Source: an uncultured Granulosicoccaceae bacterium
GTDB lineage: Bacteria; Pseudomonadota; Gammaproteobacteria; Granulosicoccales; Granulosicoccaceae
Length of the DNA stretch: 64,000 nt
Reading direction: 5' to 3'
NCBI GenBank assembly: GCA_937922675.1
Contig: CALAJN010000004.1
Coordinates: 1 to 64,000, forward strand
Position 1 is the stretch's first letter, and each line of letters begins with the position of its first letter. Of this stretch, positions 1 to 64,000 are shown piece after piece. The translations under genes were made by a program, and so were the position numbers. The notes beneath the pieces are model-generated. The model saw nothing but the letters and a program-made list of their open reading frames with translations. It was not told where the DNA came from and ran no database searches.

Positions 1-1
1 C

Positions 2-709
2 GTTGACGTGTATCAATTGAAGTTGCTTTTCACGCCCACGCTCGAGAACTTCGTAACGGTTTTCCAGGCGCCTTATCATCTGGGTGAGAAGCTGTTCAAC
101 TCGACTGTGGTTGCCACGGCAACGGTCCTGATAGCGATCCCTGTGGCGACCTGTGCCGCGTACTCGTTCTCGCGCTTTGAGTTGCGCGGGCGCAACGCCC
201 TGCTGGTGTTGATTCTGGCAACCCAGTTTGTGCCAGCGGTTGTCATCGTGCTGCCGTTCTTTGTCATGTTTCGTGATCTCGGCATCCTCGATACACGTCT
301 CGGTCTGGTGTTGGTCAACACCGCGATCGTCATGCCGTTCGCGATCTGGATGATAAAGGGCTTCATCGATGGCATTCCGATCGACACCGAAGAGGCGGCA
401 CTGGTCGACGGCTCCAGTCGCTTGCAGGTGATCAGGAATATCGTGTTGCCGATGGCCGCTCCCGGGCTGGTAACAGCCGGTATCTTCTGTTTCATCATTG
501 CCTGGAACGAGTTCCTGTTCGCCTTGATACTGACCAATCGGGACGCGGTGACCTTGCCTGTGGGGCTGGCGCTGTTCAAGGCTGAAGAAGGGGATCTGTG
601 GAATCTGCTGGCCGCGGCCGGCATCATCATCATGGTGCCCATGTTTGTATTGGCACTGATCATCCGAAAGCACTTTGTGCAAGGCATGACCATGGGAGCA
701 GTGCGTTAG
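2..709 (+). CDS. Carbohydrate ABC transporter permease (MalG/UgpE type), 5' end outside window
   Basis: Inner-membrane permease of a binding-protein-dependent sugar-type importer. The visible 235 residues have several hydrophobic segments and the cytoplasmic EAA loop that contacts the ATPase (IDTEEAALVDGSS, followed by VLPMAAPG). The frame is open to the left edge and family members are about 275-280 residues, so roughly 40 N-terminal residues are missing; the GTG at 8 is probably internal. The stop TAG at 707-709 overlaps the GTG start of the ATPase gene, so the two are translationally coupled. The binding protein and partner permease are presumably upstream. The substrate cannot be read from the sequence. 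Confidence 0.9.
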   Translation, partial: VDVYQLKLLFTPTLENFVTVFQAPYHLGEKLFNSTVVATATVLIAIPVATCAAYSFSRFELRGRNALLVLILATQFVPAVVIVLPFFVMFRDLGILDTRLGLVLVNTAIVMPFAIWMIKGFIDGIPIDTEEAALVDGSSRLQVIRNIVLPMAAPGLVTAGIFCFIIAWNEFLFALILTNRDAVTLPVGLALFKAEEGDLWNLLAAAGIIIMVPMFVLALIIRKHFVQGMTMGAVR

Positions 710-1764
710 TGGCCGCTATCGAACTGAAGGGTGTCACCAAACGTTGGGGTGATTTCGTCGGCGTCGATAACCAGTCGCTCAAGGTCGAAGACCAGGAGTT
801 CCTGGTGTTGCTCGGCCCCTCGGGCTGCGGCAAGACCACCACGATGCGCATGATCGCAGGTCTCGAGGATCCCACCCGTGGCGACATCCTGATAGGTGAT
901 CGTCGTGTCAACGACGACCTGCCGAAGGATCGAGACATCGCCATGGTGTTTCAGAACTACGGTCTTTATCCTCACATGAGTGTCGCTGATAACATTGCCT
1001 ATCCACTGAAAGTACGTGGAGTGGCGCGTAGCGAAATCCCGGCAAAGGTTCGTGCAGCGGCGGAGCAAGTGGAGTTGCTTGAGTTCCTTGATCGCAAGCC
1101 GCGTGCCTTGTCCGGGGGGCAGCGTCAGCGGGTAGCGCTGGCGCGGGCCATTGTGCGCACACCGCAAGTGTTTTTGATGGATGAGCCCCTGTCCAACCTG
1201 GATGCCAAGCTGCGGGTGACCATGCGTGCGGAACTCAAGCACCTGTCGCACCGGTTGCGCATTACCACGGTGTACGTAACGCATGATCAGATCGAGGCCA
1301 TGACATTGGCCGATCGAGTCGCCGTAATGCAACACGGGCGCATCGTGCAACTCGGCACACCGGCAGACATCTACAACCAACCGAAAACCCTGTTCGTCGC
1401 GGGCTTCATTGGTTCACCCGCGATGAACCTGGTGGACGGTGAGATTATCGATGGCAGTTTCAGAGCAGATGACGTCTCTCTGCTCGACACCGTATTGCCT
1501 TCGCGTCAGGGGCTTGTGCTGGGTGTTCGGCCGGAAGATATACAGGTGGTTGAGCGCGGGGGCGGGGACTTCGACGCGCCGGTGTTTGCCGTCGAGAATA
1601 CCGGTGAGAGTGTCTTGATTACCGTGAATGCCGGTAGCCAGCGACTGACTGCCAAGGCCGATCGACATGCCACCACAGTGATCGACGAGATCGTAGGCCT
1701 GAAGCTCGATCCAGCACACGTCTACTACTTCGACCGTGAAACAGAATGCAGGGTAGAAACATGA
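709..1764 (+). CDS. ABC transporter ATP-binding protein (MalK/UgpC type)
   Basis: ATPase of the sugar-type importer, 351 residues from the GTG at 709, which overlaps the stop of the permease gene. Walker A is GPSGCGKTT, the signature is LSGGQRQRVALARA, Walker B is VFLMDEPLSNLDAK and the switch His lies in YVTHDQIEA. The C-terminal third is the TOBE/MalK-type regulatory domain (VLGVRPEDIQV), as in UgpC and MsmK proteins that can serve several sugar transporters. A longer reading from 598 lies inside the permease gene and is rejected. The stop TGA overlaps the ATG of the cupin gene (ATGA). Confidence 0.93.
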   Translation: MAAIELKGVTKRWGDFVGVDNQSLKVEDQEFLVLLGPSGCGKTTTMRMIAGLEDPTRGDILIGDRRVNDDLPKDRDIAMVFQNYGLYPHMSVADNIAYPLKVRGVARSEIPAKVRAAAEQVELLEFLDRKPRALSGGQRQRVALARAIVRTPQVFLMDEPLSNLDAKLRVTMRAELKHLSHRLRITTVYVTHDQIEAMTLADRVAVMQHGRIVQLGTPADIYNQPKTLFVAGFIGSPAMNLVDGEIIDGSFRADDVSLLDTVLPSRQGLVLGVRPEDIQVVERGGGDFDAPVFAVENTGESVLITVNAGSQRLTAKADRHATTVIDEIVGLKLDPAHVYYFDRETECRVET

Positions 1765-2732
1765 CTCCGCAAGATTTTGAGCGCCGCATCGTGCGATACG
1801 GAGAACTGGTCCCGTGTCGTACGGCCTTTATTGATGCCCACACGCCAGGCTCGGATACCAAAGAGAACTTCACCATCATTGGTGGTGGCGTATCGGAAAG
1901 TCCGGATCAGCATGTGCACATCAAGGACACACCCGGGTTCAATATTGGTGCGGCAGGGCAACCGCCGGGTTGTCGCAATTCCTTGCACACCCATCACACA
2001 GCCGAAGTGTTCTTTGTGCTGAAAGGGCGTTGGCGGTTTTTTTGGGGACGCCATGGGGATGCCGGCGAGACGGTACTGGAAGAAGGAGACCTGTTCGATA
2101 TCCCGACCCACATGTTTCGTGGTTTCGAGAATATGGGTGATGACTACGGCATGATCATGGCGGTGCTCGGTGGTGATGATGCCGGTGGCGGAGTAGATTG
2201 GGCACCGGAGGTCATCGCCGAGGCAGCTGCGCACGGTCTTGTCCTGGCCGAGAGTGGTGTTTTGTATGACACCAAACGTGGCCAGAGTTTGCCTGATGGC
2301 ATCAAGCCCATGCAGCCGCTGGATCAAGCGGCACTCGCACAACTGGGAAATCCAACGGAGGCTGAAGTCGTGCCGCACTATGTCGCGCGCTACCGGGACC
2401 TGCTGAAGCGCTCGGCCAATGCGCCGGCGCGTGTGTTGGGCGAGGGCGCCTTGATCGACGACCGTCCGGGCTTCGAGATCGATCTGATTTCACGTGGCTC
2501 GCTCGATACCGAGGCTTACGTTGTTGATAGTCACGAAATTCTGATGCCGTTTCGTGGCCATTGGCGCATCGACTGGGACGGCGGTACGGCCGTGCTGAAT
2601 CCGGGCGACACCTGTGCGGTACCACCAGGGATGCCACGCACTCTTTATCCGTCCATGTCGGGAGAGTCAGCGCTGTATCGAGTACGCGGCACTGACGATG
2701 TGGCCGGACCCACTCACACGCGAGCAGCCTAG
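1761..2732 (+). CDS. Bicupin-domain protein
   Basis: Protein of 323 residues with two cupin folds. The N-terminal cupin has an apparent metal site: His76, His78, Glu82 and His117 in HTHHTAEVFFVLKG and GDLFDIPTHMF. The C-terminal cupin (HEILMPFRGHWRIDW, then GDTCAVPPGMPRTL) keeps the barrel turns but lacks the His pair, so only one metal centre is likely. The ATG at 1761 overlaps the ATPase stop by four bases and is preferred to the in-frame ATG at 1746. Its place between a sugar-type transporter and a hydrolase suggests an isomerase or dioxygenase acting on the imported compound; this is inference. Confidence 0.82.
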   Translation: MTPQDFERRIVRYGELVPCRTAFIDAHTPGSDTKENFTIIGGGVSESPDQHVHIKDTPGFNIGAAGQPPGCRNSLHTHHTAEVFFVLKGRWRFFWGRHGDAGETVLEEGDLFDIPTHMFRGFENMGDDYGMIMAVLGGDDAGGGVDWAPEVIAEAAAHGLVLAESGVLYDTKRGQSLPDGIKPMQPLDQAALAQLGNPTEAEVVPHYVARYRDLLKRSANAPARVLGEGALIDDRPGFEIDLISRGSLDTEAYVVDSHEILMPFRGHWRIDWDGGTAVLNPGDTCAVPPGMPRTLYPSMSGESALYRVRGTDDVAGPTHTRAA

Positions 2733-2743
2733 ACGTCACTACC

Positions 2744-3439
2744 GTGCTACCGCTGGTTCTTTTGCCGGGATTGATGTGCGATGAACGGCTGTTCGCACCG
2801 CAAGTTGAAGTCCTCTCGGGCGAGCGACACGTGCACGTCGGCTGTATTGCTGCGGCGGACAACGTAGGCGATATGGCGCGTTCGGTTCTGGAAGTAGCGC
2901 CGGAACAGTTTGCATTGGCCGGGCTATCGCTTGGGGGTATCGTTGCCATGGAGGTGGTGCGTCAGGCCCCCGAGCGTGTGCAACGCCTGGCACTCATGGA
3001 CACCAATCCCCTACCCGAACCGCCAGACGTCGCCGTCGCTCGTGCCGCCCAGATCGAGCGCGTAAGAAGTGGCGCGTTGATTGAAGTCATGCGTGATGAG
3101 TTGAAACCGCACTATCTTGTCGACGGTCCGCAGCGCGCATCGGTACTCGACGTGTGTATGGACATGGCGGTGGCATTGGGACCAGACGTGTTTGTGCGTC
3201 AGGCGCTTGCAATTTCAGGGCGACCGGATCAACGGGAGGCACTCCGCGCAGTCGGTGTGCCCACCATGATCCTGACCGGAGAGAGCGATGCCTTGTGTCC
3301 CATGGATAGACACACACTCATGCAGCAACTGATCGACGATGCGAGTTTGATTGTCATCCCCCGCGCAGGTCATCTTCCCACCCTCGAACAACCCGATCTC
3401 ACCACCGAAGCGATGCGCACATGGCTGGTACAGCACTAG
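2744..3439 (+). CDS. Alpha/beta-fold hydrolase
   Basis: Serine hydrolase of 231 residues. The nucleophile elbow is GLSLGG with Ser62; the acid is probably Asp182 in TGESDALCP and the base His210 in RAGHLPTLEQPD. The oxyanion motif LLPGLMCD lies near the N-terminus. There is no signal peptide, so it is cytoplasmic. The start is a GTG 11 bases after the cupin stop, and its 3' end overlaps the RraA-like gene by 19 bases, which supports one operon. It may hydrolyse a lactone or ester in the same catabolic route; the substrate is unknown. Confidence 0.85.
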   Translation: MLPLVLLPGLMCDERLFAPQVEVLSGERHVHVGCIAAADNVGDMARSVLEVAPEQFALAGLSLGGIVAMEVVRQAPERVQRLALMDTNPLPEPPDVAVARAAQIERVRSGALIEVMRDELKPHYLVDGPQRASVLDVCMDMAVALGPDVFVRQALAISGRPDQREALRAVGVPTMILTGESDALCPMDRHTLMQQLIDDASLIVIPRAGHLPTLEQPDLTTEAMRTWLVQH

Positions 3440-4143
3440 ACACAGAATTGCCTGCAAGCTTGTTGACGCGTCTTCAGGCAATCGATACACCGAGCGTCTG
3501 CAACGCCATCGAAGTCGCGCAAGGGCAGAGGGGTTTCTCTGCCTACACGCGCGGCACCATGATCAGCTCCGACCCGACCGCACCGGCTGTTGTCGGCTAT
3601 GCACGCACAGCGAGGATTGGCAGCCGTGTGCCACCCTCAGAGTCGGTAGAGGTCATTCGTGCGCGCAGGCTGGACTACTTTCGTCACATGGCTGCAGGGC
3701 CAAGACCCTCACTCGCCGTGATTGAGGATATCGACTATCCCCATTGCACAGGTGCCTGGTGGGGTGAAGTGCACACAGCGGTTCACAAGGGTTTGGGATT
3801 GGCAGGTGCACTGACCAACGGTGCAATGCGTGATCTTGGCGATCTTGATGAGGACTTCCCTGTTATCGCTGGCTCGGTTGGGCCGAGCCATGCGTTTGTA
3901 CATGTGACCGACATGGACACGCCTGTCGAGGTGTTTGGTTTGCGGGTACAACCGGATGATCTTGTGCACGCTGATCGTCACGGAGCCGTGGTGATACCGC
4001 CTGCGGTGTTCAGCACCCTGGAGAGCGCTATAGATACCTTGATGGACTCCGAGAAGTTGATCCTGCAGCCAGCTCGCCAGCCGGGGTTTGACATCGAGGC
4101 GCTGGAGACGGCCTGGACGGCGTTTGAGAAAGCGCGTACGTGA
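3421..4143 (+). CDS. RraA-like protein (HMG aldolase / oxaloacetate decarboxylase family)
   Basis: Protein of 240 residues in the RraA/MenG-like family. It shows the family core WWGEVH, then NGAMRDL (Arg137-Asp138) and the C-terminal VHADRHGAVVIP. In this family the Arg-Asp pair and a divalent metal serve retro-aldol or beta-decarboxylation of 4-hydroxy-4-methyl-2-oxoglutarate-like acids, while E. coli RraA itself inhibits RNase E. The catabolic operon context favours an enzyme. It is the last gene of the operon; a short dyad follows at 4159-4181. Confidence 0.82.
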   Translation: MAGTALDTELPASLLTRLQAIDTPSVCNAIEVAQGQRGFSAYTRGTMISSDPTAPAVVGYARTARIGSRVPPSESVEVIRARRLDYFRHMAAGPRPSLAVIEDIDYPHCTGAWWGEVHTAVHKGLGLAGALTNGAMRDLGDLDEDFPVIAGSVGPSHAFVHVTDMDTPVEVFGLRVQPDDLVHADRHGAVVIPPAVFSTLESAIDTLMDSEKLILQPARQPGFDIEALETAWTAFEKART

Positions 4144-4158
4144 ACAGCTACCCGGTGT

Positions 4159-6653
<2,495 letters not shown>

Positions 6654-7667
6654 ATGAAGATAACCAAATACATCGTGGTAGCGCTGGCAACTGCCGCGGC
6701 GGCCAATGTCTTGGCGGAAACCGAAGTGAAACTGTCCGGACAAGTCAATGTGGCGGCCCTTTCAGGGGACACCCTTGACGGACTGACAGTTGTCGACAAC
6801 AACACTTCAGGCTCTCGTTTTCGCATCAGAACCTCGACTGATTTTGGCTCATCATTCAAGGCAGGTCTTCGGTACGAGCTACAAGCCCAGTTTGCTCAAT
6901 CAAATGACAGTACCGAGATCGGTAACAACAGCGGGGCAGCTGATGGTGCAGTCCGTGAGGTTCGCTATGCCGATGTCTACATAAATGGGCCATTTGGGCA
7001 GGTTGGCATCGGTCGCGGTGATGGCGCTGCGAACGGCACCAGCGAATCCTATGGGTTACTCAACTTCCTCGGCGGAGCTGAAGCTCATTTACTCTTTAAC
7101 GGTGCAGGCGCAGACTTCTCTGACGTTGATGGTTTGTCTCGACAAAACCGCATTCGCTACGACTCGCCAGACTTTAGCGGCCTCAAGCTTGCTGCGTCGT
7201 TCGATGAACAAGACGAAAACGAGTTTGCTGTCTCCTACGACAAGAAAGATGGCGTCGGTACTGTGCGAGCGCGAGCTGGTGTCACATTTGGTGAAGGTGA
7301 CCAGGAAACGGTTGATGTATCGGTGGCCTACAAATTTGCTTTTGGGCTGGGCCTTGCCTTCTCCGCTGGGTCGGCAGACAACGCCGCGGGAGTCACGACA
7401 ACTGAAAACACATGGGTGCAGGCAAGTTACGACATCAGCGCCTTCACCTTCTCTGCAGGCTTTGGTCAAGAAGATGAGTTTGAAGCTGACTTCGGCGAGA
7501 CTGTGGATCATGACCTGTTGATTCTCAGCGCCGTTTGGAAGCCCGCTGACGACACCTCTGTTTACCTGAACTTTGGTGATTGGAACAATGGTTTGGCAGC
7601 AGGTCAGGTGGAAGAAGACAATGACAGCGGCAATGTCCTTGCCTTGGGCGGCCACTTCAGGTTCTAG
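6654..7667 (+). CDS. Outer-membrane general porin
   Basis: Trimeric 16-strand porin type, 337 residues. The N-terminus is a clear signal peptide (basic MKITK, hydrophobic core, cut after NVLA before ETEVKLSG). The mature protein shows alternating amphipathic strands, an acidic loop region and a C-terminal aromatic residue (GGHFRF ending in Phe), the signature recognised by the BAM complex. The ATG at 6654 is chosen because the signal peptide begins there; an upstream in-frame codon at 6579 would bury it. It has long flanking gaps, so it is monocistronic. Confidence 0.88.
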   Translation: MKITKYIVVALATAAAANVLAETEVKLSGQVNVAALSGDTLDGLTVVDNNTSGSRFRIRTSTDFGSSFKAGLRYELQAQFAQSNDSTEIGNNSGAADGAVREVRYADVYINGPFGQVGIGRGDGAANGTSESYGLLNFLGGAEAHLLFNGAGADFSDVDGLSRQNRIRYDSPDFSGLKLAASFDEQDENEFAVSYDKKDGVGTVRARAGVTFGEGDQETVDVSVAYKFAFGLGLAFSAGSADNAAGVTTTENTWVQASYDISAFTFSAGFGQEDEFEADFGETVDHDLLILSAVWKPADDTSVYLNFGDWNNGLAAGQVEEDNDSGNVLALGGHFRF

Positions 7668-7871
7668 AATACCTGTGTTGTAGCGGCAACGTGTGGCTCG
7701 AGTATTCATTCGAGCTGTGCGTGTTCAGGTCGGTTGTACGAGAGTCGACGTGCATGCGCGCCGCATGATTCGCTGGTGAGAGGTTCAATGTTGGAGTAGT
7801 CACTATGTCACTTGGCCGCATTGCGACAGTCGTGCGATCATGTCGGCCAGTCCACTCCACCAGCCCTGTGT

Positions 7872-8486
7872 ATGTCCGATACCTCTCCAGCCACTCCGCG
7901 CTCCCGATTTGCTGTGCCGGAGCGTGACAGTTTGCCTGTCGATATGCGCGAGCGGATCGATGCGGCAGAGGAGAAGATGGGCTTTGTGCCCAATGTGTTT
8001 CGTGTGCTGGCTCATCGCCCGGATGAGTTTCGCGCCTTTTTTGCCTACCAAGATGCCTTGATGGAGAAGGACTCCGGTTTGACCAAGGGCGAGCGCGAGA
8101 TGATTGTGGTGGTGACATCGGCTCTTAACAGATGCCTCTATTGTGTGGTTGCACACGGTGCCATCGCACGCATTAGAGAGAAGAAGCCGCGACTCGCAGA
8201 TCAATTGGCTACCGACTACACACGTGCCGATGTCACCGAGCGGCAGCTCGCGATGCTTGATTTTGCAAGTCTGATCGCGGATCAGGCAGCTGATGTGACC
8301 GATGAAGATCTTGAGGAGCTGCGCGAGCACGGCTTTAGTGATGAAGACATCTGGGACATTGGCGCGATCACGTCCTTTTTTGCGCTGTCCAATCGTATGG
8401 CAGGTCTGACCGACATGCTACCTAACGATGAGTTTTATACGCTTGGCCGTGAGCCAGCCAAGCCGCGTCCTCGTCTGGTGAAGTAA
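7872..8486 (+). CDS. Peroxidase-related enzyme, AhpD/carboxymuconolactone decarboxylase fold
   Basis: Protein of 204 residues with the AhpD-type redox motif Cys88-x2-Cys91-x3-His95 (CLYCVVAH) in an all-helical CMD fold. Proteins of this type reduce peroxides or relay electrons through the Cys pair. The N-terminal stretch SRFAVPERDSLP and the downstream GFSDEDIWDIGAI are typical of the 'uncharacterised peroxidase-related' subgroup. The ATG at 7872 fits the family start. It is cytoplasmic and stands alone. Confidence 0.82.
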   Translation: MSDTSPATPRSRFAVPERDSLPVDMRERIDAAEEKMGFVPNVFRVLAHRPDEFRAFFAYQDALMEKDSGLTKGEREMIVVVTSALNRCLYCVVAHGAIARIREKKPRLADQLATDYTRADVTERQLAMLDFASLIADQAADVTDEDLEELREHGFSDEDIWDIGAITSFFALSNRMAGLTDMLPNDEFYTLGREPAKPRPRLVK

Positions 8487-8532
8487 AAGCCGTGTCTCCT
8501 TGAAAAGGCACAAAGCTAATCGTTTTTTGGAA

Positions 8533-8552
8533 ACTCAGCGTCATGGCTGAGT
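8533..8552. repeat. Short perfect hairpin
   Basis: ACTCAGC and GCTGAGT flank a 6-base loop in the gap between converging genes. No T run follows on either strand; six T precede it on the plus strand. A role in 3'-end formation is possible but unproven. The rest of 8487-8768 shows nothing recognisable. Confidence 0.3.
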
Positions 8553-8768
8553 GTCAAATCTGCCAGCGTCACACTGAAATAACGCCGTCTTCATCTCAAC
8601 GATCTACAGTCAAAGTGTCTCGGGAGTAGTGCGGTGTCGATGTCAGATGCCGCCAGCCGTGACTGAAACCTGGCGGTGCGTGTGAGTGCGTGGTCAAGCA
8701 TGAACAATCCAATGGATGTGAGCGGCGCTCAGGAAGCATGTGCACAGACGTGGGTGTGCCGGTCGAGA

Positions 8769-9407
8769 TCAGTCGATGACCACGGTTTCGTCCGGTGTTG
8801 TCAGGACAAAAGAAAGCCTCGCTTCGCCCTCGCTAACCGTCGCCAGGTGATCGATCCTGAGTGCGGTCAGCAGCGTGTTGAGTGTGTCGGGCTCAGGGTG
8901 AGAGAGCTGAATCGAGTCCAGACGTATGCCAAGGTCCTGTTGAGCGGCGCTTGGGTGAGGACCAGGCGACCACTCGATAAATGCCGGTAGTAAACCGCCC
9001 ATCGGCAGGTGGCCATCGGCCGGTACGGTTAGTCGCCAGGACAGCTCGCCGCGCGACAAGGACAAGACCTCGCCCAGATCGACGGGGCTGGTAGCAATGA
9101 GAGCATCAAGGTCATCGGTGCCTACTACCCAACACAAGGCCCGTGGTCGAATCTTGAGCCGCCGTTGCGTGGCCGGGGAGTCCAGGGTGAACCAGCGCGC
9201 GCGACCGGGATCGGCAGGCGCTTTCGGATCGATGGAAATCAGCTCCAGAAAGCTGTCATTGCCCGCTTGCATTACGCAGTTGTGGGTGCTCATCGCCGGG
9301 TGCTTGCCCCCGCGCGGCACCTCGACTCCAAGTGCTGTACGCAGTGCTGCGACACCTTGCTTGAGACTGTCCGCGCCGATGGCGATGTGGTCTATCTTGT
9401 TGTTCAC
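8769..9407 (-). CDS. VOC-family (glyoxalase-like) protein
   Basis: A protein of about 212 residues beginning with the VOC opening NNKIDHIAIGADSL and continuing FLELISIDPKAP, as in the glyoxalase-like domain family seen in many proteobacteria. The function is unknown; these folds bind a metal and small acids or thiol adducts. The frame is open up to 9461, but homology begins just after the GTG at 9405-9407, so that start is preferred; neither start has a convincing Shine-Dalgarno sequence. No operon partners. Confidence 0.72.
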   Translation of the reverse strand: MNNKIDHIAIGADSLKQGVAALRTALGVEVPRGGKHPAMSTHNCVMQAGNDSFLELISIDPKAPADPGRARWFTLDSPATQRRLKIRPRALCWVVGTDDLDALIATSPVDLGEVLSLSRGELSWRLTVPADGHLPMGGLLPAFIEWSPGPHPSAAQQDLGIRLDSIQLSHPEPDTLNTLLTALRIDHLATVSEGEARLSFVLTTPDETVVID

Positions 9408-9585
9408 TTGTTGTTCATGCTGGATTGACTCGCCGACTACACTCACGCAAGAGCGATGCACTGCAACTGCGCCCAGGTACGAACATTGGGTACTGACACT
9501 GGGTATGCTGCATACACGAACGGTGGCTTGATGCTATCACTCCGGCGCGATCTGTTGATGCCACAACATACTGAGAAACAATACG

Positions 9586-10335
9586 ATGACAAGCAAACCA
9601 CTCGCATTGATTACTGGCGCAGCTCAGGGGATTGGCTATGCCTGCGCGCAAGCCTTGGCTGAGGACGGCTACGAGTTGATAGTGGCGGATATCAACGTCG
9701 ATGGTATTGCAAAGGCGGCAAAAGAGCTCGGTGCTGCTGCTGGCATTGCGTGTGACATGTCTGATGCTGAGCAGATCAGGTCCCTGTTTTTTCAGATCCA
9801 GAACAATCACGGGTCACTGCATGCCTTGGTGAACAATGCAGGTATTGCCCTGCCAGGCGATTTTTTGAGCTACTCGCTTGAAGACTTTGATCAGGTGATA
9901 AGTGTCAATCTGCGCAGTGTATTCATAGCGACCCAGCTCGCGGCTCGGATGATGGTCGACAACAACATTGAAGGAGCAATAGTCAACATGTCGTCAATCA
10001 ACGCGCAGCTCGCTATACCGGCCATTCCGGCTTATTGTGCGTCCAAGGGTGGTGTCACACAGCTGACCAAAGTGGCCGCGCTCGCTTTGGCCAAGAACAA
10101 CATTCGAGTTAACGCCGTAGGGCCTGGATCAATTGATACCGCAATGATGGCAGGCATCAATGCCGATCCGGAGGCTATGAAAACTGCGATGTCGCGAACG
10201 CCACTCGGCCGCCTGGGGAGTGCCCGGGAGATCGGTGATGTAGTGGCTTTCCTCTGCTCCAGCAAAGCAAGTTACATTACCGGCGAAACCATCAACGCCG
10301 ACGGTGGACGACTCGGCCTCAACTACACCTGTTAG
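9586..10335 (+). CDS. SDR-family NAD(P)-dependent oxidoreductase
   Basis: Classical short-chain dehydrogenase of 249 residues: cofactor motif TGAAQGIG near residue 10, Asp in the 'VADINVD' stretch favouring NAD, NNAG motif, catalytic Ser in MSSIN and YxxxK as YCASK, and the C-terminal ITGETINADGG. The neighbours do not reveal the substrate. The downstream YHS-domain gene begins 55 bases later on the same strand and may be cotranscribed. Confidence 0.87.
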   Translation: MTSKPLALITGAAQGIGYACAQALAEDGYELIVADINVDGIAKAAKELGAAAGIACDMSDAEQIRSLFFQIQNNHGSLHALVNNAGIALPGDFLSYSLEDFDQVISVNLRSVFIATQLAARMMVDNNIEGAIVNMSSINAQLAIPAIPAYCASKGGVTQLTKVAALALAKNNIRVNAVGPGSIDTAMMAGINADPEAMKTAMSRTPLGRLGSAREIGDVVAFLCSSKASYITGETINADGGRLGLNYTC

Positions 10336-10390
10336 TTGCATCCGCCAGAGTCCAACCCAGCCGCTGCCAGATACTTTGAGAGTCACACGT

Positions 10391-10870
10391 ATGAAAATTC
10401 TGAAGTCGATTTTTGCAGGCACATTGCTGGTGCTGTTTACGACTGGGGCGGCTGTCGCTGCTGACAAGATCAACACACTGGAGAAATCAGGATTGTTTGG
10501 TTACAAGCCCAGTGGTATTGCTGTGCGCGGATACGATACGGTGGCCTACTTCACCTTGGGTAAGCCGGTGGAGGGTAGTGATGACTACACGACAGAGTGG
10601 TCAGGTGCGCTCTGGAAGTTCTCTTCTCGGGAGCATCTTGACCTGTTTGTAGGAGACCCCGAAAAGTACGCGCCCCAGTACGGAGGCTACTGTGCTTATG
10701 GTGTCGCCGTCGGCGATCTCGTCAAGATCGAGGCGGATCTCTGGACGATCCTGGATGGCAAGCTTTATTTGAATTACAACAACAAGTTAAACAATCGATG
10801 GAAAAAGGACACGGCAGGTTATATTGAAAAAGCGGATGCAAGCTTTGAACGTCTGCTCAAGGAGAAATAG
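10391..10870 (+). CDS. YHS-domain periplasmic protein
   Basis: A 159-residue exported protein. Residues 1-24 form a signal peptide (KILKSIFAGTLLVLF, cut near AVAA). The mature part carries the YHS pattern: GYDTVAYF, a WKFSSREHLDLFVGDPEKY stretch and GGYCAYGVAVG. YHS proteins often bind copper or other metals or accompany metal and redox transport; here the function is open. The gene converges on a DHFR-like gene only 5 bases away, with no room for a separate terminator. Confidence 0.82.
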   Translation: MKILKSIFAGTLLVLFTTGAAVAADKINTLEKSGLFGYKPSGIAVRGYDTVAYFTLGKPVEGSDDYTTEWSGALWKFSSREHLDLFVGDPEKYAPQYGGYCAYGVAVGDLVKIEADLWTILDGKLYLNYNNKLNNRWKKDTAGYIEKADASFERLLKEK

Positions 10871-10875
10871 ACTCA

Positions 10876-11433
10876 CTAGCCCCAGCTCACCACGTCCACA
10901 CCCTCATCAAGGATCTGTTTTTCAAGCGGCTTGTAGCCGTTGTCTTTCAACACGTCTTCAGCGCTTAGAGTGCTGTTGCTATCAATGCGTGAAAAGACAG
11001 CCCGCCCTCCGGCGATCCTCACACCGCGGACGCGACTCAAGTGGAATCGGGTATATCGGTGCGGTCCTGCCAGGAAGAAATCGAACACCGCCTGGCCACC
11101 GGTAACCGCAAGATGGCTGACCTCGCAGTCAAAGCCTGCAATGGCCAAGTCAAGAGAGGCGTCGTCCGGGTTCCAGGTAACGATTTTGCCATCAGCTACG
11201 ACACCCGACACAGATCGACTCAGGACCAGTCTGTTGCGGTTCTTGTGATTCGGTGTTGCCTCGTGGCTTTTTCTCCCGATGACAGACACGTCGGCTTGAT
11301 CAAGGCCTGCTTGAAAAAACTCCCACTCGGCATCGTTCTTTAAAACGTCTGGCATCTCGCCATTGGCGTCGCACAGTTTGTCGTCGTCGCAAACAACGAC
11401 ATAGGCTTCGATTTTCAAACTGGGCTTCCTCAA
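10876..11433 (-). CDS. Dihydrofolate reductase-like (RibD C-terminal fold) protein
   Basis: 185 residues with a DHFR-like nucleotide-binding layout: an opening strand KIEAYVVVCDD, the VIGRKSHEAT segment, RLVLSRSV and the VTGGQAVFDFFL glycine turn. It is more divergent than FolA and lacks a clear folate pocket, so a generic NADPH reductase of the DHFR/RibD superfamily is the safe call. The neighbours give no clue. Confidence 0.65.
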   Translation of the reverse strand: MRKPSLKIEAYVVVCDDDKLCDANGEMPDVLKNDAEWEFFQAGLDQADVSVIGRKSHEATPNHKNRNRLVLSRSVSGVVADGKIVTWNPDDASLDLAIAGFDCEVSHLAVTGGQAVFDFFLAGPHRYTRFHLSRVRGVRIAGGRAVFSRIDSNSTLSAEDVLKDNGYKPLEKQILDEGVDVVSWG

Positions 11434-11490
11434 ACAGGGCTTTTCGTGGAATTCGGAGTCAGATGTTAGTGTAAAGCGACACCATGTTCG

Positions 11491-13290
11491 CTACGGTTTG
11501 ACACCGAAGGTCTGACCTACGGCAAGTGATATTGTCGGTCCAAAGTCACGTGTCGGATCATCATCGAATGGATAGGCCAGATCCAGGCGAACGACACTCG
11601 AGCCGAGCAGGGCCGGTGAGCCTACGCGGATGCCTGCACCGATGGACCTTCGAGGCTCTTTTAGCCAACGATTGTTGCCGCGCTCACCAACCCAACCACT
11701 ATCAAGAAAGAGCAAACTGGCCAGTTCGAGTGTGAAAAACTCCAGATGCGTTGGCAATCGATACTCCACATTGAGTAGCATCCTCTGCTCGCCATTGAAT
11801 TCATTTGCGGGATATCCGCGTAGCCCGTTGGATTCCCCGAGTGATTGCTGTGGGTCAATTCCAGAGTTATTTGCAGCGCTCGTGTACCGAAGCCGCGTAG
11901 CGATCGTGCCTGTTGGCAACCCTGTGTAGTACCCGGTAACACCTGCTGACACAGACCAGCTATCCAGTGTGCGTCCATCCGATACAGCCATCACGTCAAC
12001 GGCTGCATTGACAAAGGTGTGTGCACTGGGTGTGTTGTGAGATGAGCCTGAGACAAACAGTGCGCCCCGAGTGCTGTTGGTACTGGAGGTAGACTCGTGT
12101 TCGGCGCCAAGTAGCAGCTCCACACTATTGCCCAGAACGATATCTTGCTCAAAGGACAAGGTATCCAGAAACGTCTCCTTGCGATAGCGGCTTGGACCAT
12201 CTCTTGCCACTAGTGCGCCTACAAACAGTGTGAGCGAGTCTTCCGGGACGTCGATGCTGGCGGCTGCCGGTCCAATAGCGGCATCGTAGCTTGTGTTGGT
12301 GATATGGAACACGGGACCATATCGCCATGCGGTGGAGAAGGCGGCGATGCTGTTATCGTCGGCCGGTGCACGTGTTATCGGTGAACGTTGTAGCCAGTTG
12401 GTGCGCACACGCTGACGCGCTCGAGGGACTTCGGCAACCGATGAGCCTTGCTCGAAGAAGTCAATGCGTGTGGTCTGGTGATCCACCTCGATGGACCAGG
12501 ATCCTGTGTCGTTGCTGTTTTGAAAGCGATTTGCAAGCTGCACCTGCGCAAACTCACCTTCTTCGGTCTGGCCGAGCCGCCCGCCCGCATACACGTCCGA
12601 GCCGCTGATGAGTACATTGTCGTACGCTACCGAGCCTCGCAGGCCACCATCAGTGCTCTGGCTGTATCCGAATTCAAGCAGGTGACCCAGACCGAACAGA
12701 TTCTTGTCGCCTACCGAAAACTCCACCTCTCCAATGCCCCCGAGAAACGAGCCACCGGCACTGGCGATGATGGACAAGCGGTCTTCGGTGCTGATGATGA
12801 TATCCGCGGTATCAGGGCTGCTGGCAAGAGCTTGCAACGAGACCGATACACGAGCGAACAGACCCAGTTCCCTGATGAGTCGTTCAAGCTCGCGTGCGTC
12901 GTTGATGCTGACCAGATCCCCGACTGCAAACCATATTTCTCGCGCTATGACCTGCTCTTGAGTGACCGTGTGCAAGCGATTGATCGCACGCGCTACGATC
13001 CGGGCGGGGCGCTCGCCAAAAATGTTTTGACGGCGTATCTGAATACTATTGAGCCGGTATGTGCTGGAGTTGTCCGCAGTATCATTGAGGGTGGCTAATT
13101 GAGTCGCAGCCGCAGTGTCTGTGCATAGCAGTGCAAGGCACACCAGCGCACGGGTCAATGCACGGGTCAATGCACTGGCCAGCTCACTAGCCGGCGCAGT
13201 GGCCGGCGCAGTGGCCGGCGAGTGAGCGGCACACCGGCGCTTGCCGAACGTCCTGCGATGCCTGTTGCTGCGTGATCGTTGAATTTTCAT
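11491..13290 (-). CDS. Omp85/BamA-superfamily outer-membrane protein with one POTRA-like domain
   Basis: About 599 residues. After a basic, Ala/Leu-rich leader (signal end near DTAAA) comes a POTRA-like segment (residues 70-170 roughly: RQNIFGERPARIVARAINRLH, then GDLVSINDARELERLIRELG), then a long beta-barrel. The barrel ends with the Omp85 hallmark LRGYPANEFNGEQ, a lower-barrel VRLDLAYPF motif and a short C-terminus. Such proteins insert or translocate outer-membrane substrates, or are orphan barrels like patatin- or TamA-type relatives. The ATG at 13288-13290 (MKIQRSR) is preferred to an upstream in-frame start at 13386. The leader contains 12-bp DNA repeats giving four-residue periods (see 13148-13219). 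Confidence 0.78.
   Translation of the reverse strand: MKIQRSRSNRHRRTFGKRRCAAHSPATAPATAPASELASALTRALTRALVCLALLCTDTAAATQLATLNDTADNSSTYRLNSIQIRRQNIFGERPARIVARAINRLHTVTQEQVIAREIWFAVGDLVSINDARELERLIRELGLFARVSVSLQALASSPDTADIIISTEDRLSIIASAGGSFLGGIGEVEFSVGDKNLFGLGHLLEFGYSQSTDGGLRGSVAYDNVLISGSDVYAGGRLGQTEEGEFAQVQLANRFQNSNDTGSWSIEVDHQTTRIDFFEQGSSVAEVPRARQRVRTNWLQRSPITRAPADDNSIAAFSTAWRYGPVFHITNTSYDAAIGPAAASIDVPEDSLTLFVGALVARDGPSRYRKETFLDTLSFEQDIVLGNSVELLLGAEHESTSSTNSTRGALFVSGSSHNTPSAHTFVNAAVDVMAVSDGRTLDSWSVSAGVTGYYTGLPTGTIATRLRYTSAANNSGIDPQQSLGESNGLRGYPANEFNGEQRMLLNVEYRLPTHLEFFTLELASLLFLDSGWVGERGNNRWLKEPRRSIGAGIRVGSPALLGSSVVRLDLAYPFDDDPTRDFGPTISLAVGQTFGVKP
13148..13219. repeat. 12-bp tandem repeats within the leader of the Omp85-type gene
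   Basis: Six consecutive 12-base units: GCACGGGTCAAT twice, two diverged units, then GCAGTGGCCGGC twice. On the minus strand they encode the tetrapeptide periods ATAP-ATAP-ASEL-ASAL-TRAL-TRAL of the signal region. The pairs are exact, so duplication was recent or ongoing. Confidence 0.8.
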
Positions 13291-13428
13291 CTCACTCGCA
13301 CGCCGCAGCTCCACACCTATTGGACAAGGCATCGGTGAAAACGCGGAACACCCATAAGGTAGCAGAGTTACCATCGGCTGTAGCACTGGTCTGACTCAGA
13401 CCTGCCTGCCATACAAAGGAGACGCACA

Positions 13429-14082
13429 ATGACTATTGAGATTCATACTCGACCGGACAGTACTGTAAGCGCAACTCTGGTTGATCGCTGGAGGAAGATA
13501 CCTGTGGCGGTCGTTGTGGATCTGGACAAGAGTGTTCGCCAGATCGATCCTTTGATTCAGACTCTACTGCCGGCGGCTGGTCACCCAACCGTTATCGGTC
13601 AAGCCTTGACAGCGCGATGCGCGGCTCCTGACTTTGGGGCTGTGGTGCAGGTGCTGGATGCCTTGCAACAGGGTGATGTGCTGGTCATCGCAGCCGATGG
13701 GCACCCGGATCACGCCATGATAGGCGATGTGCTCAGTGGTCACTTGCGCAGCAAGGGGGTAGTCTCGGTGGTCTGCGACGGTGCTGTTCGGGATACCGCT
13801 ATCCTCAGTGCCTGGACAGACTTTCCTGTCTACAGTCGCAGCAAGACACCCCGCGGACCGACGGGTAAAGAACAAGGTGTAATCAATGGCACAGTATCTT
13901 TAGGCGGTGTGTTGGTTGCCCCTGGCGACTGGATACTGGGCGATGCAGATGGTCTTGCCGTGCTATCTGTCGAAGAGCTTGAGCGCTGGATTGATCCTGC
14001 CGAGGCTCGCTTGGTACAAGAGGAGCAGTGGATCAAGCAGCTCGCCGACGGAACATCCGCGGCAAGCGTGTTCGGCATTTGA
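13429..14082 (+). CDS. RraA-family protein (second copy in window)
   Basis: 217 residues in the RraA/HMG-aldolase family: DHAMIGDVL carries the family Gly, then VCDGAVRDT has the Arg121-Asp122 pair, and GDADGLAVLS is the closing metal-site motif. This copy is only distantly similar to the one at 3421-4143. A good Shine-Dalgarno (AAGGAGAC) precedes the ATG. It has no intact partner gene: a TetR remnant follows it. Confidence 0.82.
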   Translation: MTIEIHTRPDSTVSATLVDRWRKIPVAVVVDLDKSVRQIDPLIQTLLPAAGHPTVIGQALTARCAAPDFGAVVQVLDALQQGDVLVIAADGHPDHAMIGDVLSGHLRSKGVVSVVCDGAVRDTAILSAWTDFPVYSRSKTPRGPTGKEQGVINGTVSLGGVLVAPGDWILGDADGLAVLSVEELERWIDPAEARLVQEEQWIKQLADGTSAASVFGI

Positions 14083-14139
14083 CGTGGCAGCGCAGCAAGT
14101 CCGTCTGCTGCGCCAGGCGGATGCCATTTCCGATGCCAT

Positions 14140-14277
14140 TTACTGACCACGTTGCTGTGGCGAGCTGGCCATGAACCTGTCGAATTCCTCCTGGTTCCGG
14201 CGTCTCTGAGCGTTGTCTCGGTAGTCTTGAAAGCGACGCGCTCTTTCGCAGATTTCGTCGCGGATCTCACGGATGTG
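14140..14277 (-). pseudogene. Possible 3' fragment of a minus-strand gene
   Basis: 45 codons ending in TAA read as a charged helix (EICERARRFQDYRDN, QEEFDRFMASS). A TAG lies immediately before the first codon and no plausible start exists, so if this was coding it is a truncated 3' end. It abuts the TetR remnant on the other strand. It could also be chance. Confidence 0.3.
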
Positions 14278-14723
14278 CTACGTGGACAAGCGTGCCTTGT
14301 TGACAGCCTTCGCCACACGTGCCCCGAGCCAGCTAACCGGTACCCTGGAGCAGGCGGCTGAGGATGCGTGAAAATACAAGGGCGACCCCTTTGTCGCCGT
14401 CAGTCTTGCCTACCTCTCCTACGCGCTCGACAAACCACTTTTGTTTCCGGGCTATGTGGCGTCAGGAAACCATCTATGCTGAAGACTCAGCGTACGTCGC
14501 TGCCGCTAACGATCTCATAGCGCGCTTGCAGGGTGGCTTTGCTGCCTCCATCACTGACCACGATCCGGATGATCTGTCGGCCTCGGAGTTACTGGCCTGA
14601 TCAGCGGTGCACGGGCTCGCCAACTTGCTTGTGGACGGGCCTATGGGACGCGGGCAATCACGAGAGGATCAGCCAAGCCTGGCGGCCGAGATGATCGAAA
14701 CCTTGCGGCCGGCCGTTTGTTGA
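14273..14723 (+). pseudogene. Decayed TetR/AcrR-family regulator
   Basis: The effector-domain half of a TetR regulator is readable only by crossing lesions. The frame from 14273 gives YVDKRALLTAF and GTLEQAAEDA, then TGA at 14369-14371, then KYKGDPFVAVSLAYLSYAL. Around 14444-14446 one extra T shifts the frame; removing it joins KPLL to FRAMWRQETIYAEDSAYVAA. A second TGA at 14598-14600 stands where this family usually has Trp before HGLA (here SAVHGLANLLVDG), which fits a TGG-to-TGA change. The frame ends at TGA 14721. The N-terminal DNA-binding helices are missing. It probably once controlled a neighbour. Confidence 0.75.
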
Positions 14724-14746
14724 CCTTTCCAGTCGCATGGCTGAAA

Positions 14747-16246
14747 TCAGGCGGGTACGTTCACAATGTGCAAACCGACCATCTTTTGCATGCAACGCAG
14801 CACCTGTGTGCTGTAGCCAAATTCATTGTCGTACCAGATGTACAACACCGCGCTGTTGCCGTCGACAATGGTGGCAACCGAGTCAAAGATACCAGGCTCT
14901 GGTGTGCCCACAAAGTCTGTAGAAACAACTTCGGTCGAGGTTGAAAAGGCGATTTGTTGTCGCAGCGCAGAGTGGTAGCTGACATCACGTACGTGATCGT
15001 TGAGCGCCTCGCGATTGGTGGGCTGCTCAAGCGTCAGATTGCATACAGCCATCGATACGTTGGGTGTGGGGACTCTTATGGCATTGCCTGTGAGCTTGCC
15101 CGCCAACTCCGGCAGTGCCTTGGCGACAGCCTTTGCAGCTCCTGTTGATGTCAGCACCATATTCAGAGGCGCACTGCGCCCGCGTCGATCGGCCTTGTGG
15201 AAATTATCGATCAGGTTTTGATCGTTGGTGTAGCTGTGCACCGTTTCAACGTGCCCGCGGACGATGCCAAAACGGTCATTGATCACCTTGAGTACCGGGG
15301 TGATTGCATTGGTTGTACAACTGGCAGCACACAGCACATCGTCCTCGCCGATCATGTTGTCATTCACGCCATAGACAATGTTCTTCAGGTCACCGGCTGG
15401 TGCCGTAAGCAAGACCTTGGATGCTCCAGGCGGGACGAGGTGGCGGCGCAAGGCTTGCTCATCCTTGAATATGCCGGTGTTGTCGACAACCAGCGCGTTA
15501 TCAATGCCGTGTGCGGTGTAGTCAATGTCCTCGGGTTGATCGGCATAGATCACCTTGATCAGGTTGCCGTTGGCGATGATCGCGTTGTTCTCGGTATCGA
15601 CCGTGATGCTGCCATTGAAACTACCGTGGACCGAGTCGCGCCGTAACAGGCTGGCGCGCTTTTCCAGATCGCCGTCGCGTCCGCCACGCACTACGATAGC
15701 GCGCAGTCGCAGGGGGTTGTTGGACGTGGTGCGCTCAATCAAGAGGCGAGCAAGAATTCTCCCGATTCGCCCGAATCCGTAGAGCACAACGTCTCGCGGT
15801 TCATCGAGAACCGAAGTGCCCGCAGGTACATCATGCAATTGCTTTTTCAGAAACTCGTTCAAGCGTGCCGGGTCTTGCAGAACGCCGCCCCGGCGTGCTT
15901 CATGGGCAAGCTTGCCGATGTCGATTCGGCTGGACCCTGGGCGCAACTCCAGCAGAGCGTCCAGTACCGGGGTGGTCTCCGCCACGGTGACAACATCATC
16001 AACGACAAAGCGCGCCAGGCGGTGAGCCTTGAGAATATCCACCGTCGAGCCGTTCATGAGCTTGCGCCCAAACACCGTGACTATGACACCACTGTCACGG
16101 TACAAAGCGCCTACAGCCGGGATCATGCGCTCGGCAGCCCCTTGTTCCGAGATATAGGTATCGAGCAGATGTTGGGCGTCGGTCACAGGCAAGGCAATCC
16201 GTTGGTCCGGGGCACCCGAAGTGCGGCGCCACATAAGTTGGAACAC
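14747..16246 (-). CDS. Glyceraldehyde-3-phosphate dehydrogenase, long form
   Basis: Phosphorylating GAPDH core (NAD(P)-binding GFGRIGRIL, catalytic Cys in ASCTTNAITP, phosphate-site TGAAKAV, substrate loop YDNEFGYS) preceded by about 150 extra N-terminal residues. Total 499 residues against about 335 for GapA. Such long GAPDHs occur in Pseudomonas and other gammaproteobacteria; the N-terminal part is helical and of unknown role. It acts in glycolysis or gluconeogenesis. It is monocistronic, divergent from the kinase gene. Confidence 0.86.
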   Translation of the reverse strand: MFQLMWRRTSGAPDQRIALPVTDAQHLLDTYISEQGAAERMIPAVGALYRDSGVIVTVFGRKLMNGSTVDILKAHRLARFVVDDVVTVAETTPVLDALLELRPGSSRIDIGKLAHEARRGGVLQDPARLNEFLKKQLHDVPAGTSVLDEPRDVVLYGFGRIGRILARLLIERTTSNNPLRLRAIVVRGGRDGDLEKRASLLRRDSVHGSFNGSITVDTENNAIIANGNLIKVIYADQPEDIDYTAHGIDNALVVDNTGIFKDEQALRRHLVPPGASKVLLTAPAGDLKNIVYGVNDNMIGEDDVLCAASCTTNAITPVLKVINDRFGIVRGHVETVHSYTNDQNLIDNFHKADRRGRSAPLNMVLTSTGAAKAVAKALPELAGKLTGNAIRVPTPNVSMAVCNLTLEQPTNREALNDHVRDVSYHSALRQQIAFSTSTEVVSTDFVGTPEPGIFDSVATIVDGNSAVLYIWYDNEFGYSTQVLRCMQKMVGLHIVNVPA

Positions 16247-16384
16247 GACAGGGGTATCGGCTGGCTGAGATCGCGTGGAAAGCCAAATTGTGGTCGAATG
16301 TGAAACGTCTCACAGACTCACAGTCAATCGATCGCAAAACCCGCTAGGATGGCGAAATTACCTACACTGGTTGCCGGTTGAGGC

Positions 16385-18481
16385 ATGGAGTCAAGCGCCG
16401 TACATCGCACCTTGAGCACGGGAGAGATGCTCAACTGGTATCGCGTCGAACGCGTGTTGGGGCGTGGTGGGTTCGGTGTCATTTATCTGGCCACAGATAC
16501 CAATCTGGACCACCCGGTCGCTATCAAGGAGTACATCCCGCCCGGGTCGATGCGTTGCGGCGACACGGCAGTTCAGCCGTTGACAGAACAGCATGGCGGG
16601 GTCTACCGCGAAGGTCTGGAGCGCTTCATCAAAGAGGCGCGCAATCTGGTGCGTTTCAAGCACCCGAACATCGTGCGAGTGATGTCTGTCTTTCAGAAGA
16701 ACAACACGGCCTACATGGTCATGGAGTTCGAAGAGGGCGAAAATCTCAATCGCTATTTGGCGCGTGCCGGAACGCGATCAGAACTGCGCCTGAAGTCGCT
16801 GATAAAACCGATCTGCGAGGGTCTTGCAGAGGTGCATCGCCACGGTTTCATACATCGCGACATCAAGCCTGCCAATATTCTGGTGCGTGCTGATGGCTCT
16901 CCGGTACTGCTCGATTTTGGGTCCGCTCGCGATGCCAGCATCAGTAACGGTGATGCTCTGACAGCGCTTGTCACCGTGGGCTACGCGCCTTTGGAGCAAT
17001 ACAATCACAACACTGACGAGCAGCAAGGTCCCTGGACCGATATCTACGCGCTCGCAGGTGTTCTTTATTACGCCGTTACGGGTGGCGATCCTGTTGACAG
17101 TGCGCGACGCGGCTCGGCGTTGCTCAATGGTGGACGGGATCCATTGATCCCGGCCGCCACGATCGCGGCCGAGAGGTACAGCGATGACTTTCTGGCGGCC
17201 ATTGACTGGGCCCTGTCATTTCGTATTGCCGATCGGCCCCCAACGTTGTCAGACTGGCTCCCGGCCTTGCTCGGACGGACCTCGATCCGCTCGGCCCGCC
17301 GTGAAGCCAATGACATCGAAGCCTTCATGGCTGTGTCGGGTGAAAAAACCCTGCCTGCCTCGCGTGGCACGCCCGATTGGGGCGCTGCGCCTGCGCTCGA
17401 TACCTCGTCTGTCGACGAGGTCCGCGCACCAACGCCCGCTGTCATCGGCCGGCGTAGCCGATACAGAAGACGCGGGCTACGTTCTGTACGCGGTGTGCTT
17501 CTGGCTGCTGTGACGACGGGTTTGGCGGTGCTATGGGTGGTACAAAAGGGGCCTTTTGCACCTGAGCCATTTGTTGAGCCATTCGTTGAGCAGGCCGCTG
17601 ATGCAACAGGTGATCCGGGCCCTGATCCAGCCACGGCGGGCTTGGCGCCCGGGCAGGTCGCGGCCGGCGAGCTGGCCGTAGTGCCGGAGTCTCCTGCGGC
17701 GGTGGGCGGCGATGATGTCGAGGCTGATGCCTTGGCGGCTGAACGTTCACGCCAGATCGAGCGTTTGGCGGAGATTGAACGGCGTGAGGCAGCACTGGCC
17801 GAGCGTCAGTACGCCGTCGATGCAGCGGCGGCTGAGGCGGCGCGTCAGGCAGAGCGTGCTGCACAACAGCGGGCGGCGTCTGAACAGGCCAGAGCTGCGG
17901 AAGTACGTCGCGAACAAGAGGCTGTACAACGTCGCGAACGACTGCTGGCAGAGGCTCGCGAGCGCCGCGCAAAAGCCGACGAGGCCTTGTACAGAAGGTC
18001 GCTGTCAGCAGCCGAGGAGGCAATTGCCGAGCGTGACATTGGTGCGGCCCGCGCGGCGCTCGTCGAGGCACGGCGCAGCGGTCTTTCTGGTACAAGACTT
18101 GATATTCTGGACGCCCGATTGGCGCGTGTGATCGCCGAGATCAGGCGCCCGATCACGGATGCCGAGTTTGATCGTGTGGTCAGACGATTCGATGGTCTCA
18201 AGCGGGCGATAGAGTCAAAAGACATCGCAGTGATTGACGCACTAACTGATGAGAGCGAGCAAAACGCCTTGTTTCGACAACTGATGTTGAATTTTGAAAC
18301 ACTGCGTATGGAGATCACAGGCATCCGTGTGCGCAACGCAGACAAGTCCGTCACCGCCAATTTGCGCATTGAGCGCATGGAGCGCAGTAACGGCGACTTC
18401 GCAGTGCCTTCAGAGGCGTTTCGCGATCGTGAAATGACAAGTCGCCTGGTTGATGGCGAATGGTCGCCGATAGTCTGGTAA
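16385..18481 (+). CDS. Membrane-anchored Hanks-type Ser/Thr protein kinase
   Basis: 698 residues. Kinase domain 20-300: glycine loop LGRGGFG, Lys48 in VAIKEY, catalytic HRDIKPANI (157-165), DFG 177-179 and a GYAPLEQY activation segment. One transmembrane helix (about 370-386) follows a basic stretch, so the kinase is cytoplasmic and the rest periplasmic. Residues about 455-560 are a Glu/Arg/Ala-rich coiled coil, followed by a small C-terminal domain (ITDAEFDRVVRRFDGLK) like those of nuclear-transport-factor or lipocalin-type sensors. No phosphatase or FHA gene is adjacent. Substrate unknown. Confidence 0.87.
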   Translation: MESSAVHRTLSTGEMLNWYRVERVLGRGGFGVIYLATDTNLDHPVAIKEYIPPGSMRCGDTAVQPLTEQHGGVYREGLERFIKEARNLVRFKHPNIVRVMSVFQKNNTAYMVMEFEEGENLNRYLARAGTRSELRLKSLIKPICEGLAEVHRHGFIHRDIKPANILVRADGSPVLLDFGSARDASISNGDALTALVTVGYAPLEQYNHNTDEQQGPWTDIYALAGVLYYAVTGGDPVDSARRGSALLNGGRDPLIPAATIAAERYSDDFLAAIDWALSFRIADRPPTLSDWLPALLGRTSIRSARREANDIEAFMAVSGEKTLPASRGTPDWGAAPALDTSSVDEVRAPTPAVIGRRSRYRRRGLRSVRGVLLAAVTTGLAVLWVVQKGPFAPEPFVEPFVEQAADATGDPGPDPATAGLAPGQVAAGELAVVPESPAAVGGDDVEADALAAERSRQIERLAEIERREAALAERQYAVDAAAAEAARQAERAAQQRAASEQARAAEVRREQEAVQRRERLLAEARERRAKADEALYRRSLSAAEEAIAERDIGAARAALVEARRSGLSGTRLDILDARLARVIAEIRRPITDAEFDRVVRRFDGLKRAIESKDIAVIDALTDESEQNALFRQLMLNFETLRMEITGIRVRNADKSVTANLRIERMERSNGDFAVPSEAFRDREMTSRLVDGEWSPIVW

Positions 18482-18515
18482 GGCAATCGGCTCCCGCCGA
18501 GTCGCGAGCTCCAGA

Positions 18516-19298
18516 TCAGAATCGTCCGTCTTTTACGCGCGGCAGTGACAATGCGTGTGCATCAGCGACCATCGATTGGTAGGCCAGCCACTGTTGGTAG
18601 TTGTTGCAGGCTGTCTCGCTGAACCCGTCGCAGGATGACTCGTCATTGCGGCCCAGGTCCTCTGCGTTTTGAGCGTCTCGCCGTAAGTCCGCGAGTTCCT
18701 CTTGAGCGAAGCGCATCAGGATTTGTTGCGATATCAGGATCTCGCAGGCGGTGTCCTCGATTTCCGCCTGATACTGCCGTGCTGCGGCTCTGTCGCCGCC
18801 GCGGGTGGCATCCACCAGTTGCTGTATCGTCTTGTCGTAGCGGTGCCAGGATCCATCCAGATACAGAGCATCGCCCACAGCGGTCTGCAGTCCGTTATCA
18901 AAGTGCTTTTCCATCGGGCCGCATTCACACCTCGTTGCGTCACACAAGGTCTCGTACGCTATCCCAGCTGGCGGTTCAAACCAGCTCGCGTGCATGGCGG
19001 CTGGCAAGGGCCTGCCGGTCAGGCCGCCCATGTTACTGCTTGTAACGGCCTTCTCGGCGACTTGGCCAGAGCCGGACTTGGCCACACTGCAAGGCGTGTC
19101 CTGAAACTGGGTATTGCCGGTCGCCGTTGCACAGCGATAGACCGCAGCCTCAGCGTGTGTCGAGAAGAGCACTACGGCGAGGATGGATGGCAGAGCACAG
19201 GTCGCCAGAGCGCCGATCGCGCGAAAGATCAGAGCTCGTTCGTGCTGATTACCCCAGCAAGGGGTGGGGCGCTTCTGTGATAATGGTCCTCTTGGCAT
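18516..19298 (-). CDS. DUF4124-domain exported protein
   Basis: About 260 residues from the ATG at 19296-19298 (an upstream start at 19331 is possible). A hydrophobic segment (ALATCALPSILAVVLF) ending in HAEA is an export signal. It is followed by the DUF4124 pattern YRCATATGNTQFQDTPC, an envelope domain with a Cys pair common in gammaproteobacteria. The rest holds a Cys-rich piece (CDATRCECG) and a helical tail with more Cys, probably disulfide-linked. Function unknown. Confidence 0.68.
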   Translation of the reverse strand: MPRGPLSQKRPTPCWGNQHERALIFRAIGALATCALPSILAVVLFSTHAEAAVYRCATATGNTQFQDTPCSVAKSGSGQVAEKAVTSSNMGGLTGRPLPAAMHASWFEPPAGIAYETLCDATRCECGPMEKHFDNGLQTAVGDALYLDGSWHRYDKTIQQLVDATRGGDRAAARQYQAEIEDTACEILISQQILMRFAQEELADLRRDAQNAEDLGRNDESSCDGFSETACNNYQQWLAYQSMVADAHALSLPRVKDGRF

Positions 19299-19456
19299 AC
19301 CGTCGTTAGCGGCAGCCGGTTCGGGTATCAATACTGTGTGGCTGTGATCAAGGCCTCAACTGGACGGTATTGAGTCACAAAGTGGAAGGGGGCAGCGCGC
19401 CCACCGCGCTTTCGTGTCAGTGTGTATGACGTTCAGATTCTCAAAGAGGTATTCAC

Positions 19457-20305
19457 ATGAACTGTCGATTGTTGATTCCATTGTTTATGGCCGGTGCTCT
19501 TGCAGCCTGCTCGTCAGGTGGTGGCGATGGCGACGAGGGCGGGGGCACAACGGGCGGTACTACCGGTGGCACCCCAGGCGGGGGTACCGTGATTGGCGGC
19601 AACGAAGGCGGTGGCGAGTTTGGCGGTCGAGCAGGCGTCCTGCAAGGTGCGCTGGGTGGCTCCAATGGTGTGTACGTTCTCAACAGCAACAATGTGCTGG
19701 CAGGTCTGTCAATTGATACCGATGGGTCGGCGGGATCCTTCTTTGGTGACCTTGGCGCTGGTGCCGACTTCTCGGGTAGTGTTGTTCAGCTTTTCCATCC
19801 TGCCAGCAATAACGGTGCGAGCGGGTCCTTTGCGCCTGTCGGTGAGGCCCCGGCAGAGGTGAATCTGTCGGTGAGTATCGTTGACGGCGTCAGCATCGAG
19901 GGGTCGGGTGCCTCACTGACGTACGCAGCGCCTGGAACATTTCCCGTGGCGAATGCAGAATCACTGGCCGGTAACTGGACTGGCGTACATCAGTTCGGTG
20001 ATGGGCCGGTGTTCGATTTCATCATCAACCTGGCGTTTTCCGGCAACAGTTTCACCGGGTCCACAGACTTCTTTGGTCCCGATGGGATCAGTCAGTTTCC
20101 CAACACGATCAATGGCAGCCTGGAGCCCTTTGGTGACGCTGCGCTTGTGTCCTTCACCTGGGGGTCGGAGACCAATCCGCCAGCGAGTTATTCTGGTATG
20201 GCATACCTGCTTCCCGATGGCACCAATCGACTGGCGCTCATTGCGCAACGCGATGCAGGCCAACCCGAAGGATCCGCAACCATTTCTGGTTTGCTCTCAC
20301 GTTGA
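19457..20305 (+). CDS. Glycine-rich-linker lipoprotein
   Basis: 282 residues. A lipoprotein signal (MNCRLLIPLFMAGALAAC) has a lipobox LAAC, so Cys18 should be lipidated. It is followed by a low-complexity Gly/Thr linker (about residues 20-55), then a beta-rich domain with repeated Gly-Asn-Ser strands and an ESLAGNWTG motif suggesting a lipocalin-like or small beta-barrel fold. Ser at +2 predicts outer-membrane sorting. A Shine-Dalgarno (AAGAGG) precedes the ATG. Confidence 0.75.
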   Translation: MNCRLLIPLFMAGALAACSSGGGDGDEGGGTTGGTTGGTPGGGTVIGGNEGGGEFGGRAGVLQGALGGSNGVYVLNSNNVLAGLSIDTDGSAGSFFGDLGAGADFSGSVVQLFHPASNNGASGSFAPVGEAPAEVNLSVSIVDGVSIEGSGASLTYAAPGTFPVANAESLAGNWTGVHQFGDGPVFDFIINLAFSGNSFTGSTDFFGPDGISQFPNTINGSLEPFGDAALVSFTWGSETNPPASYSGMAYLLPDGTNRLALIAQRDAGQPEGSATISGLLSR

Positions 20306-20308
20306 CGC

Positions 20309-20333
20309 GGTGCTCATCGGGTTGATGAGCGCC
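20309..20333 (+). terminator. Hairpin after the lipoprotein gene
   Basis: A 10-bp stem with one G-T pair (GGTGCTCATC/GATGAGCGCC) and a 5-base loop directly follows the stop. No T run follows, so an intrinsic terminator is only possible. Confidence 0.4.
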
Positions 20334-20376
20334 GTGGGCGCAACAATATCGGGCGCTGGATTGTGAGTACAACACA

Positions 20377-20730
20377 ATGGCATTGAAACGTCTGGTGCTC
20401 GAGATGGGCATGGGCACCGACCTTCACGGCCGGGACTACACCAAGGCAGCGGTACGGGCCTTGCGCGATGCCTTGTGGCATAACTCGCTCAGTGTGGTCC
20501 CGGCTCTGGGTTATGACCGCGAGGATATGCGCGTAGAGGTCATCGTCGGCGTCGCGGATCCAGACGCTGTGGACTGTGATGCTGTGGCTGCCGTGTTGCC
20601 CTATGGCACTGCAACTGTCAGGTGTATTGAAGGTGGTTTGGATGTGCCAGGCCACGATGCAAAGGGCGTTACGGTCATTGCCAACGCAGCAGCGATTGTG
20701 TGGCTGGATATCGATGAGGCGGCCCCATGA
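20377..20730 (+). CDS. Lin0512-family protein, copy 1
   Basis: 117 residues of the conserved hypothetical Lin0512 family: opening KRLVLEMGMGTDLHGRDYTK, central HNSLSVVPAL and a C-terminal VIANAAAIVWL. The biochemical role is unknown. The stop overlaps the ATG of the second copy (ATGA), so the two are translationally coupled and may form a heteromer. Confidence 0.82.
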   Translation: MALKRLVLEMGMGTDLHGRDYTKAAVRALRDALWHNSLSVVPALGYDREDMRVEVIVGVADPDAVDCDAVAAVLPYGTATVRCIEGGLDVPGHDAKGVTVIANAAAIVWLDIDEAAP

Positions 20731-21107
20731 GTATGAAACGCATCATTCTCGAATGCGGCACGGGCAATGACCTGTACGGTCGCGACTACACCAAGGCAGC
20801 CTGCCGTGCGGTGCAGGATGCCTTGCACCACAGCTCCTTGTCGTTGTTTACAACCCTTGAGCTGGACCGAGATGCGATGCGCGTCGAGGTCACCATCGGC
20901 GTGCAGGACCCGGACGCCATTGACGCGCAGCGTGTGGCAGCCGAGATACCCTTTGGTGAGGTTGTGGTCACAGCGCGCCGAGGTGGTCTCGATGTGCCCG
21001 ACACCACTCGAGTACCCGTTGACGGCGTGACCGAACGAACCGTCATCGCCACCGCTGCGGTTGCCGCCTATGTGGATCTTCCCGAGGGCAGGTTCAGTCT
21101 CGGGTGA
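20727..21107 (+). CDS. Lin0512-family protein, copy 2
   Basis: 126 residues clearly paralogous to the preceding gene (KRIILECGTGNDLYGRDYTK, HHSSLSLFTTL, VIATAAVAAYV), with a few extra residues in the loop before VIAT. The tandem suggests an obligate pair. The 3' end overlaps the converging aminotransferase gene by 14 bases, so both stops lie within each other's coding sequence. Confidence 0.82.
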   Translation: MSMKRIILECGTGNDLYGRDYTKAACRAVQDALHHSSLSLFTTLELDRDAMRVEVTIGVQDPDAIDAQRVAAEIPFGEVVVTARRGGLDVPDTTRVPVDGVTERTVIATAAVAAYVDLPEGRFSLG

Positions 21108-22287
21108 CCACTGCTATCGCATCACACAGGGCCGCCATCCTGTCGGTATCGTCCGGTAGCCCTGCCACATTGATGCGCCCGTCGCCAACGATGTAGATCC
21201 CATGGTCCTCGCGCAGCGCATCGATCTGCGCGGTATCCAAGAGCAGCCTGCTGAACATGCCTTTTTGCGTCGCAACAGCGTCAAAGCGGTCCGAATTTGA
21301 TCGTTTGCGCATGTGATCTGCAAAGCTTTGCCTCAGGGCGACCATTCGCAGACGCATGGCTTCGAGCTCGACTCGCCAGTCAGCGTAAAGGGTTTCATCG
21401 TCCAGCACGATCCGTGTGCTGTTGGCACCATGATCCGGTGGCATCGAATAGTTGGCTCGGATAACCGCGCTGAGCTTGCCGAGTGCACGCTTGGCTTGAG
21501 CTGCGTCCGGCGCTACCAGCATCGCCGCTCCCACGCGCTCGCGATACAAGCCGAAATTCTTCGAGCAACTGGCGGCAACGGCCATGGCCGGCAAGCGTGA
21601 GGCGAGCATGCGCGTTGCGGCAGCATCTTCTTCAAGACCCTCACCAAAACCCTGGTAGGCGAGATCCACGAACGGGAACAACCCCCGTGACTCCATGACG
21701 TCGGCGACACGCGACCACTGCTCGGTCGTGAGATCGGCTCCGGTTGGATTGTGGCAGCACCCATGCAGTACAACGATGTCGCCGCTGGGCAGTTGCGATA
21801 GCGCATTGAGCATACCCTCGATATCGACATTCCCGGTGCTGTTGTCGAAGTAGGGATAGCGATGCAAAGTGAGGCCTGCCGCGCCGAGTAGCGGCACGTG
21901 ATTGGGCCAGCTCGGATCGGATACGTGTATAGACGCGTTGGGTGAGGCCTCACGCAACAACTCAGCGATCACACGCAAGGCACCGCTGCCACCGACTGAC
22001 TGTGCGCAACCAACGCGTTCGGTGGCAAAGCCCTCACCAAACACCTGACGCACCATGGCCTCGTTGAATGCGGCATCACCTATCGGCCCGACATACGCCT
22101 TGGTGGTCTGTGAGTCGTGCAGACGCTTCTCAGCCGCCTTGATGCTGCGCATCACAGGGGTCTTACCTGCCTCATCCTTGTACACGCCGACCCCCAGATC
22201 CAGCTTTTCGGATCGGGTGTCCGCGCGAAACGCCGCCATCAGGGCGAGTATGACGTCGGGCTTGGGGTCAGCGAGGGAGGCGAACAT
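21094..22287 (-). CDS. Aromatic amino acid/aspartate aminotransferase
   Basis: PLP-dependent class I aminotransferase of the AspC/TyrB type, 397 residues. PLP Lys243 is in SCSKNFGLYRERVG; Asp208 and Tyr211 (FVDLAYQGFGEGL) and Asn180 (HNPTG) are in place, and the N-terminal LGVGVYKDEAG is characteristic. It would move amino groups between aspartate or aromatic amino acids and 2-oxoglutarate. It lies downstream of the amino acid binding-protein gene on the same strand, separated by a dyad. Confidence 0.87.
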   Translation of the reverse strand: MFASLADPKPDVILALMAAFRADTRSEKLDLGVGVYKDEAGKTPVMRSIKAAEKRLHDSQTTKAYVGPIGDAAFNEAMVRQVFGEGFATERVGCAQSVGGSGALRVIAELLREASPNASIHVSDPSWPNHVPLLGAAGLTLHRYPYFDNSTGNVDIEGMLNALSQLPSGDIVVLHGCCHNPTGADLTTEQWSRVADVMESRGLFPFVDLAYQGFGEGLEEDAAATRMLASRLPAMAVAASCSKNFGLYRERVGAAMLVAPDAAQAKRALGKLSAVIRANYSMPPDHGANSTRIVLDDETLYADWRVELEAMRLRMVALRQSFADHMRKRSNSDRFDAVATQKGMFSRLLLDTAQIDALREDHGIYIVGDGRINVAGLPDDTDRMAALCDAIAVVTRD

Positions 22288-22319
22288 CAGAGCGGGAATC
22301 AGTCTTGTTGGGTGTTGAA

Positions 22320-22343
22320 CCCAGCCGCCTGAAGGCGACTGGG
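22320..22343 (-). terminator. Hairpin between binding-protein and aminotransferase genes
   Basis: CCCAG-C-CGCC with a TGAA loop and GGCG-A-CTGGG forms a 9-bp stem with one mismatch, 16 bases past the binding-protein stop. No T run; it may stabilise or attenuate the message. Confidence 0.35.
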
Positions 22344-22359
22344 CAGGTGCCGGGTCGTG

Positions 22360-23184
22360 TCAGTTGGAGAGTTGCCACTTGGTGCCGAGCTCATCGAAGA
22401 ATCCGCGTTCGGTCTTGAGCTTGATCCAGGTGTTGAGGAAGTTGATCCACACCTGATCGCTCTGCGGCACGAGCATGGCGATAGGTGTACGGGCGCGCGG
22501 CTCGGCAACGGGGACCACCATCAGCTCGTCGTACTTTGCAACCAGCTTGTAGGCTTCCACGTTGGAGGTGATGTGCGCATCCGCACGGCCGGCGAGTACT
22601 TCCTGAAAGTCCCGTGCCGGCGCCTCGATGATCTTGTGCTCCGCTGAGGGAAAGAAGTCCTTGATCTGCTGTTCCTGAGTGGTACCGAGGGTGGCAGCAA
22701 CGGTTACCTCTGGCATGTCCAGATCAGTCCAATCGTTGAACACGCCCGCGTTCTTCTTCAAGGTCAGTGGCACAGTAGCGAGCGAGAAGTAGCTGTCTGT
22801 GTAGCCAGCCGCCTTGGCACGTGCGGCGCTGATCGAGGCGCTGCCGGTCATGTGGTATTTGCCGGCAGCGATACCGTTGACCAGGGTTTTCCAGTCGGTA
22901 GCAACGAACTCGACCTCAACCTCGAGATCCTTGGCGAGCTCTGTAACCACATCGATGTCGTAGCCCTTGTACGTGTTGGTTGCCGGATCCTTCATCGTCA
23001 TTGGATCCCAGTCGCCGGTAGTACCCACCAGCAGTTTGCCCTCGGCAAGGATCTCATCGAGAACAGAGTCGGCGGCATGAGCGCTGCCGAGGCTGTCCAC
23101 GCTGAACAGCGAAAAAGAGCTCGCAGCGATCACTGCACTCAGCAGCCACGTGCGCCTGCCGGTACTTACTTCTCCAATTTGCAT
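22360..23184 (-). CDS. Polar amino acid ABC transporter substrate-binding protein
   Basis: Periplasmic type-3 solute receptor, 274 residues from the ATG at 23182-23184. An export signal with a Ser/Ala-rich core ends near SAHA. Hallmarks are [15 protein letters not shown], the [16 protein letters not shown] helix and [11 protein letters not shown]. The frame continues upstream to 23562 only across the divergent ATPase start and is rejected. It faces the ATPase and permease genes with about 67 bases between starts, so a shared promoter region is likely. Candidate ligand: a polar or acidic amino acid. Confidence 0.87.
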
Positions 23185-23251
23185 TGCGGTTCGATATTCA
23201 ACTAGATTAGTCCCCCAGTATACCGGCCGAGCCCCGCTGCAACCCAATATC

Positions 23252-24031
23252 ATGTCAGAGCCTGCGGTTACTTCCGCTAACCACCTCACCAAACGGCCGC
23301 TCGTGGTGCTTGACGCTGTTGACAAGCGGTTTGTCGATTTTGCAGCCCTCGACGGCATCACGCTCTCCGTGGCCGCTGGCGAGAAGGTCGTTGTCTGCGG
23401 ACCATCGGGTTCGGGCAAGTCCACGTTGATCCGTTGCATCAACCAGCTTGAGCGCCCGGACGCCGGCATGGTCTGGTTTGATGGCGTCGATCTGGTTGCG
23501 GCGTCGAGTCGTGACTTGCGCCGGTTGCGCACCGATATCGGCATGGTGTTCCAGCAGTTCAATCTGTTTCCTCATCTCACGGTGCTCGATAACCTCACGC
23601 TTGGACCGATGCGCGTGCGTGGTTTGTCCGCGCGGGAGGCTGAGGAACTGGCCAGGCGTTACCTGGAGCGCGTGCATATTCCAGAACAAGCGGACAAGTA
23701 CCCACGGCAGCTGTCCGGAGGACAACAACAGCGTGTGGCGATTGCCCGCAGTCTGTGCATGGAGCCAAAGCTGATGCTGTTTGATGAACCGACCTCGGCG
23801 CTGGACCCTGAAATGATCGTCGAAGTGCTCGATGTCATGGGCGAGCTGGCTCAGACCGGCATGACCATGATCGTGGTGACCCATGAGATGGGATTTGCCC
23901 GACGAGTGGCTGACCGCATCGTCTTCATGGATGCGGGTCAGATTGTTGAAGACACCAGGCCAGAGACCTTTTTTACCGCACCTGCCTCGCCTCGTGGGGC
24001 GGAGTTTCTTGACAGGATATTGAATCACTGA
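23252..24031 (+). CDS. Polar amino acid ABC transporter ATP-binding protein (GlnQ type)
   Basis: 259 residues: Walker [11 protein letters not shown]-loop [17 protein letters not shown], signature [15 protein letters not shown], Walker [15 protein letters not shown] and His in VTHEMGFA. This is the GlnQ/HisP subfamily. The ATG at 23252 fits the family; a frame open from 23150 overlaps the divergent gene. The stop overlaps the permease start (TGATG). Confidence 0.9.
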
Positions 24032-24774
24032 TGGGCGCAACACGACTCGCGCTTTTGTTGTCTGGACCGCTGTTGTTGTCAGGCTGTAGCGGGAACCTCA
24101 AGTGGTATGTGGTCTCGCCCATGACCGACGCGGGGCGAGCGAATCTCTTGTTCCTGCTTGGCGGCTTGAAGTACACCTTGTTGCTGTCGTTCACCGCCAT
24201 TGTCATTTCGGTGTTCGTGGGGCTGCTGGTAGCCTTGCCTGGCATATCCGGCAATCGCGGGTTGCGAGCCTGCAACCGGGTCTATGTCGAGTGTGTACGT
24301 GCGGTACCGATTCTTGTTCTGATTCTCTGGGTCTACTATGGCCTGCCGATCGTGATGGGTATATCCGTGTCGGTTTTCTGGGCGGGTGTGATCGCGCTTG
24401 CGCTATCAGATTCTGCCTTTGAGGCAGAGATCTTTCGCGCGGGTATCCAGTCCATCGAGCGTGGCCAGCTTGAGGCGGCTGACTCCCTTGGTCTTGGCTA
24501 TGTCGACAGGATGCGCTATGTCGTCCTGCCGCAAGCGATCAAACGCGTGTTGCCGCCATTGGGCAATCAGTTGGTATACATGCTCAAGATGTCGTCACTG
24601 GTATCGATCATCGGCATGGAAGAGTTGACGCGACGAGCGAACGAGTTGGTTACAGCGGAATATCGACCGCTGGAGGTCTATACCGTGCTGGTGCTCGAGT
24701 ATCTGGTGTTGATACTCATCGTGTCTTCTGGTGTGCGCTGGATGGAGCGGCGTATGAGCGACGAGGAACGCTAG
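24031..24774 (+). CDS. Polar amino acid ABC transporter permease with lipobox-like N-terminus
   Basis: HisM/GlnP-type inner-membrane permease, 247 residues, with the EAA-type loop (GQLEAADSLGLGYVDRMRYVVLPQA). It is the only permease gene here, so the transporter probably uses a homodimer. The N-terminus reads LLLSGPLLLSGCSGN, which resembles a lipoprotein lipobox and is unusual in this family; a later start at Met31 (24121) would remove it, but the TGATG overlap supports 24031. The final Arg and stop codons form the first unit of a 12-bp repeat array. Confidence 0.86.
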   Translation: MGATRLALLLSGPLLLSGCSGNLKWYVVSPMTDAGRANLLFLLGGLKYTLLLSFTAIVISVFVGLLVALPGISGNRGLRACNRVYVECVRAVPILVLILWVYYGLPIVMGISVSVFWAGVIALALSDSAFEAEIFRAGIQSIERGQLEAADSLGLGYVDRMRYVVLPQAIKRVLPPLGNQLVYMLKMSSLVSIIGMEELTRRANELVTAEYRPLEVYTVLVLEYLVLILIVSSGVRWMERRMSDEER

Positions 24775-24816
24775 GTCGCTCGCTAGTTCGCTCGCTAGTT
24801 CGCTCGCTGGGCCGCT
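24769..24816. repeat. 12-bp tandem repeat, four units
   Basis: Four consecutive dodecamers: CGCTAGGTCGCT, CGCTAGTTCGCT twice, CGCTGGGCCGCT. The first overlaps the permease stop codon. Read on the minus strand they give Ser-Glu-Arg-Thr periods. Confidence 0.85.
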
Positions 24817-24927
24817 GAGTGTCACGGCCGTTGCGCTGCCCATTGTGTCGGGCAATGGCTCGTTTGGTGCGATAGCGAGTTGGCGCAGTGACAGCGCGCC
24901 CTGATGCGCCGTCACTGCCGCCGCGCC

Positions 24928-24975
24928 TGGCTGAGAGCCCGGCTGAGCGCTCGGTTGAGCGCTCGGTTGAGCGCT
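24928..24975. repeat. Second 12-bp tandem repeat, four units
   Basis: Units TGGCTGAGAGCC, CGGCTGAGCGCT and CGGTTGAGCGCT twice, directly before the end of the glycine-rich gene. The unit differs from the array at 24769 but has the same length and GAGCG/CGCT flavour. The 111 bases between the arrays hold nothing recognised. Confidence 0.82.
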
Positions 24976-24979
24976 TCAA

Positions 24980-25276
24980 TTACATGATGGCGCCAAGCAG
25001 GCCCTGAGCGATGGCACCTGCACCTGCACCACCGGCAAGCCCACCGATAATCTGCTTGATGTTGAATTTGCCACTGGCGGCATTGGCGCCAGCCGCTGCG
25101 GCATCACCGCCACGGCCGAGGAGCCCGCCGACCGCCCCACCGCCAAGCAAGCCGCCAGCGATACCCGCAATACCGTCCAGGCCGCCAGCGCTTGAGCCGA
25201 GAAGACTCTGAACCAGCTCTCCGCCAAGAAAGCCGCCGCCACCGCCAAGAACCGCCGATATTATCGTGCCCAACAT
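24980..25276 (-). CDS. Small glycine-rich (glycine-zipper) protein
   Basis: 98 residues, nearly half Gly and Ala, with long runs such as GIAGGLLGGGAVGGLLG that would form glycine-zipper membrane helices. The start at 25276 is fixed by a good Shine-Dalgarno (AGGAGA, 7 bases upstream). Possible roles are membrane or envelope structure; no homologous function is recognised. Its stop is followed immediately by the 12-bp repeats, and its upstream region (25277-25401) is distinctly AT-rich and probably holds its promoter. Confidence 0.65.
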   Translation of the reverse strand: MLGTIISAVLGGGGGFLGGELVQSLLGSSAGGLDGIAGIAGGLLGGGAVGGLLGRGGDAAAAGANAASGKFNIKQIIGGLAGGAGAGAIAQGLLGAIM

Positions 25277-25401
25277 AGGTATTTCTCCTGAGAAGTAGCC
25301 TCTATACAAGACTGGCTACGAAGACGATAATATAGACCATTGAAAGCCTTGCTTGCTGTAAATAATTGTGCATGGGCTTGTATTGAAAAACACTGTAAAG
25401 A

Positions 25402-26109
25402 TTAGATTTTCTCTGCAATTGGTTGCAAGAGATCCCAGCGGTTGCCATATACATCTTCAAATACAACTACTGTTCCATAGGCCTCGCGGCGTGGTCGCTC
25501 AAGAAAATGTACTCCTGACGCCTTGAATCGGGAATAGTCTCGCTCCAGATCGTCCGTTTCGAGAAAGAAGGCGACACGCCCCCCTGTCTGATTGCCGACG
25601 CGAGACAGTTGATTGTCATCGGTTGCAAGTGCCAACAACAAGCGCGTTCCGTGACTGCCCGCAGCGATGATGACCCAGCGCTTGTCGGCTTCGGCGGAAT
25701 CTTCCTCGAGTGTGAAGCCAAGCTTCTGGGTAAACCAGCCAATCGCTTCGTCGTAGTCCTTGACTACCAGAGTCACAGTTGCAATATGGCGTGACGCGGG
25801 GGTGGGTGAGCTCCCCGCGGAAAGGTCTGCAATGACATGCGCCCACTGTGCGCCGTGCAGGTCGCGGTCACCGAGGCTACCCTGGATAACCGGGCGCGCC
25901 AGTCCAAATTTGATGACTTGAAGATCCTGCAGGGCAAAGCGCGTGATCGATCTTGCATCCACGCCGAGAGCGGTGGCAACGGTTTCACCATCAAGCGTTG
26001 CCTCCAGTTGCGCATAGCTTGCGGCGTCCTTGCAAAAACAATCTATGGTGACTCTGAAAGGACCAGCGTTCTTCGCTCTGACGAGGCGGCAGAGTTCAGA
26101 TACCTTCAT
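25402..26109 (-). CDS. DUF4387-VOC fusion protein
   Basis: 235 residues with two domains. Residues 1-100 match the DUF4387 family (ELCRLVRAKNAGPFRVTIDC, ITRFALQDLQVIKFGLARPV), normally a stand-alone protein of about 100 residues next to AtuA-type genes. After a short SSPTPAS linker, residues 106-235 are a VOC/glyoxalase domain (ATVTLVVKDYDEAIGWFTQKL, GVHFLERPRREAYG, FEDVYGNRWDLLQ), with Glu and aromatic residues in the usual metal-site strand. It overlaps the AtuA-family gene by four bases and ends the tct operon. The VOC part may act as an isomerase or lyase on the same substrate. Confidence 0.82.
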   Translation of the reverse strand: MKVSELCRLVRAKNAGPFRVTIDCFCKDAASYAQLEATLDGETVATALGVDARSITRFALQDLQVIKFGLARPVIQGSLGDRDLHGAQWAHVIADLSAGSSPTPASRHIATVTLVVKDYDEAIGWFTQKLGFTLEEDSAEADKRWVIIAAGSHGTRLLLALATDDNQLSRVGNQTGGRVAFFLETDDLERDYSRFKASGVHFLERPRREAYGTVVVFEDVYGNRWDLLQPIAEKI

Positions 26110-27488
26110 GCGGGTTTGTGCTCGATGACGTCAAGGCGGCAGGCATCGCTCCAGTGGTCCACCGTCATCACATGATCCAGGCAAAAAGAGAAGACCGTGC
26201 CGCGTGGCGTCTCTGCCGGGGTGTAGGGGAAAGCGAAACTAGGCATGCTGGTGTCTTCGGGCAGGCCGTGGTGCAGCAGTAGCGGATTTGCGAGCTGCGC
26301 GATGCTCAAGGCGATCTCGTCAGAATCAGCGGTCACGAGCAGCAGTACCCCGATTTCAACAGGTATGCGCGTGTCGAATTCCGCCGCTCCGAGGGTGGCG
26401 TCCCGCCCGATTCTGCGTAATTCCAGCGTGTAGTGGATGGGGCCAAGATGGCGTGACACGTCGTCGCGCAGGCGCGCTTCAAGCGTGTTGCACCAGCGTT
26501 CAATCTGCTCGATGTAGCGCGCCTCACGTATCAGTACCAGCGAGCTACATTGCTGGCCGAGTCGACGCGCACCTTCAAGCTTGACGGTGTATTCGTCACC
26601 TGGAATCCAGCGTGAACCTGTGACTCGTACACCCTCATCGGTCTCGATATAGCGCGCGCTGCTGACATCAAGATGTCCGCCGGGTTCGTGCAGAACGAAA
26701 GGGTCAGTATTTTCGTAGAGCATGTGTGCCGAGACCGTATACGGGGTGCAAACAGCACCCTCGGCCAGGGCTTTGACCGTGAATCCCGTACGGTCAATAT
26801 CTACACTCACTACTCCGGAGGCGGGCGCGGTAGAACAAAGCGCGCCACATTCAATCGTCTTGGCTGCGTGCCAGGCGGCTCCCGGGTCTGCCCCGCGAGC
26901 TATCGCAAGCGCCGCGAACAGGGCGGTGTCTGTTGTACGCCCGGCGATGACGACATCAGCGCCGGTAGCTAACGCTGCCGCCACTGGCTCGGCTCCCGCA
27001 AGGGCGACAATATGGGTGCATTCGCCGACAGCGATGCTCAAAGCCTTGTCAACGGCAATGTTGCCGAGTGAAGACACGCGCTCTTGTGCAATCGCGGCGT
27101 GTACCGCTTCAGGTTTGAGCTCGGTGGACAGGGTAGCGATACGCAATGTCACCGCATGCTCATTGGCCCAGTTGCGGGTGAGCTCGAGCATCCATTGCAC
27201 CTGCGCATCTACACCGCAGGTACCGGCAGAGCCAATCACCAATGGGCAAGCCGCTGCGCGCCGCGCATCCAGTAGCTCTCGCCATTCGCCGGCGGTGACA
27301 GCCGGCGCGTACTTGGATGTGCCGGTTCCAAGGTAGGCGGGACCGGAATCGGTGGACCCGCCATCGATGGCAATCAGGTCAGGCTTGAGTTCAATACCGC
27401 ACGCCAGCGCCTGGCGGTCAAATCCCAGGCCCAGTACACCGGAGGGTACGAGAATGCGAGTGCACTCGGTGTGTGAGGGTGAGGACAC
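26106..27488 (-). CDS. AtuA-family (DUF1446) protein
   Basis: 460 residues of the acyclic-terpene-utilisation AtuA family: LVPSGVLGLGFD, AIDGGSTDSGPAYLG, VIGSAGTCGVD and the VIAGRTTDTALFAALA stretch. AtuA-type proteins with DUF4387 partners often lie next to tripartite tricarboxylate transporters, and their reactions remain poorly defined (acyl-CoA hydration or carboxylation steps have been suggested). Here it follows tctA by 35 bases and is coupled to the DUF4387-VOC gene, so it should act on the carboxylate imported by TctABC. Confidence 0.82.
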   Translation of the reverse strand: MSSPSHTECTRILVPSGVLGLGFDRQALACGIELKPDLIAIDGGSTDSGPAYLGTGTSKYAPAVTAGEWRELLDARRAAACPLVIGSAGTCGVDAQVQWMLELTRNWANEHAVTLRIATLSTELKPEAVHAAIAQERVSSLGNIAVDKALSIAVGECTHIVALAGAEPVAAALATGADVVIAGRTTDTALFAALAIARGADPGAAWHAAKTIECGALCSTAPASGVVSVDIDRTGFTVKALAEGAVCTPYTVSAHMLYENTDPFVLHEPGGHLDVSSARYIETDEGVRVTGSRWIPGDEYTVKLEGARRLGQQCSSLVLIREARYIEQIERWCNTLEARLRDDVSRHLGPIHYTLELRRIGRDATLGAAEFDTRIPVEIGVLLLVTADSDEIALSIAQLANPLLLHHGLPEDTSMPSFAFPYTPAETPRGTVFSFCLDHVMTVDHWSDACRLDVIEHKPA

Positions 27489-27523
27489 GATAAAGGGGCA
27501 TTCCCGGATGTTGTGCTGCGAGT

Positions 27524-29047
27524 CTAGCCGTCGCTAGCCTCGTCAGGCTCGACGCGACTCGGCTTGGTAATGAAGCGCTTGAGAAAAAGCGGTGCAATGA
27601 ACCCGACGATCGCAGCAATCCACAGTCCGATAGCGATCTTTGAGGAGTAGAGGTATTGCCAATCACCACCGGATAACACCATGGCCCGGCGTAGCGAGTC
27701 TTCCATGTGATTGCCCAGCAGTATGCCGAGGATGATGGGTACCGTGGGTACGTCCAGCTTGCGCAGCAGATACCCCAGCACACCGAACGCGATCATCAGC
27801 AGCAGGTCAAATGAGCTGCCCGACAGTGAGTAGATGCCAACAAAGGACACCATGGTTACCCCCGGTAACAGCACGCCGGGTGGCACCGAAAGCACCTTGA
27901 CGAAGATGCGCACCATCGGCACGTTGAGAATCAACAGCACGATATTGGCAATGAGCAGAGCGGCAATCAGTCCCCAGACCACCTCCGGGCGCTCTGTAAA
28001 CAGCAGTGGACCAGGGGTGATGTTCAGTGTCATCAACAAGGCAAGCAGTACAGCCGTTGTGCCCGAGCCGGGCACGCCAAGTGTCAACATGGGCACCAAC
28101 GCACCACCGGCTGCCGCATTGTTGCCAGCTTCCGGGGCAGCGACACCTCGCGGGTCACCCTTGCCGAAACGAGAGTTGTCACGCACCGTGCTTTTCTCTG
28201 CCATGTAGGCAAGAAAACTACCGAGAGACGCGCCGGCGCCTGGCAGGATGCCGGCAATGAAGCCGATGACGGTCGAGCGCAACATGGTCCCGGAGGTGCG
28301 CACGATATCCTTGACCGGGATGGTGATCTTGTCGATCTTTACACCGATCGCAGAGGACTTGCCATGGCTTTCAATAAAGATAAAGACCTCTGAAACTGCA
28401 AACAAGCCGACGATAGCCACGAGAAAATCCACACCGTCCATCAAGTGCATGTTGCCACCCGTCAGCCTTGGCATGCCGCTCGAATTGTCGAGCCCGATCA
28501 TGGCGATTGCCAGGCCAATACAGGCGGCCAATGCCGCTTTTCGCTGGTTGTTCGAGGCGATGCCGCCCAGTGTCGAGAAGGCGAGAAGATACAGCGCAAA
28601 GTACTCTGCCGGCCCGAAGAGAAAGGCCACCTGAGCAAGCATTGGTGCAAGCAGCATCAGACCGATAGTGGCGAGAAACGCACCGACGAAGGAAGCCACA
28701 CCGGATAGCACGAGGGCGTCCGATGCGCGGCCAGCCTTTGCCATGGGATAGCCGTCGAGCGTCGTCATCAATGCAGGCTCGTCCCCAGGGATATTCAACA
28801 ATATCGAGCTGATACGGCCACCGTACATTGCGCCGTAGTACACACTGGTCATCAGGATCAACGCCTCGGTGGCGTCCAGCCCAAAGCTGAAGGCAAGCGG
28901 TATGAGTATCGCTACACCATTCGACGGTCCGAGCCCTGGCAGGGCACCGACCATGGTGCCGATGATGCACCCCGCAACAGCGAGCATCAGAGTAAAGGGG
29001 TTGAGTGCGACAGCAAAGCCGTCAGCCAGTAAAGAGAATGTCTCCAT
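27524..29047 (-). CDS. tctA: Tripartite tricarboxylate transporter large permease TctA
   Basis: 507-residue inner-membrane protein with about 12 membrane segments and the TctA motifs GTMVGALPGLGPSNGVAIL (residues 26-44), YYGAMYGGRISSILLNIPG and GVPGSGTTAVLLALLM. It couples carboxylate uptake to ion flow together with TctB and receptor TctC. The ATG at 29045-29047 overlaps the tctB stop by one base (TGATG); a longer frame to 29344 runs through tctB and is rejected. Confidence 0.92.
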   Translation of the reverse strand: METFSLLADGFAVALNPFTLMLAVAGCIIGTMVGALPGLGPSNGVAILIPLAFSFGLDATEALILMTSVYYGAMYGGRISSILLNIPGDEPALMTTLDGYPMAKAGRASDALVLSGVASFVGAFLATIGLMLLAPMLAQVAFLFGPAEYFALYLLAFSTLGGIASNNQRKAALAACIGLAIAMIGLDNSSGMPRLTGGNMHLMDGVDFLVAIVGLFAVSEVFIFIESHGKSSAIGVKIDKITIPVKDIVRTSGTMLRSTVIGFIAGILPGAGASLGSFLAYMAEKSTVRDNSRFGKGDPRGVAAPEAGNNAAAGGALVPMLTLGVPGSGTTAVLLALLMTLNITPGPLLFTERPEVVWGLIAALLIANIVLLILNVPMVRIFVKVLSVPPGVLLPGVTMVSFVGIYSLSGSSFDLLLMIAFGVLGYLLRKLDVPTVPIILGILLGNHMEDSLRRAMVLSGGDWQYLYSSKIAIGLWIAAIVGFIAPLFLKRFITKPSRVEPDEASDG

Positions 29048-29487
29048 CAGGCAATCCACCCTTTGGGTACAGCGGCGAGACTGAGTCCCAGCAAGAAGCG
29101 GAACACCGCGTACAAGCCGAGTGACAGACCGATACCGGTGGCCAGGGCATGGGTTGCACGTGGGCGGATCTGGTAGCTCAGGATGCTTGCGGCAACGGCT
29201 GTCGGGATGAGAAAGCCCAGCGGTTTGAGGCTGTAGGCGTAGCCCGTCAGTACGGCAACGGCCAGGCCCAGTGCCAACCAGGTGCGAAATCCCGGCCAGC
29301 TTGGGCCGGGTCGATCCGGCTTCAAGGCGATGAGCGCGCCACACAGCGCCGCGATACCGCCGAGCATCATCGGAAAGGTCTTGGAGCCAACCGGATCGCT
29401 TAGAAAACTGGTTGGAATACGGGTTGCAGCAAAGGCATAAGCCAGGCCCGCAAATACGGCGACAAGGCCGAGCACTCGATCACTCAT
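29047..29487 (-). CDS. tctB: Tripartite tricarboxylate transporter small permease TctB
   Basis: 146 residues with four predicted membrane helices and the TctB pattern: RIPTSFLSDPVGSKTFPMML after the first helix and KPLGFLIPTA between the later ones. The ATG at 29485-29487 (MSDRVLG) is preferred over 29523. It lies between tctC and tctA in the standard order. Confidence 0.87.
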   Translation of the reverse strand: MSDRVLGLVAVFAGLAYAFAATRIPTSFLSDPVGSKTFPMMLGGIAALCGALIALKPDRPGPSWPGFRTWLALGLAVAVLTGYAYSLKPLGFLIPTAVAASILSYQIRPRATHALATGIGLSLGLYAVFRFLLGLSLAAVPKGWIA

Positions 29488-29526
29488 GAATTTTGACCCT
29501 GTGCGGTATCCAATCAATAACACGGG

Positions 29527-29559
29527 AGTGAGGGCGAACCGAATCGATCCACCCTCACT
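29527..29559 (-). terminator. Intercistronic hairpin between tctC and tctB
   Basis: A perfect 8-bp stem (AGTGAGGG/CCCTCACT) with a 17-base loop sits in the only sizeable gap of the tct operon. Such stem-loops after receptor genes usually protect the 5' message or partly terminate, giving more receptor than permease. There is no T run. Confidence 0.45.
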
Positions 29560-29580
29560 GTCAGTCTCGCTATGACGGTC

Positions 29581-30561
29581 CTATTGAATGACACCGATGT
29601 CCTTGGACATCTGGTTGATTTCAGCGACCACTTCATCAACGTAGTTCTGGAAGTCACTACCGACTCGGGTAAAGGGTGCAAGCCCATTGGCTTCCATCTG
29701 CTCGGCCCATTCGGGACTGTCAGCCACCGTCTGCAGCGCGTCGGCCCACTTTTGATAGTCCTCGTCTGAGATGTCCTTGGGCACGTACAGACCACGCCAG
29801 TTGACCGCGACGACATCAATACCTTGTTCCTTGGCTGTGGGAATGTCGTCAAAGCCCGGAACTCGTTCCTCAGTGAGGACAGCGACGGCGCGTACATCGC
29901 CAGATTTCAAGAAGCCGACGATTTCGGACATGTCTCCGGTCATGGCCTGGGTAAAACCTCCGACGGTCTGGGTCACTGCATCCGCCCCCCCGTCAACACC
30001 GATGTACTTGACCGAGGTGATGTCCGAAAATCCCACACGATCCAGTGCCATCAAGACTTTGAGATGGTCAAAGCCACCGACCGCGGAGCCGCCGGCAAAG
30101 GCCACACTGGCTGGATCTGCCTTGACCGCATCCAGCAGTTCGGGGAGTGTCTGGATCGGTGAATCATCGGCCACGACAATGACTCCCGGATCGGCACCAA
30201 TGGCGCCTACAAAGCGTACCTGGTCAGCCGTCATGCCTCCATAGGCGTTCTGTGCAAGTCGCGTGGCGGTTGCGCTGGATGCTGCAACAATCAGTTCTGC
30301 ATCATCGGCGCGCTCGGAAACCACGTGGGTAAAGGCCAGCCCACCGCCACCGCCTGCCATGTTGGTGACCTGTATTGGGTCTTCCACAACGCCGATGTCG
30401 TACATGATCTTGCCGATCGAGCGGCACGTGAAATCCCAGCCTCCGCCTGGATTGGCGGGTGCGATGCACTCTGCAGCATGGGTCACGCCGGTGCCGGCGC
30501 CGAGTCCCAGTGACAACAGCGCTGCCGCAAGGCCTGCGCTGCCTAGACGTACTTTTGACAT
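29581..30561 (-). CDS. tctC: Tripartite tricarboxylate transporter receptor TctC
   Basis: Periplasmic receptor of 326 residues with a signal peptide cut near THAAE. The Bug/TctC ligand motifs are visible: CIAPANPGGGWDFTCR, VTNMAGGGGGLAFTHV, GAIGADPGVIVVADDS and FAGGSAVGGFDH. First gene of the tct-atuA-DUF4387 operon. The promoter must lie in the 120-base gap shared with the divergent tctD, a natural place for TctD binding. Confidence 0.9.
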   Translation of the reverse strand: MSKVRLGSAGLAAALLSLGLGAGTGVTHAAECIAPANPGGGWDFTCRSIGKIMYDIGVVEDPIQVTNMAGGGGGLAFTHVVSERADDAELIVAASSATATRLAQNAYGGMTADQVRFVGAIGADPGVIVVADDSPIQTLPELLDAVKADPASVAFAGGSAVGGFDHLKVLMALDRVGFSDITSVKYIGVDGGADAVTQTVGGFTQAMTGDMSEIVGFLKSGDVRAVAVLTEERVPGFDDIPTAKEQGIDVVAVNWRGLYVPKDISDEDYQKWADALQTVADSPEWAEQMEANGLAPFTRVGSDFQNYVDEVVAEINQMSKDIGVIQ

Positions 30562-30687
30562 GAATATCTCCTCCAGGTGTGACGCTGCGCGGACGGCGCG
30601 TCTGCAGGTATCCTGATTCGTGAACCTGACATCAACCTGTCATGAGGGGGCTTCACGGATGGGTATGGCTCCGATAGGCTTGTGAGG

Positions 30688-31362
30688 ATGAGGTTCTTGT
30701 TGATTGAGGATAATGCCGAGCTTGCTGGCAGCGTGATCGAGCGGCTATCGCTCGACGGGCACGCGGTTGATCATGCGTCGAGCCTTGCCGAGGCGGACGT
30801 CTGCGCGGTGCGAGATGCCTACGATCTGATCCTGCTTGATATCCATCTGCCCGATGGCGACGGTCGTCACTTCCTGGCGCGCCAACGCAGTGCAGCGTTG
30901 CAAACTCCCGTCATCGTGCTGACCGCACGAAGTGCCGTATCGGACCGCGTCAGCTTGCTGGATGCTGGAGCGGACGACTACATCACCAAGCCTGTGGACT
31001 TTGCCGAGCTGGGGGCTCGCTGTCGAGCAGTACTCAGGCGCCACGGCCGCGGCGGAGATACGTTAACGCTTGGGGATCTGGTGCTGGATCCTGATCGCGC
31101 GGCCGTACGAATTGGTAGCGAGTCCATTGCTTTGCGCAATCGTGAGCTGCGCGTGTTGCAAGTGCTGGCGCGCACGCCAGACCGCGTGTTCTCAAAGGCT
31201 CAACTGCACGATCTGGTTTTCGGTGTGCTTGAAGCTGTGTCAGACAACGCTATCGAAGTCTACGTCGGGCGGGTGCGCAAGGCGATTGCCGCATCGCGCT
31301 ACGTGCGTATTGAAACGGTTCGGGGTGTCGGTTATCGGCTGGTACGGCTGGATGCAGGCTGA
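30688..31362 (+). CDS. tctD: OmpR-family response regulator TctD
   Basis: 224 residues: receiver domain with the acidic pair Glu7-Asp8 and phosphoacceptor Asp51 (LILLDIHLPDGDGR), conserved Thr and Lys (LTARS, YITKPVDF), then a winged-helix domain ending YVGRVRKAIAA and TVRGVGYRL. It is divergent from tctC and one base short of the sensor gene, so it should switch on the transporter when the carboxylate is present. The start could also be at 30682. Confidence 0.9.
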   Translation: MRFLLIEDNAELAGSVIERLSLDGHAVDHASSLAEADVCAVRDAYDLILLDIHLPDGDGRHFLARQRSAALQTPVIVLTARSAVSDRVSLLDAGADDYITKPVDFAELGARCRAVLRRHGRGGDTLTLGDLVLDPDRAAVRIGSESIALRNRELRVLQVLARTPDRVFSKAQLHDLVFGVLEAVSDNAIEVYVGRVRKAIAASRYVRIETVRGVGYRLVRLDAG

Positions 31363-32741
31363 TGCGTAAGCTTGCCGCGACAGGATCTATCGGGCGCCGT
31401 CTGTTGATAGAGCTTGTTGCGATTGCTGCTGTGTTGTCAGTCCTGCTCTATGTTGCCGTCAAGGCCTCATCGAGTCAGGCGGCCGAGTCGACTCACGATG
31501 GCTTGCTGGCAGCCTCTGCTGAAGCAATTGCTGAACGCCTTGCCGCCGATGAGGGCAACCTTGTTGTGGACATTCCCTATGGAGCCTTGGCGATGCTTGG
31601 TGCAGTTAGCGATGACAGTGTGTTTTATCGGGTGATTGCAGATGGTGAAACGCTTACCGGCTACCACGAACTGCTTGGACCAACACAAAGACCAAATCCT
31701 GCCGAGACGATTTTCTACACGACAGAACTGGACGGCCAATCGGTTCGGGTTGCTGCCTTGTCGCGTCGTGTTGCGCTAGCCGGCAGAACCGTACCGGCAG
31801 AGGTGCTTGTTGCGCAGACGCGCTATGGGCAACAAGCCATCGTATCGTCGGCCGCTGAGCGTGCGGCCCTGATCGGCGTAGGCTCGTTTGCGCTGGCGGG
31901 TGTGTTGTGCGCGATTGCGGTGCGCCGCGCACTGGCGCCTTTGCGTCGTGTCGCAAGCTCGGTGGAGCGACGAGGCCCTGCTGATCTTCGGCCATTGCGC
32001 GAGCCTCTGCCGCACGAACTAGAGCCGCTCGGTAATGCCCTTGATCGGTTCATGGCGCGACTGGACGCAGCACTTGAGCGAACCGAGACTCTCATTGCAG
32101 AGACAGCGCACCATGTGCGCACGCCACTTGCCGTGTTGCGTACTCGCGCAGAGACAGCCCTACGACGTACCGAAGATGTCGAGATGCGCTCGACGCTGCG
32201 TGATCTGGTGCGCGCGGTCGACGCAAGCTCACGTTCGGCCGATCAGTTGCTCGAGCATGCGATGGTTGGGCATCGGTCCGAGCGCATGAGTCTTGAACGC
32301 CTTGACATGGGACGCCTTACTGATGAAGTTGTCGAGCGTTACCGACCGGTTGCAGAGCTTCGCGATGTCGTTTTTGACTGCGAGATTGAGCCAGGTGTGG
32401 AAGTGACCGGCGACAGGGTGCAACTGGAGACAGCGTTGCGTAACCTGATTGATAACGCAGTCAAGTATTCACCCGCTGAGACTCACATAGACGTCAGTGC
32501 ATCGCGCCGTCATGATGAGGTTGTGGTTCACATTCGTGATCGAGGGCGTGGGCTTGACGGGGCCGAGCAGCAAACACTGACCGAGCGTTACAAGCGTGGC
32601 TCCAACGTTGAGGATGTGGTCGGCTCTGGTCTGGGCCTGGCGATTGTCGAGCAGGTAGCGAGCGCACATGACGGGCACATCAGTGTTGTGCCGGCTGATG
32701 ATTGCGGCACCCGAGTAGAGCTTTGTTTACCCGCAGCATGA
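31362..32741 (+). CDS. tctE: Sensor histidine kinase TctE
   Basis: 459 residues: one N-terminal helix (about 16-34), a periplasmic sensor of about 130 residues, a second helix (168-186), a HAMP-like linker, phosphoacceptor His250 in ETAHHVRTPLAVLR, and the ATPase boxes (LRNLIDNAVKYS, VHIRDRGRGLD, GSGLGLAIVEQ). Partner of TctD. Its TGA overlaps the ATG of the binding-protein gene, tying that gene to the signalling operon. Confidence 0.9.
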   Translation: MRKLAATGSIGRRLLIELVAIAAVLSVLLYVAVKASSSQAAESTHDGLLAASAEAIAERLAADEGNLVVDIPYGALAMLGAVSDDSVFYRVIADGETLTGYHELLGPTQRPNPAETIFYTTELDGQSVRVAALSRRVALAGRTVPAEVLVAQTRYGQQAIVSSAAERAALIGVGSFALAGVLCAIAVRRALAPLRRVASSVERRGPADLRPLREPLPHELEPLGNALDRFMARLDAALERTETLIAETAHHVRTPLAVLRTRAETALRRTEDVEMRSTLRDLVRAVDASSRSADQLLEHAMVGHRSERMSLERLDMGRLTDEVVERYRPVAELRDVVFDCEIEPGVEVTGDRVQLETALRNLIDNAVKYSPAETHIDVSASRRHDEVVVHIRDRGRGLDGAEQQTLTERYKRGSNVEDVVGSGLGLAIVEQVASAHDGHISVVPADDCGTRVELCLPAA

Positions 32742-33778
32742 GACGCATGTGGGGCAGGGCGGCACTCGTCTGCTTGTCTGTTTACGCCTTTGCAGCACAG
32801 GCTAGCCTGACCTTCGAGTCGGAGCACTATTTCAAAGCACGCGGAGAAGCTCTGGGGGAAGTGCATGTGCTTTCCACGACTGATCTGAGTCTTTTTCAGC
32901 CGCTGATTGAATCCTGGCAAGAGCTACAGCCGAACGTGAGTGTGCGCTACACCATTGCCTCCAGCCGCAACGTGTACGAGGCTGTCAAGACTGACCCCGC
33001 CGTCGCTGATCTTGTCGTGTCGTCTGCGATGGACCTGCAGATCAAGCTGGTCAACGACGGTTTTGGACGGCGCCACCGTACACCTGCGGTGTTGCAATTG
33101 CCGTCTTGGGCACGATGGCGTGAGCAGCTGTATGGTTTTACTCAGGAGCCAGCGTCCTTGATCGTATCAAAGCGTGCCTTTGAAGGGCTGGAGATGCCTG
33201 ATGACAGGGCGGATCTTGCACGATTGTTTCGCGAACATCCGGAACGCTTCGAGGGACAAATAGGCACCTACGATGTGCGCGAATCCGGTGTTGGTTACCT
33301 GATTGCGACGCAGGATGCGAGACGCTCTGACGCCTTTTGGGAGCTGATCGCAGCGATGGGTGAGGTGTCCCCGCGCCTGTATTGTTGTAGTGCCGACATG
33401 TTGGCCGACCTCGAGAGCGGTCAACTGGCGCTCGCGTACAATGTGGTGGGTGGCTATGCCGATGCAGCACTGGCAGCCTCGAGTGACGGGGCGATTGTTC
33501 CTCTGTCAGATTTCACACATGTGCTGCAACGTACCGCTTTCATTCCAACGGCTGCCAAGGATCCGGTGCTCGCAGGCGAGCTACTCGATTATCTGGTAGG
33601 ACCCCAGGCACGAGATGTGCTGACCGATCGAATTGGCGTACCACAGATTGATACCTCGGCATTGGCAGAAACACTGCGCTATCGCCCTATACAACTCGGG
33701 CCCGGGTTGCTCGTATATCTGGATCGTCTCAAGCGACAGCACTTCCTCGATTCCTGGGAAGGAGCTCTGATTCGATAG
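32738..33778 (+). CDS. Extracellular solute-binding protein linked to TctDE
   Basis: 346 residues with a signal peptide (AALVCLSVYAFAAQA) and a class II periplasmic binding fold of the iron/sulfate type (EVHVLSTTDLSLFQPLIESWQ, ADLVVSSAMDLQIKLVNDG, QLALAYNVVGGYA). No ABC permease or ATPase gene is near. Such orphan receptors cotranscribed with TctDE-type kinases are thought to present the ligand to the sensor; that role is inferred. Start at 32738 (ATGA overlap with tctE). Confidence 0.82.
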   Translation: MRRMWGRAALVCLSVYAFAAQASLTFESEHYFKARGEALGEVHVLSTTDLSLFQPLIESWQELQPNVSVRYTIASSRNVYEAVKTDPAVADLVVSSAMDLQIKLVNDGFGRRHRTPAVLQLPSWARWREQLYGFTQEPASLIVSKRAFEGLEMPDDRADLARLFREHPERFEGQIGTYDVRESGVGYLIATQDARRSDAFWELIAAMGEVSPRLYCCSADMLADLESGQLALAYNVVGGYADAALAASSDGAIVPLSDFTHVLQRTAFIPTAAKDPVLAGELLDYLVGPQARDVLTDRIGVPQIDTSALAETLRYRPIQLGPGLLVYLDRLKRQHFLDSWEGALIR

Positions 33779-33795
33779 AAAGCTCCGACTTGCCG

Positions 33796-34017
33796 GGGCT
33801 CCTGCATTGATTCCTGCATGCGTCGTGGCAAGCGCAACTGAAGTCGTCGATACAATGGCAGGCGCTGACGCATCTGCTCTGCTACCGCGACCAGAAACCG
33901 GTTACCGGACTGTGTGCAAATCACTTGATGAAAGTGTCGGTTCTCTTCGTAGTAGCGCTCTGCATCGTCGGCTTCGCACGCAGCCTCACAGGCATCGACA
34001 AATTCAAGCTCTGGTGT
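33796..34017 (-). pseudogene. GntR/FadR-type regulator remnant (FCD domain piece)
   Basis: About 74 codons match part of the ligand-binding FCD domain of GntR regulators: ELEFVDACEAACEADDAERYY, NRHFHQVICTQSGNRFL, then RLPLYRRLQLRLPRRM. The His in HFH and the Arg-rich RRLQL strand are typical. The N-terminal winged helix and the C-terminal end are gone. The frame stays open to 34230 and 33679 but those parts are not protein-like. A MatR-type malonate regulator is the natural source given matA-matB beside it. Confidence 0.72.
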
Positions 34018-34244
34018 ATTGTGTGCAATGCCGTGTAGCGGGGCATACGACCTTTTCAGGTGTGGAATCAATTGTCTGCTGGATTGGCTGTGACACGCGC
34101 ACTCACCAACAACTGACCGTGAACGTCTTGCCATGTCCAGATTTTCCATCCCCATTGCCGCCGCTGACGTTGGTCTGTAGATCACAGTCTTTCCATGCAA
34201 CCCCTGGTTCAAGGCACGTGAACAATACAAATGTCTCCTGCAGG

Positions 34245-34358
34245 CTCTACGAGCAGGTCAGCTGCTACACACCAGCATCTGATGTGGCGATGTGGTTCAT
34301 GTACCAGCCCATGTTGATGAACACGGATGTCTTTGATGATCTGAACGAGGCCCAACAG
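34245..34358 (+). pseudogene. TRAP receptor DctP remnant (C-terminal piece)
   Basis: 38 codons (YTPASDVAMWFMYQPMLMN, then FDDLNEAQQ) resemble the late DctP segment 'ST..WMY.EPVLISK..FD.LPEAQQ' that positions the ligand lobe. It has no start and runs directly into the dctM remnant in another frame, as after an internal deletion. Confidence 0.6.
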
Positions 34359-34360
34359 TT

Positions 34361-34726
34361 TTGTGCCTTTTGATCGCGGTGATCATCTATCGCTCGTGGA
34401 GTCCAAAGGATCTCTGGGTGGTGCTCGCGGATTCGACCCGTGAGAGCGTCATGATCCTGTTTACTATTGCGGCGGCCGGAGTGTTGGGCTACATGCTTTC
34501 GAGCTTGCAGATCACCCAGGAAATCGCGACGACAATCGCTACGCTTGATGTGAATGGTTGGGTGTTGATGGGCTTTATCAGCTTGTTCCTGTTGGTTGCA
34601 GGATTCTTTGTTTTGGCAATCGTGATCCTGTCGGTTTTTCCGAGCCTTCGACGTGGTTGCCAGATGTCGTCATGGGAATGGCTGTCACCGGCGGTTGATC
34701 AGTACCGTAGCGAGGTAGCACGATGA
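34361..34726 (+). pseudogene. TRAP large permease DctM remnant
   Basis: About 95 codons match the middle-to-late part of DctM: IIYRSWSPKDLWVVLADST, MILFTIAAAGVLGYMLSS, then NGWVLMGFISLFLLVAGFF and AIVILSVFP. Intact DctM proteins have about 430 residues; the first half and the C-terminus are missing. The open frame ends at 34726 inside the matA start. Together with the DctP piece it marks a collapsed dctPQM operon. Confidence 0.72.
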
Positions 34727-36063
34727 GCCGAATCAGTTTTCTGCAAGACATACTCGGGGCTGTCTTTACTCGTGAGTCACCAGAAGCGCTACGAGCGACC
34801 GCGGGCAGTGGCAGTTTCGTTGAGCTCTGTGATGCCTTGTTGTCCGAGCGCGGTGAAATGTCGGGCAACCGCATCGCGCGCGGGCTCCTGGCTCGATTTG
34901 CCGATGCAGACGAGCAGGGCGAGCGCGAGTTTTTCAAGCTGCTGTGTAGCCGGTTTGATATCAATGCCGAGCATTGCGTGCGTGCCGCTCAGCGCTACGC
35001 GCAAGAGACCACCGTCGCGAACCTGGAAATCTTGACAGAGAGCGTCGAGCCACGACGCCAGGAGTTGCTGCGGCGACTGAACCGTGTGCCGGGCGCCACT
35101 CACGAATTGGTGCGTATGCGCGAGCGCTTGTTTGCTCACGTTCGCGATGAGCCTTCACTTGCCCGGATAGATGTGGATTTCAGGCATCTGTTTCGAGCCT
35201 GGTTTAACCGCGGTTTCCTGGTGTTGCGTGAGATTGACTGGAGTACGCCAGCCAACTTGCTCGAGAAGGTGATCGCCTACGAGGCGGTACATGCCATCAG
35301 CAGCTGGGGTGCGCTGCGTAGTCGATTGCAGCCGTCGGATCGTCGCTGCTTCGCGTTCTTTCATCCCGCTATGCCCGATGAGCCCTTGATCTTTGTTGAA
35401 GTGGCCTTGACGCTCTCGACGCCTTCATCCGTGCGTGAAGTACTGTCGCCGGAACGCGAGCCTATTGCCGCCGAAGCTGCTGATACCGCGGTGTTCTATT
35501 CGATTTCCAATTGTCAGAAAGGGTTGGCAGGCATCTCTTTCGGCAATTTTCTGATCAAGCAGGTCGCCACAGAGTTGCGTATTCAGTTTCCTGGTTTGAA
35601 CACCTTTCGCACCTTGTCACCGATTCCGGGTTTCATGCGTTGGGTCTCCAGTATGCCTGCTCTTGCTGAAAGTCCCGATGAGTCTGTCGATCGCGAGGCT
35701 GTGAGGTTGGCGCAAGCGTTGGCAACGGGCGAGGTCGGGTCACTGGAGCCGCAGTCGCGGACCTTGCTCGAGAAGCTTGTAGCCCATTATCTTGCACGCG
35801 CAAAACGTGATGATGGGCAGCCACTCGATCCTGTCGCGCGGTTTCATCTCGGCAATGGAGCAAGTCTGGACAGAGTGCTCGCCGAGGCAGACAAGTTCGA
35901 CAAGGGTCTAAAACAGTCTGCTGGCGCCATGGTCAGCTATCTGTACGATCTCGACAAGGTGGAGGCTAACCATGAAGCCTATGCCAGCGAGCGCGCGGTG
36001 ATCCGCTCAGACGTTGTTGAGGAGTTGTTGTCCGAGACGCGGCGGGCTCGCAAAAGAATCTGA
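34723..36063 (+). CDS. matA: Malonyl-CoA decarboxylase
   Basis: 446 residues. It converts malonyl-CoA to acetyl-CoA and CO2. N-terminal helical bundle (1-140 or so), then the acetyltransferase-like catalytic domain with SISNCQKGLAGISFGNFLIKQ, the FRTLSPIPGFMRW core (His/Ser catalytic region) and FHLGNGASLDR near the end, all family hallmarks. The gene appears intact although its upstream neighbours are remnants. matB follows 54 bases later. Free malonate needs MatB first, so the pair converts malonate to acetyl-CoA. Confidence 0.9.
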   Translation: MSRISFLQDILGAVFTRESPEALRATAGSGSFVELCDALLSERGEMSGNRIARGLLARFADADEQGEREFFKLLCSRFDINAEHCVRAAQRYAQETTVANLEILTESVEPRRQELLRRLNRVPGATHELVRMRERLFAHVRDEPSLARIDVDFRHLFRAWFNRGFLVLREIDWSTPANLLEKVIAYEAVHAISSWGALRSRLQPSDRRCFAFFHPAMPDEPLIFVEVALTLSTPSSVREVLSPEREPIAAEAADTAVFYSISNCQKGLAGISFGNFLIKQVATELRIQFPGLNTFRTLSPIPGFMRWVSSMPALAESPDESVDREAVRLAQALATGEVGSLEPQSRTLLEKLVAHYLARAKRDDGQPLDPVARFHLGNGASLDRVLAEADKFDKGLKQSAGAMVSYLYDLDKVEANHEAYASERAVIRSDVVEELLSETRRARKRI

Positions 36064-36117
36064 AGGCACATCAACCGGGTCATCCATGCAGGTGGCCTGC
36101 AGAAGACCGGACATCAC

Positions 36118-37635
36118 ATGAGCTCGATTGTTGGTAACCCGCTGTATGACGCCATCCTGGCCGGCAGAAGGATGGGCAATGGAGATTTACTGACTACCGC
36201 AGATGGACAGGCCGTCAACGATCGGCAGTTTCTGGACCATGCCGCGCGCATTGCAGCGGTACTTGACGATGTGGGTGTTGAGGCTGGAGACCGTGTAGCG
36301 GTGCAGGTTTCGAAGAGCTGGCAGGCACTCGCCTTGTACGTTGCCTGCGTGCGTCACGGTGCGGTGTTTTTACCATTGAACACCGCCTATACGCCCTCAG
36401 AACTCAGCTATTTTCTGGCAGACGCCGAACCTGCCTTGCTCGTTGTAGATCCAGCGTCTGCTCAGGCAGCGCAAGTGCTTGCCACAAGTGCGACAGCCGA
36501 CATCACTGTGTTGACTCTAGGTGGCAACGATGATGGCAGTCTGGCGGACGCGGCTCGTGTCATCAGCCCGGCCACCTCGGTTCAAACGCGAGACGAGCAG
36601 GACATAGCAGCAATCCTGTATACCTCCGGCACTACAGGCCGGTCCAAAGGCGCGATGCTCTCGCAGCGCAACCTCTTGTCCAACGCGCAGACCTTGATTG
36701 AGGCCTGGCAGTTCAGTGCAGAAGATGTGCTGTTGCATGCCTTGCCAATCTTTCACACGCATGGATTGTTTGTCGCCGGTCACTGTTGCCTGATGTCCGG
36801 GGCGAGTATGCAGTTCCATGGTGGCTTCAAGCTCGACTCGGTGATTGCGGACTTGCCAGATGCAACGGTGATGATGGGCGTGCCGACCTTCTACACGCGC
36901 CTGCTTGACGACGCTCGGTTTACGTCCAGGCTGGTAGCCCATATGCGCTTGTTCGTCTCCGGCAGTGCGCCACTACTTGCCGAGACTCATCGCGAGTTTG
37001 AGCAGCGTACGGGTCAGCGCATACTTGAGCGCTACGGCATGACCGAAACCAACATGAACTGCTCCAATCCGTATGCCGGTGAGCGACGCGCAGGTACCGT
37101 TGGGCCGCCGCTTGAGGGTGTTGAAGTGAGATTGTCGGGTACCGATCCAGAGACCGGTGTCGGCACACTGGAGGTCCGAGGAGACAATGTCTTCAAGGGA
37201 TATTGGCGTATGCCCGAAAAGACTGCCGAGGAGCTTGCCGAAGATGGCTGGTTTCTTACCGGCGATCTCGCCACGATTGATGAGATGGGCTACGTGACGA
37301 TTGTGGGTCGTGGCAAGGATCTGGTGATTTCCGGCGGCTACAACATTTATCCAAAGGAAATCGAGGTCTTGCTGGACAGTCTCGACGGCATCAAGGAGTC
37401 AGCGGTGGTAGGCGCTCCGCATCCGGATTTTGGTGAGAGCGTGGTTGGCTTCGTCGTCACCAACTCACCGGACCAATCCCCATCAGAGGAGGAATTACTC
37501 GCCGAGATTGCCGATCGTCTGGCGCGCTTCAAGCAACCGCGTCGCTTGTTTCTGGTGTCAGAGCTGCCGAGGAACACGATGGGCAAGGTGCAGAAGAACG
37601 TACTCAGGGAGCAGGTCGCTGATCTGTTTTCATAG
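36118..37635 (+). CDS. matB: Malonyl-CoA synthetase
   Basis: ANL-family acyl-CoA ligase of 505 residues. AMP-binding P-loop YTSGTTGRSKGAM, the MatB-like LPIFHTHGLFVAGH, adenylate-site RYGMTETNMN, Asp in LTGDLATID and C-terminal Lys in PRNTMGKVQKN. The short substrate pocket residues around LFVSGSAPLL fit malonate ligases. It activates malonate with ATP and CoA for the upstream decarboxylase. It is followed by a GC hairpin. Confidence 0.88.
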   Translation: MSSIVGNPLYDAILAGRRMGNGDLLTTADGQAVNDRQFLDHAARIAAVLDDVGVEAGDRVAVQVSKSWQALALYVACVRHGAVFLPLNTAYTPSELSYFLADAEPALLVVDPASAQAAQVLATSATADITVLTLGGNDDGSLADAARVISPATSVQTRDEQDIAAILYTSGTTGRSKGAMLSQRNLLSNAQTLIEAWQFSAEDVLLHALPIFHTHGLFVAGHCCLMSGASMQFHGGFKLDSVIADLPDATVMMGVPTFYTRLLDDARFTSRLVAHMRLFVSGSAPLLAETHREFEQRTGQRILERYGMTETNMNCSNPYAGERRAGTVGPPLEGVEVRLSGTDPETGVGTLEVRGDNVFKGYWRMPEKTAEELAEDGWFLTGDLATIDEMGYVTIVGRGKDLVISGGYNIYPKEIEVLLDSLDGIKESAVVGAPHPDFGESVVGFVVTNSPDQSPSEEELLAEIADRLARFKQPRRLFLVSELPRNTMGKVQKNVLREQVADLFS

Positions 37636-37980
37636 CTCGAGTGTGATGCTTTGAAATCGCGCCGGCGCTTCCCTGCGCCGGCACCCCCGAAGAGTCGATT
37701 GCGTCCAATCGACGATGGTCTCTGACGCGTTTGCCGCATTCTGGACCGTGTCACTCTGCGATGACTTGGTCCATGTAACGGGCTTGAGCGCCTCATCTGT
37801 AAACAACTGAGTCCGAATGGAGAGGCCTGTCGGGGTTGAGGCGGAGGAAATGCGGGGCGATGCGGATTACGGCCGCCACGGTGTGAGACAGCCGACGTTC
37901 CTGTTGGTGCGCATCGCAATGCGATCAACTACCGATGCTGTGATTGCGTTTCCAAGGTAGTCCCATTGTTGTGCATCAGG
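37636..37980. other. Intergenic gap with two hairpins
   Basis: After matB come a GC-rich hairpin (37661-37682) and a second perfect 8-bp hairpin (GTCGATTG/CAATCGAC at 37694-37713, 4-base loop). The rest shows no gene-like reading; the minus-strand open frame through here is a shadow of matB. Confidence 0.5.
37661..37682 (+). terminator. Hairpin after matB
   Basis: A perfect 8-bp stem (GCCGGCGC/GCGCCGGC) with a 6-base loop begins 26 bases after the matB stop. It is followed by a C run rather than T, so termination would be weak or Rho-assisted. Confidence 0.5.
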
Positions 37981-39483
37981 TCATCCGATCCTTTGGGTCC
38001 AGCGCTCGATTGCCGAGCCACCGCTGCGAGCGCGGACCTTGGACAGTTTTGCGTAGCCACGTCTCTTGTAGCGTTGCTCTCGCCAGCGATTACCGCGGAA
38101 AAAGGGCACGACGACAAGACCGAGGAAGGCGACCAGACCAAAACCTGCACAGGCCAGTTTGACCATGTCCGGTGTGCCAGCGCCCCCATCCATCCATGCC
38201 AGACCTGTGATCATCAATCCACCCAGCGACACAACCCACAAAAGGGCGTAGGCGATGGCGCTGCCAATCAGGCCACGGATCAGCAGCCACGGCAATGTGA
38301 AAAGCAACGCAGCCCAGGACACTCCGCGCTTGACAGCCTTCAAGGAGCCTTCGGGTGATTCGTAGAGCACCCATTGAGGGCCACGGCCGGTATCGAGATT
38401 AGTGCTTTCGTAGGGATCAGCGCCTGGATCTTCCTGATCGAGCAGTGAATCCAGGTCGCGGGCATCCGCATAGTCGTCTCGCAGCCCGGAATCGAAGGAG
38501 GCTGACCCCGGCTGCACCGGTATCTCATCAAGACCATCCGTATACCGTTGCTGATCCGAGGCTCTGTTTGCGAGTCCTGCGGTTGCGGCTGCGGCTGCGC
38601 CGGCAGGAACGATATTCGAGTTGTCGTGTACGCCCGGGCGGTCAGCAGACGCGTCATCGAGCAGCGAGTCCCCCGATTGCACGGACTGTTCAAGCCAGTC
38701 CAGCTCCTCGGGTACATCATTGGCAAGCGGCTGGCCACCAGCGCTTGTGTGGGCCAGAGCGTCGGGTGATTCGTGGCCTGAGTGATCATCCGCTTCAGCC
38801 GGATGATGAGACGAGTGAGCGGCAGAGTGATGCACGTCCTGATCCGTAGCCGGGTCGATAGCCTGGTCCGCAGCTCGGGCAGACGGATTGTTCTGCACGC
38901 CCTCAGCCTTGTGTGCGTGTGGAGATTCCTTGCCCGTCAAGTCGAATAGTCGTTCCTCGAGGGAGGCCGCGCTTAAATCGCCCAACTGTGCAAGGTCCCC
39001 AGGACTCAAATCCAGCCCGGGGTCATCGTCGAGCTCCATATTCATGAGCGAACGCTCACTGCTGGGAAGCTCATCCGCTGATTCATCACTGATATGCGCT
39101 TCGAGATCGAACCCGAGCTCGGTGCTGCGCGCTACGCCGGAGCGCGAGGAGGATAGTGCCGAGGACACGATCGCATTCTCTTCCTTGAGAGTGTCATCCA
39201 GAGAATCGAGTTGCATATCGAACGGCTTGTCTTCGGATTCTGCCTGCATCGGCTCCAGCGACAAGACCTGGTCTTCAACCTCGCTCTCGCTGATCGAGCT
39301 GCTGTCAGCGTCCGTACGCTCGCGTTCAGCGATCAGCTCCTCCACCCGGAGGTTGGTGTAGAGGTAACGCGCCTCGTCATGATCGTCGCTGGCGAGCGCG
39401 CAAGCGCGCGCCCACAAGTGAGGTCTACGCCGGTCCGAGTTGAGCTCGTCGGTGGCTTGCTGGTAAAGCTGTTCGTCGATCAT
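37981..39483 (-). CDS. Large acidic membrane protein, function unknown
   Basis: About 500 residues. A conserved-looking N-terminus (MIDEQLYQQATDELNSDRRR, HLWARACALASDDHDEARYL) resembles a short helical repeat. It is followed by about 300 Asp/Glu/Ser-rich, low-complexity residues with repeated ELxxDxD and DDDPGLDLSPGDL motifs. The C-terminus (380 onward) has a YESPEGSLKAVKRGVSWAA segment like DUF2628 proteins, two or three membrane helices and a basic tail. The start is taken at MIDEQ (39483); 39513 is in frame. Neither a partner nor a pathway is evident. Confidence 0.62.
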   Translation of the reverse strand: MIDEQLYQQATDELNSDRRRPHLWARACALASDDHDEARYLYTNLRVEELIAERERTDADSSSISESEVEDQVLSLEPMQAESEDKPFDMQLDSLDDTLKEENAIVSSALSSSRSGVARSTELGFDLEAHISDESADELPSSERSLMNMELDDDPGLDLSPGDLAQLGDLSAASLEERLFDLTGKESPHAHKAEGVQNNPSARAADQAIDPATDQDVHHSAAHSSHHPAEADDHSGHESPDALAHTSAGGQPLANDVPEELDWLEQSVQSGDSLLDDASADRPGVHDNSNIVPAGAAAAATAGLANRASDQQRYTDGLDEIPVQPGSASFDSGLRDDYADARDLDSLLDQEDPGADPYESTNLDTGRGPQWVLYESPEGSLKAVKRGVSWAALLFTLPWLLIRGLIGSAIAYALLWVVSLGGLMITGLAWMDGGAGTPDMVKLACAGFGLVAFLGLVVVPFFRGNRWREQRYKRRGYAKLSKVRARSGGSAIERWTQRIG

Positions 39484-39730
39484 TCTGCAGGCTTCCTTGA
39501 GCGCACCCATCATTTTAGGTGCACTGCGTCACACCGTCTACTGATGTTGGCCTCAGTGAGTAGAAAATCTTCAAAGCGACGACGAGAAATGTGCTCGGCT
39601 ACCGGCGCGATCCACTGTATTCCGTGACACTACCGGTGCATGTCACCAGGCAACCCGTTCTGTGAAATCACGCCGAGATCGCCTGCCATTCTTGCCATCC
39701 GGAGGCAGCCTGCCTCGTGCCGCGCCGCCT

Positions 39731-40387
39731 ATGGCCTTGCACTGTCTGGTGCGCCCGGGTTGCTCAGGTCGAACGATCGTTTCACTCCTCCTGTGTTTGG
39801 GCCTGGTGACCGGTTGCGCTATCACCTCAGAGGATCTTTCTGGGGGGCCGTCTACCGCTGAGAGCGGCGACAAGGGCGCTGGTACGGTTACTGATCAGAG
39901 CTTTGAGCGTGACGAGCGATCCCATCGCCTCTTTGCCGACTTGCCCGAGGAGGGCGACGTGGCACCGCGCTCGCGTCTTGTCGCCAGTGACTTCGCCGAT
40001 GCATTGTCGCAGGTACCGGGGCTCGGCCCGGAGCAGTCTAATTTGCGCGTGACGCCTCCGCAGTCGCGCTTTGCCGAACTGATCGTCGAGGAACTGCATG
40101 GCGCAGGCTATGACCTGTCCTTGGTGCCTGATTCTATGGAGGCTGTGCTGCACTACCAGGTCAGCGTCCCTGACGCAGCCGTAGACACCTACACTGTTAT
40201 TGTGTCGGTGGATTCCGTCCAACTGAGGCGCTCGTACCGTGCGGACTCATCAGGCGTGCAGCCCGTGACGCCCATGTACGTGCGAGGAGCTTCGTCTGCC
40301 GGCATCGTGCTTGATGCCACGCGCTTTGATGAGCCCGCCGTGCAGAGAGCCATGGCTGCCGCTGACGAGTCTGCTTCTGGCCAATAA
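39731..40387 (+). CDS. Lipoprotein, function unknown
   Basis: 218 residues from 39731, or 241 from 39662. A hydrophobic stretch (TIVSLLLCLGLVTGC) ends in lipobox LVTGC. The body has a mixed alpha/beta domain (FAELIVEELHGAGYDLSL, VLHYQVSV, YTVIVSVDSVQLRRSY) that resembles small pilus-assembly or sporulation-related envelope domains but is not identified. It is divergent from the membrane-protein gene. Confidence 0.62.
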   Translation: MALHCLVRPGCSGRTIVSLLLCLGLVTGCAITSEDLSGGPSTAESGDKGAGTVTDQSFERDERSHRLFADLPEEGDVAPRSRLVASDFADALSQVPGLGPEQSNLRVTPPQSRFAELIVEELHGAGYDLSLVPDSMEAVLHYQVSVPDAAVDTYTVIVSVDSVQLRRSYRADSSGVQPVTPMYVRGASSAGIVLDATRFDEPAVQRAMAAADESASGQ

Positions 40388-40623
40388 CTGAATCACCATG
40401 GTCTCTGGCAACGACTCGATGATTCTCGACACCAACAACAAGCGTCTGACTCAGCAAATCGTTGCGAACTACAACGCCGACAACGATGTGATGTCAGTCG
40501 AAGAAGGATGTGGGGCAGGGTCTTGTCACGCAGAGATGCCACGTCGTGGGGGCGGTGTGACGCACCAGCGTCGAGTTCAATAATTAGTGTCGTTTGATCT
40601 CGCTGGCCCCGCCGGGCGTTCCC
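40388..40623. other. Intergenic gap
   Basis: Between the lipoprotein gene and the end of hspQ. A 61-codon open frame (40398-40583) contains a curious GCGAGSCH stretch but has no Shine-Dalgarno and no recognised homology; it is not called. No terminator with a T run is seen. Confidence 0.4.
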
Positions 40624-40974
40624 TCAGTGGGTCAGAAGTCGACGCGCCCGGTAACAACCCTCGACGTCGCGCACAAATTCGCGTTCGACGTCGGGGTGAC
40701 GCAAGGGCTCGTCGGAATCATCGATGAGCAGGTTCTGCTCAGAGACATATGCCTCGTAGGTGGATTCATCGTTTTGCGCATACACGTGATAGAACGGCTG
40801 GTTCTTGTGTGGGCGCATGGACAGCGGTATTGCTTCGTACCACTCGTCAGTATTGTCAAAAACGGGGTCAACATCGTAAATCACTCCCCGAAAGGGGAAC
40901 ACGCGGTGGCGAACAGTCTGCCCGATCCGAAACTTGGCCTCGCGAGCTTCAATAGTAGGTTTTTCGGTGCTCAT
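40624..40974 (-). CDS. hspQ: Heat shock protein HspQ
   Basis: 116 residues. It matches the HspQ family: FRIGQTVRHRVFPFRGVIYDVDP, PHKNQPFYHVYAQ and YEAYVSEQNLL, in a beta-barrel. In enterobacteria HspQ is a heat-induced adaptor and specificity factor for the Lon protease and binds hemimethylated oriC. It is monocistronic here, divergent from the oxidoreductase gene by 77 bases. Confidence 0.9.
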   Translation of the reverse strand: MSTEKPTIEAREAKFRIGQTVRHRVFPFRGVIYDVDPVFDNTDEWYEAIPLSMRPHKNQPFYHVYAQNDESTYEAYVSEQNLLIDDSDEPLRHPDVEREFVRDVEGCYRARRLLTH

Positions 40975-41051
40975 GGGCGCAGTGTACCTGCAACTTCATT
41001 GCGGTCCTGAAGCTTTCTCAGACGCTATAATGCACATATGAAAATTGGCCG

Positions 41052-42221
41052 ATGACAATGAGCAGAGCACCGGTGCGTTATGCCTTGATCGGCACCGGCA
41101 TGATGGGCTGTGAACACCTGCGCTTTCTAGGCGTCATGCGGGCTATGGGGCATCCGGTATCGCTCGCTGCTCTGGTTGACCCCGATAAGGACATGCTCGC
41201 CGCTGCTGGTGCGCTGGCCGAAGAGCTCGGTTTCGAGCAGTTCGTGTCTCATGTATCGCAGCACGCACTTGAGCTGGCCACTATCGACGCCGCGGTCATC
41301 GCCTCTCCCAACTACACTCATCGAGCGGTGCTTGAGCCGTTGCTCGACGCAGATATCGCCATTCTGGCGGAAAAACCGCTCTGTACAACGGTTGTTGATT
41401 GCGAATGGTTACTCGCCGCCCTGGTTGCACGTCGATCCTCGCAGCCTTTCTGGACCGCCATGGAGTATCGCTACATGCCTCCGGCTGCGCGATTGCTCGA
41501 AAGACTTGGCGCGGGCGACGTCGGGCATATCCGAATGGTATCCATTCGCGAGCATCGCTACCCGTTTCTTGAAAAGGTAGGTCACTGGAATCGCCACAAT
41601 GCGCATACGGGCGGAACGTTGGTGGAGAAGTGTTGCCACCATTTTGATCTGATGCGCCTCATCACCGGTGCTGAACCGCTACGTCTTTATGCAACAGGCG
41701 GTATGGACGTCAATCATCTGGATGAGGTCGTCGATGGCAGGCCGGCAGACATCATCGATAATGCGTTGGTACTGGTTGATTTTGATAATGGCGTGCGTGC
41801 CTCTCTTGATCTGTGCATGTTTGCCGAAGGCAGCGATCCGCAGGAGCAAATCACCGTCATAGGCGATGCAGGGCGTCTTGATGCCTTCATCCCCGCACCT
41901 GCAAGGTTTCGTAGTAGCGACAGTGACCCACACGGCCGTGTCGAATTCACTCCACGAGATGGGCGCGGCAAGGAGATCGATACGACGCTCGTTGACGCCA
42001 GGCTCGTTGAGGCCGGTGATCATCACGGATCGACCTACCATCAACATGAACGCTTTCTAGCAGCGATCAACGGCGATGGCCCGGTTGCAGTCACTGCCGT
42101 GGACGGCGCACTTGCAGTGGCCATGGGCGCCTGTGCACAGGCGTCTATTTCTGCGCACCAAGCCATGCCATTCATCGCACCCGAAGGTGCGCATATCCGC
42201 CAGGAAAAACAGGCCTCATGA
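41052..42221 (+). CDS. Gfo/Idh/MocA-family oxidoreductase
   Basis: 389 residues. N-terminal Rossmann fold with ALIGTGMMGCEHL and the LAEKPLC motif (Lys in the catalytic EKP); the C-terminal domain has HTGGTLVEKCCHHFDLMR with a His-rich active-site segment as in inositol or sugar dehydrogenases. It would oxidise a polyol or sugar with NAD(P). It overlaps the aldo/keto reductase gene by four bases (ATGA), so the trio is one operon. Confidence 0.86.
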   Translation: MTMSRAPVRYALIGTGMMGCEHLRFLGVMRAMGHPVSLAALVDPDKDMLAAAGALAEELGFEQFVSHVSQHALELATIDAAVIASPNYTHRAVLEPLLDADIAILAEKPLCTTVVDCEWLLAALVARRSSQPFWTAMEYRYMPPAARLLERLGAGDVGHIRMVSIREHRYPFLEKVGHWNRHNAHTGGTLVEKCCHHFDLMRLITGAEPLRLYATGGMDVNHLDEVVDGRPADIIDNALVLVDFDNGVRASLDLCMFAEGSDPQEQITVIGDAGRLDAFIPAPARFRSSDSDPHGRVEFTPRDGRGKEIDTTLVDARLVEAGDHHGSTYHQHERFLAAINGDGPVAVTAVDGALAVAMGACAQASISAHQAMPFIAPEGAHIRQEKQAS

Positions 42222-43222
42222 CCCGCGCTGAAGACAGTTCACCCATGCCGACGCAGTTGCTTGCAACCGGCTCCAGAATGCCGCTGATCGGTCTTGGGCT
42301 GTGGAAGATTCCTCGGCCGATAGTTGCCGATACTGTGGTCGAGGCAATACGTCTTGGTTATCGTCACCTTGACGGTGCCTGTGACTATGGCAACGAAAAA
42401 GAAGTGGGCGAGGGCATCCGGCGCGCGATCGATGAAGGCCTCTGCACTCGTGAAGAACTCTGGGTCACGAGCAAACTGTGGAACACCTACCATCGTGGTG
42501 ACCATGTCGTTATGGCCCTGGAGCGCTCGCTTGAAGATCTGGGGCTCGACTACCTCGATCTTTATCTCGTGCATTTTCCGATTGCCCTCGAGTTTGTTCC
42601 CTTTGAAACTCGCTATCCGCCCGAGTGGGTACTGGATCCGCAGGCGGATACTCCGATGATGAGTTCCGCCCGAGTTCCTTTGTCCGAGACCTGGCGGGCG
42701 ATGGAAGCGCTCGCGGATGAGGGTCTGGCGCGCGACATCGGCGTGTGCAATTACAACACCGGGCTACTAAGAGACTGTTTGAATTACGCCAACCGGCCGC
42801 CGGCTGTGTTGCAGGTTGAGTCGCATCCGTATCTCACCCAATCCAAATTACTGAAATTCTGCTCAGAGCAGGATATTGCTGTGACAGCTTTTAGTCCGCT
42901 GGGTGCTCTCTCTTATGTTGAACTTGGAATGGCTGAGGCCGATGATGCCGTGTTGGCGCAACCGGCAGTGATTGATATCGCTGGCAGGCTTGGCAAGACA
43001 CCGGCGCAGGTAGTCCTGCGATGGGGGATTCAGCGCGGCACATCCATTGTGCCAAAGACTACAAAGGTAGAGCGTCTTGCCGAGAATGCGGCCCTTTTCG
43101 ACTTTGAGCTCACCGGCGAGGATATGCAGACGATAGCTGCACTGAATCGCAATCAGCGATTCAACGATCCTGGTGTGTTCGGTGAAGCTGCCTTCAATAC
43201 CTTCATGCCCATTTACGACTGA
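42218..43222 (+). CDS. Aldo/keto reductase
   Basis: 334 residues, AKR fold with the catalytic tetrad in place: Asp and Tyr in HLDGACDYGNEKEVGEG, Lys in VTSKLWN and His in LYLVHFP; the NADPH site is in IVPKTTKVERLAENA. The insert EFVPFETRYPPEW and overall pattern resemble xylose or polyol reductases (AKR2-type). Coupled to the Gfo/Idh gene upstream; 9 bases before the TauD-like gene. The pathway presumably handles a sugar or polyol. Confidence 0.86.
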   Translation: MTRAEDSSPMPTQLLATGSRMPLIGLGLWKIPRPIVADTVVEAIRLGYRHLDGACDYGNEKEVGEGIRRAIDEGLCTREELWVTSKLWNTYHRGDHVVMALERSLEDLGLDYLDLYLVHFPIALEFVPFETRYPPEWVLDPQADTPMMSSARVPLSETWRAMEALADEGLARDIGVCNYNTGLLRDCLNYANRPPAVLQVESHPYLTQSKLLKFCSEQDIAVTAFSPLGALSYVELGMAEADDAVLAQPAVIDIAGRLGKTPAQVVLRWGIQRGTSIVPKTTKVERLAENAALFDFELTGEDMQTIAALNRNQRFNDPGVFGEAAFNTFMPIYD

Positions 43223-43231
43223 GTACTAACC

Positions 43232-44206
43232 ATGACTTATTCGCTTACGCTTCTCGACGTCGATGGTCAGCAATCGATCGACCAGAGTATTTTTCCGCTG
43301 GTTGTTGATGGCTCTGACGTGCCTGCCGAGGATGTTGACCGTTGGGTGCGCCAAAGGCATGAGACTATCGCTGAGCAACTGGCACGCAATGGCGCGGTTT
43401 TGTTTCGTGGGTTTCCGGTGAATGACATCGACGGTTTTGACGCCTTTGTACGCGCTTTTGATCTGCCCAATTTTCAGTACAAGGACTCATTGTCCAATGC
43501 GGTTCGCGTGAACAAGACCGAACGCGTTTTTACGGCAAACGAGGCTCCGCCCGATGTCGAGATTTTCATGCACCATGAAATGGCACAGACCCCGGTATAC
43601 CCCTCACGTCTGTTTTTCTACTGCAACAAAGCGGCGGAGCAAGCTGGAGCTACACCCATTTGCCGCAGTGACCTTCTGTGGATGCGTATCGAAGCTGAGT
43701 TTCCGGACTTTGCCAAGGCAGCTGAGCAACACGGGCTGCTTTATACCAACGTGATGCCAGCGACCGATGATCCCGAATCTGGTCAAGGGCGCAGCTGGGG
43801 TAGTACCTTCTTTGCAGAAGATCGAGCGGAGGCGGAAGCTCGAATGAAGGAACTGGGCTACAGCTGGACGTGGAACGATGACGGAAGCCTTGCAGCCACT
43901 ACACCAGTGCTCCCGGCTGTGCGTGAGCTGGAGGATGGCTCACGCGTGTTCTTCAATCAACTCATCGCGGCCTTCAAGGGCTGGAAGGATTCACGCAATG
44001 ATCCCTCCAAGGCCATCACGTTGGGTGACGGCTCACCGCTGGATACACCGACCGTACTCGCCATTTGCGATATAGCCGACGAGCTCGCCTTCGATATTCC
44101 CTGGCAGGACGGTGATGTGGCCTTGATTGATAACTACCGTGTCATGCACGGGCGCCGCCCGTTCACCGGTACGCGTCGGGTGCTGGCATCGCTGGTAGCG
44201 GCCTGA
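43232..44206 (+). CDS. TauD/TfdA-family Fe(II)/2-oxoglutarate dioxygenase
   Basis: 324 residues. The facial triad is His-x-Asp/Glu as HHEMA (residues about 111-113), with the distal His in MHGRRPF near the C-terminus and the 2-oxoglutarate Arg in RRVLASL. The clavaminate-synthase-like subgroup within TauD fits best. Last gene of the trio with Gfo/Idh and aldo/keto reductase, so it may hydroxylate an intermediate of the same route. It ends before a hairpin at 44237. Confidence 0.86.
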   Translation: MTYSLTLLDVDGQQSIDQSIFPLVVDGSDVPAEDVDRWVRQRHETIAEQLARNGAVLFRGFPVNDIDGFDAFVRAFDLPNFQYKDSLSNAVRVNKTERVFTANEAPPDVEIFMHHEMAQTPVYPSRLFFYCNKAAEQAGATPICRSDLLWMRIEAEFPDFAKAAEQHGLLYTNVMPATDDPESGQGRSWGSTFFAEDRAEAEARMKELGYSWTWNDDGSLAATTPVLPAVRELEDGSRVFFNQLIAAFKGWKDSRNDPSKAITLGDGSPLDTPTVLAICDIADELAFDIPWQDGDVALIDNYRVMHGRRPFTGTRRVLASLVAA

Positions 44207-44236
44207 GTCGGCGGGTACTGGCCGTTTGGATTTGAT

Positions 44237-44260
44237 CAGCCCGGTATTCTTGCCGGGCTG
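44237..44260 (+). terminator. Terminator candidate after the dioxygenase gene
   Basis: A perfect 8-bp stem (CAGCCCGG/CCGGGCTG) with an 8-base loop starts 31 bases after the stop. The following GTGTTACTTC has only short T pairs. Confidence 0.5.
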
Positions 44261-44319
44261 GTGTTACTTCCCGATGGGAGTGGCCGCGGTCCAAGCGTGG
44301 CCTTGTTTTCATGGGGTTG

Positions 44320-44366
44320 CCAAAAAAAACCCCGAGGAGGCTGTAACGTGTTCAGCCCCTCGGGTT
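44320..44366 (-). terminator. Rho-independent terminator of the DUF481 gene
   Basis: Read on the minus strand, AACCCGAGG pairs with CCTCGGGGTT (one bulged base) across a 20-base loop and is followed by eight T. It lies 15 bases past the DUF481 stop. The strongest intrinsic terminator in the window. Confidence 0.75.
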
Positions 44367-44380
44367 CTTGGCCTGTCAGA

Positions 44381-45250
44381 TCAGATGTCCACCACGAGAT
44401 TGAAGGACGTGATGTTATCGGTGCTTGATGCCTCGGGATTAGTCGGGTCCTCAAGATCGGTATTGCTGCGCGAGAAGTGAGTGACCTTCAAGGAAAAGCG
44501 ATCGGACAACTTGAAAGCTGCGCCCAAGCCGAGCTCGATAAATGTGTTGTCCCCTCCGATGTCAGCACGTACATCGGCGTTCAGGGTGACCGTGTCGGAG
44601 ATGCGGTTGAGGTAGTTCACACCGAGATAGGCAATGGCACCATCAAGATCGTCGCCGAAAACCGGATCGAGCACCTTGTTTCCAAAGCCTGCCTCACCCG
44701 ACAGGTAACCTGAGGCATTCCGGTAGAAGCTGTAGCCTGCACCGATCACCTGGCGGCTTGCAGTATCGATGTTGGCAGGCTCATCGGTTTCCCAGTCGAG
44801 GATTCCGAAGGCGTACAGCTTTTCACTGAAGTAGTACTTTGGCTGATAGCCAAACGCAAGCCGATCTGAATTTTCTCCTTCGACAATTTCACGAACTGGA
44901 AATCCGTTGTCATCTGTGACGACTTCATTGGTCACATCATCACGCTGGGTCACCAGTACTGTCGATGTTCCCTTGAACATGGATGCGGTGAGTACATGGT
45001 CCCAACGTTCGTAACTCTTGATCAGTCGTACTGATCCGTTGATGTTGTCAGACGAGGCATTGCCGGATGCAAAGGTTGCTCCCAGACTGGCTGTCCCTGT
45101 CCAGCCTGTAAAAACTGCCCCACCAATGGCTGCTGCCTGGTCAGAGACACTTTCGTTGCCGAGATCTGTCTGTGCAAAGGCAGCGCTTCCAAACATGAGT
45201 GCGCCTGCTGCGATAGTGACTGGTGTGCTTAAACGTTTCACGTTGATCAT
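44381..45250 (-). CDS. DUF481-family outer-membrane protein (YdiY-like)
   Basis: 289 residues. Signal peptide (ITIAAGALMFGSAAFAQ type, cut near AFA-QT). The rest is a beta-barrel with the DUF481 run WTGTASLGATFASGNAS, YFLFSEKLYAFGILDWE-type strands (here KYYFSEKLYAFGILDWETD) and a C-terminal aliphatic beta-strand. DUF481 proteins include a salt-induced outer-membrane protein; the function is unclear. Monocistronic, with its own terminator at 44320-44366. Confidence 0.82.
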   Translation of the reverse strand: MINVKRLSTPVTIAAGALMFGSAAFAQTDLGNESVSDQAAAIGGAVFTGWTGTASLGATFASGNASSDNINGSVRLIKSYERWDHVLTASMFKGTSTVLVTQRDDVTNEVVTDDNGFPVREIVEGENSDRLAFGYQPKYYFSEKLYAFGILDWETDEPANIDTASRQVIGAGYSFYRNASGYLSGEAGFGNKVLDPVFGDDLDGAIAYLGVNYLNRISDTVTLNADVRADIGGDNTFIELGLGAAFKLSDRFSLKVTHFSRSNTDLEDPTNPEASSTDNITSFNLVVDI

Positions 45251-45328
45251 TCTTGACTGTGTTTATGGAGAGTAGTTAGAGCTTGGTTCAATATGCGCGA
45301 TTTATCCAACATCTTGAGAAATAAATGA

Positions 45329-45361
45329 CAGTCGTTGACAAGTTCTGTCGCAGTCGTTGAC
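45329..45361. promoter_or_regulatory. Pair of 11-bp direct repeats between divergent genes
   Basis: CAGTCGTTGAC occurs at 45329-45339 and 45351-45361, exactly 22 bases apart, i.e. on the same helix face. It lies between the divergent DUF481 and 5'-nucleotidase starts. An operator for a dimeric or tandem-binding regulator is possible; the protein is unknown. Confidence 0.45.
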
Positions 45362-45442
45362 GCTCGTTGTGGTCGGCCAGGGTCAGTGGTCGCGCTCTGG
45401 TAGTCTATGTGCCACTGCAATGACACAGATGAGCCAAACGAG

Positions 45443-47038
45443 ATGATCCATCGCCGCACCGTTCCATACGCAAGCGCCCTCGCGCTGTGCACGCTTTCGG
45501 GTATTGCCTCGGCAGATACCCTCACGATTCTTCACACCAATGACTTTCACTCCAAGGTTGAGCCCATTAGCAGGTTTGATAGTCCTTGCAGTGCCGAGGA
45601 CAATTCTGCAGGAGAGTGCTTTGGTGGATATGCTCGATTGGTAACGGCCATTGAAGCTGCGCGCTCCAGAGCGGCTGAAAAAAGTAATGCAGGCGTCCTG
45701 CTGGTCGATGGGGGTGATCAGTTTCAGGGATCTCTGTTTTACACCTACTACAAGGGCAAAGTGGCGGCAGAGATGATGAACTCACTGGGCTACGATGCGA
45801 TGACCGTTGGAAACCATGAGTTCGATGACGGGCCTGTTGTGCTTCGAGCATTCGCCGACACGGTGGAGTTCCCGGTATTGATGTCCAACGGTGATGTAGC
45901 GAATGAACCGCAGCTCGCGGGCAAGATACTGAAGTCAACGGTTATTGAGAAAGGAGGCGAGCGTTACGGCTTGATCGGACTGACGCCTGAAAATACTGGC
46001 GAGCTTGCAAGCCCTGGACGCAATGTCACATTTTCGGATCCGGTAAGTGCTGTGCAGACAGAGGTTGACAAATTGGAAGCTGAAGGCATAGACCGTATCA
46101 TCGTGTTGTCGCACTCCGGATACGGGACAGATCAGCGCGTAGCTACCGAAACCACGGGCGTGGATATCATTGTTGGTGGGCACAGCAATACCTTGCTCTC
46201 CAACACCGATGAAAATGCTGCAGGACCGTACCCAACGATGGTGGGAGACACGGCAATTGTGCAGGCTTACGCGTACGGAAAGTATCTGGGTGAGCTTTCA
46301 GTGTCGTTCGATGCTGATGGAGTGATAGATCAGGTCAGCGGTGACCCGATCATCATTGATGGTCAAGTCATTGAGGACGAAGCGACACTTGCGCGGGTAT
46401 CCGAACTTGCTGAACCGCTTGACGGCATTCGAACTCAAGTTGTCGCTGGTACTTCTGCAGACATCGACGGTAGTCGGGATGTGTGTCGGGTACAGGAATG
46501 CGAGATGGGCAATCTTGTTGCTGATGCGATGCTTGCCCGAGTCAAATCTCAAGGTATTGATATTGCACTGATGAACGCGGGTGGCATTCGCGCTTCGATA
46601 GGCGCTGGTGAAGTTACGATGGGCGACGTGCTGACGGTGCTGCCATTCCAGAACACGCTGTCCACCTTCAGTCTGTCGGGCGCCGATGTTGTCGCAGCGC
46701 TTGAGAATGGAGTCAGCGAGGTGGAAGAGGTGGCTGGGCGTTTTCCTCAGGTAGCTGGCGTGCAGTATGTGTTTGACCCTTCATCGCCTGTCGGGGAGAG
46801 AATTGTTGATGTGCTTGTCGCTGGTGAGGATGGCTTTGCTCCTATAGATTTGGATGCGATCTACGGGATTGTCTCCAATGATTATGTTCGCAAGGGAGGA
46901 GACGGCTATGCGGTGTTTGCTGACAGGGCGAGCGATGTCTACGATTACGGCCCCAGCCTGGATGCCGTTGTCGCCGATTATTTGGCGGCAAGTGGCTCAT
47001 ACCAGCCGACGCTTGATGGGCGCATTGCTACCAGGTGA
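45443..47038 (+). CDS. Periplasmic 5'-nucleotidase / 2',3'-cyclic phosphodiesterase type
   Basis: 531 residues, metallophosphoesterase of the UshA class. A signal peptide ends near IASA. Metal ligands: LHTNDFHSKVEP, GGDQFQGS, GNHEFDDG, the HSGYGTD region and GGHSNT. The C-terminal nucleotide-binding domain has NAGGIRASI and FQNTLSTFSLSG. It would hydrolyse extracellular nucleotides for phosphate and nucleosides. The start at 45443 gives the signal peptide; an upstream frame to 45407 does not improve it. Confidence 0.88.
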   Translation: MIHRRTVPYASALALCTLSGIASADTLTILHTNDFHSKVEPISRFDSPCSAEDNSAGECFGGYARLVTAIEAARSRAAEKSNAGVLLVDGGDQFQGSLFYTYYKGKVAAEMMNSLGYDAMTVGNHEFDDGPVVLRAFADTVEFPVLMSNGDVANEPQLAGKILKSTVIEKGGERYGLIGLTPENTGELASPGRNVTFSDPVSAVQTEVDKLEAEGIDRIIVLSHSGYGTDQRVATETTGVDIIVGGHSNTLLSNTDENAAGPYPTMVGDTAIVQAYAYGKYLGELSVSFDADGVIDQVSGDPIIIDGQVIEDEATLARVSELAEPLDGIRTQVVAGTSADIDGSRDVCRVQECEMGNLVADAMLARVKSQGIDIALMNAGGIRASIGAGEVTMGDVLTVLPFQNTLSTFSLSGADVVAALENGVSEVEEVAGRFPQVAGVQYVFDPSSPVGERIVDVLVAGEDGFAPIDLDAIYGIVSNDYVRKGGDGYAVFADRASDVYDYGPSLDAVVADYLAASGSYQPTLDGRIATR

Positions 47039-47114
47039 ACAAATTGCCTGTTGCTTGCGCCTGGTGTAATTGTATGAGACAAGTAGATCCTGGTTTATTT
47101 CAGAGGAAGTCTGT

Positions 47115-47330
47115 ATGAAATTTGCAGTCGCAGCTGTTGTTTCTACTTTGGTTTTTGCATCCGGCGGTGCATTGGCTGAAGGCTGTATCTATGGCAGTCA
47201 TTCCGATATGGTTGCTGACAAGGGTAAGCCCCTGGAGAGCATCGTTGAAACCGAGCAGGATCCGAAACTGCTTGCCCTGCTTGAGGGTACCGAAGACCAG
47301 GCGGAATCTGTCCCGGCCGAGGTGAACTAA
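47115..47330 (+). CDS. Small exported protein
   Basis: 71 residues. Signal peptide (KFAVAAVVSTLVFASGGALA) followed by a 50-residue mature part EGCIYGSHSDMVADKGKPLE with a single Cys and an acidic tail. Similar short GCIYGSH proteins occur in marine gammaproteobacteria without known function. Shine-Dalgarno AGAGGAAG lies 10 bases before ATG. It is 76 bases after the nucleotidase and ends with a good terminator. Confidence 0.66.
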   Translation: MKFAVAAVVSTLVFASGGALAEGCIYGSHSDMVADKGKPLESIVETEQDPKLLALLEGTEDQAESVPAEVN

Positions 47331-47374
47331 GCCTGCTGCTCGGCTGGTTGAATGGTTAGCTTCAACTGATATAC

Positions 47375-47412
47375 GTGGCAGGCCCGATGATGGCGTCGGG
47401 CTTGCCACTACA
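47375..47412 (+). terminator. Rho-independent terminator after the small exported protein
   Basis: A 13-bp stem with one G-T pair (GTGGCAGGCCCGA/TCGGGCTTGCCAC) and an 8-base loop, followed by TACAGTTTT. It lies 44 bases after the stop. Confidence 0.7.
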
Positions 47413-47464
47413 GTTTTCTGCCTTCTTTGCGGGCGTTTCATTCCTCGGTTAGCTGATTCGAACC

Positions 47465-48196
47465 ATGCAACTGGACCACGTCTTCCTGGCGTGCCGCGGT
47501 CGGCACAAGGGTTCAACAGCTGAATTGTCGGCCGATGTGTTGGCAGAGGGCTCACGCGCCAACGCTTGGGAGATCGCTAAGGCGCTGGAATTGGCAGGCT
47601 TTTCAGAGGGTCCCGGCAATTCACATCCGGGTCAGGGTACAGCCAACCGACGTTTTTTCTTTGAGCGCTTCATGTTTGAGCTGCTCTTTGTGGACGATAC
47701 AGATGCTCTGGCTCAGGCATTCCCTCTATTGAGCCTGCCGCAACGGTTTGGGTTTGCCTCAGACCTGGCGTCTCCATTCGGCGTCGGCTTGCGTCCCTCG
47801 GTAGCGAAAGGGGAGCAGGCAAAATTTCAATCCGTTGAATATCGTCCTGAGTACCTTCCCAAGACTGCTCATATAGACGTCATCGAGGATTGCGCGGCGT
47901 CAGACCCGCTCATCTTTCACTTGCCTTTTCTAGAACCCTTCGCAGCGATTTCGCCAGATGCGGCTTCTGTACCCCATGTTTGCGGCGCAGTACGCCTGCA
48001 TTCAATGGGTATGGCGTTGAAAAAGACTCCCTCAGCAGGTGTTCAGACAGTCATGCGTCAGATCGGCATACGTTGTCACCTCTCAGACGTTGATCGGCTG
48101 AGTCTATGCTTTGAGACCGAGGACGGCCGGTCTGAACTGTTGGTCGACACCCCCACGCTGTCTGTCAGTCTGGTGGGTGGGGTCGGACCGCGGTAA
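47465..48196 (+). CDS. Glyoxalase-like (VOC) protein, divergent
   Basis: 243 residues opening with the VOC-like MQLDHVFLACRGR and a later FFFERFMFELLFVDD strand. Two half-domains are suggested by KTAHIDVIEDCA in the second half. It lacks a clear metal His-Glu set, so it may be a catalytically different member. Alone between the nucleotidase gene cluster and the folD operon. Confidence 0.6.
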   Translation: MQLDHVFLACRGRHKGSTAELSADVLAEGSRANAWEIAKALELAGFSEGPGNSHPGQGTANRRFFFERFMFELLFVDDTDALAQAFPLLSLPQRFGFASDLASPFGVGLRPSVAKGEQAKFQSVEYRPEYLPKTAHIDVIEDCAASDPLIFHLPFLEPFAAISPDAASVPHVCGAVRLHSMGMALKKTPSAGVQTVMRQIGIRCHLSDVDRLSLCFETEDGRSELLVDTPTLSVSLVGGVGPR

Positions 48197-48234
48197 GTAT
48201 CTGAATGAAAAGGGTTTAGTTACCACTACAAACG

Positions 48235-48344
48235 AACAGACCGCCTTATCGGTAGTCCGGGCGGTGTCTTTGTGGTCAATTAACGCGAGTTTTTCCTTTC
48301 CGGCACCCGTTAATTGACCTCCAACAAGCCTTTGGCGGTCTGTT
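48235..48344. repeat. Nested inverted repeats between convergent genes
   Basis: An outer pair AACAGACCGCC (48235-48245) and GGCGGTCTGTT (48334-48344) encloses an inner pair GGTCAATTAACG (48274-48285) and CGTTAATTGACC (48308-48319). A third, imperfect stem (ACCGCC with GGCGGT at 48260) competes with the outer one. No T run follows on either strand. It may be a small mobile palindrome, a bidirectional 3' end or a replication/segregation-type site. Confidence 0.7.
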
Positions 48345-48422
48345 TAAGATGCTGAGCGCCTCGTTTTTAGGCCTATACCTTTTGAAAATCAGTGGCTTGG
48401 CATGGTCCGACCCCATGGCTTA

Positions 48423-49325
48423 TCAAGCAGTGAGGCCGCTGGGTGCGTCGGCGCCGTTCGCGCGGCAGCAGCTAACCAAGGTGTTGGCGAGCAGGCAGGC
48501 AATGGTCATGGGGCCGACGCCGCCAGGGACAGGGGTGATTGCGCCGGCGACGGCCGCGGCGGATTCGAAATGGACATCGCCGACAAGCCGCGTTGGCTTC
48601 TCGGAGCCGGGTGGGTTGTCCAGACGGTTGATGCCGACGTCGATGACTGTGGCGCCGGGTTTGACCCAGTCTCCCGGAATCATTTCGGGGCGACCCACGG
48701 CTGCCACGAGGATGTCTGCCTCACGGCAGACCTCAGCGAGGTTCGTGGTTCGGCTGTGAGCGATTGTCACCGTGCAGCTGTCGCGCAGCAGCAGCTGCGC
48801 CATGGGTTTGCCTACGATATTCGATCGCCCAACCACTACCGCGTTCATGCCCGATAGAGATCCGTGGTGATCGCGTAGCATCATCAAACAGCCGAGCGGT
48901 GTGCAGGGCACCATGGCGTCCTGTCCCGTGGCGATTCTGCCGACGTTGGAGATGTGAAAGCCGTCGACATCCTTTTCTGGTGTGATCGCGTTGATCACTC
49001 GAGCCTCATCGATGTGAGTCGGCAGCGGTAGCTGACACAAAATGCCGTGCACCGCAGGATCTGCATTGAGCTCGTCGATCAGTGCAAGCAACTCATCCTC
49101 GGTTATCGATGTATCACGCTTGTGCTCAAAGCTTGCCATGCCAGCCTCGACGGTCTGCTTGCCCTTGTTGCGCACATAGACCTGGCTCGCTGGATCCTCG
49201 CCGACAAGCACAACAGCAAGACCTGGCGTGATTCCGTGTGAGGCCTTTAACGCCGCAACACCGGTTGCGACCTCGGCTCGGACCTTCGCGGAGAAGGCCT
49301 TGCCATCAATGATCCTGGCTGTCAT
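48423..49325 (-). CDS. folD: Methylenetetrahydrofolate dehydrogenase / methenyl-THF cyclohydrolase
   Basis: 300 residues, bifunctional FolD: catalytic Lys region [14 protein letters not shown], substrate motif ILCQLPLP and NADP-binding [16 protein letters not shown]. It oxidises 5,10-methylene-THF, the product of sarcosine oxidase, to formyl-THF. It is the last gene of the eight-gene C1 operon and its ATG overlaps the fhs stop by one base. Confidence 0.92.
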
Positions 49326-50998
49326 CAGAACAATCCTTCAACCTGACCATCAGACAGCTTGATGGTTTCTGCTGCGGGTTTGCGGGGCAATCCAGGCATG
49401 GTCATGATTGCGCCACACACGACAACGATGAAGCCCGCTCCGGCCGAGAGTCTTACTTCGCGTATGGGTACCGAATGTCCGGTCGGCGCACCGCGCAGAT
49501 CAGGATCGGTCGAGAAGCTGTACTGGGTCTTGGCCATGCACACAGGCAAATTCGCGTAGCCGTCTTGCTCCCAACGCCGTAGCTGATCGCGCACCTTCTG
49601 ATCGGCGAGCACGTCATCTGCACGGTAGATGCGCTTTGCGATGGTTTCGATCTTCTCAAACAGTGGCATCTCATCCGGGTACAGGGGAGCAAACTGCGCG
49701 CTATCGCTGTCAGCAATCTCGGCTACGCGTGTAGCGAGCTCCTCGGTGCCGGCACCGCCATGAGCCCAGTGTTTGCACAGAATGGCTTCACTGCCAAGCG
49801 CTTCTACTTGCTCTTGAATCATCGCGACTTCTGCATCTGTGTCAGTGACGAAGTGATTGATGGCGACGACTGCCGGCACACCGAAGCCCTTGACGTTCTC
49901 GATGTGACGGGCAAGGTTTGCACAGCCATTGCGTACTGCATCGACGTTTTCGGTACCCAGGTCTTCCTTCTTAACGCCGCCGTTCATCTTCAGGGCACGA
50001 ACCGTTGCCACGATGACGACAGCACTGGGTGAGATGCCTGCCTTGCGACACTTGATGTTCATGAATTTCTCGGCACCCAGATCTGCACCAAATCCTGCTT
50101 CGGTTACAACATAGTCAGCAAGCTTGAGCGCTGTTGTGGTGGCAACGACCGAGTTGCACCCGTGAGCAATGTTGGCAAATGGACCGCCGTGTACAAACGC
50201 CGGGTTATTCTCAAGCGTTTGTACAAGATTTGGCTGCATCGCGTCCTTGAGCAACACCGCCATCGCGCCGTCCGCCTTGATGTCGCGGCAATAGATCGGC
50301 TTTTGCTCTCGTGTGTAGGCTACGATGATGTCACCGAGTCGTTTCTCGAGATCCTCGATGTCGTTTGCCAGGCAAAGAATAGCCATGACTTCAGAGGCCA
50401 CAGTGATGTCAAACCCGCCTTCACGTGGGTAACCGTTCGCGGTTCCACCCAGCGCCACATTGACCTGTCGCAGGGCGCGATCATTCATGTCGAGCACGCG
50501 CCTCCAGGCAACACGTCGCACATCGATCTCGAGCGAGTTTCCCCAGTGGATGTGATTGTCGATCATTGCAGACAATAGATTGTGCGCTGAGGTGATGGCG
50601 TGAAAGTCCCCGGTGAAGTGCAGGTTCATCTCCTCCATCGGGACCACCTGTGCATAGCCACCGCCAGCAGCTCCACCTTTCATACCAAAGCAGGGACCGA
50701 GTGAAGCCTCACGGATGCAGATGGCGGCCTTCTTGCCTATGCGATTGAGCCCATCACCAAGACCTACCGTTGTTGTGGTCTTGCCTTCGCCGGCAGGCGT
50801 CGGATTGATCGCCGTGACAAGAATGAGCTTCCCGTCACTCTTGCTGCGTTGGGCCGCGATGAAGTCTGCTGACACCTTGGCCTTGTCATGACCGTAGGGA
50901 AGCAGATGTTCACTTGGGATATCGAGCTTGGCACCAATTTCCTGAATCGGTTTCTTGTTGGCTTCTCGGGCGATCTCGATATCGCTTTTAACGCTCAT
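49325..50998 (-). CDS. fhs: Formate-tetrahydrofolate ligase
   Basis: 557 residues with P-loop [14 protein letters not shown] (67-80 approx.), [16 protein letters not shown] and [19 protein letters not shown]. The enzyme interconverts formyl-THF + ADP + Pi and formate + THF + ATP. In this operon it would run toward formate and conserve ATP while recycling THF for sarcosine oxidase. Four-base overlap with the FDH alpha gene upstream; one-base overlap with folD downstream. Confidence 0.93.
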
Positions 50999-53823
50999 GC
51001 TGTGGTCTCGACAGGTTGTTTTGCTGAAAGAGCCGCCTCTACTCTTACGGCGGCATATTTGAATTCCGGAATCTTTCCGAACGGATCGAGTACCGGATTG
51101 GTTAATACGTTGGCAGCCGCTTCGACGTAGGCGAAGGGGACGAAGACGGTGTCTTCAGCGACGGCACGATCGGCTCGAGCGAGAAGCTGAATCTGTCCTC
51201 GACGAGTAGACAATGCAAGCATGTCTCCCGCTTTCACACCGACCTTTCTAAGAGTCTTGGGATGCAGTGAGCAGTTAGCCTCTGGTTCGAGGGCATCAAG
51301 CACCGTTGCGCGTCGGGTCATCGAGCCCGTATGCCAATGTTCCAGTTGGCGGCCAGTGATGAGTACCATTGGGTACTCAGCGTCGGGCACTTCATCAGGA
51401 GCGATGATCGATGCCGGTGTGAATTTCGCCCGGCCTTCTGCCCGTGGGAAGCCGTCACCGAAGACGATGGGCTGGCCTGGGTCTTCAGGTGAAAGGGAGG
51501 GATAGGTAACAGCTTCTGTCTCCAGCCGTTCCCAGGTGATGTTATCGAGCGAGCTCATGGTGAGCTTCATCTCCGCGAACACTTCACGCGGTTGTGTGTA
51601 ATGCCAATCAAGACCGAGCCCACGGGCAAGCTGTGTCGTGATCCACCAGTCCTCGCGCGCATCACCCGGTGGTGAGACAGCAGGCCGCCCCATCTGCACT
51701 TGCCGGTTGGTATTGGTCACCGTGCCTGTCTTTTCAGGCCAGGCAGCGGCCGGCAGGATCACATCGGCGTAGTTGGCTGTCTCTGTCAAAAAGATATCCT
51801 GCACCACCAGGTGTTCAAGCTTTGCGAGTGCATCGCGCGCATGTTCAACATCGGGGTCAGACATGGCCGGGTTCTCACCGAGCACATAAAGCGACTTGAT
51901 ATCATCATCATGTATTGCATCCATGATCTCCACCACGGTCAAGCCGCGTTGGGAGTCTATGGTGCGGGTGTTTGGGTCGGCCGACCACACATTCGCGAAT
52001 GCGCGGCGTACGCTTTCATCGGCAACGCTTTGATAGTCAGGCAGAAACATCGGAACAAGTCCTGCATCCGATGCGCCTTGCACGTTGTTCTGACCACGCA
52101 AGGGGTGCAGGCCTGCTCCCGGTCTTCCGACATGCCCACACATCAAGGCAAGCGAGATCAGGCATCGAGAGTTGTCCGTGCCGTGTATGTGCTGTGACAC
52201 ACCCATGCCCCAGAAGATCATGCCGGCTCTGGCGCGGGCAAAGGTTCGGGCAACAGTGCGCAAGATGTCGGCATCAATGCCGCAGTGCGCTGCCATCTTC
52301 TCGGGCGGGAAGTCGGCAAGGTGTGTCTTCATGGCATCCCAGCCTTCAGTGAAGCCTTCGATGTACTGTCGATCGTAGAGCTCTTCATCGACGATCACGT
52401 TCATGATCGCGTTGAGCATGGAGACATCAGAGCCAGGTTTGAATTGCAGCGCATGTGTTGCGTGTCGAGTCAGGCCCATGCCGCGTGGGTCCATCACGAT
52501 CAAGGTGCCACCGCGTTTGGTGAACTGCTTGAAGTAGGTGGCAGCGACCGGGTGATTTTCTATCGGGTTTGCGCCAATAACGATGGCGCAGTCCGCGTTC
52601 TCGATCTCGTTGAACGTCGCGGTTACCGCGCCCGAGCCAACGTTCTCCATCAGTGCAGCAACGGAAGACGCATGACATAGACGTGTGCAGTGATCCACGT
52701 TGTTGTGACCAAAGCCTGCACGGATGAGTTTTTGAAAAAGATAGGCCTCCTCGTTCGAGCACTTGGCAGATCCAAACCCTGCCACGGCCTTGCCGCCGTG
52801 TTCGTCACGCAGCATTGACATGCCGCCTGCAGCATGGGCCAAGGCTTCCTCCCAGGAGGCCTCACGAAAAAACTCACCGAGGTTATCGGGATCCACGTTC
52901 AAGCTCTTCGGCGGTGCATCCTCACGCCTGATCAGGGGCTTCTTGAGCCTGTGAGGGTGGGCGATATAGTCAAAGCCGAAGCGTCCCTTGACGCACAAAC
53001 GCTGTTCGTTGGCAGGTCCGGGTGCGCCATCAACCCACACGATCTTCTCATCGCGTACCTTGAAATCCAACTGGCACCCGACGCCGCAGTAAGGGCAGAC
53101 CGAACGCACGCTGCGATCAATCTTGTCCATGTCGCCAACGCCGTCAGCATCGAGCGCTGTTGCCGGGCGAAGTGCGCCTGTAGGGCAGGCTTGCACGCAT
53201 TCGCCGCAGGCAACACAGGTACTTTCGCCCATGGGATCTGCAAAATCAAACACGATCTTTGCATCGCGACCACGACCGGCCATACCGATGACATCATTGA
53301 CCTGCACCTCCCGACAGGCACGCACGCAGAGTGTGCAATGAATACAGGCATCCAGGTTCACACGCATGGCGACGTGCGATGAATCTTCTACCGGCAGTCG
53401 TGCAAGGTCTATCCGCGGGAATCGCAGCTCTTCGACACCTGCGGCGTCCACAGTCTTCCAGAAGTGCGCCGAGGCATCGTGCGCCTTGTCACGTGGCGGT
53501 TGATCCGTAGCGAGTAGCTCGACCACAAGTTTCCGCGCGCGCTCGGCGCGTCGACTGTTGGTCGTGACGACCATGCCCTCGACGGGTTCGCGGATACAGC
53601 TTGCAACCAGCGTTCTCTCACCTTCCACTTCAACCATGCAGGCGCGGCAGTTGCCGTCTGATCGATAACCCGGTTCATCGGCCCAGCACAGGTGTGGGAT
53701 ATCGGTGCCGATGCGCTTTGCCACCTGCCACAAGGACTCGCCGGGCAGGGCCGTGACCTCATCGCCATCCAGCGTGAAGGTCACAGCGCCTTCGATCGAT
53801 GCATTGTCGAGTGCCACGTTCAT
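50995..53823 (-). CDS. NAD-dependent formate dehydrogenase, molybdopterin alpha subunit
   Basis: 942 residues. N-terminal NuoG-like 2Fe-2S site Cys46-x12-Cys59-x2-Cys62-x13-Cys76, two ferredoxin-type 4Fe-4S motifs ([11 protein letters not shown] at 160-170, [11 protein letters not shown] at 203-213), then the bis-MGD domain whose first cluster is CPYCGVGC (243-250). The active-site Cys is in [11 protein letters not shown], so it is a cysteine and not a selenocysteine enzyme. The C-terminus is the MGD-binding [18 protein letters not shown]. It passes formate electrons to the diaphorase subunit encoded upstream (53820-55559). Confidence 0.9.
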
Positions 53824-55559
53824 GAAGACTCTCCCGTTATTGATCCACCTCTGCCAACTTCAGCGGGAAAGTGTTTCATGACCATACGAATGGGGTTGGG
53901 AGCGGCCTGCCCAAGACCACAGATCGAAGCATCGACCATGACTCCGGACAACTCCTCGAGTAGCTCGACGTTCCAGCTATCCGATTCCATCAACTTCACA
54001 GCCTTCTCACACCCCACACGGCAAGGCGTGCACTGCCCACAGCTCTCGTCTTCAAAAAAGCGCAGCATGTTGAGGGCTGCATCGCGGGCGCGATCCTGAT
54101 CGGACAACACCACAACCGCCGCCGAACCTATAAAGGTGCCGTGCGCTTGCAGCGTGTCAAAGTCCAGTGGGATGTCGTTCATGCTGGCGGGCAATACACC
54201 CGATGACGGACCACCGGGTTGATAGGCATAAAATCCATGGCCGTCGAGCATTCCACCCGCAGCTTCGATGACGTCGGTGATGGTGGAGCCAGCGGGTAGC
54301 AATTTTACACCAGGCTGTTGTACGCGCCCGGATACCGAATAACTGCGTAAGCCTGTGCGCCCGTTCTTCTCGACGCTTGAGAGAATCTGATGACCCTCGC
54401 GTACGACGCGTGCTATCCAGTGAAGGGTTTCCACATTGTGCACCAGTGTCGGTTTGCCAAACAGACCTTTCTGGGCCACATAGGGCGGACGATGGCGCGG
54501 CAAGCCACGCTTGCCTTCGATGGACTCGATCATCGCGGACTCCTCCCCACAGATGTAGGCACCGGCACCGCGGCGTAAATCGATGTAATCGCGCGGTGCC
54601 AGCCCAGCCTCTTCGAGTGCTGCAATTTCCCGGCGCAGAATCTCAAGCACTGCTGGGTACTCGTCACGCATGTAGATGAACACAGTCTCTGCCTGGATAG
54701 CCGCGGCGGCGATGAGCATGCCCTCGAGAAAAAGATGCGGTTCGCGCTCCAGCCAGTAGCGATCCTTGAAGGTGCCGGGTTCGCCCTCATCGCCATTGAC
54801 CGCAAGATAGCGCGTACCGGACTCAGCGCGTACAAAGCCCCACTTGCGACCGGCCGGGAACCCTGCGCCACCGAGCCCTCGCAAGCCTGAATCGAGAACG
54901 GCCTGCTGCACATCATCAATCGAACGCTCGCCCTTGCGGATGCGCTGCAGCTCGGTGTAGCCGCCGTCAGCCCGGTAGTCATCAAGCTCCTGGTAGCCAG
55001 GCACTTCAGCGTCGAAGTCCCTGGCAGCAAGCACTTGATTAACGGCATCGGGTGTTGCGTGGTCTACATGACGATGTCCGATCTCAAGTACAGGTGCGGT
55101 GTCGCAACGTCCCATGCAGGGAGCGCGCACTACGCGCACCTTGGACGGATCCATGGCGTTTTGCAGCGCCGACTTGAGCGCTTGTGCGCCTGCGAGCTCA
55201 CACGAGAGCGAGTCACACACACGAATCGTCAGCTCGGGTGGTGGTGTTTCGTTTTCGGTCAACACATCAAAGTGCGCATAAAAAGTGGCGACCTCATAGA
55301 CTTCTGCCTGCGCCATCTTCAACTCGTGCGCCAGGGCGACCAGGTGTCGGGCTGACAAATGGGCGTATTGATCCTGAATCAGGTGCAGGAACTCGATGAG
55401 CAGGTCCTTCCGTCGCGGGCGCTCGCCAAGCAAGGCGCACACTTCTTCAAGTGCCGCCGTCTCGTATTGGCGTCCTTTGGGTGTGGCGCGTGCGCGACCC
55501 TTGCGACGTCCACTGTCCTCGCTCTTCCAGACACCCTTGCGCTCTGTTACTGTGCTCAT
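53820..55559 (-). CDS. Formate dehydrogenase beta (NuoE-NuoF fused diaphorase)
   Basis: 579 residues combining a NuoE-like 2Fe-2S domain (residues 30-165: LTIRVCDSLSCELAGAQ, RAPCMGRCDTAPVLEI) and a NuoF-like FMN/NAD domain (GLRGLGGAGFPAGRKW; NGDEGEPGTFKDRYWL; GAGAYICGEESAMIESIEGK) ending in the 4Fe-4S motif ESCGQCTPCRVGC. This fused form occurs in two-subunit FDH1-type enzymes. It transfers formate electrons to NAD. Four-base overlaps on both sides lock it between soxG and the alpha subunit. Confidence 0.9.
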   Translation of the reverse strand: MSTVTERKGVWKSEDSGRRKGRARATPKGRQYETAALEEVCALLGERPRRKDLLIEFLHLIQDQYAHLSARHLVALAHELKMAQAEVYEVATFYAHFDVLTENETPPPELTIRVCDSLSCELAGAQALKSALQNAMDPSKVRVVRAPCMGRCDTAPVLEIGHRHVDHATPDAVNQVLAARDFDAEVPGYQELDDYRADGGYTELQRIRKGERSIDDVQQAVLDSGLRGLGGAGFPAGRKWGFVRAESGTRYLAVNGDEGEPGTFKDRYWLEREPHLFLEGMLIAAAAIQAETVFIYMRDEYPAVLEILRREIAALEEAGLAPRDYIDLRRGAGAYICGEESAMIESIEGKRGLPRHRPPYVAQKGLFGKPTLVHNVETLHWIARVVREGHQILSSVEKNGRTGLRSYSVSGRVQQPGVKLLPAGSTITDVIEAAGGMLDGHGFYAYQPGGPSSGVLPASMNDIPLDFDTLQAHGTFIGSAAVVVLSDQDRARDAALNMLRFFEDESCGQCTPCRVGCEKAVKLMESDSWNVELLEELSGVMVDASICGLGQAAPNPIRMVMKHFPAEVGRGGSITGESS

Positions 55560-56173
55560 GCGTTGCTAGTAGTAGGGTCTTGTTGGCGGTCCTGCGACCG
55601 GACGGGGATTTCGTTGCGTACATGCTCGACGACAGTCTCTATCGCGTGCATGAATGATGCAGTAGATGAGCGAGGAGTGATCAATTCGAAGCTGTCTCGG
55701 CCGGTGCGCAAGATGATTACACCAGTATGCTCAATTACAGTGCGTGCAACGGCGTCGATAGGGAATACGCTCTCGTCCAGATCCAGAGGGCAAAGCCTTT
55801 CGAGGACCTGCCGGCACGTATCACCTGAAAGTGCAAGTATGGTCCAGGCATCGCTTTGGTCTGTCAGATAGATGCCCCGGGTGTCGCTCAGCTTTCTTGC
55901 GATGACCTTGTCCATCGCCGAGTCTGTAGATTCGATCAGGCACCAGGTCTGATCGATCTGCAAGCCGAGGAGTCTGCCTGCCAGATGGGACGCGAGGCTG
56001 CTTCCTACAGCAGGCAAGGAGCCGCCGAGTACTGCGCTGACATGTTCGCGATCGCTGGCCTTGAAGGCCAGTGATACCAAGGCGCGTTCCGTGACTTCGT
56101 AAATTGAGACAGAGCCTGTGTTCAATGTCCGTCCGCCGAGCGCCGTTGTCGGCTGCAAAGCATGGTTTGGCAT
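55556..56173 (-). CDS. soxG: Sarcosine oxidase gamma subunit
   Basis: 205 residues from MPNHALQP (56173); a longer frame to 56212 overlaps soxA. Typical SoxG features: GGSLPAVGSSLASHLAGRLLGLQIDQTWCLIES and DVSDQSDAWTILALSGD-type strands. It fills the fourth place of the heterotetramer, supporting the alpha subunit's C-terminal THF domain. 4 bases after the soxA stop. Confidence 0.85.
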   Translation of the reverse strand: MPNHALQPTTALGGRTLNTGSVSIYEVTERALVSLAFKASDREHVSAVLGGSLPAVGSSLASHLAGRLLGLQIDQTWCLIESTDSAMDKVIARKLSDTRGIYLTDQSDAWTILALSGDTCRQVLERLCPLDLDESVFPIDAVARTVIEHTGVIILRTGRDSFELITPRSSTASFMHAIETVVEHVRNEIPVRSQDRQQDPTTSNA

Positions 56174-56177
56174 GTGC

Positions 56178-59165
56178 TCAGGCACGCAATCGCTCTCCAT
56201 CGGGATCAACAAAGTGGGCTGAACAGATCTCTACATCGTGCTCCTCGCCACGCAATGGATCGCAAGCCCTGACACGTTCGCCGATGCGCTCCTGACCACG
56301 TCTGATGAAGCCAAGACCGATCGAATGTCCAAGACTGGGCGAGTAGGCAACCGAGCTCATCCAACCTTGATCATTTGCTGTGACTACCGCGGCCCCTTTT
56401 TCAATGAAGTGCGCTCCGGCGCGCAACTGAGCGTTGCGGTCCACCGGCTTGAAACCGACCAGCTGAGGTCTGTCTGGATCTTTCAGACCGGGGCGCTGAG
56501 ACAGTGCATTGCCTATGCTGTCCTTCTTTTGAGACACCATGCGGCCAAGCCCAATATCTGCTGCAGTTGTCTGACCGGTGAGTTCGTTACCGGTGCAGTG
56601 CCCTTTCTCGATACGCATGACACCCAGTGCCTCGGTGCCGTAGGGCACCACGCCCAGTGACTTGCCTTCGCTCATCAGTCGGCGCATGAGTGAGTCACCG
56701 TATCGAGTCGGGACGGCAAGCTCGTAGGCGAGCTCACCGGAGAACGAGATCCTGAACAGGCGTGCAGTCAGACCGCAGCATACGGTGGTTTCGGCACACC
56801 CCATGAAGGGAAACGCTTCGTTGCTGACATCAAGATCATCCACTATGCGCGCAACCAGCTCGCGGGAGCGCGGGCCAGCGATGGCGTACTGCGCCCAGGC
56901 CTCGGTTGTTGACACCAGATGAACGTCGAGTTCAGGCCACAGACACTGGCGGCAGAATTCGAGGTGGCGGAACACGGGCACCGCATTCGCGGTGGTGGTG
57001 GTCATGATGTAGTGATCTTGTGCGATGTGTGCTGTGGTGCCATCGTCCATGGCGAAACCGTCTTCTCGCAACATGATTCCGTAGCGCACTTTGCCGACCG
57101 CCAGGGTGGAGAAGGTGTTGGCATAAACACGATCAAGAAAGACTCCCGAGTCCGTGCCCTGTATATCGATTTTGCCAAGCGTGGTTACGTCGCATACGCC
57201 CACGGCTGTTCGAGTCTGCGTGACCTCGCGGTCGACTGTTTGGCGCCAGGTTGTCTCCCCCGGCTGGCTGAACCATTGCGCGCGCAACCAGTTGCCCACC
57301 TCGACAAAGGTAGCGCCATTTTCTGTTGCCCAGGTATGGCTGGGAGTGAGTCGTGTGGGCCTGAAATGTGCGCCACGAGAAGCGCCTGCGAGGGCTGCGA
57401 TCGGAACGGGCGTCCATGGCGGTCGAAAGATGGTCGTGCCGATTTCCGGAATGCTGCGCCCGGAGGCATCGGCAAGTACTGCAAGCCCGAGCACGTTTGA
57501 GGTCTTGCCTTGATCGGTTGCCATGCCGAGCGTTGTATATCGTTTGACGTGTTCAACCGCCGAGAAGCCTTCCTGTACTGACAGCTTGATGTCTTTGACT
57601 GTGACATCGTTCTGATAGTCCACCCACTGACGTTTCCACGCGCCAGACAAGCGGAAGGCGCTGCTCTTTTCTGGCACCCGCCAGTAGGCCTCAACGAAGC
57701 CGGATTCATCTTCAGCCGAAGGCGGCGCACCTGCCGCGTCCAGACTGATGCTGGGTAGCGTCTCGAGTGCAGCCAGCGCTGCGTTGTGACCATTACGCAA
57801 GGCTGTTCCTAGCGTCAGTTCACCGTTTGCTGCGCCTGCAACGCTCATGCCGGTCGGTAGCACGCCGCCGGGGACAAAGCTTGCGATGTCTTCTCGCCAG
57901 GTGGGCCTGCCGCGCTGATGGCAGGACAGGTGCACGTTCGGGTTCCAGCCGCCCGATACGGCAAGGCAATCCGCCGGGATGGTGTCACCGTTGGCAAGCT
58001 GGATGTTTTTGAGTGCATGACGACCGTGGGTGTCGACAACTGCACCTGCACGAACCAGACGGGCACCTTGCAGTGCGCTGATATCACCGGGTGGCGGAAC
58101 ATCCCGAGCGTCTATCACTGCGGTTATCTCGATGCTTGCCGCTGCCAGGTCCCGCGCGGTACGCCAGCCATCGTCATTGTTGGTGAAAACCGCAACGCGC
58201 TTGCCGGGTGCGACACCAAAGCGATTGACATAGGTACGCACTGCACCTGCGAGCATGATGCCGGGGCGATCATTGTTGGTGAAGGCTATGGGCCGCTCGG
58301 TCGCGCCGGCACTCAAGACACAGCGCGTGGCCCGAATACGCCACAGTACCTGTCGTGCGCACCCCGTCACAGCACCGACATGATCGGTAACGCGCTCAAG
58401 CGCTCCGTAAACTCCATGGTCGTAGGCCCCGTACACGCTGGTGCGAGTCATGACACGCACGTTGCTCATGTTACGTAAGCTCTCAGTGGTGGTCGCCGCC
58501 CAGTGAGCTGCATCTGCATCATCGACGCTGTAGCGCTCAGCATTGAGTCTGCCGCCTGTTTTAAAGTCTTCTTCGCAGAGGATGACACGTGCACCGGTAC
58601 GTCCTGCTGCGAGTGCGGCGGCGAGCCCAGCAGGTCCGGCACCAATGATCAGAAGGTCGGCAAACAGAAACCCCTTGTCGTAGCTGTCAGGGTCTGGCTC
58701 CATGGACAGTCTGCCGAGACCTGCTGAATGGCGAATAGCAGGCTCGTAGACCTTTTCCCAGAAGGCCTTCGGCCACATGAAGGTCTTGTAGTAGAACCCT
58801 GCCGCAAGCAGCGGTGATGCAAGATCGTTGATCGCCATGAGATCATGGCGCAAGGAGCCACGCCGATTTTGACTAGTGGCAACCAGGCCCTCGTGAAGCT
58901 CTTGCACAGTTGCGCGTACGTTGGGATCGCGCCGTGGCCCAGTGCCGATTTCGACAAGTGCGTTGGGCTCTTCGACACCTGCCGAGACGATGCCTCGCGG
59001 GCGGTGATACTTGAATGATCTACCGACCAGTACTTCGCCATTGGCGAGCAAGGCCGAGGCCAGGGTGTCGCCCGAGTAGCCGGTCAGGCGCTTGCCATCG
59101 AAGCTGAAGCTGAGCTTGCGCGAGCGCTCGATTTGCCCACCTGCTACGCGATTGACGTTACTCAC
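56178..59165 (-). CDS. soxA: Sarcosine oxidase alpha subunit
   Basis: 995 residues: N-terminal 2Fe-2S-ferredoxin-like segment (KLSFSFDGKRLTGYSGDTL), an FAD/NAD-binding half ([19 protein letters not shown]), a central GlxK-like region and a C-terminal GcvT-type THF domain (about 600 onward; VSNEAFPFMGCAE and GVMRIEKGHCTGNEL). It catalyses sarcosine oxidation to glycine with THF as C1 acceptor together with SoxB, SoxD and SoxG. Third gene of the operon, four-base overlap with soxD. Confidence 0.92.
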   Translation of the reverse strand: MSNVNRVAGGQIERSRKLSFSFDGKRLTGYSGDTLASALLANGEVLVGRSFKYHRPRGIVSAGVEEPNALVEIGTGPRRDPNVRATVQELHEGLVATSQNRRGSLRHDLMAINDLASPLLAAGFYYKTFMWPKAFWEKVYEPAIRHSAGLGRLSMEPDPDSYDKGFLFADLLIIGAGPAGLAAALAAGRTGARVILCEEDFKTGGRLNAERYSVDDADAAHWAATTTESLRNMSNVRVMTRTSVYGAYDHGVYGALERVTDHVGAVTGCARQVLWRIRATRCVLSAGATERPIAFTNNDRPGIMLAGAVRTYVNRFGVAPGKRVAVFTNNDDGWRTARDLAAASIEITAVIDARDVPPPGDISALQGARLVRAGAVVDTHGRHALKNIQLANGDTIPADCLAVSGGWNPNVHLSCHQRGRPTWREDIASFVPGGVLPTGMSVAGAANGELTLGTALRNGHNAALAALETLPSISLDAAGAPPSAEDESGFVEAYWRVPEKSSAFRLSGAWKRQWVDYQNDVTVKDIKLSVQEGFSAVEHVKRYTTLGMATDQGKTSNVLGLAVLADASGRSIPEIGTTIFRPPWTPVPIAALAGASRGAHFRPTRLTPSHTWATENGATFVEVGNWLRAQWFSQPGETTWRQTVDREVTQTRTAVGVCDVTTLGKIDIQGTDSGVFLDRVYANTFSTLAVGKVRYGIMLREDGFAMDDGTTAHIAQDHYIMTTTTANAVPVFRHLEFCRQCLWPELDVHLVSTTEAWAQYAIAGPRSRELVARIVDDLDVSNEAFPFMGCAETTVCCGLTARLFRISFSGELAYELAVPTRYGDSLMRRLMSEGKSLGVVPYGTEALGVMRIEKGHCTGNELTGQTTAADIGLGRMVSQKKDSIGNALSQRPGLKDPDRPQLVGFKPVDRNAQLRAGAHFIEKGAAVVTANDQGWMSSVAYSPSLGHSIGLGFIRRGQERIGERVRACDPLRGEEHDVEICSAHFVDPDGERLRA

Positions 59166-59473
59166 GTCGATTCAGCTCCAAACGAAGCGCCTGCGACATC
59201 GCGCGCCAGCGCGCAGTCGAGAATCTCGTGTGTTGTGGTGTCTCGCGTTACGACAAGCCAGCTTCGATCGCCTTGTTCGTGAAACCACAGTTCCTTGTGA
59301 ACACCTGCAGGGTTGTGGCGCAAATGCAAGTACTCATGAAAGGCATCGAGCGTTGCATCCGAGCCGAGCTCGGCAGGGTCGTCAACTGAAGGCCTGTTGA
59401 GAAGGCTGGCATCGCCCAGGTATACGAATTCGCTCGCGTCTCGCAGACCGAGCAAAGGGTGGGGGATCTGCAT
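59162..59473 (-). CDS. soxD: Sarcosine oxidase delta subunit lacking the zinc Cys motif
   Basis: 103 residues. The usual opening IPCPYCG is replaced by IPHPLLGLRDASEF, and the later GCRRW-type Cys by Asp (EQGDRSWLVVTRDT). The conserved His in WFHEQ and the RDT strand remain. In the studied heterotetramers zinc is held by three Cys and one His, so three ligands are missing here. Gene order and overlap with soxA make the identification firm. Confidence 0.88.
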   Translation of the reverse strand: MQIPHPLLGLRDASEFVYLGDASLLNRPSVDDPAELGSDATLDAFHEYLHLRHNPAGVHKELWFHEQGDRSWLVVTRDTTTHEILDCALARDVAGASFGAEST

Positions 59474-59485
59474 CTGTGGCCCGTC

Positions 59486-60736
59486 TCAGTGCAAATTAGG
59501 TTGTGCGCCAGCGCCGCGCTCGTCGACGGGGTGTCCCGTACGAAAGCGATTCAGGCGATAGCCTGTGGCGACCGTATGGGGAGTATCTGTGGCAATCAGG
59601 TGTGCATAGCAATAGCCAGAGCCGGGAGTAGCCTTGAAGCCGCCGTAGCACCAGCCACCATTGAAATACAAGCCTGGTATATCGGTCTTGTCGATAAAGG
59701 GCGAGCCGTCCATGGACATGTCCATGATGCCGCCCCAGGAACGCAGCATCTTGGCGCGCCCGATCATCGGCATCAGCGACAGCCCGCCCTCGGCGACGTC
59801 TTCGACCGTCGGCAGGTTGCCGCGTTGCGCATACGAGTTATATCCGTCGATATCCCCACCGTAGACAAGCCCGCCCTTGTCCGATTGAGAGATGTAGAAG
59901 TGTCCAGCGCCGTAGGTGACAACACCGGGAATGGTCGGCTTCAGCCCTTCGCTGACGAAGGCTTGCAACACGTGACTCTCTATCGGTAGCCGTTGATCGA
60001 CCATGGACATCACACGGCTTGAGTTGCCCGCAACACAGATGGCAATCTTGGGCGCATTGATCTGTCCGCGGCTGGTATCTACGCCGACAACGCGACCGCC
60101 TTCGCGTCGTATACCCGTGACCTCGCAGTTCTGGATGACATCAACGCCGCGACTGTCGGCGGCTCGCGCATAGCCCCAGGCAACTGCGTCGTGGCGTACC
60201 GTGCCAGCGCGTTCCTGCCATAGACCGCCCTTGATCGGGAAGCGCGCGTCATCAAAATTCAGGAACGGCACCCGCTTGCGAACGCCTGCCGTGTCGAGCA
60301 ACTGCCCCCCGGCACCAGCCAGGTGCATGGCGTTGCCGCGCCGCGCGTAGGCATCCACTTGCGCATCCGAGTGTGCAAGGTTCAGGATGCCGCGCTGGCT
60401 CACCATTGCGTTGTAGTTGATGTCCTGCTCAAGACCTTCCCAGAGCTGCAGCGATAACTCATAGAACGGTTCGTTGTCAGGTAACAGGTAGTTTGAACGG
60501 ATGATGGTGGTATTCCGACCGATGTTGCCGGAGCCAAGCCAGCCTTTTTCGAGCACAGCGGTCTTGGTGATGCCATGAACACTCGCGAGGTACCAGGCGG
60601 TTGCCAGGCCATGGCCGCCGCCGCCGACGATGATCACGTCATAGTCGGTTTTCGGTTCCGGATCACGGAAGGCGGCCTGCCAGCCGGAGTGGCCGTTCAG
60701 ACCCTGTTTGATGACTTGCCAGGCTGAGTAGCGCAC
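59486..60736 (-). CDS. soxB: Sarcosine oxidase beta subunit
   Basis: 416 residues from the GTG at 60734-60736, which begins RYSAWQVIKQGLNGH, matching the family start MRYSALSVLRQG. A frame continues to a TTG at 60820 but that overlaps the divergent regulator. FAD-binding GGGGHGLATAWYL (about 37-49), LEKGWLGSGN and GHFYISQSDKGGLVYGGD are SoxB hallmarks. It is the first gene of the operon. It oxidises the N-methyl group and hands the C1 unit to SoxA. Confidence 0.87.
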   Translation of the reverse strand: MRYSAWQVIKQGLNGHSGWQAAFRDPEPKTDYDVIIVGGGGHGLATAWYLASVHGITKTAVLEKGWLGSGNIGRNTTIIRSNYLLPDNEPFYELSLQLWEGLEQDINYNAMVSQRGILNLAHSDAQVDAYARRGNAMHLAGAGGQLLDTAGVRKRVPFLNFDDARFPIKGGLWQERAGTVRHDAVAWGYARAADSRGVDVIQNCEVTGIRREGGRVVGVDTSRGQINAPKIAICVAGNSSRVMSMVDQRLPIESHVLQAFVSEGLKPTIPGVVTYGAGHFYISQSDKGGLVYGGDIDGYNSYAQRGNLPTVEDVAEGGLSLMPMIGRAKMLRSWGGIMDMSMDGSPFIDKTDIPGLYFNGGWCYGGFKATPGSGYCYAHLIATDTPHTVATGYRLNRFRTGHPVDERGAGAQPNLH

Positions 60737-60801
60737 AAGGCGTCGCGTCTTTGATCGTGCAAAGAGTATCGGTGTGAATCGAGGTCGAGGTCTGTAAAAA
60801 A

Positions 60802-61806
60802 ATGGCTGTAATGTGTTCAAATATGGTCATGGTATTCAAGTTGAGTGTGACCCAGTCAACGCGAGGCGCAGCCAGAAAGGTCGGCTTGTTGCTGGTCGAT
60901 GACTTTGCGCTTCTCTCCTATGCCTCGGTCACGGAGCCTCTGCGAGTGGCAAATCTGCTCTCCGGAGAGGATTTGTACCGGGTGCGCGCCATCCCCACCA
61001 GCGGTGCGGCAGCCGTGAGTTCAGGCGGCACTGTGGTGCCGGCTGCCGCTCAGGTGGGTGAACAGGTCGACTTCGATCTTGTACTGATCATCGCGGCCGG
61101 CAACCCCTTTGCGTTCTCCGACACCCGAGTGCTTCAGTGGATGAAGCACCTGGCACGTCGAGGCGTGGCTCTGGGTGGCGTATCTGGCGGGCCAGTAGTT
61201 CTCGCAGCGTCCGGATTGCTGGCTGACCATCGAATGACCCTGCATTGGGAGCACGCCGATGGCCTGGCCAGTCTGTATCCCGAGCTTGTGATCGAGCGTT
61301 CCTTGTATGTGATTGATCGTGATCGACTCACTTGCGCAGGCGGGACCGCAGCACTCGATCTGATGCACGCTGTCATCACTCGCGACTATGGTGGAGCTCT
61401 GGCCCGAGAGGTCAGCGACTGGTTGCAGCATACCGACGTGAGACCGGGCGGTGGGGCTCAGAAGGCGGGCGTAGTCGAGCGCTATTCGGTGTATCAACCG
61501 CCACTTATAGAGGCGTTGGCCGCCATGGAAACCCATCTCGCTGACCCACTCGGTCTGGAAGATCTTGCGCAGGTTGCAGGCGTTGGTGTGCGGCATTTGA
61601 CACGTTTGTTTGATCAACACCTTGAGACCACGCCGATGCGCTTCTATCGCAGTTTGCGTCTTGAGCAAGCGCGGCGACTGTTGCACCAGAGCGGTCTGCC
61701 GATAGGCACAGTTGCCCGGGCGGTCGGTTTTGCAAGCAGTTCTCACTTCTCCAGCGCATTTCGCAAACACTTTGACTGCACGCCCGGGGACGAGAGGCTC
61801 GCCTGA
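60802..61806 (+). CDS. GlxA/GbdR-like AraC-family regulator
   Basis: 334 residues (the true start may be one of the ATG codons up to 60829 or a GTG at 60850). The DJ-1/PfpI-like N-terminal domain reads VGLLLVDDFALLSYASVTEPLRVAN and GGVSGGPVVLAASGLLADHR. The C-terminal AraC helix-turn-helix pair (LEDLAQVAGVGVRHLTRLF and IGTVARAVGFASSSHFSSAFRKHF) is standard. It is divergent from the sox operon with almost no gap. GbdR, its best known relative, activates glycine betaine and sarcosine genes, so it likely activates the operon here; inferred from position. Confidence 0.85.
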   Translation: MAVMCSNMVMVFKLSVTQSTRGAARKVGLLLVDDFALLSYASVTEPLRVANLLSGEDLYRVRAIPTSGAAAVSSGGTVVPAAAQVGEQVDFDLVLIIAAGNPFAFSDTRVLQWMKHLARRGVALGGVSGGPVVLAASGLLADHRMTLHWEHADGLASLYPELVIERSLYVIDRDRLTCAGGTAALDLMHAVITRDYGGALAREVSDWLQHTDVRPGGGAQKAGVVERYSVYQPPLIEALAAMETHLADPLGLEDLAQVAGVGVRHLTRLFDQHLETTPMRFYRSLRLEQARRLLHQSGLPIGTVARAVGFASSSHFSSAFRKHFDCTPGDERLA

Positions 61807-61886
61807 GGTTACGCATTGACTGCTTAAAAGCTGCTCAACGGGTATGCCCGAGGAACATGAGCACCGGACTGAGGTCGAAAAGAGGC

Positions 61887-62216
61887 ATGAGATTTCTGAT
61901 CTGCAGCTTCCTCCTTGCAGGGTGTTCCACGGTCCCCACCGACCCGATGTTTGCCGCCCCGCCGGTTGTGGGCAGTGCATTGGTAACGGATCATAATGAC
62001 GTCCGCTGCGAGTCTCGTGTGGGAGCGCGCTACACGGCCGAGACCGGCTTTTTCCACGCGGACTGCTCGCCCGTCAAGGCAACAGGGCAGGTTGAGTGGC
62101 GCGTTATTGGTCGTGAATACGAAGCGCTCGACGAGGGCGGCTTCTGGTTGCTGCGATCGCGCAATGCCGAAGGAGAAGAAACCTGGCTTGTATTACCTTG
62201 GCACGACTGGGTCTGA
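61887..62216 (+). CDS. Small lipoprotein
   Basis: 109 residues from MRFLICSFLLAGC; the lipobox LLAGC gives a lipidated Cys13. The mature part ends with FWLLRSRNAEGEETWLVLPWHDWV and has one conserved-looking Cys pair (RCES, ADCS). The start at 61857 is in frame but would hide the signal. Function unknown; 10 bases before the Grx-Rof gene. Confidence 0.62.
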   Translation: MRFLICSFLLAGCSTVPTDPMFAAPPVVGSALVTDHNDVRCESRVGARYTAETGFFHADCSPVKATGQVEWRVIGREYEALDEGGFWLLRSRNAEGEETWLVLPWHDWV

Positions 62217-62226
62217 TTGACGGTCA

Positions 62227-62733
62227 ATGACTACTCTAGACGCACACGCATCTAACCGACAGGTCGAGATCTACACACGGTTTCTCTGCCCGTTCTGCAT
62301 CCGAGCTAGGCGATTGCTCAAGGCGCGCGGTATCGCCTATCAAGAGATCAATATAAGCCTTGATAGTGAAGCTGATGCCCGTATGGTCGAACTGAGCGGT
62401 CGTACCTCTGTTCCGCAAATATTTGTCGGTACGCACCATGTCGGCGGATGCGACGATCTGATAGCAGCGGATGCGTCGGGTGAACTTGCGCAACTTGTCA
62501 AGCCGTATGAGCCGGAGGCTTACGAGCCTATCGCCTGCTCGACCTATGACGAACTGGAACTCGCCTGCGTGCGGCGGATCAATATCTCGGTGGCGACGGA
62601 CGACGGAGTGCTCACAGGAATCGCGCACACCTTGCGTACTCATAACCGTGCCGAAGTGCTGGTACTTGATGAGGGCGGGGAGGGTATGCGCGTTGTAAGG
62701 CTCGATCAAATCCGTAATTGGCAGATCATGTGA
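62227..62733 (+). CDS. Glutaredoxin-Rof fusion protein
   Basis: 168 residues. Residues 11-92 are a GrxC-type glutaredoxin: active site CPFC (21-24), cis-proline TSVPQIF (Pro63) and GGCDDL (73-78). Residues 98-168 match Rof/YaeO, the Rho-binding antiterminator: YEPIACSTYDELELAC (99-114), where E. coli Rof has YQPINC..YD.LELAC, then VLVLDEGGEGMRVVRLDQI like the Rof tail. Both halves look complete, joined by about five residues. No stop or frame change separates them. Neighbours are a lipoprotein and tmm. What a thiol redox domain does on a Rho inhibitor is unknown. Confidence 0.88.
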   Translation: MTTLDAHASNRQVEIYTRFLCPFCIRARRLLKARGIAYQEINISLDSEADARMVELSGRTSVPQIFVGTHHVGGCDDLIAADASGELAQLVKPYEPEAYEPIACSTYDELELACVRRINISVATDDGVLTGIAHTLRTHNRAEVLVLDEGGEGMRVVRLDQIRNWQIM

Positions 62734-62835
62734 ATCGGCTTGGGATGGTTCCGGTGGAAACGCGGGCAGCGGTTGACAGGCGTCGAGGGAAGTCGTCTAC
62801 TGCTATGCAACATCGTTTCTCAAAGGTAAATACGG

Positions 62836-64000
62836 ATGGCTTCCAAGCGTGTTGCAGTCATCGGTGCGGGGCCCTCGGGTCTTGCCCAGTTGCGTGCCTT
62901 TCAGAGCCTTGCGCAGTCGGGCGTTGAGGTGCCGGAAGTGGTCTGCTTCGAGAAGCAGGCTGATTGGGGTGGGCTGTGGAATTACACATGGCGAACGGGT
63001 CTTGATGAGTACGGTGAGCCCGTACACGGCTCGATGTACCGCTATCTGTGGTCCAACGGACCCAAGGAGGGTCTCGAATTTGCGGACTACTCCTTTGAAG
63101 AGCACTTCGGCAAACAGATCGCTTCCTACCCGCCGCGTGCGGTGCTGTTCGACTACATCGAAGGACGTGTCAAAAAGGCTGGTGTGCGGGATCAGGTGCG
63201 CTTCCGTACACCGATACGACAGGTGGACTGGAATGAATCAACACAGCAGTTCAGCGTGCGCTCCCACGATCTGATCAGGGACGTCGAGACCACCGAAGCC
63301 TTTGATCATGTTGTCGTTGCAAGCGGTCACTTCTCAACACCTAATGTGCCGCAGTTTGAGGGTTTGGATCGTTTCAATGGCCGGGTGTTGCATGCGCATG
63401 ATTTTCGCGATGCTGTAGAGTTTCGCGAAAAGGACATTCTGATCATAGGTACCAGTTACTCTGCTGAAGACATCGGCTCACAGTGCTGGAAGTATGGGGC
63501 CAAGTCGATAACAGTCAGCCACCGCACTGCGGCCATGGGATATGACTGGCCTGATAACTGGGTAGAGGTTCCTCTGCTGACATCGGTGATTGGCAATACG
63601 TGTACCTTCAAGGATGGCACCACCAAAGAGGTTGACGCGATCATCTTGTGCACCGGGTATCAGCATCATTTCCCGTTCATGTCAGAAGATCTGCGACTCA
63701 AGACGGCCAACCGACTTGCCACCGCAGATCTGTACAAGGGAGTGGCCTATGTACCTAATCCGAAGCTGTTCTATCTTGGCATGCAGGACCAGTGGTACAC
63801 CTTCAACATGTTTGACGCGCAAGCATGGTGGGCCCGTGATGTGATCATGGACAAGATTGAGGTTCCTGACGACACCGCCATGCAGGCGGATGTTGCTGAT
63901 CGCGTTATGCGAGAGGATGCCATTGGTGATGACTACGACGCCATTCGGTATCAGGGAGACTATGTCAAGGAACTGATTGCCGAGACGGACTACCCAAGCT
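62836..64000 (+). CDS. tmm: Trimethylamine monooxygenase, 3' end outside window
   Basis: Class B flavin monooxygenase (FMO) that oxidises trimethylamine to its N-oxide with NADPH and O2. The 388 visible codons lack about 55 residues at the C-terminus. Seen: FAD motif [14 protein letters not shown] (10-23), the [14 protein letters not shown] segment typical of bacterial Tmm, FMO motif [16 protein letters not shown] motif [14 protein letters not shown] and [12 protein letters not shown]. Frame continues to the window edge. The ATG at 62836 follows an AAAGG-type ribosome site. It lies close to the C1 operon, fitting methylated-amine use. Confidence 0.92.

Follow-up and report, generated by a model that had tools for sequence, protein, structure and literature searches.

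The window (the whole 64,000-nucleotide stretch analyzed here) comes from the genome of an uncultured Granulosicoccaceae bacterium (G000; 3.63 Mb, 20 contigs, 100% complete), whose closest relative in our set of 27 genomes of the genus is G003. It carries adjacent, intact matA and matB genes on the plus strand, as in a malonate operon, and the earlier note had been right to call both intact. matA (positions 34723 to 36063) encodes a malonyl-CoA decarboxylase of 446 amino acids (aa) with N- and C-terminal decarboxylase domains (PF05292, 310 bits; PF17408), and its active-site blocks align with those of solved bacterial and human malonyl-CoA decarboxylases. We take the conserved Ser and His blocks of MatA to be the active-site residues. 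matB (36118 to 37635) encodes a 505-aa malonyl-CoA synthetase that aligns, active-site blocks included, with a solved synthetase of the 4FUQ type and retains the lysine of its C-terminal GKVQK motif; it also contains ERYGMTE, a MatB motif according to PMC7232532. Upstream on the same strand, domain matches identified a two-component system (a response regulator, RR, and a TctE-type sensor kinase, HK; 30682 to 32741). It is followed by a gene for a periplasmic solute-binding protein (SBP; 32702 to 33778), the third gene of this RR-HK-SBP block and today the nearest gene upstream of matAB on the matAB strand. The minus strand carries tripartite tricarboxylate transporter genes, with tctA and tctC flanking a small tctB-like open reading frame (27524 to 30561; tctC, 29581 to 30561). 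TctABC, RR-HK-SBP, and matAB form a neighborhood common to G003 and the window.

About 945 bp separate the SBP stop (33778) from matA (34723). Using the intact MatR, DctP, DctQ, and DctM proteins of relatives as tblastn queries, we found fossils of matR-matPQM from 33787 to 34698, in conserved order and strand, immediately 5′ of matA. The matR remnant (33787 to 33996, minus strand) starts 9 nt past the SBP stop and covers aa ~105 to 175 of 215. It matches the FCD domain (PF07729, 44.7 bits; cut-off, 24.3) and is 47 to 51% identical to the intact MatR of relatives (E ~1e-16). The winged-helix (GntR) DNA-binding half and the C-terminal ~40 aa have been lost, leaving only the FCD piece of a divergent GntR/FCD regulator. 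matP (DctP) survives as two plus-strand pieces. The first (34154 to 34237) covers aa ~49 to 76 at 57 to 68% identity and contains an in-frame TAG; the second (34233 to 34358) covers aa ~210 to 252 at 76 to 83% identity, or aa 208 to 254 at 68% in an alternative alignment, and abuts the matM piece. The earlier note had reported the C-terminal piece correctly and overlooked the other. DctP does run into DctM, as it had stated, with the junction at 34358. Measured against the intact locus of G018, ~1.53 kb has been deleted there, including all of matQ, and tblastn with intact DctQ found nothing left of that gene at the locus. The loss of DctQ proposed in that note was thus upheld, whereas its estimate of one deletion of about 2 kb was not: the gap is ~1.5 kb by comparison with G018, and there are several further lesions. 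The first matM (DctM) remnant (34358 to 34612, plus strand; aa ~255 to 338) is ~72% identical to intact copies and matches PF06808 (38.8 bits). In-frame loss of ~75 DctM codons near 34612 joins it to the second, a piece of the DctM C terminus recognized by codon-level comparison (34613 to 34698, plus strand; aa ~414 to 439). A 1-nt deletion after “VFPSL” interrupts this second piece, and the original C terminus then continues in another frame to ~34698.

Homology in conserved order combined with internal deletions, a stop, and a frameshift identifies these pieces as pseudogene remnants, and no complete matP, matQ, or matM lies directly upstream of matA in the window. The same queries gave no other credible match in the whole 64 kb, and reversed queries, run as a control against chance similarity, gave none at E < 0.1, which rules out chance as the source of the fragments. 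We also rejected an assembly artefact, because the flanks agree with G003 and the lesions are several and of differing kinds. The GntR FCD, DctP, and DctM fragments first described from the sequence are therefore real (47 to 83% identity to the intact genes of relatives), and the genome holds no other copy of these genes. Elsewhere in the window genome, no intact MatR, MatP, or MatM orthologue was found: the best other matches were 27% for MatR, 26% for DctP, and 35% for DctM, whereas true matP and matM orthologues reach at least 77 to 80%. A second malonate TRAP system in this genome was rejected on the same DctM and DctP values.

Alignment with relatives, which the earlier note had proposed, gave fragments in conserved order, and the malonate-locus order that it had assumed is that of intact matR-matPQM-matAB loci. 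The arrangement matR (divergent)-matP-matQ-matM-matA-matB is intact in G024, G018, G012, and G007; the importer is intact and a neighboring matR match absent in G014, G026, and G019, the last with the order PQM-matB-matA. The same order recurs across many Rhodobacterales, in which matM is mostly 76 to 87% identical to the Granulosicoccus query, and the cassette is probably common to both classes through transfer. The window is homologous to these Rhodobacterales and Granulosicoccus loci (e.g., L075, L102, and L120), with matM ~72% identical in the surviving stretch, but they are intact. The TRAP-type malonate operon matPQMAB of Sinorhizobium meliloti (Chen et al. 2010, as cited in PMC5237526 and PMC7232532) shares its gene order, gene families, and MatA and MatB products with the window; in the window, however, only fragments of P and M remain, and Q, the divergent regulator, and its operator have all been lost. 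The matRABC locus of Rhizobium leguminosarum bv. trifolii likewise has a GntR-type MatR, MatA, and MatB, but a MatC carrier lies downstream there, and the window genome has no MatC. The locus was, we are nearly certain, formerly a standard malonate operon, and its regulator, operator, and importer have been inactivated and are now being deleted piecemeal. This is confirmed as ordinary gene decay of a known operon and not a new system.

Loss of the control region is equally evident. Every intact spacer between matR and matP that we examined in the genus contains a perfect TTGTATACAA palindrome, the MatR operator, which sits 2.95 to 3.03 kb 5′ of matA in all six intact TRAP-matA loci examined. 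No copy of TTGTATACAA with at most one mismatch was found in the window within 6 kb of matA. The first ~104 codons of matR, the intergenic region, and the first ~48 codons of matP are gone, so the MatR-controlled promoter region has been lost. Transcription of matAB would now start from some other promoter, perhaps as read-through from RR-HK-SBP, which is possible because the two units are on the same strand with only a weak, chance-level terminator-like site between them. Our search for a new promoter 5′ of matA gave a single weak sigma-70-like site (33995 to 34022), not above chance. The position of the TctABC/RR-HK-SBP block may matter for matAB transcription.

Three observations on operators elsewhere belong here. 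First, intact matR-matP intergenic regions (L040, 5933 to 5984; also L042, L043, and L045, 7044 to 7095) contain TTGCATTCAA, TTGTATACAA, and TTGAATACAC as 10-mers exactly 21 bp apart, which suggests a cooperative three-site MatR operator. Second, in related rhizobial loci (Sinorhizobium saheli and S. fredii), TTGTATACAC is found 5′ of matA. Third, importer-less G025 has a perfect TTGTATACAA ~55 bp 5′ of the matA start (L066, ~7138), so that in this genome the operator has survived importer loss.

Importer loss is not peculiar to the window. In a genus-wide search, matM orthologues formed a sharp class (80 to 100% identity; next matches, ≤39%) present in 11 of the 27 genomes; the other 16 lack the importer. 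G003, also without the module, retains aa 83 to 206 of matM before matA, with a frameshift near aa 110, and this piece does not overlap the matM piece of the window. In the common ancestor of the two, matM must therefore still have extended at least from aa 83 to the C terminus, and the visible deletions are separate: those in the window postdate the split from G003, although a first inactivating lesion may have been shared. Remnants of matM also lie just 5′ of matA in G004 (aa 228 to 247 and 363 to 439) and G021 (aa 353 to 439); the genes now found 5′ of matAB in these two genomes encode an iron alcohol dehydrogenase and an alpha/beta hydrolase, and no transporters. The survival of different matM pieces in G003, G004, and G021 makes it unlikely that the open matM frame at 34361 to 34726, the TGA of which overlaps the matA ATG, encodes a functional mini-permease (a small, matA-coupled membrane protein). 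On a MatB tree, which may differ from the species tree, importer state changes at least seven times, four of them forced by well-supported branches, and the remnant-bearing genomes occupy three separate places. Importer-less genomes are smaller (median, 4.45 versus 5.98 Mb; p = 0.0009) and have fewer TRAP permeases overall, both comparisons ignoring kinship; these features fit general transporter loss. The importer and enzymes can also part without loss: in G016, G023, and G022 (L187, L188, and L189, respectively), the matR-matPQM cassette is located away from matA and matB, with matR undetected in G022. G023, a large genome, has in addition a second matA-matB pair (43% and 55% identity; L058, G023:C1:4387000-4401500) adjoining an unrelated TRAP system (DctM, 32%) and a GntR-like gene. 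That pair belongs to an additional malonate-type locus, which arose separately.

The enzymes have mostly stayed behind. matA is kept in 14 and matB in 12 of the 16 importer-less genomes; retention is not universal, since matB is missing from four and matA from two of them. We estimated dN/dS for both genes, a check that had been suggested along with the original observation. Between the window and G003, pN was 0.17 for each and pS was 0.71 to 0.76, with synonymous sites saturated, so that dN/dS can be read only as an upper limit. Constraint was similar on the neighboring HK (pN, 0.14) and SBP (pN, 0.20) genes in the same comparison. MatA and MatB thus appear, by this indirect showing, to be under strong purifying selection.

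Taken together, the comparisons lead us to think, with moderate confidence, that MatAB in this decayed operon now most likely handles malonate made in the cell or entering via non-dedicated carriers. Malonate would arise in the cytoplasm or leak in via broad dicarboxylate carriers, MatB would activate it to malonyl-CoA, and MatA would decarboxylate malonyl-CoA to acetyl-CoA; the presumed outcome is clearance of a succinate dehydrogenase inhibitor and trimming of malonyl-CoA. In mammalian mitochondria (ACSF3 with MLYCD) and in plants (AAE13), malonyl-CoA synthetase acts on internal malonate. The same reactions, with no dedicated malonate importer alongside, would be at work here, a likeness of logic only.

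We consider it unlikely, though credible, that MatAB continues to sustain growth on malonate taken up from outside by a general carrier encoded elsewhere, such as another TRAP system or an AEC-family carrier like MdcF. About a dozen other full-length DctM proteins and four AEC-family genes remain in the genome, but none of the remaining TRAP permeases is near the malonate type (≤35%), and the malonate-type regulator and operator have been lost. Nor was there a match in the genome to MatC (MatC_N, PF07158; the profile was validated on S. saheli MatC) or to MadM, for which the profile had no positive control. The search for another malonate importer that the earlier note had recommended thus gave no close TRAP system and no MatC, and the TctABC system beside the locus proved unassociated with importer loss.

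That TctABC, together with the two-component system and SBP, took over malonate uptake and its control and left the TRAP importer dispensable is a more doubtful proposal. In the window as in G003, the TctABC/RR-HK-SBP block directly abuts the decayed module, and the TctC proteins of the two genomes are 89% identical. Transporters of this kind are known to be controlled by two-component systems encoded next to TctCBA (PMC5812351). Across the genus, however, TctABC does not track importer loss and is therefore not a demonstrated replacement: a TctC orthologue (≥77%) is present in 6 of 11 genomes with the TRAP importer and 9 of 16 without it (Fisher p = 1). Moreover, TctC lies ~5 to 7 kb from an intact TRAP system in G012, G014, G018, and G024, whereas G004 and G021 have lost the TRAP system yet have no TctABC beside matAB. 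The Tct operon also carries AtuA-like and DUF4387 genes, which suggests a substrate other than malonate. At 25402 to 26109 in the window, next to the AtuA-like gene and TctABC, is a DUF4387-glyoxalase fusion; G003 has a 173-aa open reading frame at that position.

It is very improbable that matAB has no present role and is simply next to go: the matM remnant is recognizable over ~85 codons, so that loss is not ancient in the window lineage, but matA and matB are as constrained as their neighbors and, across several branches, have outlasted the importer in most lineages that lack it. With ~72% identity still preserved between the matM remnant and intact copies, the importer may have been lost recently in the window lineage, and matA and matB might still be lost in turn.

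The presence of matA and matB is usually taken as a sign of feeding on external malonate. In this genus, matAB persists in most importer-less genomes, in several separate lineages, and the window also lacks the regulator and operator. Malonate uptake should not be inferred from matAB alone in annotation, and whether bacterial malonyl-CoA synthetase and decarboxylase have a housekeeping role becomes a testable question. We tentatively extend the preferred reading of MatAB as handling internal or incidental malonate: the malonate enzymes may have been uncoupled from import several times independently in the family, yielding a bacterial “internal malonate” pathway (MatB and MatA, with importer, sensor, and operator all absent) that protects the tricarboxylic acid cycle or sets the malonyl-CoA level, with matAB rewired to the neighboring two-component/SBP operon.

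Elsewhere in the window, positions 48423 to 60820 hold a cluster of genes for sarcosine-oxidase-type subunits, formate dehydrogenase (molybdopterin and NuoF-like subunits), FTHFS, and FolD, which is probably an operon for methylated-amine demethylation and one-carbon oxidation.
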